Part shown: positions 1-35,531 of the stretch, one piece after another
Position numbering within the stretch: the first letter of the stretch is position 1
Layout: each line of letters begins with the position of its first letter
DNA from: a virus
Direction: 5' to 3' (one strand)
DNA: 35,531 nucleotides
IMG/VR virus record: IMGVR_UViG_3300042541_001268
Span: 1 to 35,531 of that record
Program-made: the position numbers and the translations under genes
The notes under the pieces: model-generated
What the model saw: only the letters and a program-made list of their open reading frames with translations
Told to the model about the DNA's origin: nothing
The model's database searches: none

Positions 1-243
1 TGGGTTATTATATTGATGATTTATTAAGCCAACAAAATCACCCCATTCAGGAGATTGACTCATAAAACCTTTTAAAAATAAAACTTTGCCAGTTTTATCT
101 GATTCTTTCATTTTTAATAATATAGTTTCTCTTATGTTGTTGTCGGTTGAGGAGAGGGTGAGATCTTCAGAATTTACCTTTGTTTTGTGAGTATTGTCAC
201 AATAGGGATAGGTTTTTGACCTACCACAGGTGCATTGCCTCAT
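1..243 (-). CDS. CDGSH iron-sulfur / cupin-like protein (3' end cut by window edge)
   Basis: The first 81 residues are visible. Residues 4-19 follow the CDGSH 2Fe-2S pattern C-x-C-x2-S-x3-P-x-C-D-[N]-T-H (C4, C6, C15, H19), with Asn replacing the usual Gly. Residues 55-80 (FLKGF..SPEWGDFVGLINHQYN) resemble the start of the cupin-like protein at 7134-7733 (LFRGL..VPNWSDFIENFDYNYN), so the missing part is probably a cupin/JmjC-like domain. The start is fixed by a leaderless promoter: TATAAT (250-255) ends six bases before the ATG. The gene is divergent from the 2OG oxygenase at 318. The metal cluster is inferred from the motif; the C-terminal domain is inferred from the paralogue. Confidence 0.75.
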   Translation of the reverse strand, partial: MRQCTCGRSKTYPYCDNTHKTKVNSEDLTLSSTDNNIRETILLKMKESDKTGKVLFLKGFMSQSPEWGDFVGLINHQYNNP

Positions 244-317
244 ATTACAATTATACCATAGGCCTAAAGTCGGGAATATATTGAAGTATAGTCTAAAAAT
301 TGTGCTATAATAAAGTC

Positions 318-1034
318 ATGACTATATCACATCCAAACCTTCAAAGGCTAGACGAGAAACTCTATTACATTCCTAATTTTATTAGTAAGGAAGAGGTTGA
401 TTTTGTAAATAAAGTATTAAAAGAGCGAGAAGATAAATCTACAAAACACCCATTTGGAGTGGTAAACTACGGTGTCACAGAATCTATCCCAGAAGTTTTT
501 CCTGTTTGGGAAAAGGTTTCTGAACTACTTGCTCCACAATATGTTGTTCACCCATTGTTAAGCATGCTTCATTATAAAGAGGGCGCAGGAATGGAACCTC
601 ATTGGGATAGTCCTGGTGAAGGAAATCATGAAAACCTAACATTACCAGACATATGGTCAACATGTTGCCTATTAGAATTTGGAGTTTGTGTTTACTTTGG
701 GGAGTTTACTGGAGGAGAAGTTTTTTATCCAAAACAAGACATAGTTGTACCCGTTCAGCCAGGGGATTTAGTTATTCATGGCGCATTAGAAGATTATGCT
801 CATGGAGTTAAACCAGTCCTTTCTGGATCAAGATACTCATATTCAAACTTTTGTTTAGAAGCAATTAAAAATCCAGGAACTTTTAACAATTATGGTACTG
901 AAGAATATAAACTTCAAACAGCAGACCCTTCTCGTATAGAAGAAACTTGGCTAGACCCACTAAAGAAAAATGATCAACTGGTTATATTACCAGACGAAAT
1001 GGTTGAAAGAGAAAAACTTCCTTACATTTCTTAA
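318..1034 (+). CDS. 2OG-Fe(II) oxygenase, prolyl-hydroxylase-like
   Basis: A 238-residue protein with the jelly-roll signature of 2OG/Fe(II) dioxygenases: H95-x-D97, distal H162 and R172 in the SGSRYSYSNF strand that would hold 2OG. The segment GGEVFYPKQ..VQPGDLVIHG (132-155) is typical of the prolyl-4-hydroxylase-like superfamily. It is a paralogue of 2570-3142. I chose the internal ATG at 318 because an extended -10 (TGCTATAAT, TATAAT at 306-311) ends six bases upstream, giving a leaderless mRNA; the ATG at 300 lies upstream of this -10. Substrate unknown; protein hydroxylation or small-molecule oxidation are both possible. It converges with the next gene, 8 bases apart. Confidence 0.85.
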   Translation: MTISHPNLQRLDEKLYYIPNFISKEEVDFVNKVLKEREDKSTKHPFGVVNYGVTESIPEVFPVWEKVSELLAPQYVVHPLLSMLHYKEGAGMEPHWDSPGEGNHENLTLPDIWSTCCLLEFGVCVYFGEFTGGEVFYPKQDIVVPVQPGDLVIHGALEDYAHGVKPVLSGSRYSYSNFCLEAIKNPGTFNNYGTEEYKLQTADPSRIEETWLDPLKKNDQLVILPDEMVEREKLPYIS

Positions 1035-1042
1035 TTTTATAA

Positions 1043-1708
1043 TTAAAATTTATTTTTATTGTAAAAATCTTTTGTTTTTATAAATCCAACAAGAACGTAT
1101 CTTGTAGGTCCAGGATTTACAACTGTTACGCCATGTTTAAATTCTTCCGTTCCTGGAAAAAGCACAAGAGATCCAGCCTTTGGTTTTAAAGATATGTTTA
1201 AGTTTTCAAAGAAAAGTTGTCCACCTTCATAATTATCATTAAGGTAAAAAATCGCTGCATACTGAATTGAAGGGTCTGTATGTACATCTGTATGAGAAAA
1301 TAGTTCAACACCATCATACATTCTTTGAATAGTGTGGCAACCAATCAATGCAAGAGACTGGTCTGTTTTTTCTATCAGATCATTTATTCTTTTTATAATT
1401 GTTTTAGCAATCAAAGAGTCTGGAATATAAAGATTTTTATCGGCCCAGTTTTCAGTAATTTCAAATTTACCTTCAGCAACAAGGTTTTCAACATCATCTC
1501 TGTTAAATTTTTCCATACAGAAAGTTTTTAAATTTTCTAAATAAAAAGAACTCCACTCTGATTCTGTGGTTTTATTTATGATAGCAAGACAGGCATCTAT
1601 CGTTTCTTGAGGAATAAAATCTTCTACTATAAAAATATTGCTATGTATTTCTTTAAAACTAACTTCTGATTCTGACAATTCTTTGGCAAAACCTTTTAAA
1701 AATGTCAT
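1043..1708 (-). CDS. 2OG-Fe(II) oxygenase, P4H-like
   Basis: A 221-residue protein whose C-terminal half is a double-stranded beta-helix of the prolyl-4-hydroxylase type: H139-T-D141, the strand IFYLNDNYEGGQLFF (153-167), distal H192 in FKHGV, and R203 (TRYVLVGF) in the 2OG-binding position. The N-terminal 100 residues are helical and unassigned. Its core resembles the protein at 30006-30521. It is the last gene of a minus-strand unit with 1715-1879 and 1885-2013, starting 6 bases after the preceding stop, so translational coupling is likely. Substrate unknown. Confidence 0.85.
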   Translation of the reverse strand: MTFLKGFAKELSESEVSFKEIHSNIFIVEDFIPQETIDACLAIINKTTESEWSSFYLENLKTFCMEKFNRDDVENLVAEGKFEITENWADKNLYIPDSLIAKTIIKRINDLIEKTDQSLALIGCHTIQRMYDGVELFSHTDVHTDPSIQYAAIFYLNDNYEGGQLFFENLNISLKPKAGSLVLFPGTEEFKHGVTVVNPGPTRYVLVGFIKTKDFYNKNKF

Positions 1709-1714
1709 GATTAT

Positions 1715-1879
1715 TTAACTTTTACCCATTAATGATAAAGCAGGGAGTAAGAGTTCTTCTCTTATTCTATTTTGTTGTATTTCAAATTTAGAAAGATAGG
1801 GCTTATTCTTTATTCTTTTTTTATTTTTCGTTGCTCTATTAATTTTATGTTGAGATACTTTGTTATTAGATTTTTTCAA
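1715..1879 (-). CDS. Small basic protein, 54 aa
   Basis: The reading frame opens with TTG five bases after the stop of the preceding zinc-ribbon gene; an in-frame TAA lies directly before it, so TTG is the only upstream start. The N-terminal half is very rich in Lys/Arg/Asn and the C-terminal half is a short amphipathic helix (EELLLPALSLMG). No family recognised. It sits between a zinc-ribbon gene and a 2OG oxygenase in one transcript. It could bind nucleic acid, but that is only suggested by charge. Start codon and reality of the gene are moderately uncertain. Confidence 0.5.
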   Translation of the reverse strand: MKKSNNKVSQHKINRATKNKKRIKNKPYLSKFEIQQNRIREELLLPALSLMGKS

Positions 1880-1884
1880 TTAAC

Positions 1885-2013
1885 TCACTGGCTTTCTGCT
1901 ACTTTGTCACAAGGACAAATAATTGATTCGGGTAGTTCGTGAACCTTTGTTACAATAGTAATCATAGTCTCACATTCAACGCATTTATAAATTTTCTTAA
2001 CTCTTTTGGTCAT
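1885..2013 (-). CDS. Zinc-ribbon-like protein, 42 aa
   Basis: Basic N-terminus followed by C-x2-C (YKCVECET) and, about 19 residues later, C-x-C (IICPCDK), a probable single zinc site. Leaderless start: TGGTATGAT ends six bases upstream of the ATG. First gene of the unit that also contains 1715-1879 and the oxygenase 1043-1708. Function unknown; similar tiny Zn-ribbon genes recur through the first 9 kb. Confidence 0.65.
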   Translation of the reverse strand: MTKRVKKIYKCVECETMITIVTKVHELPESIICPCDKVAESQ

Positions 2014-2044
2014 AAACTAATCATACCATATTCAAATGTACATA

Positions 2045-2494
2045 TCAAGACTTTTGCCCATCCCATGTTCCTATTTTGGTTGTAGCAATGTTGTGATCTT
2101 CCCATAGTTTTATTACATTTGGATTGTCATCTACAGCATGAGTTACATTCCATAGTAAAGTTATTTTATCAAGTATATCTTTTTTTGCTTCATAGTCTGG
2201 TCTATTATCGTTATCTGCCCTCATAAATAAACCATGAGATCTAATATTATTTTTAGCAAGCCACATAGATGTAAGTCCACGATATTTCTCTTTACGTGAA
2301 GTAACAACAAGGATAGAATGACCATCACTAACAGAATTATTTAACATTTCTAAAACATTTACATTTGGCAGGGCATCTATAGAAGCCTCATGAAAGGCAT
2401 CGTAGTCCCTATTAGAGCCACGAACATGATGCAGATAGGGATCTATATTGGCAAGCGTTCCGTCTACATCGTATATATGTGCTGTTGGTTTCAT
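2045..2494 (-). CDS. HAD-family phosphatase, PNKP 3'-phosphatase-like
   Basis: A 149-residue protein with the HAD motifs D9-x-D11-G-T (IYDVDGTLA), motif II T65/S66-R67 (VVTSRKEKYR), a candidate motif III Lys (K104/K105) and motif IV D122-D123 (AVDDNPNVIKLWE). The layout matches the 3'-phosphatase half of T4 polynucleotide kinase-type enzymes; no kinase P-loop is present, so it would act alone. In phages such enzymes heal 3'-phosphate ends of cut RNA or DNA. Start chosen at the ATG 7 bases after a TGATATAAT -10; the longer frame has no promoter support. Divergent from 2570. Confidence 0.75.
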   Translation of the reverse strand: MKPTAHIYDVDGTLANIDPYLHHVRGSNRDYDAFHEASIDALPNVNVLEMLNNSVSDGHSILVVTSRKEKYRGLTSMWLAKNNIRSHGLFMRADNDNRPDYEAKKDILDKITLLWNVTHAVDDNPNVIKLWEDHNIATTKIGTWDGQKS

Positions 2495-2569
2495 ATTATC
2501 TATTATATCAAAAATTAAAGTCTGTGTCAAATTGATAATTTTGACAGCGAATAATGATATAATGTAAAT

Positions 2570-3142
2570 ATGATACCTTTTAATTTAAATAATTTAACTC
2601 AAATTGGTGAAGACATATATGTATGTAAAAATTTTTTATCTAATAAAGATTTGTTAATCATAAATGATGAAATTAATTTAAAGAAAGAATTCTTGTTGGA
2701 TACTAAAAATACTAGTAAAGAAATTAAAAGTCTTACCATTATATATAATAAAATCAAACAAATAGTAAAAGATCCATATAATATTACAAATTCTAGCACC
2801 ATGAATATATTAAGTGTAGGAGATACCTGGGGTCTACATGCGGACAATGGTGCCTTTTTAGATATAAGAAAGCAAAGTTTGCTTTTAAAAGAAGGGGAAG
2901 AGTTTATATTAAAAAATAATAACATTTTTGGTACTGTTGCCTATATAAACGATTTTGGTGGTGGAGAACTTAGATACCCAAACCAGTCAATTACTTATAA
3001 ACCAGAGCCAGGTGATTTAGTTATTCATAGCGCAGAAGATCATTGCACTCACGAAGTCCTTAAAGTTACATCGGGAGTTCGATATTCTTATTCAAATGGA
3101 ATATATGAAAAAATAAAGGTTCCAAAGAATTTAGTTATTTAA
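2570..3142 (+). CDS. 2OG-Fe(II) oxygenase, prolyl-hydroxylase-like
   Basis: A 190-residue paralogue of 318-1034. Iron ligands H90-A-D92 and H161 and the 2OG arginine R171 (GVRYSYSNG) are all present, as is the GGGELRYPNQ..PEPGDLVIHS block (130-153). It is shorter than its paralogue, lacking the C-terminal extension of about 50 residues. Leaderless: TATAAT (2558-2563) ends six bases before the ATG. The 3' end overlaps the minus-strand frame at 3131-3295 by 12 bases. Substrate unknown. Confidence 0.85.
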   Translation: MIPFNLNNLTQIGEDIYVCKNFLSNKDLLIINDEINLKKEFLLDTKNTSKEIKSLTIIYNKIKQIVKDPYNITNSSTMNILSVGDTWGLHADNGAFLDIRKQSLLLKEGEEFILKNNNIFGTVAYINDFGGGELRYPNQSITYKPEPGDLVIHSAEDHCTHEVLKVTSGVRYSYSNGIYEKIKVPKNLVI

Positions 3143-3295
3143 ATCTTTTTTCCACGCATCTAAGTCTAGGCATGCTTCAGCATCTCTAGGTACCCATACT
3201 TTCTTTCCATCTTTCCATATAGGCCAGTAGCCTAGGGAACGCCAATCCATTTGAGCAATCTTAGGTTCTTTACTCAAAGTCAACTTGGCTTTCAA
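3131..3295 (-). CDS. Small Trp-rich protein (start uncertain)
   Basis: The frame reads DWRSLGYWPIWKDGKKVWVP and ends with a short acidic/helical tail (LDLDAWKKDLNN). An ATG exists at 3250 (39 residues), but the preceding in-frame residues (EPKIAQM) look coding, so a TTG at 3295, 3283 or 3277 may be used, translated from within the previous gene. Last gene of the 3531-3131 unit. No family recognised. Confidence 0.5.
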   Translation of the reverse strand: MKAKLTLSKEPKIAQMDWRSLGYWPIWKDGKKVWVPRDAEACLDLDAWKKDLNN

Positions 3296-3443
3296 AGATA
3301 TTTGTCATATAGTTATCTTCTCCTCTTGCTACCTTTGCAGCAAGCATACGCATGCCAAGAGCGTTGGTAACAGAATCTTGAATCATAATTGATTCAATAG
3401 ACCTTGCAATCTCTTCTCGTAATGCCATTTCATCTACGCTCAT
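3270..3443 (-). CDS. Small helical protein, 57 aa
   Basis: Predicted almost wholly helical, acidic and Met-rich. It starts one base after the stop of the 28-residue membrane peptide and ends in NIFESQVDFE, a tail nearly shared with the unrelated zinc protein at 6194-6325 (DIFETQTDFE). No family recognised. Transcribed from the consensus promoter at 3563-3591. Confidence 0.6.
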   Translation of the reverse strand: MSVDEMALREEIARSIESIMIQDSVTNALGMRMLAAKVARGEDNYMTNIFESQVDFE

Positions 3444-3444
3444 A

Positions 3445-3531
3445 CTATTGCTCTACTTTATATGTCATTACAATATAACAAGCAATATACCCTGTAATAA
3501 GCGCTGGTATAAGAAATAGTGCGTGTATCAT
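3445..3531 (-). CDS. Tiny single-pass membrane peptide, 28 aa
   Basis: Encodes one hydrophobic helix (about residues 4-22, FLIPALITGYIACYIVM) with a short charged end. A strong ribosome-binding site (GGAGGAATT) sits directly before the ATG, and a consensus sigma-70 promoter lies 32 bases further upstream. First gene of a three-gene unit. Function unknown. Confidence 0.6.
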   Translation of the reverse strand: MIHALFLIPALITGYIACYIVMTYKVEQ

Positions 3532-3562
3532 AATTCCTCCAATAGTTTTACTTTATATATTT

Positions 3563-3591
3563 ATTATACAGTACAAGTCTTGAGGTGTCAA
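3563..3591 (-). promoter_or_regulatory. Consensus sigma-70 promoter for 3531-3131 unit
   Basis: Reading the minus strand: TTGACA (3586-3591), 17-base spacer, TATAAT (3563-3568). Both hexamers are perfect. The flank CCTGACTTGACAC.TCAAG recurs at 4923-4946 upstream of another minus-strand unit. Confidence 0.85.
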
Positions 3592-3664
3592 GTCAGGCAT
3601 AGAAAGTAGGGCTGATTTAATATAAAAGGTGTATAATAAACCTATAATTCTTAGGAGGACTCAT

Positions 3665-4351
3665 ATGACAACATCTATTTATGATATTCCACTAAAATCG
3701 TGGGATGGGCAAGAAAATATGCTAAATTCCTATAAAGGCAAGGTAACAATGTTTATTAATGTTACTGCAGATTGTGGCAATGCCCCTCAATACGGCATCA
3801 TAGAAATGCTATATCAAAAATACAAAGATCAAGGATTTGAAGTAGTTGCCATACCAACCAACGACTATTGTGGTCCAGGAATTACTTATGACCAGTATGA
3901 ATGTGGGATTGATGGTCCAGAAGAGGCAAGAGATTATGCAAAAGAACTATACAATGTAACCTATGGGTTTTCTGAACTAGTTACATCTATGGTTGGTACA
4001 TCAATCTCAAATCAAGCATTAAAAAAATTATATCCAGGTAGAACAGAATCCTTTCCAAGAAAACTGTTAGAGGGAGAAGATGTACATCCAATTTACCAAA
4101 ACCTTGCAAAAAGTCTGCCAATGTTTGGAAATTTTGAAAAATTCCTTGTTAATAAAAATGGCAAGGTTATTATAAGATATGCTAATTCTACTTTGATGGA
4201 TGCTGCTACAAAAAATGGCTTTAAAGAAACAAGTTCAGGAGAAGACTTTAAGAATATATCAAATGCAATTGAAGAATTATTAGAAGATAAAGATATAACT
4301 TATTACACACACCCTGCTGGAACATTAGCGCCATATGCAATAGTTCTCTAA
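3665..4351 (+). CDS. Glutathione peroxidase-like thioredoxin-fold protein
   Basis: A 228-residue protein that opens like GPx enzymes (SIYDIPLKSWDG, SYKGKVTMFINVTADCG). The peroxidatic residue is Cys37, not selenocysteine. The usual second motif (N-Q in CNQFGG) is changed to PTNDYCG (64-70), so one tetrad residue is altered. It is longer than typical GPx (about 160-180 residues), with extra sequence between about 70 and 130. Start set by AGGAGG seven bases before ATG at 3665; the TGTATAAT -10 lies further upstream, so unlike its neighbours it has a leader. Likely a peroxide- or thiol-handling auxiliary gene; activity is inferred. Confidence 0.8.
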   Translation: MTTSIYDIPLKSWDGQENMLNSYKGKVTMFINVTADCGNAPQYGIIEMLYQKYKDQGFEVVAIPTNDYCGPGITYDQYECGIDGPEEARDYAKELYNVTYGFSELVTSMVGTSISNQALKKLYPGRTESFPRKLLEGEDVHPIYQNLAKSLPMFGNFEKFLVNKNGKVIIRYANSTLMDAATKNGFKETSSGEDFKNISNAIEELLEDKDITYYTHPAGTLAPYAIVL

Positions 4352-4503
4352 GACTTCTTGTTATTTCTATAGTCTTTAATAAAAACTTCTAAGTCTTCCT
4401 GATACTCTTCAAATGTTTTTGAACATTTTGAACAAATAAGGGTCAGTCCACCATTTTCAAATAAATGTTTTTTTAAGTCACATGACTCTATATTTGCTTT
4501 CAT
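4348..4503 (-). CDS. Zinc-knuckle-like protein, 51 aa
   Basis: C8, then C24-x2-C27 (LICSKCSKTFEEY), followed by an acidic helix and a basic tail. The stop codon overlaps the end of the plus-strand GPx gene by four bases. A weak GGAAG lies 10 bases before the ATG. Downstream of 4537-4758 on the same strand, so probably co-transcribed. Function unknown. Confidence 0.6.
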   Translation of the reverse strand: MKANIESCDLKKHLFENGGLTLICSKCSKTFEEYQEDLEVFIKDYRNNKKS

Positions 4504-4536
4504 ATTTAGTATCTTCCAAAACAGTTATTATATTTT

Positions 4537-4758
4537 TTATTTGCCATGAGTTTTTATCCAAGTTCCTATCTTTCCTTTTTTAACTTTTTCCCTTAACATT
4601 TCTGCAAAGCCAGTTTCTACTTCAGATCCAAGGTATTCTTCTCCTGTTTCTAAATCAATTAGTTTCCATTTTCCAGGTGCTTTTGTATGTATAATTAAAT
4701 CAACTGGAGTCTCAAATGAAATTACTTCTGATTCATCTTTAAGGATTCTTCTGTTCAT
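4537..4758 (-). CDS. Conserved-looking small phage protein, 73 aa
   Basis: Alternating beta pattern (VDLIIHTKAPGKWKLIDLET) followed by a basic C-terminus with GKIGTWIK. No cysteines, no membrane segment. It begins one base after the stop of 4760-4885 and is therefore probably coupled to it. Family not recognised. Confidence 0.6.
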   Translation of the reverse strand: MNRRILKDESEVISFETPVDLIIHTKAPGKWKLIDLETGEEYLGSEVETGFAEMLREKVKKGKIGTWIKTHGK

Positions 4759-4759
4759 A

Positions 4760-4885
4760 TTATGAAATAAGACCCATAGACAAATGATTTAAGCAGACAT
4801 CTGCAACTATATATTCGGCGTGATCTACTACCACATCGTAATGAGTTGCGTCTTTATCGCAAAAAAAACATTTAGCATTGTTCAT
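4760..4885 (-). CDS. Zinc-knuckle protein, 41 aa
   Basis: N-terminus MNNAKCFFCD matches the start of the methyltransferase at 5670 (MNNFKCASCD), giving a C6-x2-C9 knuckle; a second pair may be C31 and H34. Leaderless: TGATATAAT (TATAAT rc at 4892-4897) ends six bases before the ATG. A second promoter-like pair (TTGACA rc at 4930-4935) lies upstream. First gene of the unit 4885-4348. Confidence 0.65.
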   Translation of the reverse strand: MNNAKCFFCDKDATHYDVVVDHAEYIVADVCLNHLSMGLIS

Positions 4886-4953
4886 ATAATAATTATATCA
4901 TATCCAGAATTATCCAAGTAGGCTTGAAGTGTCAAGTCAGGTATAAGTTGTTT

Positions 4954-5670
4954 TTATTCTTCTAAAATAAAATTTTGTGGACTGTATAAATCCATAATAT
5001 ACTTGTTTATCTGCTTGAGACTTAGATCTGGTATTTTTAAACTATAATCATTTCTAAATTTTGACCAAGAATTATATCTTTCAATTAACCGATATTCTAA
5101 TGACCAAAACCATAAATTATTAAATTTTATATTATTACAGATTTTCTCTATTTCCTGCTTGGTTGGCTGTGTTTCACCTTCATAATGATCAAAAATTGCC
5201 CAATCATAAGTCTTTGTATCTTTGTATAGTCCTATATCTTGAACAACTAATTTAATTTTTTCATGTAATTTGTTGTTTTCTAAAAATATATCTACAACAT
5301 CTTGACTAAATTCAATTACTGTAACAGATTTAACTTCTGGTTTAGAGGCTATCCATTGAGCCAATACTCCAAAACCTAAACCAGACAATAAGACATCTCC
5401 ATAACTTAAATCATATGAAGAATAAAGTTCATTAACTTCATTTTTATTGTTCATGTCTAAAGCCATCCATTGTTTTTCTCCAATATATAATCTATAAACA
5501 TCTTTGTATTCAATTATTTTTGCATTACCTTTAATTGATTGTTTTATAATAGGAAAAGGCAAATCTAAATGATCTAGCATATTCGGATTATCTTTTAGAT
5601 TCATAACATTTATTTTTTCTCCTAGGTCAAAGTGAATCGTATCGCAAGAAGCACACTTAAAATTGTTCAT
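4954..5670 (-). CDS. SAM-dependent methyltransferase, spermidine-synthase-like fold
   Basis: A 238-residue protein with a Rossmann motif I (GDVLLSGLGFGVLAQW, 91-106), acidic E120 after the second strand (VTVIE) and a later ..YDWAIFDHYEG loop in the usual acceptor-side position. The pattern is closest to polyamine-synthase/class I methyltransferases. An extra N-terminal C6-x2-C9 knuckle precedes it. Leaderless: TGTTATACT ends six bases before the ATG. Substrate unknown; it stands alone between small genes. Confidence 0.7.
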   Translation of the reverse strand: MNNFKCASCDTIHFDLGEKINVMNLKDNPNMLDHLDLPFPIIKQSIKGNAKIIEYKDVYRLYIGEKQWMALDMNNKNEVNELYSSYDLSYGDVLLSGLGFGVLAQWIASKPEVKSVTVIEFSQDVVDIFLENNKLHEKIKLVVQDIGLYKDTKTYDWAIFDHYEGETQPTKQEIEKICNNIKFNNLWFWSLEYRLIERYNSWSKFRNDYSLKIPDLSLKQINKYIMDLYSPQNFILEE

Positions 5671-5725
5671 ATACTAAGTATAACATATCTAGAATTATCC
5701 ACGGCATATCAAGTATAATAGACCT

Positions 5726-6040
5726 ATGACCCTACTCTATATACTCTATAGCCCACGACATAAGGCTATCAAGATAGGTATATCAGATGTAAGCGGAAGA
5801 AGGTTTGCAAGCCATAGGACCAAGGGTTGGATATTGATTAAGTATTGGTGGTTTTCCGAACGGGATAAAGCAAGAACAGTAGAAACCCTAGTACTAAGAA
5901 CACTAAGGGCAAAGCATGGTTCTTTCCTGGATAAGGCAGATATGCCACAAGGAGGTTATACAGAGACCTTTGATGCATCCAAGATAACTCGTAGGGGTTT
6001 GATCCGTATGGTTAATAAGGCAGCAAAAGATTCATCGTAA
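5726..6040 (+). CDS. GIY-YIG superfamily protein (T5orf172-like)
   Basis: A 104-residue protein: LLYILYSPRHKAIKIGIS (3-20) is the beta-hairpin Y..Y..KIG of the T5orf172/GIY-YIG fold, followed by a conserved Arg/His (GRRFASHR) and a Glu in the helix AKTVETLVLRTLR-like segment. Such stand-alone modules are common in phages as nuclease-like or host-takeover factors. Leaderless: TATAAT (5714-5719) ends six bases before the ATG. Catalytic activity is not established. Confidence 0.7.
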   Translation: MTLLYILYSPRHKAIKIGISDVSGRRFASHRTKGWILIKYWWFSERDKARTVETLVLRTLRAKHGSFLDKADMPQGGYTETFDASKITRRGLIRMVNKAAKDSS

Positions 6041-6178
6041 TCTTTTATTAGCAGCACAAGTAAGACATACAAAAGGCTCGTCATCTTGTTTGATATATAA
6101 TTGATCACATTTGCTACAGGCTATTTTATATGGCTCCCACTTAGCAAACTTACTATATGATGACTCAAACCTGTCCAT
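6032..6178 (-). CDS. Zinc-ribbon protein, 48 aa (MDRFESSY family)
   Basis: Two C-x2-C pairs (ACSKCDQ and VCLTCAA) form a zinc ribbon. The N-terminus MDRFESSYSKF is nearly identical to that of 7779-7931 (MDRFESSYNKF), so the two are paralogues. Leaderless: TGATATAAT ends six bases before the ATG. The end overlaps the plus-strand GIY-YIG gene by nine bases. Confidence 0.7.
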   Translation of the reverse strand: MDRFESSYSKFAKWEPYKIACSKCDQLYIKQDDEPFVCLTCAANKRLR

Positions 6179-6193
6179 TGATCTATTATATCA

Positions 6194-6325
6194 TTACTCA
6201 AAGTCTGTTTGTGTTTCAAAGATATCCACAGGCTGTCTATCATCATCCATAGCCCCACAGACAGCACAGGTTACCTGGCCATCAAGGTCTAATTGGTAGT
6301 CGCACCCATACTTTGTACATGTCAT
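6194..6325 (-). CDS. Zinc-ribbon protein, 43 aa
   Basis: Cysteines C3 and C8, then C-x2-C (TCAVCGAMDDD), then a tail DIFETQTDFE almost the same as the C-terminus of 3270-3443. Leaderless with a full sigma-70 promoter: TTGACA, 17 bases, TATGAT (6332-6337 on the plus strand), six bases, ATG. Function unknown. Confidence 0.7.
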   Translation of the reverse strand: MTCTKYGCDYQLDLDGQVTCAVCGAMDDDRQPVDIFETQTDFE

Positions 6326-6376
6326 ATATACATCATACCATTCGGCGAAAAAATTGTCAAGTCTTTAAAGTTCGGC

Positions 6377-6417
6377 GAAAATAGAGGTAGTAAACCTCTC
6401 TATGCCCTACACGGGCA
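6377..6417 (-). terminator. Terminator hairpins after 6418-6522
   Basis: On the minus strand TGCCC-GTGTA-GGGCA (6403-6417) directly follows the stop, then AGAGGT-TTACT-ACCTCT followed by ATTTT (6377-6399). Confidence 0.6.
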
Positions 6418-6522
6418 CTATTGGTGAGTAGCCTTCATATGCCGAGCAAGGGAATCATGAGCAAAGATACCCCATCTTAGATCCCATTCCTTCTTACAAA
6501 TCGGACAGATTAATATCCTCAT
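6418..6522 (-). CDS. C2H2-like mini zinc finger, 34 aa
   Basis: C6-x2-C9 (LICPICKKEW) and a C-terminal H-x4-H pair (ARHMKATH) give a classical C2H2 finger spacing. It overlaps the previous frame (6494-6604) and ends at a terminator. GTG-ATG double start; ATG used here. DNA or RNA binding is plausible by fold only. Confidence 0.6.
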   Translation of the reverse strand: MRILICPICKKEWDLRWGIFAHDSLARHMKATHQ

Positions 6523-6604
6523 CACTCTCCCATATAACTAAACATTTTGTACACTGTATCCCTGGCTCACGCATATACCAGGTGTGATCGCATTTACCAA
6601 CCAT
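6494..6604 (-). CDS. Tiny zinc-ribbon protein, 36 aa
   Basis: CDHTWYMREPGIQCTKC gives C5/H7 and C18-x2-C21 ligands, with an acidic tail. The start overlaps the end of 6594-6800 by 11 bases and the end overlaps the C2H2 gene. Part of the unit 7077-6418. Confidence 0.5.
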   Translation of the reverse strand: MVGKCDHTWYMREPGIQCTKCLVIWESDEDINLSDL

Positions 6605-6800
6605 TTAAACACTCATTCCTGCTGTGGTATAGTCTAATCTTGGTCAATATTTTGCGGGACGGACCAGAAATATCATCCTTACAAGTACTACACCTATAAG
6701 ACCATTCTCCAGTAAAGAAGTCATGCACATAGCCCTTAGCGTTAGCATATTTCTTGGCTACAAAGGTTTGGAATGGATCAGGTATCTCCATGTTAATCAT
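6594..6800 (-). CDS. Small protein with one C-x2-C, 68 aa
   Basis: C37-x2-C40 (RCSTCKDD) follows an aromatic stretch (YVHDFFTGEWSY); the tail is basic with a further Cys. Start overlaps the stop region of the membrane protein 6793-7077 by eight bases. Family not recognised. Confidence 0.55.
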   Translation of the reverse strand: MINMEIPDPFQTFVAKKYANAKGYVHDFFTGEWSYRCSTCKDDISGPSRKILTKIRLYHSRNECLNGW

Positions 6801-7077
6801 TACGGTCCCAAACTAACTTGGTAAAACTCCTCCAAGACAACTGTTCTTTGTCTAAAGCCTTCCAGTGCCTATGTGATTGAACATATACTGCTGCATATGC
6901 AAGGGCAGAGAAGATAAAACCATATTGCTCAGTAGTAATAGCGTATATCATCCATAGGGTCTCATTGAATAGAAGAATATACCAGCCGAAGAAACTCTTA
7001 CGGCCAACAAAATATATACCTGCGACCCCAATGACAGCGAGGACCCATGAGGCATAGTCTTGCATAAATTGGTTCAT
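6793..7077 (-). CDS. Small three-helix membrane protein, 94 aa
   Basis: Three hydrophobic segments (about 10-25, 29-47, 50-66) with a basic cytoplasmic-type C-terminus. Resembles short membrane proteins seen in actinophages; distant similarity to one half of a small transporter cannot be excluded. Leaderless: TTGACA, 17 bases, TACAAT, six bases, ATG; the spacer begins TCCCCC, as in several other promoters here. Confidence 0.65.
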   Translation of the reverse strand: MNQFMQDYASWVLAVIGVAGIYFVGRKSFFGWYILLFNETLWMIYAITTEQYGFIFSALAYAAVYVQSHRHWKALDKEQLSWRSFTKLVWDRND

Positions 7078-7133
7078 ATATTGATTGTATCAGAAATTGC
7101 GGGGGATGTCAAGAAAGGATCGTAATCCCTATA

Positions 7134-7733
7134 CTAGTAAGTATTCCCTATAGCGTCAGAATCTGGAAAATATTGAAATACTAAAGATGCTCTAGGTTTG
7201 TTATTAATAACCTGATGTACCACCCCAGCAGGCACATATACCACATCTCCTGGTTCAAGGACTACGGAGTCATACTCGGCACCTTCAATGCTTATTTTCT
7301 CCATATCCTCTTCTTTAACATTTTTATAGAATCTCCACTCAATGGTACCAACACAGTGCCAGGAGATAACAGCGTGGTCATCACTATGGATCCAGTATTC
7401 CTGCTCATTGCCTAGGAAGTTAATAATACTTTTAATTGAACTGATTTTATTTTTTGTCAAACCTTTTATAAGGCTTTGTGCCTCTAATGACTTATCAAAT
7501 AGTCTAGTGGTTTTGTCTTCTATAGCATTAAAGATGATGGGGTCAAACTTATTATAAACCATAATGTGGTCTGTAAGGTATCTACGGTCTGGATTATTTT
7601 TATTTTTGTCTTTGTCTCTATTGTAGTTATAATCAAAGTTTTCTATGAAATCTGACCAGTTAGGCACATCTTTGCATAGCCCCCTAAATAGGGCATATGT
7701 CTTGTTGTTGGAGGCTTCTATAATTTTATCCAT
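7134..7733 (-). CDS. Cupin/JmjC-like protein
   Basis: A 199-residue protein with a cupin barrel: WIHSDDHAVISWH (115-126) supplies H116/D118 or H126, and EPGDVVYVPAGVVHQV (160-175) gives the second motif with H173; R181 follows in the strand. This matches cupin_4/JmjC-like Fe(II) enzymes. Its N-terminus resembles the CDGSH protein at the window start. Leaderless: TGGTATGAT ends six bases before the ATG. Whether it is a hydroxylase or a non-catalytic cupin is unknown. Confidence 0.7.
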   Translation of the reverse strand: MDKIIEASNNKTYALFRGLCKDVPNWSDFIENFDYNYNRDKDKNKNNPDRRYLTDHIMVYNKFDPIIFNAIEDKTTRLFDKSLEAQSLIKGLTKNKISSIKSIINFLGNEQEYWIHSDDHAVISWHCVGTIEWRFYKNVKEEDMEKISIEGAEYDSVVLEPGDVVYVPAGVVHQVINNKPRASLVFQYFPDSDAIGNTY

Positions 7734-7778
7734 GTATATATCATACCATAGGGGGAAGTATCTGGTGTATCGTAATCT

Positions 7779-7931
7779 TTATTTACCGTCGCATTTTTGA
7801 CATTGTTTTGTAACATCTTCTCTACCATACTGGGTTTGATACATACCACCACATTCATAGCATAGGACATTGATCATAGGGTTTGTATAGCCTAAAGAGA
7901 ATTTGTTATATGATGATTCGAATCTGTCCAT
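7779..7931 (-). CDS. Zinc-ribbon protein, 50 aa (MDRFESSY family)
   Basis: Paralogue of 6032-6178 by its N-terminus; two C-x2-C pairs (LCYECGG, QCQKCDG) close a zinc ribbon. Leaderless: TGATAAAAT ends six bases before the ATG. The box AGATTACGAT follows the stop and lies just upstream of the next promoter. Confidence 0.7.
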   Translation of the reverse strand: MDRFESSYNKFSLGYTNPMINVLCYECGGMYQTQYGREDVTKQCQKCDGK

Positions 7932-7963
7932 TGGTCTATTTTATCACATTATGGTTAACAGAG

Positions 7964-8152
7964 TTATACATAGTCTGGATGGTCTAATGGAGTAGGAGCA
8001 GTGATAAGACACTTACATTCTACACATTGGGCATCATCCAAAAGATACATCTGAATCTCATAAGTTTGTGGATCAAACTCTACAGTAACCCTCAAGAGTG
8101 TAGAGCCACAACAAGGACATGCAGGTGTTGGGATGCCTCTGATATCTAACAT
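7964..8152 (-). CDS. Zinc-ribbon protein, 62 aa
   Basis: ACPCCGS (C12, C14, C15) and QCVECKC (two C-x2-C pairs around a beta-hairpin) make a typical zinc ribbon. Leaderless: TGATATGAT (rc 8159-8164) ends six bases before the ATG. Divergent from the oxygenase at 8206, with a DnaA-box sequence between the promoters. Confidence 0.7.
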   Translation of the reverse strand: MLDIRGIPTPACPCCGSTLLRVTVEFDPQTYEIQMYLLDDAQCVECKCLITAPTPLDHPDYV

Positions 8153-8172
8153 ATATCTATCATATCATAGAG

Positions 8173-8181
8173 TTATCCACA
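8173..8181 (+). promoter_or_regulatory. DnaA-box sequence in divergent promoter region
   Basis: Exact TTATCCACA. It sits between the -10 of the minus gene at 8152 and that of the plus gene at 8206, overlapping the -35 position of the latter. Confidence 0.6.
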
Positions 8182-8205
8182 GGTCAATTATGGTACAATA
8201 TTTGT

Positions 8206-8754
8206 ATGTCAATAACAAGAATAAATAACATTTTTTCAAAAAAAGAAATAGATCATATAAAGAAAATAATATCAGAAAGCCCAACAATTATTGATAATGA
8301 GTTAGGCAGGATTCAGGTTCGTGATTTAGAAAGCCTACTACTCCCAGAGACTATTGAGAAACTAAAGGAGATTGGCAAACCTTTAGAGATGGGCTCTGCC
8401 ATGTCTGTAGAGTATAGCCTTTTATATGGAAACCCTGAACTAAATCCTCATTTTGATGGAGACACTAATGACCTGATTGTTAGTATACAGTTAGAGTCTA
8501 ATACCGTTTGGGATATAGGGTTAAACCTAGAAACTTATAAGTTAGAGGATAACTGTGCCTTAATCTTTAATGCAAATAAAGAAATTCATTGGAGGGTTTT
8601 GAAGCATTTTAAAGAAGGAGAGTATATTAGGATGATGTTTGTAAGGTTTTTAAATCCAGAGAATTTGTCAGATTACTCTCACCTTTCAGTCCCAAATAAT
8701 CCAATGCTTGATGAGGCATATAGGTTTAGAGATAGCCTAGGCTTTATTTCATAA
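8206..8754 (+). CDS. 2OG-Fe(II) oxygenase-like protein
   Basis: A 182-residue protein with H82-F-D84, distal H128 and R142 (EYIRMMFVRF) in jelly-roll order, i.e. the 2OG oxygenase ligand set. It differs in sequence from the P4H-like proteins nearby. Leaderless: TACAAT (8194-8199) ends six bases before the ATG. Two tandem DnaA-box sequences begin three bases after its stop. Substrate unknown. Confidence 0.75.
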   Translation: MSITRINNIFSKKEIDHIKKIISESPTIIDNELGRIQVRDLESLLLPETIEKLKEIGKPLEMGSAMSVEYSLLYGNPELNPHFDGDTNDLIVSIQLESNTVWDIGLNLETYKLEDNCALIFNANKEIHWRVLKHFKEGEYIRMMFVRFLNPENLSDYSHLSVPNNPMLDEAYRFRDSLGFIS

Positions 8755-9088
8755 AGTTATCCACAGGTTTATCCACAGATTAATCTTACTGATTATCTTA
8801 TTAGACACCCTAGAAGTGGAGTGAAGTGGAGGATAGTGGAGAATGGGGCGCTTTTAACGATGCGTTCGTAATGTCTTGGGGGCCCCAAACCTCAAACCTT
8901 CAAACCTCATATACCAAACCTTACAAACTATCTCGCAGCCGATGATACCACAGATATAATGGTTTGTCAAACCCTAAAACCATATAAAAAAATCCCCAGA
9001 AACCAGGGAGAAATTTGCACATATCGTAATGTTTTTTTAACAAACCTTTATGTTATTTAAAGAAACCAGGAGATAATGGTTTGTTATT
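8755..9088. other. Non-coding repeat-rich stretch with two DnaA boxes
   Basis: No credible gene. Two exact TTATCCACA boxes (8757-8765 and 8769-8777) repeat at 12-base spacing. The stretch also holds CAAACCT repeats (five copies between 8885 and 9047), the inverted repeat GGTTTG-T-CAAACC near 8961, two copies of WTCGTAATGT (8865-8874, 9023-9032) and two copies of GAAACCAGGGAGA-like sequence. It separates the mosaic left part from the minus-strand operon block; it could be a replication or recombination site, but this is unproven. Confidence 0.6.
8757..8777 (+). promoter_or_regulatory. Tandem DnaA-box sequences
   Basis: Two exact TTATCCACA copies at 12-base spacing, the same spacing as in cassette A on the opposite strand. 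Confidence 0.65.
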
Positions 9089-9316
9089 CTATAGGGGTTT
9101 GTTTTGTTCTTCTTGATCCCCGCCGTTGCCGTCAGTGATAGGATTATCAGTCATCGCTGGGGCGGGGGACTTAGGAAAGAAAGCCTTAAGAGTTACAACA
9201 CTATACAACATACCACATATAGCACCAAAGTCTTTATTAAATATATCACCATCACTTGGGCTATCATGGCGATGGGAGGTTTGCTTATAAAGGTTTGCAA
9301 AATGTCTTGGACTCAT
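9089..9316 (-). CDS. Small phage protein, 75 aa (SPRHFANLYKQ type)
   Basis: Starts MSPRHFANLYKQTSHRHDSP and ends with a disordered Pro/Asp/Gln-rich tail. Start chosen because TATACT ends six bases before this ATG (leaderless); a longer frame begins five codons upstream inside the promoter. Two TTACGA-type boxes and CAAACCT repeats precede the promoter. Function unknown. Confidence 0.65.
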   Translation of the reverse strand: MSPRHFANLYKQTSHRHDSPSDGDIFNKDFGAICGMLYSVVTLKAFFPKSPAPAMTDNPITDGNGGDQEEQNKPL

Positions 9317-9446
9317 ATATAAAGTATACACCTAGTTTGGGGAAACAAAGGTTTGGATCGTAATGTTCTGGAGGGGGAAAGATTTGGAGGTTCGTAATGT
9401 CTTTTGGCTATAAGGTTTGATGGTTTGTTATTGAATGATAATGCAC

Positions 9447-9463
9447 GTGCCCTTTCGGGGCAC
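9447..9463 (-). terminator. Hairpin after 9466-9726, overlapping a CACGTG box
   Basis: GTGCCC-TTTCG-GGGCAC forms a strong stem directly downstream of the gene (minus strand), overlapping CACGTG at 9444-9449. No clear T-tract, so rho-independent termination is likely but not certain. Confidence 0.5.
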
Positions 9464-9465
9464 AG

Positions 9466-9726
9466 TTACTCTTCTGTGAAGATATCTTCCAGTCGTGCAA
9501 AACCTTCATCTTCAATACCCAAACCTTCAATAAACAAATCCCATGTCTCGTTTATGTATTGTTCAAGTGATGGTGTGTGATTGACAATGCCTTCAGCAAA
9601 AGAGAAAGCAAGTGGCAAACCTAAATCGCTATAAGCGAAGAAGTCTGTCCATTCGTCATCACTTTTATAATTGACCCATAACTGTCCAAGAATTAAAGCC
9701 CTGCTATCAAAATCCGTTAATGGCAT
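9466..9726 (-). CDS. Small acidic actinophage-type protein, 86 aa
   Basis: Starts MPLTDFDSRALILGQLWVNY; acidic and helical throughout, with GLGIEDEGFARLED near the end. The style is that of a conserved hypothetical family of actinophages, though I cannot name it. AAGGAAGG about seven bases upstream fixes the ATG. Overlaps the previous gene by 20 bases. Last gene of the 9913 unit. Confidence 0.7.
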   Translation of the reverse strand: MPLTDFDSRALILGQLWVNYKSDDEWTDFFAYSDLGLPLAFSFAEGIVNHTPSLEQYINETWDLFIEGLGIEDEGFARLEDIFTEE

Positions 9727-9913
9727 AATTTGTACCTTCCTTAGTTTCTTTGGCTGACTCTGCTATTGTCTGTAATCTATTATACACGACATAGGGCTGA
9801 GACTTTGCTAGGTATTCCCCGACTAATTCCAAATCAACTCTGAGGTCAGATACCATGTTGCCTAACTTCATGGCTACCTTCTCCTCATCTGTGACTCGTC
9901 TGCTTATACGCAT
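9707..9913 (-). CDS. Small helical protein, 68 aa
   Basis: Mostly helical, mixed charge (EEKVAMKLGNMVSDLRVDLEL). Preceded by AGGGAGAACT and a promoter TTGCTC-17-TACAAT whose spacer carries TTTCCCCCA. First gene of a two-gene unit. Family not recognised. Confidence 0.65.
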   Translation of the reverse strand: MRISRRVTDEEKVAMKLGNMVSDLRVDLELVGEYLAKSQPYVVYNRLQTIAESAKETKEGTNYAINGF

Positions 9914-10005
9914 AGTTCTCCCTTGTATCTATTGTACCAAAAAGTGGGGGAAAGAGCAAGCCCCACGCCTGCCCCTTCCACCCTATAATCTAGAGGACCC
10001 ACTCC

Positions 10006-10371
10006 CTAGATTTGCTCCATTAAAACTGGTCGATATGCTGCTATGAATAGGTCCCAATTAACATAGGTGTCTGAGCCCAGTTCATTAATAGTCTTAGTAT
10101 TGAAGTCGATGATTACAGTGGTGTCCCAAAATTCATAGTCACCGTTATTAATAGCATAGATACCAAAGCCTGTCTCATCCAAGACTGAGTCTTGCGTAAG
10201 ATAACTAATCATCATGCGGGTACCATAGGAGGCGTCTATCCACCTAGGTTTTGAATGCTGCAGGGCCATTGCTAGGTCCCGTTGCCATTCGGTCTCACCC
10301 CAGTGACTATAGAGTACAACTGAAGGCTTAGTTAATGAATCTTTAAATACATAGTTGATCCGTGCACCCAT
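10006..10371 (-). CDS. Conserved phage protein, 121 aa
   Basis: Starts MGARINYVFKDS and contains VVLYSHWGETEWQRDLAMAL, a pattern I associate with a conserved hypothetical family of actinophages; alpha/beta with ISYLTQDSVLDETGFGIYAI strands. No known catalytic motif. It overlaps the preceding gene by one base (TAATG). Last gene of the operon beginning at 12296. Confidence 0.7.
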   Translation of the reverse strand: MGARINYVFKDSLTKPSVVLYSHWGETEWQRDLAMALQHSKPRWIDASYGTRMMISYLTQDSVLDETGFGIYAINNGDYEFWDTTVIIDFNTKTINELGSDTYVNWDLFIAAYRPVLMEQI

Positions 10372-10709
10372 TAGTCTTGCTCCTCATCTAGGTCGCCTTC
10401 GAAGTCAATTACTACCTTTACAACTCGTCCGTCTTGATTTGTCTTTATATAAACAGGATAGTAGCCGTCACCATAGCCTGTGTTAAATACAATTGCGCTA
10501 CCAATTCCTAACTCCCCTGCGTTAGAGTTAATCGTTGTAGCACTAGCACCTTGATAAGAGTATTCTCCTATCTTGCCTTCCATATCCCATGGCTCACCCT
10601 CATTTGTTTTCCATTGGTCAAGGTAGCATGGGTCGCCCACCATTGCTTGGCCTGAGTCAACAGCAAAACTTCCTACTAAGGTAAGTTCATCTATTACATA
10701 TTTTGTCAT
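10371..10709 (-). CDS. DUF4241-like protein, 112 aa
   Basis: AVDSGQAMVGDPCYLDQW (16-33), YSYQGASATT (50-59) and VFNTGYGDGYYPVY (75-88) are the hallmark blocks of the DUF4241-type family common in phages and bacteria. Function unknown. Four-base overlap with the preceding gene. Confidence 0.75.
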   Translation of the reverse strand: MTKYVIDELTLVGSFAVDSGQAMVGDPCYLDQWKTNEGEPWDMEGKIGEYSYQGASATTINSNAGELGIGSAIVFNTGYGDGYYPVYIKTNQDGRVVKVVIDFEGDLDEEQD

Positions 10710-11146
10710 TTGTTATCCAATCCTACTAGGGTCATTTCTTCAATGGTAGCACAGTTAGGGCATTTTTCCAAATCCTCTTCTTGGAAGGCATCTCTAATAA
10801 GATTATCAGGGTCTTCCCATTCTGAGTCACAGGCCTCACAGTAATACCAAGGTATACCTACTTGGACCTGAATAGTCGTGTCAGGTGGGCAGGGTACCTC
10901 AGTGACAAAGTATCCTATTCTATTTACAAATCCCCAGCCGTTCCAGATGTACATGCCACCGTCGTCACCGTCACCAAGCATCCAGATACGGTCTTCAGGG
11001 ATAGATTTAACAAACTCTACCTCTGAGCCATATGTCTCAAACATGTGTCCGTCAAATGAGGAGGTAGTCTCAAGATGATTCTTAACAGGCTTATAAGTCT
11101 CAAACCATTCTTCCTCAGTCATTTCGATAAACCGTTCGTTATTCAC
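10706..11146 (-). CDS. Hypothetical protein with Zn-ribbon C-terminus, 146 aa
   Basis: Acidic beta-rich N-terminal part with Gly/Asp/Trp turns (WMLGDGDDGGMYIWNGWGF), then YYCEACDSEW and KCPNCAT: two C-x2-C pairs making a zinc ribbon near 103-135. Overlaps the preceding gene by eight bases. Family not recognised. Confidence 0.65.
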   Translation of the reverse strand: MNNERFIEMTEEEWFETYKPVKNHLETTSSFDGHMFETYGSEVEFVKSIPEDRIWMLGDGDDGGMYIWNGWGFVNRIGYFVTEVPCPPDTTIQVQVGIPWYYCEACDSEWEDPDNLIRDAFQEEDLEKCPNCATIEEMTLVGLDNK

Positions 11147-11426
11147 CTAGAATCTCCTTGCGGTTCTTTACTTCTTCCTTGGCAAAAGCAATAGCATAAG
11201 TTAGGGCATAGACTTCACACAGTGCGTCAAAATAGCCATTGGCCTCTGTACGAGCCATTGAGTCCATTGCTTCTTCTGAATACTCCTCTGCTTCAATGCA
11301 CAGGTCTAATTGCTTCTCTGCCTCAACCATTAAAACTTTAAGGTGACCGTGCAGGATATCTGCTCCGTCCATACCAAGTTCTACTAGTTTCATTAGGTAT
11401 GGGTCAAGGGTAGTGTTATCGTTCAT
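11139..11426 (-). CDS. Helical hypothetical protein, 95 aa
   Basis: Predicted all-helical and acidic (EAEKQLDLCIEAEEYSEEAM). Overlaps both neighbours in the operon. No family recognised. Confidence 0.65.
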   Translation of the reverse strand: MNDNTTLDPYLMKLVELGMDGADILHGHLKVLMVEAEKQLDLCIEAEEYSEEAMDSMARTEANGYFDALCEVYALTYAIAFAKEEVKNRKEILGE

Positions 11427-11571
11427 TGGTTACCTCCAAATAGTGGCGGGATACATCAATGGCTCCTTCAAGGTAAGGAACAATGCTATCAGCACCGTCC
11501 TCGCTTTCCAAATCCTGTTCAAGGGATATGGCATGCAATCGGATATATTCTCGGAATGTGTTTAGGTCCAT
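11416..11571 (-). CDS. Small helical protein, 51 aa
   Basis: Starts MDLNTFREYIRLHAISLEQD; its stop overlaps the start of 11139-11426. An internal TATAAT (rc 11578-11583) ends six bases before the ATG, so this gene may also be read as a leaderless mRNA inside the operon. Function unknown. Confidence 0.65.
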   Translation of the reverse strand: MDLNTFREYIRLHAISLEQDLESEDGADSIVPYLEGAIDVSRHYLEVTNER

Positions 11572-11574
11572 ATA

Positions 11575-11862
11575 TTAATTATACGGGTTGGTGTTGATTT
11601 TTACAAGTTGTGGGGGTGTGACCTTCATCACATCCAAAGAGTCTATGGCTATGCCTGCTTGCTTCTTAAAATCATTAAGCATCTCTATAGTATCAATGAT
11701 GGGGGACCAAACCTCTTCAATGCTAATGTAAGCCATCCAGCGTCCACATGGGCATTTCATCTCTACAGATCCCAGGGGAAAGCCAAAGCCATCTCTAGCG
11801 GTAAACTCAAGAAGAGCGTCACACTCATCAGGGTCACAAACAAATGTATACTTACTCCACAT
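11575..11862 (-). CDS. Hypothetical protein, 95 aa
   Basis: Starts MWSKYTFVCDPDECDALLEF and contains MKCPCGRWMAYISIEE (C-x-C), a beta-hairpin with possible metal ligands. I use the internal ATG at 11862, just inside the end of the previous gene and after GATGAGGATGATG, rather than the upstream MRMMT start. Conserved-looking; function unknown. Confidence 0.65.
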   Translation of the reverse strand: MWSKYTFVCDPDECDALLEFTARDGFGFPLGSVEMKCPCGRWMAYISIEEVWSPIIDTIEMLNDFKKQAGIAIDSLDVMKVTPPQLVKINTNPYN

Positions 11863-11983
11863 AGTCATCATCCTCATCTAAGAAATCATTATAGGACCCA
11901 AAGGTTGGGGTAGCCCAGTCAGGAGCATCAATGCCCCAATTATCAGGGGAGTAAACAACATCTCTTGTGCCATCAGGATTCAT
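11852..11983 (-). CDS. Small acidic protein, 43 aa
   Basis: Asp/Trp/Pro-rich (YSPDNWGIDAPDWATPTFG) with a strongly acidic tail. TAATG overlap with the gene before and 11-base overlap with the gene after. Function unknown. Confidence 0.6.
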   Translation of the reverse strand: MNPDGTRDVVYSPDNWGIDAPDWATPTFGSYNDFLDEDDDYVE

Positions 11984-12132
11984 TAGTCAAAGTACCCTTC
12001 TGCCCATAGGCCTTGAAGAAACTGTTGTGCCATGAGAATACCTTCTTTATCATCAGGGTCACTTAAATACTTATATGAGTTATGAACGGCATTGCTCATC
12101 TTATCTAAATCATCAATGTCATAGCCTAACAT
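11983..12132 (-). CDS. Small helical protein, 49 aa
   Basis: Acidic and helical (DIDDLDKMSNAVHNSYKYL, then QQFLQGLWAEGYFD). Starts inside the TGATG overlap with 12132-12296. Function unknown. Confidence 0.6.
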   Translation of the reverse strand: MLGYDIDDLDKMSNAVHNSYKYLSDPDDKEGILMAQQFLQGLWAEGYFD

Positions 12133-12296
12133 CAGTTCTCCTCATCCCACCAGTATTTGACTATTGTATTCAAGGTAGTGTGGATGTTACAATCACAATC
12201 CCCACCGTTCATATTCTCCATGTATTCGAGATGTGGCTCATTGTCCATGTACATCTCATTGACTAATTCGTCAATCGTTCTCATTGTTTGGGTCAT
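12132..12296 (-). CDS. Small acidic protein, 54 aa
   Basis: Met- and acid-rich with a D-C-D-C motif in the middle (GGDCDCNIH). First gene of the long operon running to 10006. Leaderless with a clear promoter: TTGACA, 17 bases (TTTCCCCC...), GATAAT, six bases, ATG. Confidence 0.65.
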   Translation of the reverse strand: MTQTMRTIDELVNEMYMDNEPHLEYMENMNGGDCDCNIHTTLNTIVKYWWDEEN

Positions 12297-12302
12297 GTAT
12301 TA

Positions 12303-12331
12303 ATTATCGCAGAGATTGGGGGAAATGTCAA
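12303..12331 (-). promoter_or_regulatory. Promoter of the 12296-10006 operon
   Basis: TTGACA, 17-base spacer beginning TTTCCCCCA, then GATAAT preceded by TGC. A TTACGAACGA box touches the -35 upstream, and a second TTTACGATAG lies about 40 bases further up. Confidence 0.7.
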
Positions 12332-12436
12332 GTCGTTCGTAAAGATTTTTAGGTTTGACATTTTTGGGGAAAAGGTTTGACTATCGTAAAGTTTATTTTA
12401 TTTGACATTTTTATGTCCGATTTGTACTAATTTCCA

Positions 12437-12442
12437 CACGTG
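12437..12442. promoter_or_regulatory. CACGTG box downstream of tRNA
   Basis: Palindromic CACGTG; same hexamer as in the inter-operon cassettes. Confidence 0.4.
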
Positions 12443-12451
12443 GCGATTTTG

Positions 12452-12525
12452 CGAAGTGTACGGGACTTGAACCCGTGATCTCTACCGTGACAGGGTAGCG
12501 CATTAACCAACTATGCTAACACTCC
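12452..12525 (-). tRNA. tRNA-Asp (anticodon GTC)
   Basis: Folds as a full cloverleaf: acceptor GGAGTGT/ACACTTC, D stem GCAT/ATGC with AGTTGGTTA loop, anticodon stem CTACC/GGTAG with loop CTGTCAC (GTC), variable AGATC, T arm ACGGG-TTCAAGT-CCCGT. Discriminator base is G73, as expected for Asp. CCA is not encoded. It follows the DUF932 gene and its hairpin on the same strand. Confidence 0.93.
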
Positions 12526-12534
12526 AATTAAGGA

Positions 12535-12560
12535 AAGCAGTTTTAAATCATGCTTAGGAT
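12535..12560 (-). terminator. Recurrent hairpin element, copy 1
   Basis: Plus-strand reading: AAGCA-11 nt-TGCTT-AGGAT, just after the DUF932 stop. Other copies (13753, 14340, 17989) keep pairing with changed bases. Confidence 0.55.
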
Positions 12561-12567
12561 TTTTTTG

Positions 12568-13584
12568 TTATGCGAGTTGCATTACATTCTGTACAACTTT
12601 TAGCAAACGATTCTTTTCTGCATTGATAGCAGGGTCAAATCCTGATGCTGATGCAAGGATTGATTCGTTAGAACCACCACGAGCAGAACGATACCAGTCA
12701 AGGCGCTCAGTTAGTGCATTGAAAGCACCCCATGCACTACCAGCAATCATACCATTGAACTCGCCTGTGTAAATATCATTGATTGAATCAATTTTATTCT
12801 CCCACTTTTTTAGCGAACCCTTAGCATCTGTTTCTGGTTTTGCATATGCAGCCAATACAATATCATTGAATTGCTTAGCATTGACTTCTTTTTCAATCAT
12901 AGCCTTAGCCATAATATCAAATGCGTCCATGTACTTGTTAGCCATTCCAAGAGTCTCACGAGCAACTGCAACCTTACCGCTTGCAGTCTGTGTATGACGA
13001 ATCTTGAATGATTGCTTAACGCCATTCTTTTTCTTGATTGAGCCAAGAGCAAGATTGAGAGTGTTAGCGCACACAACACGAACAGGTGTGATGCTTGCTT
13101 GAATAGCGATTGAGCCATCATGTGATGTGTTGATAAGTAAATAAGTCTTTACCTTATCGGCAACACCGCTAGGGTCTAGGACAGTCTCACGCTCTAGTGC
13201 CAACGCACCGAACACAACACGGCCACCCTTAATTGAGCCAGCAGTCTCCCAACGGCCTCCGCCGTCTAGAATGTTGTCACCGAATGAGAATAAATCTTCA
13301 TTCTGCATTACATGGTAACGCTCACCAACGACACCAAGAATGTCGGTCTGTGTTGTATCTGTAGGGTTAGTACGCAATACATATTGATAATTCTTATCTG
13401 ATGATAAGTGGGTCGGTACTGTTAAATCTTCAAGACGAACATTCCAATTAGAAAGATTAGCAAGCGCCAACATTTCTGATGTAGTTTTTTCTTCTGTGAA
13501 TACAGTACCCAATCCATGCCAAGCAGGTTCACGGAATGATGCAAATGATGCAACGCCGTTTTGTGTTTCTAGGTCATGTGCCAT
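12568..13584 (-). CDS. DUF932 / phage-plasmid-like protein (TIGR03299)
   Basis: A 338-residue protein beginning MAHDLETQNGVASFASFREP, followed by AWHGLG, ..DLTVP.., and VVGERYHVMQNEDLFSF (83-99), which are the characteristic blocks of DUF932 proteins; VCANTLNLAL is a further family block. DUF932 genes are widespread in phages and plasmids, often of unknown role, possibly linked to DNA replication or recombination. Preceded by AAAAGAGAAAC and by a promoter at 13615-13643. Single-gene unit followed by a hairpin and tRNA-Asp. Confidence 0.85.
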   Translation of the reverse strand: MAHDLETQNGVASFASFREPAWHGLGTVFTEEKTTSEMLALANLSNWNVRLEDLTVPTHLSSDKNYQYVLRTNPTDTTQTDILGVVGERYHVMQNEDLFSFGDNILDGGGRWETAGSIKGGRVVFGALALERETVLDPSGVADKVKTYLLINTSHDGSIAIQASITPVRVVCANTLNLALGSIKKKNGVKQSFKIRHTQTASGKVAVARETLGMANKYMDAFDIMAKAMIEKEVNAKQFNDIVLAAYAKPETDAKGSLKKWENKIDSINDIYTGEFNGMIAGSAWGAFNALTERLDWYRSARGGSNESILASASGFDPAINAEKNRLLKVVQNVMQLA

Positions 13585-13614
13585 GAGTTTCTCTTTTCTG
13601 TTGTTGTTAATCTA

Positions 13615-13643
13615 AGTATACATGGGTGGACTGACAAAGTCAA
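13615..13643 (-). promoter_or_regulatory. Promoter of DUF932 gene
   Basis: TTGACT, 17-base spacer starting TTGTCAGTCCACCC, TATACT. A second, weaker -10-like copy (AGTATA at 13652-13657) lies upstream. Confidence 0.7.
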
Positions 13644-13684
13644 ATCGTATAAGTATACATGGGGCAATTCGGACATTTCTTAAA

Positions 13685-13734
13685 GGTGATCTTAATCACA
13701 GCCTGTGGATAAACCTGTGGATAACCCCCACGTG
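13685..13734. promoter_or_regulatory. Inter-operon cassette A: CRP/GlxR-like site, two DnaA boxes, CACGTG
   Basis: GGTGA-TCTTAA-TCACA (13685-13700) is a one-mismatch TGTGA-N6-TCACA palindrome. Two DnaA-box sequences (minus strand, 13704-13712 and 13716-13724) are spaced by 12 bases, then CACGTG at 13729-13734. The order matches cassettes at 16752, 17909 and 19289. Confidence 0.65.
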
Positions 13735-13752
13735 CAAATTAAAATAAAAAGT

Positions 13753-13778
13753 GAACAGTTTTACATCGTGTTCAGGAT
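13753..13778 (-). terminator. Recurrent hairpin element, copy 2
   Basis: Plus-strand reading GAACA-11 nt-TGTTC-AGGAT; on the minus strand the stem is followed by ACTTTTTATTTT, so it is a good terminator for 13836-14264. Confidence 0.65.
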
Positions 13779-13835
13779 GTTTCGCCACTTATTTATACTG
13801 GCTGTACGGTGGCCAGTTGTATTAGTAGCCCCCTA

Positions 13836-14264
13836 CTAAATATCTATTCTATCAACACTCGATGATAACCAAGAAATATTATCTGAGTCATATTGCACGG
13901 TATCAAAATCAATATCGTGAATTACATTCTGTGCAGACTCTTCATCACGAGCATTAACAGTAACTGAATAAAGAACTGTAACTTCCAATTCAAACTCTGT
14001 TGTTAATTCAAAGCCCATGATTTCAGCAATTTGTTCTGCTTGAGATTCAGTGATGTCTTCATTACTTAATTCACTAAGGGTCCAGTCCTTCATTCCCTCA
14101 ACCATACGGTTACGGTCTGCTGAATCGGAATAAGAGCGCTGGGTTACTTTTTGAGTGTGCTCTTCAAGTTGAGCAATACGCTCATCTTTTATTTTAATCT
14201 GAGATAAAAGGAATTCTTGCGTTGTGTTTGGTATTACTGTTACTGATTCTTCTGTTTGGTCCAT
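13836..14264 (-). CDS. Hypothetical phage protein with coiled coil, 142 aa
   Basis: The N-terminal part is a probable coiled coil (LSQIKIKDERIAQLEEHTQK, 20-39), the C-terminal part a beta-rich domain (FELEVTVLYSVTVNARDEES). Start at the internal ATG 14264 because AAAGAGG lies five bases upstream; the upstream frame runs into the promoter. Function unknown. Confidence 0.7.
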   Translation of the reverse strand: MDQTEESVTVIPNTTQEFLLSQIKIKDERIAQLEEHTQKVTQRSYSDSADRNRMVEGMKDWTLSELSNEDITESQAEQIAEIMGFELTTEFELEVTVLYSVTVNARDEESAQNVIHDIDFDTVQYDSDNISWLSSSVDRIDI

Positions 14265-14295
14265 GGGGGCCTCTTTCTGTAGTTGGTTTAATTTA

Positions 14296-14325
14296 ATTGT
14301 ACAGGGCACCACTGACATTTGTCAA
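14296..14325 (-). promoter_or_regulatory. Promoter of 13836-14264
   Basis: TTGACA, 18-base spacer containing TGTCAG, TACAAT. Confidence 0.65.
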
Positions 14326-14339
14326 GTCCCCTTAAGGGT

Positions 14340-14365
14340 GAGCCTTTTTGGATCGTGCTCAGGAT
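14340..14365 (-). terminator. Recurrent hairpin element, copy 3 (variant)
   Basis: GAGC-13 nt-GCTC-AGGAT in plus-strand reading; shares GATCGTGCTCAGGAT with the family, but no T-tract follows. Confidence 0.4.
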
Positions 14366-14440
14366 GTCTGCTTCTTTAGGCCTGCAGGAGCCTTGCTCTA
14401 TAGTATTTCTATTATCGCCCTAATCAGCCTGGCGAAAGTT

Positions 14441-14466
14441 GAGGGAGGTTTTTACGCCTCCCCCAA
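14441..14466 (-). terminator. Hairpin after 14473-14895
   Basis: GGGAGG-8 nt-CCTCCC directly follows the stop. Strong stem, weak T content afterwards. Confidence 0.5.
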
Positions 14467-14472
14467 TTTCAT

Positions 14473-14895
14473 TTATAGGTACTGTGCGATTGCGTTGTAG
14501 GTTGAGGTATTAACTGTTTCCTCATCTGTCATCTTTAACAGACGAATTGCGTTTGTTATTTCTTTCTTTGACTCACGATAAGTGCTAATGTGAATTGTCT
14601 CAAAGTCCTTCTCAGGCTCTGTTGGCATTTCTTTTTCTGTAACTGTTAAGTCAAAGTCAATGTTAAGATTGTTTGACCAATGACGATAGTTAGTACGGAA
14701 GTTTTCTGCCTTTGAGATGTTTGCTACGGCATAGGCACAAAGTGCTTCCTGCCATGCCTTGCGAGCAATTTCATACTTTGCTTCTTTTGCTTCTTGTGTT
14801 GCGTAGTCTGTTTCTAGTGTAGCAAGTGCTTGCTCTAGTCCTGCGATTACTCGAACTGTTGGGATTTTTACATTTATTGCTTTTGCTCTAGCCAT
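14473..14895 (-). CDS. Hypothetical phage protein, 140 aa
   Basis: Helical protein with an Ala-rich first half (EQALATLETDYATQEAKEAK) and C-terminal KKEITNAIRLLKMTDEE. Preceded by AAAGAGATAAAC. It is the downstream gene of 14978-15142, or its own unit. Family not recognised. Confidence 0.65.
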   Translation of the reverse strand: MARAKAINVKIPTVRVIAGLEQALATLETDYATQEAKEAKYEIARKAWQEALCAYAVANISKAENFRTNYRHWSNNLNIDFDLTVTEKEMPTEPEKDFETIHISTYRESKKEITNAIRLLKMTDEETVNTSTYNAIAQYL

Positions 14896-14977
14896 CTGTT
14901 TATCTCTTTTCTTTTATGGGGTATTAGTTGGGGGAGGTTGAGCAGTTTGTATTCCTACTCAGGAATTAGTAATTAGA

Positions 14978-15142
14978 TTACTTAGCCGTCCAAGTTGTGT
15001 AACGGGCTGAACCATTTACATCTAACTTAACTCGCACATTACCATTTGGTAGTGGGTTAATTTCTTGGATAACTCCTGTTACCTTTGACTTCTGTGTCGT
15101 GAAAGTATCGCCGACCTTGTATGTTGCTGTTGCTACTGACAT
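14978..15142 (-). CDS. Small SH3-like beta protein, 54 aa
   Basis: Pattern YKVGDTFTTQKSKVTGVIQEI with a second half rich in strands. Paralogue of the adjacent 15249-15419 (YQIGDLFTTSKTGVTGRIAGF); the two form a tandem duplication, each with its own promoter. Preceded by AAAAGAGAAAAAC. A binding role (nucleic acid or protein) is typical of such mini-barrels but unproven. Confidence 0.65.
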   Translation of the reverse strand: MSVATATYKVGDTFTTQKSKVTGVIQEINPLPNGNVRVKLDVNGSARYTTWTAK

Positions 15143-15187
15143 TGTTTTTCTCTTTTCTGTTTAGGGGTTGTTATTTAGTTATACCTA

Positions 15188-15217
15188 AGTATAACATTTT
15201 GGTTGTAGAAATGTCAA
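15188..15217 (-). promoter_or_regulatory. Promoter of 14978-15142
   Basis: TTGACA, 18-base spacer, TATACT on the minus strand. Confidence 0.7.
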
Positions 15218-15248
15218 ATCGAAACTTAACATTTCTCACATTGTGAGA

Positions 15249-15419
15249 TTACTTAGAGGTCTTAACCATAGCAAGGCGTTGTGCGCCATTTGCCAAGATG
15301 AGGCTAACTCTAGTAACCTTATTAGACATTGGTGTAAATCCTGCGATACGACCTGTAACGCCTGTCTTGCTTGTTGTGAATAAATCACCAATTTGGTAAG
15401 TGTATCCGTGTAGTGTCAT
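15249..15419 (-). CDS. Small SH3-like beta protein, 56 aa
   Basis: Tandem paralogue of 14978-15142; shares Y-x-[IV]-G-D-x-F-T-T-x-K-x-x-V-T-G-x-I. Preceded by AGAAAGG about 10 bases upstream. A TTATGA-17-TATACT promoter lies at about 15460-15490. Confidence 0.65.
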   Translation of the reverse strand: MTLHGYTYQIGDLFTTSKTGVTGRIAGFTPMSNKVTRVSLILANGAQRLAMVKTSK

Positions 15420-15513
15420 TTGGGTCTTGCCTTTCTGTTGTGGGGGTTAATTGCTTATAGTATAATTTTAGCATAAAAATGTCATAAATACCAATCCAGC
15501 GGGGGATTTGCGG

Positions 15514-15577
15514 TGTGTCCTTAATCACATCTTAAAAGCCTATCATAAACTTGACAAACCTGGATCTTTGCGACGTG
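15514..15577. promoter_or_regulatory. Inter-operon cassette B (degenerate)
   Basis: TGTGT-CCTTAA-TCACA (15514-15529) is a one-mismatch CRP/GlxR-like site; GACGTG at 15572-15577 takes the place of CACGTG. No exact DnaA box here. Confidence 0.5.
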
Positions 15578-15581
15578 CACC

Positions 15582-15610
15582 CTTTTATTTTATTGATGGA
15601 AAAATAAAAG
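15582..15610 (-). terminator. Terminator after GP88 gene
   Basis: CTTTTATTTT-loop-AAAATAAAAG, a 10-bp A/T stem. Confidence 0.6.
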
Positions 15611-15658
15611 AAGCAACAACCAAAATAAAAGTATAACTTGAGTACTACGCATGTTATC

Positions 15659-16399
15659 TCATTTCTTACTCGATGAAAAAATTATGTCACTCTTAGAGTA
15701 TACACAAAGTGAGCAAGAAACGCAAGCGCTTCCATTTGTTGAGATAAGTGGAATCTGTTTATTATTCTCAGGACACTTAGCAGCAGGCTTACCAATCATT
15801 TCTTTTATGTCTGCCTTACCAATTGCAAAATTCTTAGCAAGGTATGCCATGCGTACACCACTGTTAATTTTTAAATCAACGGCAGTTTTTACATTCTCAC
15901 TATCAGCAGAAAAATAAAGACTAAGATTATCAATGTCCTTAAGTAGGAGGGCTGCAGATTTTACACGAGTGTATACCCAAAATTGAATATCAGGATTAAG
16001 TTTGATTACATCGGACCATGCAGTGGTATAAGTATCATTAAAGAAGTCACCGTCCCAGTGAATGCGGAATAGCATGGGGGCGTCTTTCTTTATACAATCA
16101 GCCTTGAAGTCTGCAATCATCTCAGCAATGAGATTAAGCATAGTTAAATAGTCTGCGTCTTTTAGCAGGGCCCAATTGTGTAGCAGGTTAACTTTTACGG
16201 TTGGGAAGATCTTTTCGAGTTTTCCTGCATAGCATACGGATTCACATACACTCGTGGCACCAGGACACGAGAAAGCCTTTCCAGCAGGGAGGCCAAAGGT
16301 ATTTGCGATACTTGCTTGTTTTCCATTAGGTGTGACGGCATTAGCAACCTTTCTATCTTTAGAGCGTTTTAGTTTAAGTGTATTAGTAGTCAAGGCCAA
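15659..16399 (-). CDS. GP88-family protein
   Basis: A 246-residue protein with the GP88 (gene product 88) pattern: SCPGATSVCESVCYAG (44-59; C45, C52, C56), RIHWDGDFFND, an AWSDVI..NPDIQFWVYTR block, and a C-terminal C226-x2-C229-x2-C232 cluster. The cysteine arrangement suggests a metal or Fe-S site, but the family's function is not known. Start is TTG at 16399: an in-frame TGA lies just upstream and GAAATGAG serves as ribosome site. It overlaps 16383-16559 by 17 bases. Confidence 0.8.
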   Translation of the reverse strand: MALTTNTLKLKRSKDRKVANAVTPNGKQASIANTFGLPAGKAFSCPGATSVCESVCYAGKLEKIFPTVKVNLLHNWALLKDADYLTMLNLIAEMIADFKADCIKKDAPMLFRIHWDGDFFNDTYTTAWSDVIKLNPDIQFWVYTRVKSAALLLKDIDNLSLYFSADSENVKTAVDLKINSGVRMAYLAKNFAIGKADIKEMIGKPAAKCPENNKQIPLISTNGSACVSCSLCVYSKSDIIFSSSKK

Positions 16400-16559
16400 G
16401 ACTCATTTCTAGAGCAATGTCTTCGTTATAGGTTGCGGACATTTCTTCTAGTAAACAATGAGTGCATTTTTCTTCATATGCGTCTACCGCATTTTCTTTA
16501 CATTCAGGGCAGGTTGTTGCATAGTATTCATCATAGAATTCATCTGCGATATTTCCCAT
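16383..16559 (-). CDS. Acidic zinc-ribbon protein, 58 aa
   Basis: TCPECKENAVDAYEEKCTHC holds two C-x2-C pairs; the rest is acidic and helical. AGGAGAATAG lies just before the ATG, inside the end of the preceding gene. Co-transcribed with GP88. Confidence 0.65.
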   Translation of the reverse strand: MGNIADEFYDEYYATTCPECKENAVDAYEEKCTHCLLEEMSATYNEDIALEMSLGLDY

Positions 16560-16563
16560 GGGG

Positions 16564-16707
16564 CTATTCTCCTTCTTGTTGTTTTAATTGTAGCATTTCG
16601 GACTGACATTTCCTACGGTTATAGGATTTCTTAGAGGGCACGGCAGAGGCCGCATTGCTACGGCGTAATTCCATAAGCCTGCGTAATTCCTCTGGTGTTT
16701 TCTTCAT
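16564..16707 (-). CDS. Small basic protein, 47 aa
   Basis: Starts MKKTPEELRRLMELRRSNAA; Arg/Lys-rich helix, then NRRKCQSEMLQLKQQ. First gene of the GP88 operon. Leaderless with full promoter: TTGACA, 17 bases, TAAGAT (with TGC before it), six bases, ATG. Nucleic-acid binding is plausible by charge only. Confidence 0.65.
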   Translation of the reverse strand: MKKTPEELRRLMELRRSNAASAVPSKKSYNRRKCQSEMLQLKQQEGE

Positions 16708-16751
16708 AAATTAATCTTAGCATACATGGGAAAAAATGTCAATATCTTAAA

Positions 16752-16780
16752 TGTGATAAATCTCACACAGGCGCCACGTG
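16752..16780. promoter_or_regulatory. Inter-operon cassette C: perfect CRP/GlxR-like site and CACGTG
   Basis: TGTGA-TAAATC-TCACA (16752-16767) is a perfect palindromic half-site pair; CACGTG follows at 16775-16780. It lies about 25 bases upstream of the -35 of the 16707 gene. Confidence 0.65.
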
Positions 16781-16812
16781 CATTTTTATGCGGGGAAGCA
16801 CATAAAAATACT
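16781..16812 (-). terminator. Terminator after 16820-17053
   Basis: TTTTTATG-loop-CATAAAAA stem directly after the stop, flanked by T-runs on both strands. Confidence 0.65.
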
Positions 16813-16819
16813 TTAGTGA

Positions 16820-17053
16820 TTAGTCTTCTTCAAAGAATACATACCACTCAATAGTTTCATCATCAAATAAATAAATGTGACCCTCTTCGTTAAAATCATT
16901 TCTAGTATAAATATTAAATCCATCTTCATTTTCTGTAATGGTTTCAATAGTTACATATTCATCATCAACCTTAATTAGATCGCCTTCTATAAGTTGAGAT
17001 GGTTTTAAGTTATCAGCAAATCTAAGTTCCATATTGTTTATTGTATCAGACAT
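16820..17053 (-). CDS. Acidic small protein, 77 aa
   Basis: Beta-rich and very acidic (GDLIKVDDEYVTIETITENE; ends EWYVFFEED). Directly follows the stop of 17054-17323. Looks like a conserved phage family; not recognised. Confidence 0.65.
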   Translation of the reverse strand: MSDTINNMELRFADNLKPSQLIEGDLIKVDDEYVTIETITENEDGFNIYTRNDFNEEGHIYLFDDETIEWYVFFEED

Positions 17054-17323
17054 TTAGTCCTCCTCTGGTAGCCAAAAAGATAAATGGTGTTGCTCAATTA
17101 TTGCATCTGCTGGTGCAGTAACCTGCCCACGCCACAACACTCCTTGAGGCAAATCTATCTCTCTGCGGTAGTCCTCATCATAGTATGCGTCAATAGCATC
17201 TATGCAAGGTTGCACCATAGATAGCGGTACTGGAGGATAGTGATTACCCTGCAAGTGATATGCTAATTGTGTTTCTAAATCAAGTACGGTATCTTGAATA
17301 CCGAGTGCAGTTACGCTTCCCAT
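17054..17323 (-). CDS. Hypothetical protein, 89 aa
   Basis: Contains PCIDAIDAYYDEDYRREIDL (about 39-58) and a Pro/Val-rich start. TAATG overlap with the preceding gene. Third gene of the 17750-16820 operon. Function unknown. Confidence 0.65.
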   Translation of the reverse strand: MGSVTALGIQDTVLDLETQLAYHLQGNHYPPVPLSMVQPCIDAIDAYYDEDYRREIDLPQGVLWRGQVTAPADAIIEQHHLSFWLPEED

Positions 17324-17544
17324 TATTTTGTTACGACCTTTCGTCCTTCACGATAGAAAGTGCGGGTGTGCATCTTTCCACTTGGTTCAGATAAATTAAC
17401 TGTTGAATATTCATCAGCAAATCCCCAATCAACAATTTCGTTGAAAGCATTAACTGCACTTAGTGCATCAGAGTAACGACCCGTCCAATGAACGGGGTTA
17501 CTATCATACGATACTGTTACTGCGTATAGGTATTCGTTATTCAT
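17323..17544 (-). CDS. Hypothetical protein, 73 aa
   Basis: Begins MNNEYLYAVTVSYDSNPVHW with a ferredoxin-like beta-alpha-beta pattern (YSDALSAVNAFNEIVDWGFA). TAATG overlaps on both sides. Family not recognised. Confidence 0.65.
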   Translation of the reverse strand: MNNEYLYAVTVSYDSNPVHWTGRYSDALSAVNAFNEIVDWGFADEYSTVNLSEPSGKMHTRTFYREGRKVVTK

Positions 17545-17750
17545 TACTCACCAACCTTTACTGCTACTGTTGCAAACTTACTTCGCAAAGTGCGGTCATA
17601 GACTTCAACGACATACGCCTCAGTATTTTCTCCATACCAAATTGCAGGGCGTGGAGAGGCAGAAATAATTTCTCCCTCAAAGTGACGATTACGGGAACGA
17701 TAGTTTTTACCAATTAGTAAATCCTGTATTGTGTATAGTTTAGTAGCCAT
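17544..17750 (-). CDS. Small beta protein, 68 aa
   Basis: Begins MATKLYTIQDLLIGKNYRSR; the rest is mostly strands (EAYVVEVYDRTLRSKFATVAV). Start is the ATG at 17750 after AAAGAGG; the longer frame upstream enters the promoter. First gene of a four-gene operon. Confidence 0.65.
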   Translation of the reverse strand: MATKLYTIQDLLIGKNYRSRNRHFEGEIISASPRPAIWYGENTEAYVVEVYDRTLRSKFATVAVKVGE

Positions 17751-17784
17751 TGGGCAACCTCTTTCTTTTTTTGTTATTAACTTT

Positions 17785-17813
17785 ATCCTACCATAGGGGT
17801 CTGACAAATCTTG
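17785..17813 (-). promoter_or_regulatory. Promoter of 17750-16820 operon
   Basis: -10 TAGGAT, 17-base spacer TTGTCAGACCCCTATGG, weak -35. The spacer is almost the same as at 19115-19131 and 20240-20256. Confidence 0.6.
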
Positions 17814-17908
17814 CTTATTTATTTTTTCTTACTATGTAAGTCTAGCCTATTAGTCATAAATTATCAACCTACTAGCGAGTAGTCTTAAATAATGAGACGC
17901 TCAGAGAG

Positions 17909-17967
17909 TGTGAGAAAAATCACATGCTACTTAAAGTTATACACAGCCTGTGGATAAGTCACACGTG
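17909..17967. promoter_or_regulatory. Inter-operon cassette D: CRP/GlxR-like site, DnaA boxes, CACGTG
   Basis: TGTGA-GAAAAA-TCACA (17909-17924, perfect), TTATACACA (17937-17945, one mismatch to DnaA box), TTATCCACA on the minus strand (17949-17957), CACGTG (17962-17967). The two DnaA-type boxes face each other. Confidence 0.7.
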
Positions 17968-17988
17968 CATTTTTTTTGTTAAAAGATC

Positions 17989-18014
17989 GAGCAGTTTTAA
18001 ATCATGCTCAGGAT
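17989..18014 (-). terminator. Recurrent hairpin element, copy 4
   Basis: GAGCA-11 nt-TGCTC-AGGAT in plus-strand reading; on the minus strand GATCTTTT follows the stem. Directly after the DUF4190-like gene. Confidence 0.6.
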
Positions 18015-18028
18015 AATTTATTATAGGA

Positions 18029-18322
18029 TTAGTATTCCATATCGCTAAGAAGATAATCCCAAAACAAAACAGTAAAAACTGCTTGCACTATTGCAATAAT
18101 TAAACCTGCAGTTGCAAGACCTTTACCTCTGTTCCAGTTTTCACCATTTCTTTTAAATTGGCTAAGTGCTATTGGACTAAAGATAAAAGCCATTGGCCAA
18201 ATAGTAAGTGAAAGAACAAAGCCCGAAATTGCAAATCCATTCCATGGCAAGAGAGTTGCAGTTGCAGTAGTTGTAACTGTTGCTGGGTTTGTTGATGTAG
18301 TTGTCGTTGTTGTTGTTGTCAT
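18029..18322 (-). CDS. DUF4190-like two-helix membrane protein, 97 aa
   Basis: A Thr-rich N-terminus (residues 2-10 nearly all Thr) leads into two membrane helices, GFAISGFVLSLTIWPMAFIF (29-48) and GLATAGLIIAIVQAVFTVLF (69-88), joined by a basic loop with IALSQFKRNG. This is the DUF4190 layout. Last gene of the 19075 operon. Role unknown; the poly-Thr run is a simple ACA/ACN repeat. Confidence 0.75.
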   Translation of the reverse strand: MTTTTTTTTSTNPATVTTTATATLLPWNGFAISGFVLSLTIWPMAFIFSPIALSQFKRNGENWNRGKGLATAGLIIAIVQAVFTVLFWDYLLSDMEY

Positions 18323-18507
18323 TACACTAACTCCATTTCCTTATGGCAAGCATTGAAAAACTTTACATGGTCAAATCTTTCGTTATCGCTTTCAAACATT
18401 AGCGAAAACTCATCGACCAAATCTTCAAAAACTAATTGGTCACCGATTAAATCTTTAAATCCGTGCAGGATTTCTGCGGTTGCTACATAGTCTTTGCGTG
18501 TCATCAT
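18322..18507 (-). CDS. Small phage protein, 61 aa
   Basis: RKDYVATAEILHGFKD (4-19) and SDNERFDHVKFFNACH (41-56) match the style of a short helical family frequent in actinophages. TAATG overlap with both neighbours. Function unknown. Confidence 0.7.
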   Translation of the reverse strand: MMTRKDYVATAEILHGFKDLIGDQLVFEDLVDEFSLMFESDNERFDHVKFFNACHKEMELV

Positions 18508-18716
18508 TATTTGACCACCTTAAGAATTGCATATGAACCATTAGCATTTAATTCATCAATGGCGGGTTGAATGCGGGGAGCAAGTAACTCTTTTAGCATT
18601 CCTTCAAGCATTACAATTTGCATTGACTCTGAAAGTCTAAGCAGTTGCATTCCTACGGGGTGAGTCTCGTCTACCTCTGTGATAAACTTTAGGTTGTGTT
18701 CGATTGATACTGTCAT
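18507..18716 (-). CDS. Hypothetical helical protein, 69 aa
   Basis: Starts MTVSIEHNLKFITEVDETHP, then an amphipathic helix with many Met/Leu (SMQIVMLEGMLKELLAP). AGGAAATAAAAAA precedes the ATG. Family not recognised. Confidence 0.65.
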   Translation of the reverse strand: MTVSIEHNLKFITEVDETHPVGMQLLRLSESMQIVMLEGMLKELLAPRIQPAIDELNANGSYAILKVVK

Positions 18717-18734
18717 TTTTTTATTTCCTATTCT

Positions 18735-18890
18735 TTAGTTTGATTCGGGTGTATTGAATAAATTAAGGTCTTGCTCCATGCCAAAATCGCATACGCAAGA
18801 TTCTACATCGAAATTATCTTCATCGCCAAAAAAGATTAAACCTGTTGCGTGGCATTCTTCGCAAGGGATAGAGAGTACTGAGTTTATCAT
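18735..18890 (-). CDS. Small zinc-binding protein, 51 aa
   Basis: C10-x2-C13 (PCEECHATG, with H14) and C-x-C (SCVCDFG) are the likely ligands, a pattern like half of a DnaJ-type zinc finger. TAATG overlap with 18890-19075. Confidence 0.6.
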   Translation of the reverse strand: MINSVLSIPCEECHATGLIFFGDEDNFDVESCVCDFGMEQDLNLFNTPESN

Positions 18891-19075
18891 TAGATAAGTG
18901 CCTTTCCTCTAAGTGTTCCACGAATACCTAGCATGTCGCAAGATACTTTAACAGATACGCCAACAGGTAACGCATTAGGATAGTTAGAGATAAAATCTGC
19001 AACCTGTCCTTTAGTTGATAGGGGGATATTTTTTACGGAACCTGAATAGGTTTCGAGTTTTATAGTGTAAGTCAT
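18890..19075 (-). CDS. Small beta protein, 61 aa
   Basis: Shares I-K-L-x-T-x-S-G and T-K-x-x-V-x-[DE]-F-I with 20808-20990 on the opposite strand, so the two are paralogues. AAAGGTAGTC precedes the ATG. First gene of the operon ending at 18029. Function unknown. Confidence 0.65.
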   Translation of the reverse strand: MTYTIKLETYSGSVKNIPLSTKGQVADFISNYPNALPVGVSVKVSCDMLGIRGTLRGKALI

Positions 19076-19108
19076 TTAGTGACTACCTTTCGTTTGTTTG
19101 TTAATATA

Positions 19109-19137
19109 AGTATAACAGGGGGGTCTGACAAATTGGG
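19109..19137 (-). promoter_or_regulatory. Promoter of 19075-18029 operon
   Basis: -10 TATACT, 17-base spacer TTGTCAGACCCCCCTGT, weak -35 CCCAAT. A second promoter, TTGCTT-17-TATACT (-10 at about 19228-19233), lies upstream with a CRP-like site between them. Confidence 0.6.
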
Positions 19138-19158
19138 CACTTATTTGCTTAGGCTCAC

Positions 19159-19174
19159 TGTGATACTCGTCACA
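19159..19174. promoter_or_regulatory. CRP/GlxR-like site between tandem promoters
   Basis: TGTGA-TACTCG-TCACA, perfect palindrome, flanked by the direct repeat TTATTTGCTWAGGCTCA. Confidence 0.6.
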
Positions 19175-19288
19175 TTTATTTGCTAAGGCTCATTGCTTTA
19201 TTAGTCATTATTTAATTGTTATACTAGAAGTATAGCAAAGAAATGTCAAAAAAGCAAATCGACACGCCGTAAATGGGGGAAATAATTG

Positions 19289-19341
19289 TGTGACCTTAAA
19301 CACATTAGTTATACACACCCCCTGTGGATAACCGCCACGTG
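19289..19341. promoter_or_regulatory. Inter-operon cassette E: CRP/GlxR-like site, DnaA boxes, CACGTG
   Basis: TGTGA-CCTTAA-ACACA (19289-19304, one mismatch), TTATACACA (19309-19317), TTATCCACA on the minus strand (19323-19331), CACGTG (19336-19341). Same order as cassette D. Confidence 0.65.
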
Positions 19342-19342
19342 C

Positions 19343-19372
19343 AAAAATCGCAGGGTATTTATCCATGCGATC
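19343..19372 (-). terminator. Terminator after the 20177-19380 operon
   Basis: ATCGCA-13 nt-TGCGAT stem followed by TTTTT on the minus strand. Confidence 0.7.
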
Positions 19373-19379
19373 TTTACTA

Positions 19380-19454
19380 CTAGAGTGAATACAAAAAGCC
19401 AAACACAATCATTGCAATTAAAACTAATAACAATTTATTTATCCTCGATTTCAT
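19380..19454 (-). CDS. Tiny membrane peptide, 24 aa, nested start
   Basis: Encodes a basic start (MKSRINK) and one hydrophobic helix (LLLVLIAMIVFGFLYSL). It begins inside 19435-19524 in another frame and ends eight bases before the terminator stem. Reality is supported by position and hydrophobicity only. Confidence 0.45.
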   Translation of the reverse strand: MKSRINKLLLVLIAMIVFGFLYSL

Positions 19455-19524
19455 TTAGTAATTCCCAAAGTACTGGCTCTAACTCTAACGCTACTGCGTC
19501 AAGTTTTTCTTGAAGTGTTTTCAT
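19435..19524 (-). CDS. Tiny helical peptide, 29 aa
   Basis: Acidic amphipathic helix (LQEKLDAVALELEPVLWELL). ATGA overlap with 19521-19670. Function unknown. Confidence 0.5.
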   Translation of the reverse strand: MKTLQEKLDAVALELEPVLWELLNEIEDK

Positions 19525-19670
19525 TCGCTTATCCCCAAATCTTTTATATCTGCACAATAAACATTATCTTTATTCATTCCGTATTTTAATTGAAACTCAA
19601 ATACATCAATGGCCTCATCATAGGACTCTGCCTCTACTGTTACATAGACATTAAACTCATAGTTATTCAT
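19521..19670 (-). CDS. Small protein, 49 aa
   Basis: Ferredoxin-like pattern (NNYEFNVYVTVEAESYDEAI), acidic. Preceded by AAGGAGG. TAATG overlap with the gene before. Resembles the beta-rich ends of 13836-14264 and 22192-22404 in composition. Confidence 0.6.
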   Translation of the reverse strand: MNNYEFNVYVTVEAESYDEAIDVFEFQLKYGMNKDNVYCADIKDLGISE

Positions 19671-19834
19671 TACTTAACCTCCTTGTATAGAAAATCCCAA
19701 GCCTTACGGCATAACACGATAGAGTTACAGTTATCGCAACAGATAACACCATGAGGGTTTAGGTCATAGTCATACTGGTCGATTGTGGTAGTTACCGCAC
19801 CACATACGGATTTGATAGGTACATAGGTACTCAT
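19670..19834 (-). CDS. Zinc-binding protein, 54 aa
   Basis: C11, then ICCDNCNSIVLC (C32, C33, C36, C42) give at least four ligands. ATGA overlap with 19831-19998. Function unknown. Confidence 0.6.
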   Translation of the reverse strand: MSTYVPIKSVCGAVTTTIDQYDYDLNPHGVICCDNCNSIVLCRKAWDFLYKEVK

Positions 19835-19998
19835 TTATTTACTCCTTCGAATAAGTCTTTACATTTGTTAGGGTTAGTCATGTATGACTGCCCCTCATGG
19901 TATAGCGCAGGGGCTAATACCACCTGACCACATGGGCATAGGTTCATCATGCCCTTTGGGTAATTGCTAGTGGTAGCAATTCTAGTCCAAATACTCAT
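19831..19998 (-). CDS. Small protein with CxC, 55 aa
   Basis: LCPCGQVVLAP (C21, C23) and a later Cys46; Thr/Asn-rich. Preceded by GGTCGGTTACTAA; starts inside the end of 19995-20177. Function unknown. Confidence 0.6.
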   Translation of the reverse strand: MSIWTRIATTSNYPKGMMNLCPCGQVVLAPALYHEGQSYMTNPNKCKDLFEGVNK

Positions 19999-20177
19999 TT
20001 AGTAACCGACCAATCTGACCACTCTGGTAGTCGTTCCATTCCATAGTCTAGCCAAAAGCGGTCTATATTCTGTTCGCAATCTTGGCAGAATGTGTATTGC
20101 ACATCGGCTACCTCTGAGATAGCGGTGAAATAAGGGTTATGCTCTACGCATACTGTTGTTTTATCTAATGTAGTCAT
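19995..20177 (-). CDS. Zinc-ribbon-like protein, 60 aa
   Basis: CVEHNPYF and FCQDCEQN provide C-x2-H / C-x2-C ligands. AGAAAGGTGG fixes the start. First gene of the operon 20177-19380, transcribed from 20234-20262. Confidence 0.65.
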   Translation of the reverse strand: MTTLDKTTVCVEHNPYFTAISEVADVQYTFCQDCEQNIDRFWLDYGMERLPEWSDWSVTK

Positions 20178-20233
20178 TTATGACCACCTTTCTTTAGCGG
20201 ATTTCTTTACCGCTTGTGTTTCTTTATACTGTA

Positions 20234-20262
20234 AGTATAGCAGGGGGGTCTGACAAATTGAG
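20234..20262 (-). promoter_or_regulatory. Leftward promoter of 20177-19380 operon
   Basis: -10 TATACT, 17-base spacer TTGTCAGACCCCCCTGC, weak -35 CTCAAT. Confidence 0.65.
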
Positions 20263-20381
20263 GGGTGCAAAACGGACATTAGGGACATTATGAGGTGTAT
20301 CACATGAGAGGTAGGTCACATTAGTAGGGGGAATTATAACGATTGCGTAACAATAGTGAGGTTATCGGTGTGTCGATTTGA

Positions 20382-20406
20382 CACGTGCCGTGTGACGGAC
20401 ATCACA
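20382..20406. promoter_or_regulatory. Inter-operon cassette F: CACGTG and perfect CRP/GlxR-like site
   Basis: CACGTG (20382-20387) and TGTGA-CGGACA-TCACA (20391-20406, perfect). The site lies about 22 bases upstream of the rightward -35, a usual activator position. Confidence 0.65.
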
Positions 20407-20427
20407 TGCGACACGCCGTGCTAGGAC

Positions 20428-20456
20428 TTGACTTTTTGACATTTCTCTGTTATACT
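20428..20456 (+). promoter_or_regulatory. Rightward promoter of 20489-20990 operon
   Basis: TTGACT, 17-base spacer TTTTGACATTTCTCTGT, TATACT. Confidence 0.75.
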
Positions 20457-20488
20457 TGCAGTATACAAAATAAAGAAAGGTGTTCAAG

Positions 20489-20665
20489 ATGAATACACTA
20501 AATAGAATACAAGCCGAGCAAGCGATTGCTCGCCATGAAGCCCATGAGAAGGCTATGGCTAAGTCACCATGGATAAGAGAAACAATTAACGCTTATCGCA
20601 ACGCTACACCTGAGCAAATCGCTAAGGCTCAAGAATTACTAAAGAAAAGAGGGCTTATCAAATGA
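20489..20665 (+). CDS. Small helical protein, 58 aa
   Basis: Starts MNTLNRIQAEQAIARHEAHE; helical, basic at the end (AQELLKKRGLIK). AGAAAGGTG nine bases before the ATG decides the start against an ATG three codons upstream. First gene of a three-gene operon with ATGA overlaps. Function unknown. Confidence 0.65.
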   Translation: MNTLNRIQAEQAIARHEAHEKAMAKSPWIRETINAYRNATPEQIAKAQELLKKRGLIK

Positions 20666-20811
20666 CTATCACTTACTCACTATGGGACGGCGCACAATTA
20701 CTAGGCGCAGGGCTTACTGCTAACTCAGCAGATGAAATGAACAAGGTAGTAGCAGACCTACAAAAGGTTTCTGTCAATGTAGTAGCACACATGCGAAAGG
20801 TAACACAATGA
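20662..20811 (+). CDS. Small protein, 49 aa
   Basis: Starts MTITYSLWDGAQLLGAGLTA, with a helix ADEMNKVVADLQKVS. ATGA overlaps on both sides. Function unknown. Confidence 0.6.
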   Translation: MTITYSLWDGAQLLGAGLTANSADEMNKVVADLQKVSVNVVAHMRKVTQ

Positions 20812-20990
20812 TTAAATTAACACTAACAACAACAAGCGGTACAACGCGGGGTATGGAATTCGATACCAAGGAGCATGTACACGAGTTCATTGAATTGATG
20901 GGAAGCACCCTACACCAAGGTGTGGCGGTATGTATTGATGCACCCATCATAGGTATACACAATGGATGGATACAGGGTAGAATGAAGTAG
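20808..20990 (+). CDS. Small beta protein, 60 aa
   Basis: Paralogue of 18890-19075 (KLTLTTTSGTTRGMEF.TKEHVHEFIELM). Last gene of the operon, followed by a strong terminator. The paralogues sit on opposite sides of the divergent control region, as if one arm copied part of the other. Confidence 0.65.
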   Translation: MIKLTLTTTSGTTRGMEFDTKEHVHEFIELMGSTLHQGVAVCIDAPIIGIHNGWIQGRMK

Positions 20991-21008
20991 AAGGTTTTCC
21001 CAAGATCT

Positions 21009-21039
21009 AGTGCGTCTGTTATGGGCGCACTATTTTTTT
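21009..21039 (+). terminator. Rho-independent terminator of 20489-20990 operon
   Basis: AGTGCG-11 nt-CGCACT stem followed by ATTTTTTT. Confidence 0.85.
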
Positions 21040-21144
21040 GTGTGTATTTTCTGTATAGTGTGTATCGTACATCTGAATAAAATATTCCAAAAAGTGTAAA
21101 TATAGAAATCTGAATAAATCTGAATTTTATGATATACTTATAAT

Positions 21145-21741
21145 ATGAGAAAAGAATACACAAAAGTTCAATACAATGACAAAAATCAAAAACAATGTAC
21201 AAATTGCAGGGAATATAAAAACCTATTACATTTTCACAAGTACTCTAAAGCACAAGATAAACTAAAGCCTTGGTGCAAGGTTTGTGTAAAGGCATATGAC
21301 ATTAAAGAAAATGATGCCACACGTATATTTCCTAGAAAATTAGACTCTTCTGGCAATATTCATTGTCGCAACTGTGGAGAGTATTTTCCTCAAGAGGAAA
21401 TGAAGCAATCTAAAAACGTTAAATATAAAGAATTATCATATTGTATTACTTGTGCTCCCATACTTAGACATACAAGAAATATTGAAAGATATGGTTTGAC
21501 AATGGAGCAATATCATAAAATGCTAGAAGATCAAGACTATAGTTGTAGGATTTGTGGTTTAAAAGAAAGTACATTTAGAAAGCGCCTATCTGTAGACCAT
21601 AATCATTCCTGCTGTCCTGGAACTAGGGCCTGTGGTAATTGTATTAGAGGTTTGTTGTGTCATCACTGTAATGCTGCGCTAGGTAATGCCAAAGACAGCG
21701 TAGAGATCCTTCAAAGAATGATAGATTACTTAAAAAAATAA
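21145..21741 (+). CDS. Endonuclease VII-like HNH nuclease
   Basis: A 198-residue protein. Two N-terminal zinc modules (C18-C21/C44-C47 and C74-C77/C100-C103) precede the recombination endonuclease VII domain: YGLTMEQYHKMLEDQ (116-130), C134-x2-C137, D151-H152-x-H154 (the catalytic VDHNH), and RGLLCHHCNAALG with C172, C175 and N176. T4 endonuclease VII resolves branched DNA before packaging; stand-alone copies may also be homing nucleases. Leaderless: TATACT ends six bases before the ATG. TCTGAAT is repeated three times just upstream. Confidence 0.9.
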   Translation: MRKEYTKVQYNDKNQKQCTNCREYKNLLHFHKYSKAQDKLKPWCKVCVKAYDIKENDATRIFPRKLDSSGNIHCRNCGEYFPQEEMKQSKNVKYKELSYCITCAPILRHTRNIERYGLTMEQYHKMLEDQDYSCRICGLKESTFRKRLSVDHNHSCCPGTRACGNCIRGLLCHHCNAALGNAKDSVEILQRMIDYLKK

Positions 21742-21769
21742 TTTTTCAGAATGGTGCTATAATAGATCT

Positions 21770-21853
21770 ATGACCGAAACAAATTATGATGGCGATAACT
21801 GCTGCAAAGCATGCACATGCACTAATCCTCATATGAGTGCACCACAGGAATAA
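21770..21853 (+). CDS. Tiny Cys-rich protein, 27 aa
   Basis: Contains C11-C12-x2-C15-x-C17 (CCKACTC) and H21, a possible metal or Fe-S site. Leaderless: TGCTATAAT ends six bases before the ATG, which supports it as a real gene. The next gene repeats the CCxxCxC motif. Confidence 0.6.
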   Translation: MTETNYDGDNCCKACTCTNPHMSAPQE

Positions 21854-21857
21854 TTAA

Positions 21858-22025
21858 ATGGGAATTCTGGACAATCTAGAAAATGCCTGGGATGAAAATT
21901 TCTTATTCGAATCCAAACCTATGCAATCAACAGACAATATGGGCAGACCTACAGACTACTCTTCGTTGGCTGTAAAAATATTTTCAGAAACTTGTTGCTC
22001 AGGATGTTCTTGCAAAAATGAATAG
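21858..22025 (+). CDS. Small protein with C-terminal CCxxCxC, 55 aa
   Basis: Polar N-terminal part, then ETCCSGCSCKNE at the very end. Starts four bases after the stop of 21770-21853 and overlaps the next gene by eight bases. The shared CCxxCxC motif links it to its neighbour. Confidence 0.6.
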   Translation: MGILDNLENAWDENFLFESKPMQSTDNMGRPTDYSSLAVKIFSETCCSGCSCKNE

Positions 22026-22188
22026 CGATCATCAAGAGTTAACTCCAGAACAAAAACAAGCGGTTTTGCTATTTAATATTGAGCAAAGACTTAGACAACA
22101 TATTGCAAACCAGATCGAGTTAAAATTTCACGGTACACATCATGAAGCAGCACATGAGATAGCCCAATTTGTAAAAAATATGGCCTAA
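22018..22188 (+). CDS. Small helical protein, 56 aa
   Basis: Helical, His/Gln-rich (LRQHIANQIELKFHGTHHEA). Last gene of the short plus-strand unit. Function unknown. Confidence 0.6.
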   Translation: MNSDHQELTPEQKQAVLLFNIEQRLRQHIANQIELKFHGTHHEAAHEIAQFVKNMA

Positions 22189-22191
22189 ACC

Positions 22192-22404
22192 TTAATCCTT
22201 AATTTGATATAATTTCCACATACCTACATCAATAAACCCATAGCAAATCATATTTGCATGCTCTTCTGAATCTGCATTTACAACAATATCCACATTAGAC
22301 TCAATATAAATTCCTGGCTCGTAGTCTTTTTTGGCATTTGCCAGATATGCTTCTTGGACTTTTTCAAAAATTGGTTTGTAATAATATTTAGGCAAGTGCG
22401 CCAC
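22192..22404 (-). CDS. Small protein, 70 aa (GTG start)
   Basis: Begins at GTG (AHLPKYYYKPIFEKVQEAYL) within the end of 22388-22573; AAAGAAGGTGG precedes. Second half IYIESNVDIVVNADSEEHAN is a beta-alpha pattern. Last gene of the trio. Function unknown. Confidence 0.6.
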   Translation of the reverse strand: MAHLPKYYYKPIFEKVQEAYLANAKKDYEPGIYIESNVDIVVNADSEEHANMICYGFIDVGMWKLYQIKD

Positions 22405-22573
22405 CTTCTTTCAATTTTGTGTAAATATTTGAAGCCATGTATACTAACGTTGGATGTACTTGTGAAATTTGCGCTTCTGCTTCTTCATCGCTCATATTGT
22501 TTTGCTTGCAAAGTTCTCTGTTATCAGCAGTAATACTCTCTACCATCATGTCAATAATTTCTTCTTTATTCAT
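22388..22573 (-). CDS. Small helical protein, 61 aa
   Basis: Acidic helix-rich protein (NKEEIIDMMVESITADNREL). The ATG at 22573 overlaps the upstream TGA and follows AAGGAATGGGT. Function unknown. Confidence 0.6.
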   Translation of the reverse strand: MNKEEIIDMMVESITADNRELCKQNNMSDEEAEAQISQVHPTLVYMASNIYTKLKEGGALA

Positions 22574-23340
22574 ACCCATTCCTTTTCTTGGTTGTAAGTT
22601 ACAGAATACTCTCCTGTAAATATCTCTGCATAAGAGATGATATCTCTATTATACCTTATAACGGTTTCTTTGCCAACTTTGTCGCATATGTACTTACTAC
22701 CCATAGTTAGTGGTTTAAACTTCATACCCTGACCTTCTAGGGCGTTATTAAGGGTATCCAGGTATCGTTGCTTGCCGTATCGTTTAGAAGTAAATGATTG
22801 ATCAACATAATCAAACCTTGCCTGTGCATCATTTTTTCTTGCAATGTCCGAATTGTCCATTATGTACTGTACTGCAGGATGATCCATCCGTGTTGACCAA
22901 TTTCGCATGTTCTCGCTATATTTCTCCATGTTCTTGAGAGTTGAGTCAGCGAAAGCCATGCGTATGAGGTCAAGATTGGAGGTTTGAACCTCTGTTGCGA
23001 AACTTATCAAAAAGGCGGTTGCGAAAGGAAACTTGTCGCTATATGTCGTGACGCCAAAGTGAACATTTGGATTAAACGACTCGACGGACATATTATCTTC
23101 CAAGAGTCGCATATGATTGCCGAGAGATACATACTCTTGCCGATTCATATCGCAGTCGACAAACAGACATTCTTCTGGATTGATCCCGTCGGCGAGACAT
23201 AAAATATTTTTGTCGTATGAGCCTACTATTTGCGAACCGTTAAAACGCTCTAATAATTTTGCGGTCATAAAGCCATCCATGTCAGGGGATATAATAAGAT
23301 TCGTCGAATGCTCTAATGTATTGAGTATGTCTGTCTTCAT
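22570..23340 (-). CDS. DHH-phosphoesterase-like protein (tentative)
   Basis: A 256-residue protein. LIISPDMDGFMTAKLL (15-30; D20, D22), LFVDCDM (59-65; D62, D64) and SLGNHM (72-77; H76) are ordered like the first three metal motifs of DHH-family phosphoesterases, although the third is NHM rather than DHH. The C-terminal half has no recognised domain. If the assignment holds it could degrade small nucleotides or single-stranded nucleic acid. First gene of a minus-strand trio. Family assignment is weak. Confidence 0.45.
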   Translation of the reverse strand: MKTDILNTLEHSTNLIISPDMDGFMTAKLLERFNGSQIVGSYDKNILCLADGINPEECLFVDCDMNRQEYVSLGNHMRLLEDNMSVESFNPNVHFGVTTYSDKFPFATAFLISFATEVQTSNLDLIRMAFADSTLKNMEKYSENMRNWSTRMDHPAVQYIMDNSDIARKNDAQARFDYVDQSFTSKRYGKQRYLDTLNNALEGQGMKFKPLTMGSKYICDKVGKETVIRYNRDIISYAEIFTGEYSVTYNQEKEWV

Positions 23341-23372
23341 TTTTAATAAACTCCATGTATAATAATATAGTT

Positions 23373-23639
23373 ATGACAATTCAAGACTGGGCTTCCTTAA
23401 TAGTAGCAATACTTACAATTGTATCATCAATTGCCTTTGGAATCAAGTGGCTTGTAAAGCATTATCTTTACGAACTTAAAACTAATGGCGGATCATCGGT
23501 AAAAGATCAAATTAATAGATTAGAAAGTGCTGTTGACGAACAGAGAATTGACTCTATCAAATCTAGAGATCGCCAAGAAAAGAAACTTGACGAAATGTAC
23601 GAAATTCTAATTAAGCACATTGCTGCTAATGATAAATAA
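23373..23639 (+). CDS. Holin-like membrane protein, 88 aa
   Basis: One hydrophobic segment (WASLIVAILTIVSSIAFGIK, 6-25) followed by a short amphipathic part and a charged coiled coil (DQINRLESAVDEQRIDSIKS). This matches small phage holins of the single-TM type. Start chosen at MTIQDW; TATAAT lies nine bases before it. It is next to the tail genes; the lysozyme is 9 kb downstream. Confidence 0.6.
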   Translation: MTIQDWASLIVAILTIVSSIAFGIKWLVKHYLYELKTNGGSSVKDQINRLESAVDEQRIDSIKSRDRQEKKLDEMYEILIKHIAANDK

Positions 23640-23758
23640 TTTGCTATATACTATATATAAAGATAGTTTGTAAAACTATAAAGATAGTTCTTTTTTTTCT
23701 TATATATATTTAGTATACACTATTCAATACCTGGCATAAAAGACATATGGTAACAAAT

Positions 23759-23819
23759 CGGACATTGTCTATTATAACAATTTGATAACTTTAAATGTTA
23801 TGTCCGTTTTGTCTATTAT
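23759..23819. repeat. Inverted CGGACAT repeat with direct TTGTCTATTAT repeat
   Basis: CGGACAT (23759-23765) and ATGTCCG (23800-23806) are 34 bases apart; TTGTCTATTAT follows each arm (23765-23775 and 23809-23819). GGACAT also recurs in inter-operon regions. Possible operator. Confidence 0.5.
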
Positions 23820-23838
23820 GGTATACTTTTATTACTGG

Positions 23839-23889
23839 CTAATACCTTGGTTTGTCCTATACCCACCAATCAAGGTATTAGTCTTTTTT
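23839..23889 (+). terminator. Strong terminator, possibly a small RNA
   Basis: CTAATACCTTG-21 nt-CAAGGTATTAG stem followed by TCTTTTTT. A TATACT (23822-23827) lies only about a dozen bases before it, so the hairpin could be an independent short transcript. Confidence 0.75.
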
Positions 23890-23905
23890 ATGGTATAATC
23901 ACATT

Positions 23906-24286
23906 ATGACTATGCATGGACCAGAAGTTTTTGGAGCAGATCCAGCCAGAATTAAATGGCAAATCGTTAGAGGAGATACCTCCCCGCTTCGTGTTGAATT
24001 TTTAGAAGATGACGAAGTAACATATTTTGATACTTCTGATTGGACCTTTGAGGCTACTACTTATGATCCTCAGTCTGATGCTCTTGATACCCTGGAAGTT
24101 ACGGCAGGAAGTGGATATGTAGACATTATGGCTCCAGCATCTATTACTGAATTATGGGGTACTGGTTATAAATCAGTTGTAACAGAATTAACTTTTGACC
24201 TTCAAGTAACTATTGACGTAGAAACAATTTGGACACCTTTGATTGGAACCATCTCAGTAATTGGAGATGTAACAGGTAGTCTCTAA
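23906..24286 (+). CDS. Tail-associated Ig-like protein, 126 aa
   Basis: WQIVRGDTSPLRVEFLEDDE (19-38) is an N-terminal motif also found in 33240-33650 (WTVVRGDTSGFKVYVTDDA) and more loosely in 26244-26699 (YKGDTFEFRIYP). Such modules occur in baseplate/tail-fibre adaptor proteins. Leaderless: TATAAT (23894-23899) ends six bases before the ATG. First gene of the tail run. Confidence 0.65.
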   Translation: MTMHGPEVFGADPARIKWQIVRGDTSPLRVEFLEDDEVTYFDTSDWTFEATTYDPQSDALDTLEVTAGSGYVDIMAPASITELWGTGYKSVVTELTFDLQVTIDVETIWTPLIGTISVIGDVTGSL

Positions 24287-24372
24287 TGGCAGTAGTTAAA
24301 ATATCAACTCCAAGACCTGAGTTGCCCACGCTGGTTAGAATTAAAGATAAAACTTTCAAAGTAAATAGGTGA
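24286..24372 (+). CDS. Tiny basic peptide, 28 aa
   Basis: Begins in a TAATG overlap with the previous gene; PRPELPTLVRIKDKTFKVNR is basic. Its stop lies inside the -10 region of the next gene. Could be a real small tail component; support is positional only. Confidence 0.45.
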   Translation: MAVVKISTPRPELPTLVRIKDKTFKVNR

Positions 24373-24384
24373 TATAATCTAGGC

Positions 24385-24657
24385 ATGACAACTCATGCCC
24401 TTACAACTCTTAGTAGCGCTTCTGCTACCAGACTAACTCCAAACGGAATGCATTCTGGAATGGATATTACAATTCAAAATGTAGATGCTTCTGCATATGT
24501 ATACCTTGGAGGAGAAGGAGTGACAGCATCTGATTACGGATACCGTCTTGCCCCTGGCTCAGCATGGTCTGTAGAACTACCTGGACTAGATGCGCTATAT
24601 GCAATCACAGATACCAACAACTCTAAAGTTGCATTATTTAAAATGGGACTTGATTAA
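24385..24657 (+). CDS. Small beta structural protein, 90 aa
   Basis: Beta-rich, with VYLGGEGVTASDYGYRLAPG (38-57) and SVELPGLDALYAITD, a pattern I associate with small structural modules in actinophage tails. Leaderless: TATAAT (24373-24378) ends six bases before the ATG. Confidence 0.65.
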   Translation: MTTHALTTLSSASATRLTPNGMHSGMDITIQNVDASAYVYLGGEGVTASDYGYRLAPGSAWSVELPGLDALYAITDTNNSKVALFKMGLD

Positions 24658-24659
24658 TC

Positions 24660-25484
24660 ATGGCACGTTTTACTACAACAGGTGGTAGCGGAGACGGGAC
24701 TCCAGGAGCACCTGGTACACCAGGAGAAGATGGGGCAGATGCTATTTGGAATTACACTGGAGAATACAGTGGTGGCGCAGCATATGCTGTTGGAGATTTA
24801 GCAACATACGATGGACAACTTTGGTACCGTGCTAATGCAAATGGTGGAAACGTTGGAGACACACCTGCACAAGGATTTATCTGGAACTTGCTTGCAGCAA
24901 AAGGTGCAGATGGAACAAATGGTTCTAGCGGACTTGTATACTTAGGAAACTATATTTCAGGTAATGGATACATTACAGATCTTGCAGTTGTAAGAGGAAG
25001 CGATAACAATCTATACATTGCAAAAGCAAATGGTGGTTTAGCAGATCCAGTTGGTAACACTGCCGAGTGGGACATTTTCTCTAAAAACAGCACTTTTGTT
25101 ATTGGTGGAGAAAGAAATAAAGTTCTTGTTTCTGATGAAGAAAGATTAGTATTGGTAAGCACAAGACCGCCTGGAGAAGAAGTATCTGAAAACCAATGGG
25201 TATTTGGATCTGATGGATTATTAACTGGCCCAGCACCAGACAGTTTAATAAAAGTTAATGGACTTTATGGTAAAGATGCAGATCCTTTATTTTTACTTGC
25301 TCCTGACACTGTTGTTATATCTGGAGATGGTGGAGAATTCTTAGATGATCCAACTGTTGCTGATAATCAAATTGCAACTATTGGTGATTTACCAACGGGA
25401 GCAACAGGAACATTCCAAACCTCAGATAGCAAGATGGTTACAGTTACCAACGGAATCATTACATCTATAGAGTCACTGACTTAA
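24660..25484 (+). CDS. Tail protein with collagen-like and carbohydrate-binding-like modules
   Basis: A 274-residue protein. Residues 11-24 (GDGTPGAPGTPGED) are Gly-X-Y triplets with Pro in the Y position, the usual site of collagen prolyl hydroxylation. Two modules follow: YSGGAAYAVGDLATYDGQLW (about 37-56) with W..LLAAKG, and SGLVYLGNYISGNGYITDLA (about 97-116) with WDIFSK, both like CBM5/12-type or related tail modules. The end (TGTFQTSDSKMVTVTNGIIT) looks like a fibre tip. Possible receptor binding; possible hydroxylation substrate (inference). Confidence 0.7.
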   Translation: MARFTTTGGSGDGTPGAPGTPGEDGADAIWNYTGEYSGGAAYAVGDLATYDGQLWYRANANGGNVGDTPAQGFIWNLLAAKGADGTNGSSGLVYLGNYISGNGYITDLAVVRGSDNNLYIAKANGGLADPVGNTAEWDIFSKNSTFVIGGERNKVLVSDEERLVLVSTRPPGEEVSENQWVFGSDGLLTGPAPDSLIKVNGLYGKDADPLFLLAPDTVVISGDGGEFLDDPTVADNQIATIGDLPTGATGTFQTSDSKMVTVTNGIITSIESLT

Positions 25485-25504
25485 TATAGTGAGATAATAA
25501 CTCC

Positions 25505-26236
25505 ATGGCTGTTTCTAAATCTATGGATTTCCCAGGTGCAAAAAAATCTTCTTATGCTGCACAAGTAGAACAAAGTCAAACATATCCTACTGTAGATAAT
25601 GCTATTTCATTTCTTCCAGTCCCTGGCCCAGTCGGACCACAAGGACCTGCAGGTAGAGATGGCAGAAATGGCGAACAAGGATTGCAAGGAGCACAGGGAA
25701 ATCCTGGCCCTAAAGGAGATCGTGGTCCAGCAGGAGTCAATGGCCAAAGTTCATTGTCATCATCTGGACAACAAGCAGGTTGGGCCTCATATACAAACAC
25801 TATTGAAAAACCAATCAAACTTGGTATCTCTCAAGGAGACGATGGTTGGGTAACTCTTTTATTAGACACAAAAGATAAGAGTCAAAATGAAAAATACCTT
25901 CCAGCAGGCTGTACCAGTCTTTGGAATAGCCACCAGAGAGCCTTAAACTTTCACGGTATAAAAGAAGGCTCCCAAGTATCCGTAACATATAACTTTGAAC
26001 TAACCACATATACCTCAAATACAGAGGTTTGGCTAAGAACCTATTTTGCAAGCAATGATCAGGTGTTTGTACAATTAGTAGGATCATTTAAATATCAGAA
26101 TACTTATAATCTTTCAGTCACTCAACAAATATTTATTGAAAACCAAGCAATGTGGGGCAATGGCGCTGTTCCACAAATTAGAACAGACTTTGATTCATCT
26201 GTAATATTCAATTCTGTCTACGTCAGCGTGGTATAA
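25505..26236 (+). CDS. Collagen-like tail fibre protein
   Basis: A 243-residue protein. Residues about 40-80 are a run of roughly 13 Gly-X-Y triplets (starting GPVGPQGPAGRDGRNGEQ), a collagen-like shaft likely to trimerise. The C-terminal 160 residues are beta-rich (TLLLDTKDKSQNEKYLPAG, VSVTYNFELTTYTSNTEVWL) and would form the head. Leaderless: GATAAT (25493-25498) ends six bases before the ATG. Probably a receptor-binding fibre. Confidence 0.75.
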   Translation: MAVSKSMDFPGAKKSSYAAQVEQSQTYPTVDNAISFLPVPGPVGPQGPAGRDGRNGEQGLQGAQGNPGPKGDRGPAGVNGQSSLSSSGQQAGWASYTNTIEKPIKLGISQGDDGWVTLLLDTKDKSQNEKYLPAGCTSLWNSHQRALNFHGIKEGSQVSVTYNFELTTYTSNTEVWLRTYFASNDQVFVQLVGSFKYQNTYNLSVTQQIFIENQAMWGNGAVPQIRTDFDSSVIFNSVYVSVV

Positions 26237-26243
26237 TAAAACC

Positions 26244-26699
26244 ATGGCATTTCCAGCAACCTACGACTTTAATTACTATAAGGGTGACACCTTTGAGTTT
26301 CGTATCTACCCGAAAAAGAACGATGGAACGGTTTTTGACCTAAGTCCATTTTATGACAGCAATATTCTATATAACACAAACACTATTGATGGTGTTACTG
26401 GAGTCGCTCCATATGAGCAAGCAAGGTTTTCAATTGCCACAGCAAGAGGAAGTGCAGAATCAGCAACAATTAAATGTTTTGCTAGAGTTGATGTTGAGAC
26501 TAATACTTTTGTCCAATGTGCAATTAGACCAACAGAAGGAAATCAACTTGTTGCTGGCACAGAATATGTTTATGATGTTGAAGTAAGATATCCTGCTGGA
26601 GGACCAGATAGCCCATTTTATGAAAAAGTAATTACACTTATGACTGGAACAATCACAGTTACTGATCAAGTCACACGAGATCCAGTCCCTGGAGATTAA
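26244..26699 (+). CDS. Tail-associated beta protein, 151 aa
   Basis: NYYKGDTFEFRIYPKKNDGT (10-29) resembles the RGDT motif of 23906 and 33240. Beta-rich throughout. Leaderless: TATAAT (26232-26237) ends six bases before the ATG; the -10 overlaps the stop of the previous gene. Confidence 0.65.
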   Translation: MAFPATYDFNYYKGDTFEFRIYPKKNDGTVFDLSPFYDSNILYNTNTIDGVTGVAPYEQARFSIATARGSAESATIKCFARVDVETNTFVQCAIRPTEGNQLVAGTEYVYDVEVRYPAGGPDSPFYEKVITLMTGTITVTDQVTRDPVPGD

Positions 26700-26701
26700 C
26701 A

Positions 26702-27298
26702 ATGGCAGATATATTAGTATCAAATGACGATTTAACAGTTTTTGGTGGTCCAGTAGAAATAAGTCTTGACCTAGACATAGGGCCACAGGGTGATCGTGGA
26801 AGTATTATTGTGGGATCAAACGGAAATCCACAAGATGCAAATGTTCATGCAGATATCCTTAACCTTCCAACAGGAATTGAAGCGCTAGATATTGCAATTG
26901 ACTATAATCCATACTCAGATACATATAAAACAGTATTTCAAAGAATAGCGACAACAACTGGAACACAGTGGACTGAAATGCTTAGTTTAAAAACAAATTT
27001 TTATTCTGCTGTAAAAGATGTAACTGCTGCAAATGGAAAACTAACTATTCCACCAATTAACGTAACAGAAATTGCAAGCGACGTAAACCTTACATCTGCA
27101 AGTTTTAGTATTCAGTATTCTATTTCATCTCCAGATACTGCTGGACCATTAGCAACAAATCTTGTAGTAAAAGATGTAGTAGATAGCGGAAGCATTAGAG
27201 CACTACCACTTGAAATAGAGGGTGTAGAATATGATGGAACAACTTGGGGACCGATAACTGGTACTAAGCGTGTCCACCTATTTATTACGGTGGTATAA
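26702..27298 (+). CDS. Putative tail protein, 198 aa
   Basis: N-terminal strands (VEISLDLDIGPQGDRGS, about 18-34) with a short G-x-y-like stretch, then a beta-rich domain. GGAGATT seven bases before the ATG. Tail role inferred from position. Confidence 0.6.
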   Translation: MADILVSNDDLTVFGGPVEISLDLDIGPQGDRGSIIVGSNGNPQDANVHADILNLPTGIEALDIAIDYNPYSDTYKTVFQRIATTTGTQWTEMLSLKTNFYSAVKDVTAANGKLTIPPINVTEIASDVNLTSASFSIQYSISSPDTAGPLATNLVVKDVVDSGSIRALPLEIEGVEYDGTTWGPITGTKRVHLFITVV

Positions 27299-27317
27299 TG
27301 AAAAAGGGTGATTTATA

Positions 27318-28076
27318 GTGGCAGCAGAGAATATTGACAATACCGTTGGTGGTACTGGGCTATTCAATGCCAAAATACCTGGACTTTCAGATGCAGCCGA
27401 TATTCAAGCAGCGCTAAGACTTTACCACTATGGATCTTATGCCTATGACGGTTCAAATACAAATACCGCAAACCTTTTAACCCCATCTATTGCAAAACAT
27501 TTACAGAATCTTGTAGATGCAGATGCTCTTGAAGTAGTAAATAGAACTGCAGCAGATGCAGCAGAAGTATTAGCCAGAAATGCTGCAATTACAACACATA
27601 ATTCATCTACAACAAATGTCCATGGCATAGCAGATACTTCTCTTTTAGCAACAAAGTCTTATGTAGACGGAGTTGATAAATCTTCACTTGTATCACCAAA
27701 AGAATTAACAACTATTTCTGCAACAGCAGCAACTGGAGCAATTGATATTGATGTTGCTACTTCTTCTATTGATATTCGTACTTCCAATGCCGTCGCAAAT
27801 TGGACAATAAATATTCGTGGCAATGCAACAACTACTCTTAATTCATTAATGGCAACAGGTCAGCAAATCTCTGTTGTATTTGAATCTCCTCAAAGTGGAA
27901 CTGCATATTACCCAACAGCACTTACTGTTGATGGTGCATCAGTAACTCCTAAATGGTTAGGTGGAATAGCCCCTTCTTCAGGAAACATTAACTCAACAGA
28001 TGTTTATGTTTATACAATTAGGAAAACAGGTGCAGAAACATTTACTGCTCTTGCATCACAGAACAAGTTTGCTTAG
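27318..28076 (+). CDS. Tail fibre-like protein, 252 aa (GTG start)
   Basis: Ala-rich helical part (RTAADAAEVLARNAAITTHN) leads into SLLATKSYVDGVDK, a phage tail-fibre hinge motif like that in 34372-35531, then a beta-rich end. Starts at GTG 27318 with AAGGGTGA upstream; a TATAAT promoter lies 18 bases before, so it has a leader. Confidence 0.65.
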   Translation: MAAENIDNTVGGTGLFNAKIPGLSDAADIQAALRLYHYGSYAYDGSNTNTANLLTPSIAKHLQNLVDADALEVVNRTAADAAEVLARNAAITTHNSSTTNVHGIADTSLLATKSYVDGVDKSSLVSPKELTTISATAATGAIDIDVATSSIDIRTSNAVANWTINIRGNATTTLNSLMATGQQISVVFESPQSGTAYYPTALTVDGASVTPKWLGGIAPSSGNINSTDVYVYTIRKTGAETFTALASQNKFA

Positions 28077-28094
28077 TAGTAAACAGGTAGAATC

Positions 28095-29807
28095 ATGAGT
28101 CCATTATTTCGTGGCCCAAGTGGTATAGGAATATTTTTAGCAGCAACTCCTACTCCTGTAGCACCTACTCCTGTAGCACCTACTCCTGTAGAACCTACTC
28201 CTGTAGCACCTACTCCTGTAGCACCTACTCCTGTAGCACCTACTCCTGTAGCACCTACTCCTGTAGCACCTACTCCTGTAGAACCTACTCCTGTAGCACC
28301 TACTCCTGTAACACCAACACCAGAGGTTACAATTTATGATATTTATGTAACATGTAACGGATCAACGACTGCTTATTCAGGCGCTTATGGAACACCTCCT
28401 ACAGGATCAGGAATTACAAACATTACAGGAACAACTACAATATCAAACTTGTCAAGTGCTGAAATTGTTACTTTATTGGGAATTCCTGCAGCATGTGTAC
28501 CAACACCAACACCAACACCTGTTACTTGGTACATCTCTGGTTGCGTTAATGGAAGTCCTGTTTATGGAGAAGGTCCAACATCAGGAAGAGCCCTTGATAA
28601 TCTTCTAGAAGTTCACCCAACTGCAACCAATATTACTGCAGCAAGTTCTTCAGGATATCCATCAGTAACTTGTACAACACCTACTCCAACACCTGTTGCA
28701 ACAACTTGGTATATCTCTGGTTGTGTTGGTGGAACTACGGTTACTGACACAGGAGCAACATCAGGACAGGCATTAGATAATTTATTAGCAACATATCCAA
28801 CTGCAACCAATATTACTGCAGCAAGTTCTTCAGGATATCCATCAGTAACTTGTACAACACCTACTCCAACTGCACCAGTTGCACCAGTTGCACCAGTTGC
28901 ACCAACATGTGTACCAACCTGGACAACAACAACAACTTACGGTGAGTGGGGTCCTTGGGGTGCTTGTGTAAGAGTTGGTGGCCCAGATGAATATGCACAA
29001 ACAAGAACTAGATCGTATACTATAACAGAAACTGCAAGTGGATGTTCTCCAAACCCAGCCCCAATTGTTACAACAGGAACAGATTCGGACACACAAGACT
29101 GTACGCCTCCAGCAACAGGACCATTCTTCCCACCGTTCTTCCCACCGTTCTTCCCACCGTTCTTCCCACCATCATTCTGTCCGTTCTTCCCACCAGTATT
29201 CTGTCCATTCTTCCCACCAGTATTCTGTCCATTCTTCCCACCAGTATTTACCCCAACTCCAACTGAACCAACACCAGTTGCACCAATTGATGGATGTGTA
29301 CAGGGTGATGTTCTTGTAAGAACAACTAGTGGATATGTTAAAGCAAGAGATTTGTTTATAGGACAAAGTCTAGTATCCTACAGTTTCAATGAATTACCAG
29401 ATAACTCATCTGTTGATTTTGCTGAGACATGGGTATCTGATACTCTAACTGGATCATCAGTTGTTGAAACAACTATTAGTGCAATTAAGGCAAGAGATGT
29501 TGCAACTACTGTAATGTTTAATGGTAGTAAGCAAAGAAGATTCTCTCTAGAGCACTTAATGCTAGTTAAGAGAGATGGAGTATACGCATTTATTCAGGCT
29601 GGTGTAATTAAACTTGGCGACTATTTAGTTTATGACATAAATAATCAAGCAACAGATGTACTTGTTGAAGTATTGGGTTATGTTGATGAAACAACAGATG
29701 TTTATGACATCACTGTAAATCCTTATTCACTCTTTATTGCAGGAGATCTAATCTCTCATAATAAGAAGGGTGTCTTCCAAGGCCTAACACAAAGAGATTC
29801 AGAATAA
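28095..29807 (+). CDS. Pro/Thr-rich fibre protein with TSR-like and Hint (intein-like) domains
   Basis: A 570-residue protein. Residues 19-76 are eleven PTPV[AET] repeats; two 60-residue modules (W145, W205) are separated by TPTPTPV linkers; PVAPVAPVAP follows at 261-270; a thrombospondin type-1-like region has W285-x2-W288-x2-C291 and TRTRSYT; 344-385 is FFPP/CPFFPPVF repeats. Residues 401-556 are a Hint domain: C401 (CVQGDVLVRT), block B H in RFSLEHLML, and C-terminal LISH555-N556. The next residue is Lys557, not Cys/Ser/Thr, so full splicing is unlikely; cleavage or transfer is more likely. The run of modification genes starts directly after it. Probably a secreted or virion-surface fibre. 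Confidence 0.8.
   Translation: MSPLFRGPSGIGIFLAATPTPVAPTPVAPTPVEPTPVAPTPVAPTPVAPTPVAPTPVAPTPVEPTPVAPTPVTPTPEVTIYDIYVTCNGSTTAYSGAYGTPPTGSGITNITGTTTISNLSSAEIVTLLGIPAACVPTPTPTPVTWYISGCVNGSPVYGEGPTSGRALDNLLEVHPTATNITAASSSGYPSVTCTTPTPTPVATTWYISGCVGGTTVTDTGATSGQALDNLLATYPTATNITAASSSGYPSVTCTTPTPTAPVAPVAPVAPTCVPTWTTTTTYGEWGPWGACVRVGGPDEYAQTRTRSYTITETASGCSPNPAPIVTTGTDSDTQDCTPPATGPFFPPFFPPFFPPFFPPSFCPFFPPVFCPFFPPVFCPFFPPVFTPTPTEPTPVAPIDGCVQGDVLVRTTSGYVKARDLFIGQSLVSYSFNELPDNSSVDFAETWVSDTLTGSSVVETTISAIKARDVATTVMFNGSKQRRFSLEHLMLVKRDGVYAFIQAGVIKLGDYLVYDINNQATDVLVEVLGYVDETTDVYDITVNPYSLFIAGDLISHNKKGVFQGLTQRDSE
28147..28320 (+). repeat. 15-base tandem repeat encoding PTPVA
   Basis: About eleven copies of CCTACTCCTGTAGCA with few changes; three copies differ in the Ala/Glu/Thr position. 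Confidence 0.85.
28617..28870 (+). repeat. 180-base direct duplication within the fibre gene
   Basis: 74 identical bases (28617-28690 and 28797-28870) at exactly 180-base spacing inside two homologous 60-residue modules; the upstream parts of the modules have diverged, suggesting gene conversion. Confidence 0.85.
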
Positions 29808-29808
29808 A

Positions 29809-30006
29809 ATGAACGAAGTAAATCCTTTACACATGCTTAATTTAAAAAATTATGTAAAGGAATCAGATCTCTCTAATCAAAGATTTAATATATGCAAACA
29901 ATGTCCAGAACTAATAAAATTAACAAAACAATGTAAAAAATGTGGATGTTTTATGAAAGCAAAAGTAATGTTAGAAGCAGCATCGTGTCCGTTAGGAAAA
30001 TGGTAA
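29809..30006 (+). CDS. Zinc-ribbon protein, 65 aa
   Basis: CKQCPELIKLTKQCKKCGCF supplies two C-x2-C pairs, with CPLGKW at the end, a pattern common in phage zinc-ribbon families. TAATG overlap with the hydroxylase at 30006; starts one base after the fibre stop. Role in the cassette unknown. Confidence 0.7.
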   Translation: MNEVNPLHMLNLKNYVKESDLSNQRFNICKQCPELIKLTKQCKKCGCFMKAKVMLEAASCPLGKW

Positions 30007-30521
30007 TGATAAAAGAAGAAATTGCTCCAGGAATTGTTGTATATGATAATGTAATTCCAGATAATGTTTTTTTATATAAAGAAATTCAAAAATTGATGAT
30101 GGATTCTAAATGGATTACACCTAAATGGTCTTATGCAGAAGTTGAAGATTTAGAAAAAATAACTTCTTTAAAATTAAACAGGTTGTTCTTTGATCATTTT
30201 GATCCAATAGAGAAAGACTATAAAGAGTATTATAAGATATTTCCTGAATGGCATGACGTATACGGAATAATGAAATATAGTCCAGGACAAGGTTTTATTA
30301 ATCATGTAGATGACGGAACCGAATATCATAGAAGAGTTTCAGTTGTATATTATTTAAATGATGATTATATTGGTGGAGAAATAAACTTTCCAAGATTTAA
30401 TATTAAACTTAAACCAAAAACTAATCAAATAATTATATTTCCATCTATATATGTTTATAATCACTCAGTATCCCCAATTATTGAAGGCGATAAATATGCA
30501 GTAGTTAGTTTTCTACGATGA
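30006..30521 (+). CDS. Prolyl-4-hydroxylase-like 2OG oxygenase
   Basis: A 171-residue protein with H100-x-D102, distal H153 and Lys163 (GDKYAVVSF); Lys at the 2OG-binding position is typical of collagen and viral prolyl-4-hydroxylases, while the homologues at 318, 1043 and 2570 have Arg. The strand VVYYLNDDYIGGEINFPRF (113-131) is the usual P4H core. Start set by the TAATG overlap at 30006. It lies between a Pro-rich fibre gene and a GT60-like transferase, so I infer that it hydroxylates prolines of a tail protein. Not proven. Confidence 0.85.
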   Translation: MIKEEIAPGIVVYDNVIPDNVFLYKEIQKLMMDSKWITPKWSYAEVEDLEKITSLKLNRLFFDHFDPIEKDYKEYYKIFPEWHDVYGIMKYSPGQGFINHVDDGTEYHRRVSVVYYLNDDYIGGEINFPRFNIKLKPKTNQIIIFPSIYVYNHSVSPIIEGDKYAVVSFLR

Positions 30522-31078
30522 AAGCGCCATATTTATTAAAAACCGTTCTTCCAGAAAAAGAACATAAGGAATTACAAGATCTAGCAATGCATCTTTGGTC
30601 AACAGATAAAAGTACATTTGACGAAGGTTTTGGTAGACATCAATGGGCAATTTGGGACGGAACACATAGAGAAAATATAATACCACTTAGAAAATTTCAT
30701 CAGATGCTTCTACCACTGGCAAAAGAAGAATTTGAATCAGAAACATTACTTCCTTCCTGGTGTTTATTAAGTATCTATGAAGGAGAAAAGGCTAGACTTT
30801 GGAAACATGTTGATGATAATGCTTGTACATACCATATGAATTATACAATTTTTCATAAAACACCTTGGGATTTTTATGTTGAAGGAATAAAGTTTCAACC
30901 AGAAGAAAATGATATGGTTATTTCATACGGGAATGATCAACAACACTGGAGAGAGGAATTCCCTGACCCAAAGAATAACCTAGTTGCAAATGCTTTTTTC
31001 TTTTATGTAGAGCCAGATCATTGGTTTTTTACAAAAGGCCCACAACATTTATATACTGGAATAAGAAATAAGGGATGA
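30518..31078 (+). CDS. Second 2OG-Fe(II) oxygenase of the fibre cassette
   Basis: A 186-residue protein with H97-x-D99 (WKHVDDNACTYHMNYTIF) and distal H143 (DQQHWREEFPD); the 2OG-anchoring residue is less obvious (R145 or K152). Sequence is unlike its neighbour, so it may hydroxylate another residue or help the first enzyme. ATGA overlaps at both ends show strict coupling to 30006 and 31075. Confidence 0.7.
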   Translation: MKAPYLLKTVLPEKEHKELQDLAMHLWSTDKSTFDEGFGRHQWAIWDGTHRENIIPLRKFHQMLLPLAKEEFESETLLPSWCLLSIYEGEKARLWKHVDDNACTYHMNYTIFHKTPWDFYVEGIKFQPEENDMVISYGNDQQHWREEFPDPKNNLVANAFFFYVEPDHWFFTKGPQHLYTGIRNKG

Positions 31079-32028
31079 AAAAAATATTAGTTAGTGTTGT
31101 CAATTATTGTGACCCAGAGTTTTATTCTACAATGTTTTCTTTGTGGCATCAGGCAAAAAATAAAGAGGATCTGTATTTTTCTATAGTTTCAGAAGATAAT
31201 ACTAAATATGATTTATCTTTTATACCAAAAGAACAGTTATTATATAGGCACTTTGATCTTTCAGAGTATAGGGGTGGTGTCTGTTGGGCTAGAAACTTGG
31301 CAACTCAAGTTAATGTAGATTATAACTATTTTATACAGTTTGATTCACACACCTATGCAGCACCAGAATGGGATAGGTTTGCTGTTGAAAGATATGAAAA
31401 ATTAAATATTAATAATGAAAAATTTATTATTGCATATGCCCCAGCAGAGTATAAAATAATGTCAGACGGGTCAATTAATTTTGTTACAGACTGTAAAGTA
31501 TCACTGTATGGATTTTTATTTAATAATTTAGTTCCAGGATTTCAGTTTCCAGGATACAGGGTTTTAGAAATAGAGGAAATAGTTCGTTCGTATTGGGCTA
31601 CATGTTGTTACCTTTTTGCACCCAAGCAATGGATTGATGAAGTTGGTATTAGCGGTAAAGAATCATTCAATACTGAAGAGTTTGCTTTATCTTTAAGAAC
31701 TTATGCAAAAGATTGGAAAATTTACTCTATTGGCACAAGGGATGTTTTTCACAATCAGTCGCATGGACAGGCAAATGGATCTGTAACAAGAGAAACGCTT
31801 AGGCCTTGGGCAGACGGCAGAAAAGAACACTACTGGAGCCATGTTGAAGAATCAACTAATAGACTGTCTATGCTAATGTCTGGTCAATTAGAAATTCCAA
31901 AAGAAAAAGTTTACAATTTTCTTAAAGAGTCTGGTATAGACACAAAATACACAGACTTTATTCCAAACTACAGTTCACATGTTGTAGTTGAGCCTAGGGC
32001 ACTTGGCATGCCACCAAGAAGGAATTAG
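31075..32028 (+). CDS. GT60-like GlcNAc-transferase (PF11397 type)
   Basis: A 317-residue protein with ILVSVVNYCDPEFYSTMFSL (4-23), GGVCWARNLA (67-76), the DxD-like FIQFDSHTYAAPEWD (86-100; D90, H92), SFNTEEFALSLRTYAKDW (197-214) and DVFHNQSHGQ (223-232). These are the blocks of the GlcNAc (PF11397) family, which includes the Skp1 hydroxyproline GlcNAc-transferase of Dictyostelium and Thr-mucin transferases of trypanosomes. No signal or membrane segment, so cytoplasmic. ATGA overlap with the oxygenase. Donor (UDP-GlcNAc) and acceptor (Hyp or Thr of the fibre) are inferred. Confidence 0.8.
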   Translation: MKKILVSVVNYCDPEFYSTMFSLWHQAKNKEDLYFSIVSEDNTKYDLSFIPKEQLLYRHFDLSEYRGGVCWARNLATQVNVDYNYFIQFDSHTYAAPEWDRFAVERYEKLNINNEKFIIAYAPAEYKIMSDGSINFVTDCKVSLYGFLFNNLVPGFQFPGYRVLEIEEIVRSYWATCCYLFAPKQWIDEVGISGKESFNTEEFALSLRTYAKDWKIYSIGTRDVFHNQSHGQANGSVTRETLRPWADGRKEHYWSHVEESTNRLSMLMSGQLEIPKEKVYNFLKESGIDTKYTDFIPNYSSHVVVEPRALGMPPRRN

Positions 32029-32588
32029 CGAGGAAACTTAGCCATCCATTCCTTAGTCTTTGGAGTGATGCCTTTCCAAGAAGACCAGTCGTCCCCACCC
32101 TTTGTCATGTAGTATGCAATTTCAGCATTCTTGACGGGATTAAATAATTCAGCGTTAGAGTCAAGATCAAACTTGTCCCTACGATCAGGACCAAGTGTAT
32201 CAATCATATTAATTTGGAACATACCATAAGACGAATCCCCAGTCTTGTGATTGCCATTAAAGGCCAATGGTCGTCCATTAGATTCTTTCTTTGCTACTGC
32301 CCAAGCCACAACAAGGTCTTTACCCTTGAAGCCAACTAGGGAAAGCAGTTCCTTTAGTTCTAAATCTGTTAGAGAAACCTTATTTTCAAAACTCTCTAAC
32401 TTTTTTGCTTTAGAAACCAAAAAAACCTCTTTCGAGGTGGTTTCCGATGTCTGAGCCTGTTTCAGGCTAAGGTTATTCTTAGTATCAAAATCTGAAATAG
32501 CATTAGCAGAATTAGACATAACTGTTACTAGTGCTACGATACTGAGTGTGCTAATGATCTCTTTGTTTCTTTCGATAAATTTAATCAT
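32025..32588 (-). CDS. Secreted lysozyme / lytic transglycosylase-like endolysin
   Basis: A 187-residue protein. Signal-like N-terminus (IISTLSIVALVTVMSNSANA, 11-30). The lysozyme-fold domain (about 72-187) has catalytic E102 in AWAVAKKESNGRPLAF, then SSYGMFQINM (119-128), the usual SLT/lysozyme pattern. Start at 32588: AAGGAGGAAACT is directly upstream; the longer frame begins inside the leader. Opposite strand to all tail genes around it, with its own promoter and a leader hairpin. Its stop overlaps that of the transferase. Confidence 0.85.
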   Translation of the reverse strand: MIKFIERNKEIISTLSIVALVTVMSNSANAISDFDTKNNLSLKQAQTSETTSKEVFLVSKAKKLESFENKVSLTDLELKELLSLVGFKGKDLVVAWAVAKKESNGRPLAFNGNHKTGDSSYGMFQINMIDTLGPDRRDKFDLDSNAELFNPVKNAEIAYYMTKGGDDWSSWKGITPKTKEWMAKFPR

Positions 32589-32610
32589 AGTTTCCTCCTT
32601 AGAAAACAAC

Positions 32611-32628
32611 AACACCTTGGTAGGTGTT
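32611..32628 (-). promoter_or_regulatory. Hairpin in the lysozyme mRNA leader
   Basis: Perfect 7-bp stem AACACCT-4 nt-AGGTGTT between promoter and Shine-Dalgarno. It does not cover the AAGGAGG. Could stabilise the mRNA or bind a factor. Confidence 0.6.
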
Positions 32629-32633
32629 ACTTA

Positions 32634-32667
32634 CTAGTATAACATAAAAATTTGTCAAAAGTCAACT
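32634..32667 (-). promoter_or_regulatory. Promoter of lysozyme gene
   Basis: TTGACT, 18-base spacer, TATACT on the minus strand (a second TTGACA lies within the spacer). Confidence 0.65.
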
Positions 32668-32691
32668 TTAGAGGGTGGTATAATAGAAATT

Positions 32692-33228
32692 ATGGCGCAA
32701 TCATCATCTAATTATCCTACTATGAAATATCCTATTGCTTCTGATCCCGTGAACGTACACGGAGACTTTAAAGTATTAGTTGATGCTTTAAATGATATTT
32801 TGCCTCCACTAGGCTATGGCGCAGCATATCTTGATGCTAGAAATACTACAGGAGCAGCAATTGATACTGGTACACCAGTTTTTATTAGCGGAAGTCTTAG
32901 TGGAAAATCATTAATAGAAAAATATAATCCATCAAGTGTATCTCACAATCCAGATATTCCAATATTAGGGTTAGTAAAAAGCAGTATTGCAAATAATACA
33001 AATGGGCTTGTAATTGTTTCTGGTGTTTTAGAAATGAATACAACAGGTCTTGGTCTTCCTGGCACAAGGGTTTATGTTGATGAAAGTGGAACACTTGTTT
33101 CAACCCGTCCAAGTACAGGACCAGCAAGATATGTAGCCGTTGTTGCCATTCAGTCAGTTAGCGGTATGTTAATAGTTCAAACAAAAGGAAACGGCACTTG
33201 GGGCGCTCTCAAAGACGGCCTGTCGTGA
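32692..33228 (+). CDS. Phage tail/fibre module protein, 178 aa
   Basis: Contains NTTGAAIDTGTPVFISGS (51-68), ILGLVKSSIANNTNGLVIVS and a ..GTRVYVDESG.. strand, the pattern of repeated beta modules in phage tail fibres and decoration proteins. Leaderless: TATAAT (32679-32684) ends seven bases before the ATG. Confidence 0.7.
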   Translation: MAQSSSNYPTMKYPIASDPVNVHGDFKVLVDALNDILPPLGYGAAYLDARNTTGAAIDTGTPVFISGSLSGKSLIEKYNPSSVSHNPDIPILGLVKSSIANNTNGLVIVSGVLEMNTTGLGLPGTRVYVDESGTLVSTRPSTGPARYVAVVAIQSVSGMLIVQTKGNGTWGALKDGLS

Positions 33229-33239
33229 TATAATAAACT

Positions 33240-33650
33240 ATGGCAACTTTAAGAGGATCTCAAACATCATACGATATTGGCAATGCACCGCCAACAGTTA
33301 TTTGGACTGTAGTTCGTGGAGATACTTCTGGGTTTAAGGTTTATGTAACAGATGATGCTAAAGTTCCTTTGATCCTAAAAGGCGCGGGATCTGAATGGGA
33401 TATTGCTATGAAGATTAAAAGACCTACTTCAACCCCTGGAATTATTACAGATGCTGCGACACTAGTTTTAAATTTATATCCAGTTGCAGATGAAGATGAC
33501 CTAGTTGGAGAGTTTACAGTTTGGCTAACAGCAGCAGAGTCAGTACAACTTCAAACAGGAGACATCTTTGACATTCAAGTGTCAGACCCTACAAGAGTTT
33601 GGACGGTTGCTCAGGGTAGCCTAAAAATTCTTGAAGATGTAACAGATTAA
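33240..33650 (+). CDS. Tail-associated Ig-like protein, 136 aa
   Basis: WTVVRGDTSGFKVYVTDDA (22-40) matches 23906-24286, so both belong to one adaptor-like family. Leaderless: TATAAT (33229-33234) ends five bases before the ATG. TAATG overlap with the next gene. Confidence 0.65.
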   Translation: MATLRGSQTSYDIGNAPPTVIWTVVRGDTSGFKVYVTDDAKVPLILKGAGSEWDIAMKIKRPTSTPGIITDAATLVLNLYPVADEDDLVGEFTVWLTAAESVQLQTGDIFDIQVSDPTRVWTVAQGSLKILEDVTD

Positions 33651-33874
33651 TGGCCACAGCATTAATACTTGATAAACTTAACGGCAAAACAAAACAAATT
33701 TTTCCTATTGACTATCCATTAATTCAGGTAGAAGACTTTACAAGAAACACTTTGATTACAGATATACTTCCTTTTAGAGTTAAGTTTTCAGCCATTCAGA
33801 TTGTGGCTATTGGTTTAGGTAATACTCCAGCAATCCCACTACAGGTTATTGGCTACAGCAACTATATTCTCTAA
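33650..33874 (+). CDS. Small structural protein, 74 aa
   Basis: Beta-rich, with PLIQVEDFTRNTLITDILPF in the middle and VGYSNY-like end. Starts in a TAATG overlap. Tail role inferred from position. Confidence 0.6.
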   Translation: MATALILDKLNGKTKQIFPIDYPLIQVEDFTRNTLITDILPFRVKFSAIQIVAIGLGNTPAIPLQVIGYSNYIL

Positions 33875-33906
33875 TTAGATAATTAAAAGGGTGATATAAT
33901 TACCAC

Positions 33907-34353
33907 ATGGCTAAAATATCAATTTCAGATGTAAAAGGTTTATTCCAAACAGGTGATAGACCAACTCAAGAAAATTACGTAGACTTAATTGATACCGCTT
34001 CAGCCCAAGCAACAGATTTGGGATCAAAGGGTAACAACGAAAATGAAGTCAACGGCATTGAAAATGTAACTGTCATTGATAACTTTGATGCTACAGTTTG
34101 GCGCATGGTCAAGTATATTATTTCAATATCAAAGACCTCTGCAGGGGACAACAAGTTCTATGCAACTGAATTAACAATTCTTGTTGACGGTACAAATGTA
34201 TCAGTCAGCGAGTACGGCACTATCGACAATGATGGGAATATTGGCACCATTGATGTCTCTCGCACTGGAAATACCGTGGCTATTACAGTCACTCCAGATC
34301 CTGCGATCAAGCCAGTCACAGTTCGTTACGCACGAATTGGACTTAAGGCGTAA
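33907..34353 (+). CDS. Tail protein, 148 aa
   Basis: DVKGLFQTGDRPTQENYVDL (8-27) with LIDTA is a motif of a known phage structural module (K-x-L-F-x-T-G-x-R-P-T-x-x-N-Y); the rest is beta-rich. Leaderless: TATAAT (33895-33900) ends six bases before the ATG. Confidence 0.7.
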   Translation: MAKISISDVKGLFQTGDRPTQENYVDLIDTASAQATDLGSKGNNENEVNGIENVTVIDNFDATVWRMVKYIISISKTSAGDNKFYATELTILVDGTNVSVSEYGTIDNDGNIGTIDVSRTGNTVAITVTPDPAIKPVTVRYARIGLKA

Positions 34354-34371
34354 TAAAAGGAGATATAAAAA

Positions 34372-35531
34372 ATGGCAACAGTAAATAAAGATTTTAAAAT
34401 TAAGAGTGGTTTAATCGTTGAAGGTACAACAGCGACAGTTAACGGTTTTGACGTTCTTACAAAGAAAACAGCAGATCAAAATTATATTATTGATCTTATT
34501 GGTGGTACAGCAACATCTGCTAACACAGCAAACACAGTTGTAAAGCGTGATGCTAATGGAGATTTTGCTGCTGGTGATATTACAGCAGACTTGATTGGTA
34601 ACGTAACTGGAACAGTTTCTTCACTTTCAAACCATGACACTGCAGACCTTGCAGAAAATGCAACAAATAAGTATTTTACAAACCAGAGAGCGATTGATGC
34701 TAACACTGGTCTTTGGGATACAGTTGGAGCAGCAGCAACAGCACAATCAAACGCTGAAGATTACACAGATGCTCGTGAAGGATTAATTACAACTGCTTAT
34801 GAAGCATACGCTGACCAAGCAGAAGTAGATGCTAAGGCTTACACAGATACTCGTGAAGGATTAATTACAACTGCTTATGAAGCATACGCTGACCAAGCAG
34901 AAGTAGATGCTAAGGCTTACACAGATACTCGTGAAGGATTAATTACAACTGCTTATGAATCATACGCAGACACAGCAGAGGCTGATGCAAAGTCTTATGC
35001 TGATGGAATTGTTGGTACAGTAGCAGGAGATCTTTCAACACACGAATTAGACACTTCAGCACACGGAGTAACTGGTAATGTTGTTGGTACAACAGATACA
35101 CAGACACTTTCTAATAAGACACTTGGTAGCGATCTTGCTGCTGGTGGTTACAAGGTATCTGGTCTTCTAAATCCTTCAGCAAACCAAGATGCAGCAACAA
35201 AGTCATACGTTGATACAGCAGTTGCAGACTTAATTAACGGAGCACCAGAACTGCTAGACACTCTTAATGAGTTGGCCCAAGCAATTGGTGATGACGAAGA
35301 CTTTATTACAACAGTTACAACATCAATTGGAGAAAAGGTAGCAAAGGCTGGCGACAGCATGAGCGGAAACCTTGACTTTGGTGGAACAAATAAGGTTACA
35401 AGCCTTGGAGCACCAACATCTTCAACTGATGCAGCAAATAAGGGTTATGTAGATGGAGAAATTACAACTGCTCTTACAACAGCACAGGGTTATGCTAATA
35501 CAGCAGAATCTGATGCAAATTCTTACACAGA
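34372..35531 (+). CDS. Tail fibre protein (3' end cut by window edge)
   Basis: 386 residues are visible without a stop. AAAGGAG ten bases upstream of the ATG. The N-terminal part has VKRDANGDFAAGDITAD and NKYFTNQRAIDANTGLWDTV, then 26-residue Ala-rich helical repeats (REGLITTAYEAYADQAEVDA) from 34774, and tail-fibre hinge motifs DAATKSYVDTA and DAANKGYVDGE. Typical large distal tail fibre. Confidence 0.85.
   Translation, partial: MATVNKDFKIKSGLIVEGTTATVNGFDVLTKKTADQNYIIDLIGGTATSANTANTVVKRDANGDFAAGDITADLIGNVTGTVSSLSNHDTADLAENATNKYFTNQRAIDANTGLWDTVGAAATAQSNAEDYTDAREGLITTAYEAYADQAEVDAKAYTDTREGLITTAYEAYADQAEVDAKAYTDTREGLITTAYESYADTAEADAKSYADGIVGTVAGDLSTHELDTSAHGVTGNVVGTTDTQTLSNKTLGSDLAAGGYKVSGLLNPSANQDAATKSYVDTAVADLINGAPELLDTLNELAQAIGDDEDFITTVTTSIGEKVAKAGDSMSGNLDFGGTNKVTSLGAPTSSTDAANKGYVDGEITTALTTAQGYANTAESDANSYT
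34774..34968 (+). repeat. 78-base perfect tandem repeats in tail fibre
   Basis: Units 34774-34851 and 34852-34929 are identical except near the first codons; a third unit begins at 34930 and diverges after about 40 bases. Each unit encodes 26 residues. Confidence 0.85.

Follow-up and report, generated by a model that had tools for sequence, protein, structure and literature searches.

Does a phage hydroxylate and glycosylate its own fibre? The question is raised by a viral contig of 35,531 nt (IMG/VR record IMGVR_UViG_3300042541_001268, here called the window), in which a fibre-like protein with Pro/Thr repeats is followed by genes for a DUF6171 protein, two putative 2OG oxygenases (OXY1 and OXY2) and a GT60-type transferase. 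From this gene order, an earlier note had proposed that the enzymes modify the fibre. The five ORFs lie where that note had placed them (Table 1); 1 nt separates the fibre-like gene from the DUF6171 gene, and the later ORFs of the run overlap. The fibre-like protein comprises a PTPV[AET] array, TPTP linkers, PVAPVAP, an FFPP array and a C-terminal Hint domain, and its eleven PTPV[AET] units proved genuine by TRF. A PHROG search with this protein at E 0.1 returned no match. The neighbouring genes 24660 and 25505 match tail-fibre PHROGs, and we infer that the repeat protein is a surface fibre.

Table 1. Features in and around the fibre slot of the window
Feature	Position	Strand	Evidence
Gene D, conserved, upstream of slot, outside cassette	26702..27298	+	family F2 in 48 slots
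Gene E	27318..28076	+	N-terminal domain starts the called fibre in 36/82 slots
Repeat-bearing fibre-like protein, 570 aa	28095..29807	+	ORF, tandem repeats, homologues in relatives
PTPV[AET] array, 15-bp unit, 11.1 copies	28149..28315	+	TRF, 96% match
FFPP arrays, periods 12, 24 and 48 bp	29120..29248	+	TRF
Hint/bacterial intein-like domain (predicted), residues 401 (Cys) to 556 (Asn)	29295..29762	+	AlphaFold, Foldseek
DUF6171 Cys-rich protein, 65 aa	29809..30006	+	PF19668, 5.4e-8
OXY1, P4H-like 2OG-Fe(II) oxygenase (predicted), 171 aa	30006..30521	+	PF13640, 2.3e-13
OXY2, second 2OG oxygenase (predicted), 186 aa, tied to P-x-P repeats	30518..31078	+	predicted fold, covariation
GT60-type glycosyltransferase, 317 aa, DSH motif at residues 90-92	31075..32028	+	PF11397
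SLT/lysozyme-like gene, right-hand slot boundary, outside cassette	32025..32615	-	PF18896, 1.7e-15

The Hint domain had been overlooked in the earlier note. Residues 401 to 556, numbered from the ORF translation, have a predicted Hint fold: the AlphaFold model (pLDDT 87.9) had as its top Foldseek match the bacterial intein-like domain 2lwy (E 6.2e-8), and the PF14890 match to the repeat protein (0.0021) was under the cut-off. The likeness to BIL/Hint domains extends to the N-terminal Cys401 and the C-terminal His555-Asn556; the differences are the C-terminal position on a repeat protein and the +1 residue, which is Lys557 and not the Cys, Ser or Thr of a splicing intein, so that intein splicing is not expected. 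There is an even chance that the domain of the window member cleaves itself off the finished fibre through Cys401 thioester chemistry and Asn556 cyclisation. The Cys or His-Asn residues are absent or changed in some relatives, e.g., L065 and L107.

The transferase was found to match PF11397 (2.6e-20; 73.6 bits against a cut-off of 21), as had been predicted, and PF11397 matched 28/28 proteins in the GT60 alignment at E ≤ 0.01. GT60 enzymes typically carry a DxH metal motif; the window protein has FDSHT, and DSH is present in 24 of the 28 aligned proteins. OXY1 scored 51.4 bits against a PF13640 cut-off of 27, and the His-Asp-His-Lys set that had been noted in it recurs, by pattern, among family members (HxD in 62/62, Lys/Arg ten residues past the distal His in 60/62), by which OXY1 is predicted to be a 2OG-Fe(II) oxygenase. 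No Pfam family matched the OXY2 protein of the window, and 7 of 31 family members match PF13532 (best 0.0019). Its confident model (pLDDT 94) bore out the suggestion of a second 2OG oxygenase, with PHD2 as the top Foldseek match (E 1.1e-7) and a VIA Z score of 17.2 (rmsd 2.0 over 162) against a bacterial 2OG oxygenase; with HxD in 31/31 members, OXY2 is predicted to adopt the 2OG double-stranded beta-helix fold. The PHROG label "ferrochelatase" on OXY1 and OXY2 matches was rejected because of this model. Searches of PDB sequences with the GT60 and OXY2 profiles gave no match. Five further oxygenase-like genes lie elsewhere in the window.

The slot was then compared among relatives, with the SLT gene as anchor. 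The loci gathered numbered 238 (including two window pieces and XacN1), 209 of them with SLT; 152 had a slot of at least 2.5 kb, and merging of near-identical ones left 87 distinct slots. A readable fibre, defined as an upstream ORF of at least 100 aa, was present in 82 (L080, L123, L211, L213 and L230 were omitted; L123 and L213 carry OXY2). Only the closest relatives are represented, the best 80 being kept from 578 and from 570 confirmed, and the window's own slot stands among them as the near-identical L023. The source phages are uncultured water phages, taken to form an actinobacteriophage-related family. Positions 1-25000 of the window had no near match among phage records, and proteins D and M had none there at E 0.001; thus, no cultured phage with the slot was found. 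DUF6171 occurs in at least 53/87 slots, a lower bound because the L023 copy was lost to a longer overlapping ORF in calling.

Interchangeable enzyme modules, which the earlier note had also missed, were seen in this survey: other slots carry O-fucosyltransferase-like, GT61 or sulfotransferase genes. The O-fucosyltransferase-like family F11, found in relatives only, matched PF10250 in 9/14 members (best 1.1e-4) and, in the PDB, POFUT2 at 0.015; the GT61, JmjC_2, dehydratase and sulfotransferase matches come from one scanned representative each. Where scanned, the one representative per family of F11, F16, F17, F19 and F20 had no Pfam match. By homology, the named enzymes appear to be largely protein or sugar modifiers.

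With thresholds and repeat classes chosen post hoc (INT was assigned by eye for L214 and L081), a modifying enzyme was present in the slot of 60/60 fibres with PxP, VTP, poly-Thr or INT repeats and of 3/22 others. Counts for OXY2 and PxP (both/enzyme only/repeat only/neither) were 29/0/13/40 over the 82 slots (p = 2e-12) and 29/0/13/25 over the 67 cassette-bearing slots. P-x-P repeats accompany OXY2 in 29/29 slots at PxP ≥ 6 and in 28/29 at PxP ≥ 10; at the latter limit the counts were 28/1/12/26, with OXY2 absent from 12 PxP slots, and the exception was L143, where OXY2 is found with mainly VTP repeats (PxP 6, VTP 90). The association was stable across the threshold range and persisted when 10 slots beyond slot-independent anchors were removed (24/0/11/37, p = 5e-11). 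For JmjC and VTP over 82 slots the counts were 12/1/8/61 (p = 2e-8), for GT61 and VTP 6/0/14/62, and for F11 and PxP 14/0/28/40. GT60 was present with 5/5 poly-Thr fibres, and OXY1, OXY2 and GT60 were absent from 6/6 slots with FTP-repeat fibres, which contain Thr-Pro. Gene linkage is kept in close relatives, and the association of the enzymes with the repeat protein, formerly a matter of gene order in one contig, now has covariation over 82 slots behind it.

Two claims of the earlier note fared differently. It had tied the P4H-like OXY1 to the Pro repeats; OXY1 showed no PxP association over the 67 slots (p = 0.6), and independent pairs on the SLT tree were 3 concordant, 7 discordant and 10 tied, on both of which grounds OXY1 was rejected as a P-x-P-specific enzyme. 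OXY1 homologues also accompany INT-type repeats without P-x-P motifs. As a proline hydroxylase, OXY2 would be the better candidate, and fold comparison cannot tell prolyl hydroxylases from other 2OG enzymes. Of two upstream genes put forward as collagen-like further targets, 25505-26236 does match collagen (PF01391, 4e-7), whereas 24660-25484 had no Pfam collagen match and was dropped as a collagen protein; 25505 was in turn rejected as a matched substrate, since slots of all repeat classes contain it and its presence does not follow that of the enzymes.

On the SLT tree, OXY2 and PxP gave 21 independent pairs (12 concordant, 0 discordant, 9 tied), and JmjC and VTP gave 10 (8, 0 and 2). Slots of like repeat type group together on the trees of OXY1 and GT60, and repeat type shows no structure on the trees of two flanking genes: repeat class required 4 changes on the OXY1 tree versus 11.4 in shuffles (35 slots) and 10 on the SLT tree of the same slots (p = 0.21); 2 versus 5.7 on the GT60 tree (24 slots) and 6 versus 5.6 on the SLT tree of 24 GT60 slots (p = 1.0); and 6 versus 6.2 on the tree of gene D, the left-hand control (18 slots, p = 0.60). 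The N-terminal domain of gene E starts the script-called fibre in 36/82 slots. In the 19 such slots with OXY1, the fibre N-terminal domain carried no signal (p = 0.54) and OXY1 did (p = 0.025); over all 34 E-type fibres the N-terminal domain was borderline (p = 0.05). The DUF6171 tree gave a signal over 48 genes (p = 0.001) and none in a 16-slot subset (p = 0.46).

We propose that the slot is probably a swappable fibre-decoration cassette, its repeats being modified by the adjoining enzymes. The simple repeat presented by the fibre-like protein would be modified by the enzymes encoded behind it while the protein is still unassembled in the infected cell; given the covariation, these enzymes very probably have the adjoining fibre's repeats as their substrate. 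On balance, GT60 would glycosylate repeat Thr hydroxyls, probably with GlcNAc or a different HexNAc, or otherwise hydroxyproline, with direct glycosylation of Thr the probable course, and OXY2 is somewhat likely to hydroxylate prolines of the P-x-P repeats. OXY1 subfamilies may be tuned to different repeats, and DUF6171, which is fused to GT60 in L165, is tentatively suggested to assist the modifying enzymes as an adaptor or helper. Relatives have, in place of the GT60 module, an O-fucosyltransferase-like gene plus a nucleotide-sugar dehydratase, GT61 and/or a JmjC oxygenase, or others. The fuller reading is evenly poised: a modular repeat code in which P-x-P, VTP, poly-Thr and INT repeats each have their own hydroxylase and glycosyltransferase alleles, swapped together for a wholesale change of decoration on a mucin-like or hydroxyproline-rich fibre, with Hint maturation in some members. 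The phage would likely gain a coat of sugars by which its fibre is stiffened or shielded, or its receptor binding altered.

The earlier note had envisaged an order like that of Dictyostelium Skp1, in which a phage prolyl hydroxylase forms hydroxyproline in the repeats and GT60 then glycosylates it. PMC8724618 describes the transferase acting on Skp1 hydroxyproline as a pp-alpha-GlcNAcT, akin to one that starts mucin-type O-glycosylation; OXY1 carries the P4H-type His-Asp-His-Lys/Arg set, and OXY1 or OXY2 is present in 20/25 GT60 slots with a called fibre (three with a short, divergent OXY1; L170, L231 and L200). Such an order is nevertheless rather unlikely, obligatory or not, since 5/25 of these slots, counting slot genes, lack OXY1, OXY2 and JmjC alike, and GT60 also occurs with Thr repeats with few or no P-x-P motifs (poly-Thr, and TI/TN/TD in L081). 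Nor is a P4H-like enzyme always beside the transferase: the close relatives L012 and L014-L018 have P-x-P repeats and GT60 and lack OXY1. Enzymes from other parts of the genome, such as the five further oxygenase-like genes of the window, could stand in. No protein with PxP, VTP or poly-Thr repeats lies within 6 kb of the more distant GT60 genes in other contexts (L062-L064, L069-L080 and XacN1, which is L047).

It is improbable that fibre and cassette merely form one recombination block whose enzymes act elsewhere, e.g., on host envelope glycans in superinfection exclusion. Fibre repeat and enzymes both differ between closely related backbones, which a block swap would also produce, and the glycosyltransferases of pelagimyophage host-recognition islands are so interpreted in the portion of PMC7029224 consulted; however, the repeat covaries with OXY1 more closely than it does with its own gene's N-terminal domain (in 19 slots only), and several enzyme homologues are protein modifiers. 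That the repeats are unmodified, slippage-prone spacers is very improbable: the PTPV array of the window does consist of near-perfect 15-bp DNA copies, but the TP dipeptides of L066 are spread over nine different codon pairs, and enzyme type follows repeat type. Hydroxylation and glycosylation of phage DNA in the manner of TET/JBP is the most far-fetched explanation. Virus-encoded glycosyltransferases hypermodify DNA in some phages, as a title in the reference list of PMC12619734 indicates, and the window oxygenase at 1043-1708 has a weak, sub-cut-off Tet_JBP match; the slot enzymes fall in other families, and covariation with protein repeats is not what DNA modification predicts.

Both the Skp1 hydroxyproline transferase and the mucin-type pp-alpha-GlcNAc transferase of T. 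cruzi belong to GT60. The proposed cassette shares with the Skp1 pathway (PMC8724618) a PF11397 transferase with a P4H-like oxygenase nearby, and differs in that the oxygenase is not obligatory, Thr-only acceptor repeats occur and the module is interchangeable with O-fucosyltransferase-like and GT61 genes. With mucin-type Thr O-glycosylation in T. cruzi, known here from the reference list of PMC8724618, it has in common the transferase family and Thr/Pro-rich candidate acceptors; the enzyme here is phage-encoded and presumably cytoplasmic, and the acceptor only a candidate. The pelagimyophage host recognition cluster is likewise a variable fibre island with glycosyltransferases, interpreted in the consulted portion of PMC7029224 as modifiers of host O-chains, where repeat-enzyme covariation is not reported. 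In mycobacteriophages, structural proteins of the virion are glycosylated, with the glycans at the C-terminal ends of capsid and tail-tube subunits (Freeman et al. 2023, as cited in PMC12619734); that citing text mentions neither a hydroxylase nor repeat-matched swappable enzymes, and here the presumed target is a repeat fibre and the chemistry putative. A literature search by titles and abstract openings found no description of hydroxylation plus glycosylation of a phage fibre. Phage virion protein glycosylation has already been reported.

If the proposal is correct and acceptor repeat and modifying enzymes change together, the cassette is a natural library of enzyme-substrate pairs, and its small enzymes and simple repeat peptides suit direct testing in E. 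coli. It would also point to a role for some of the numerous phage 2OG oxygenases at present classed as auxiliary metabolic genes, and with the decorated fibre prokaryotic viruses would have an equivalent of mucin or of the hydroxyproline glycoproteins of plants.

The window carries five ORFs head to tail on the plus strand, encoding a 570-aa repeat protein, a 65-aa Cys-rich DUF6171 protein, two oxygenases (OXY1 and OXY2) and a transferase (GT60). The eleven PTPV units described in the earlier note are real and are underlain by a 15-bp tandem array, and its family assignments for the transferase and the P4H-like OXY1 were borne out by clear Pfam matches. The OXY2 window protein by itself gave no match in the Pfam scan. 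An alignment of 31 OXY2 sequences yielded an AlphaFold model (mean pLDDT, 94) whose best Foldseek matches were the HIF prolyl hydroxylase PHD2 and AlkB, with the P. putida P4H slightly lower. The top VIA-align rows were a Burkholderia 2OG oxygenase (Z, 17.2) and SnoN (16.9), and prolyl hydroxylases were mixed with amino-acid halogenases at about 15.8. The modeled 2OG-oxygenase fold is certain enough, unlike its substrate. Five further oxygenase-like genes were observed in the window (see the table).

Coordinates of genes in the window and in related loci
Feature	Location	Coordinates (strand)	Match
OXY1	window	30006-30521 (+)	PF13640, clear
OXY2	window	30518-31078 (+)	
GT60	window	31075-32028 (+)	PF11397, clear
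Oxygenase-like, by eye only	window	300-1034	none in Pfam at 0.001
Oxygenase-like	window	1043-1708	passes PF13640
Oxygenase-like	window	2570-3142	just below PF13640 cut-off
Oxygenase-like	window	7134-7733	passes JmjC_2
Oxygenase-like, by eye only	window	8206-8754	none in Pfam at 0.001
DUF6171 fused to GT60 domain, single protein	L165	11362-12561 (-)	
Carbamoyltransferase	L035 (sister genome)	2691-4112 (-)	PF02543/PF16861
Second Hint-bearing FFPP protein	L031 (IMGVR_UViG_3300034093_001036)	9119-12409	
Possible second decoration cassette	L031	9119-19014	

A transferase search returned 20 loci in which gene order was kept, with the exception of OXY1, which was variably present. L012 and L014-L018 (GT60 83 to 85% identical) have OXY2, DUF6171 and GT60 without OXY1, together with a protein bearing 16 to 35 P-x-P motifs; L013 was cut off. 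In L019-L022 (GT60 81 to 83%), OXY1 is 49% identical. The repeats of the relatives are carried on differing protein backbones, and more distant GT60 genes in the same variable slot adjoin TPTP repeats (L065 and L066) or Pro-less Thr repeats (L081). For the likewise distant GT60 genes of L062-L064, L069-L080 and Xanthomonas phage XacN1, no protein with PxP, VTP or poly-Thr repeats lay within 6 kb. Since GT60 thus occurs in differing repeat contexts or without a nearby protein of these repeat types, the two slot-flanking genes, which are independent of slot content, were adopted as anchors. The scans took the best 80 of 578 and best 80 of 570 confirmed relatives, a sample of near relatives, and the 238 loci in total were reduced to 87 distinct slots, 82 of them with a called fibre.

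Among these 82 slots (counts are given as both/enzyme only/repeat only/neither), OXY2 covaried with P-x-P (29/0/13/40), as did the F11 family (14/0/28/40), while the JmjC oxygenase (12/1/8/61) and GT61 (6/0/14/62) covaried with VTP; GT60 was present with all five poly-Thr fibres. The motif limits were picked post hoc, and the OXY2 association persisted at all limits tried, from 3 to 30. It was also retained in the 67 slots that carry an enzyme of the cassette (29/0/13/25), there at a stricter limit of 10 motifs (28/1/12/26), and after removal of slots unreached by the anchor scans (24/0/11/37; 72 slots). OXY1 showed no association with P-x-P in the 67 slots (25/17/17/8, p = 0.6). A modifying enzyme was found in the slot for 60/60 PxP, VTP, poly-Thr or INT fibres (L214 and L081 being classed as INT on visual inspection) and for 3/22 other fibres, namely, L140 (truncated fibre), L236 (oxygenase array) and L175 (family F17). 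As a warning, fibres with FTP repeats, despite their Thr-Pro, came with OXY1, OXY2 or GT60 in 0/6 slots. These YSFTP-like fibres (L197, L171, L175, L225, L137 and L204) in some cases end in a Hint domain.

On the tree of the flanking SLT gene, independent pairs contrasting in the enzyme gave 12 concordant, 0 discordant and 9 tied for OXY2 and P-x-P (21 pairs), 8, 0 and 2 for JmjC and VTP (10 pairs), 5, 0 and 1 for GT61 and VTP at a limit of 25 (6 pairs, p = 0.06), and 3, 7 and 10 for OXY1 and P-x-P (20 pairs). The OXY1 tree required 4 repeat-class changes versus 11.4 when shuffled, and with the same 35 slots the SLT tree required 10. The left-hand control tree of gene D gave 6 versus 6.2 shuffled (18 slots), where OXY1 required 2. 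The GT60 tree required 2 versus 5.7 (24 slots), and the SLT tree for 24 GT60 slots 6 versus 5.6. Under pure linkage, the fibre gene's own N-terminal domain should track the repeat at least equally well. In the 19 slots with OXY1 and a fibre starting with the gene E N-terminal domain, that domain did not track it (5 versus 5.3, p = 0.54) and OXY1 did (3 changes, p = 0.025); across all 34 E-type fibres the domain was borderline (p = 0.05). The DUF6171 tree carried signal across 48 genes (p = 0.001) and none in a 16-slot subset.

The earlier note had GT60 acting after the P4H-like OXY1. This division of labor fared poorly, given the lack of association of OXY1 with P-x-P and the 5/25 GT60 slots without OXY1, OXY2 or JmjC. 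OXY2 is instead favored as the putative proline hydroxylase, since P-x-P repeats are present in all 29 of its fibres, or in 28 at the stricter limit. OXY1 subclades agree with repeat class, one with INT repeats, so OXY1 may act on differing residues. The Skp1 transferase and the mucin-type initiator presumably both belong to GT60/PF11397. PMC8724618 describes the Dictyostelium Skp1 transferase and mucin-type glycosylation initiator as related pp-alpha-GlcNAc transferases and the Skp1 glycosyltransferases as soluble and cytosolic. Because the two are related, both Hyp and Thr are possible GT60 acceptors; Thr is favored as the candidate because GT60 occurs with Thr repeats having few or no P-x-P and in those 5/25 slots.

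Clustering of the 87 slots revealed alternative modules, with Pfam names resting on one representative per family. GT60 was found in 26 slots; F8, a nucleotide-sugar epimerase similar to GDP-mannose dehydratase, in 22, often alongside F11 (14); GT61 and/or a JmjC oxygenase formed another module; and a radical SAM protein accompanied GT60 in 3 and a sulfotransferase was found in 4. F11 matched the protein O-fucosyltransferase family PF10250 in 9/14 members (best, 1.1e-4; POFUT2, 0.015). DUF6171 occurred in 53 slots, and its fusion to GT60 in L165 hints that it may work with the transferase. In L122, L135 and L231, the radical SAM/SPASM gene (F28) lies immediately upstream of GT60. The L035 carbamoyltransferase is perhaps another sugar-modifying gene; in XacN1, a carbamoyl transferase annotation adjoins the GT60-like gene.

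Residues 401 to 556 of the repeat protein form a Hint domain that the earlier note overlooked and for which the Pfam intein model gave only 0.0021. Its predicted structure (pLDDT, 87.9) matched the bacterial intein-like domain 2lwy (E value of 6.2e-8), inteins and Hedgehog. Cys401 and His555-Asn556 are present and the next residue is Lys, so cleavage rather than splicing would be expected. Some relatives retain His-Asn ends, and others have changed ends or lack the Cys, so the expected autoprocessing is not universal. The Hint domain of the L031 protein is 86% identical, and behind that protein lie genes for a sulfotransferase (PF03567) and an Asp/Asn hydroxylase (PF05118), then a methyltransferase-like gene and a run of oxygenase-like genes.

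In the sister contig G001, the terminase shares 54 to 55% identity with those of Streptomyces phages of about 128 to 134 kb (top 15 of 354 matching records), and one of these phages, Wofford, is in Stanwilliamsviridae; an actinobacterial host is likely. The proposal that the phage modifies its own fibre survives, strengthened by the covariation across slots, with a chemistry that we infer. The Hint domain and the exchangeable enzyme modules add to this picture, the modules lying beyond the view of a single sequence.
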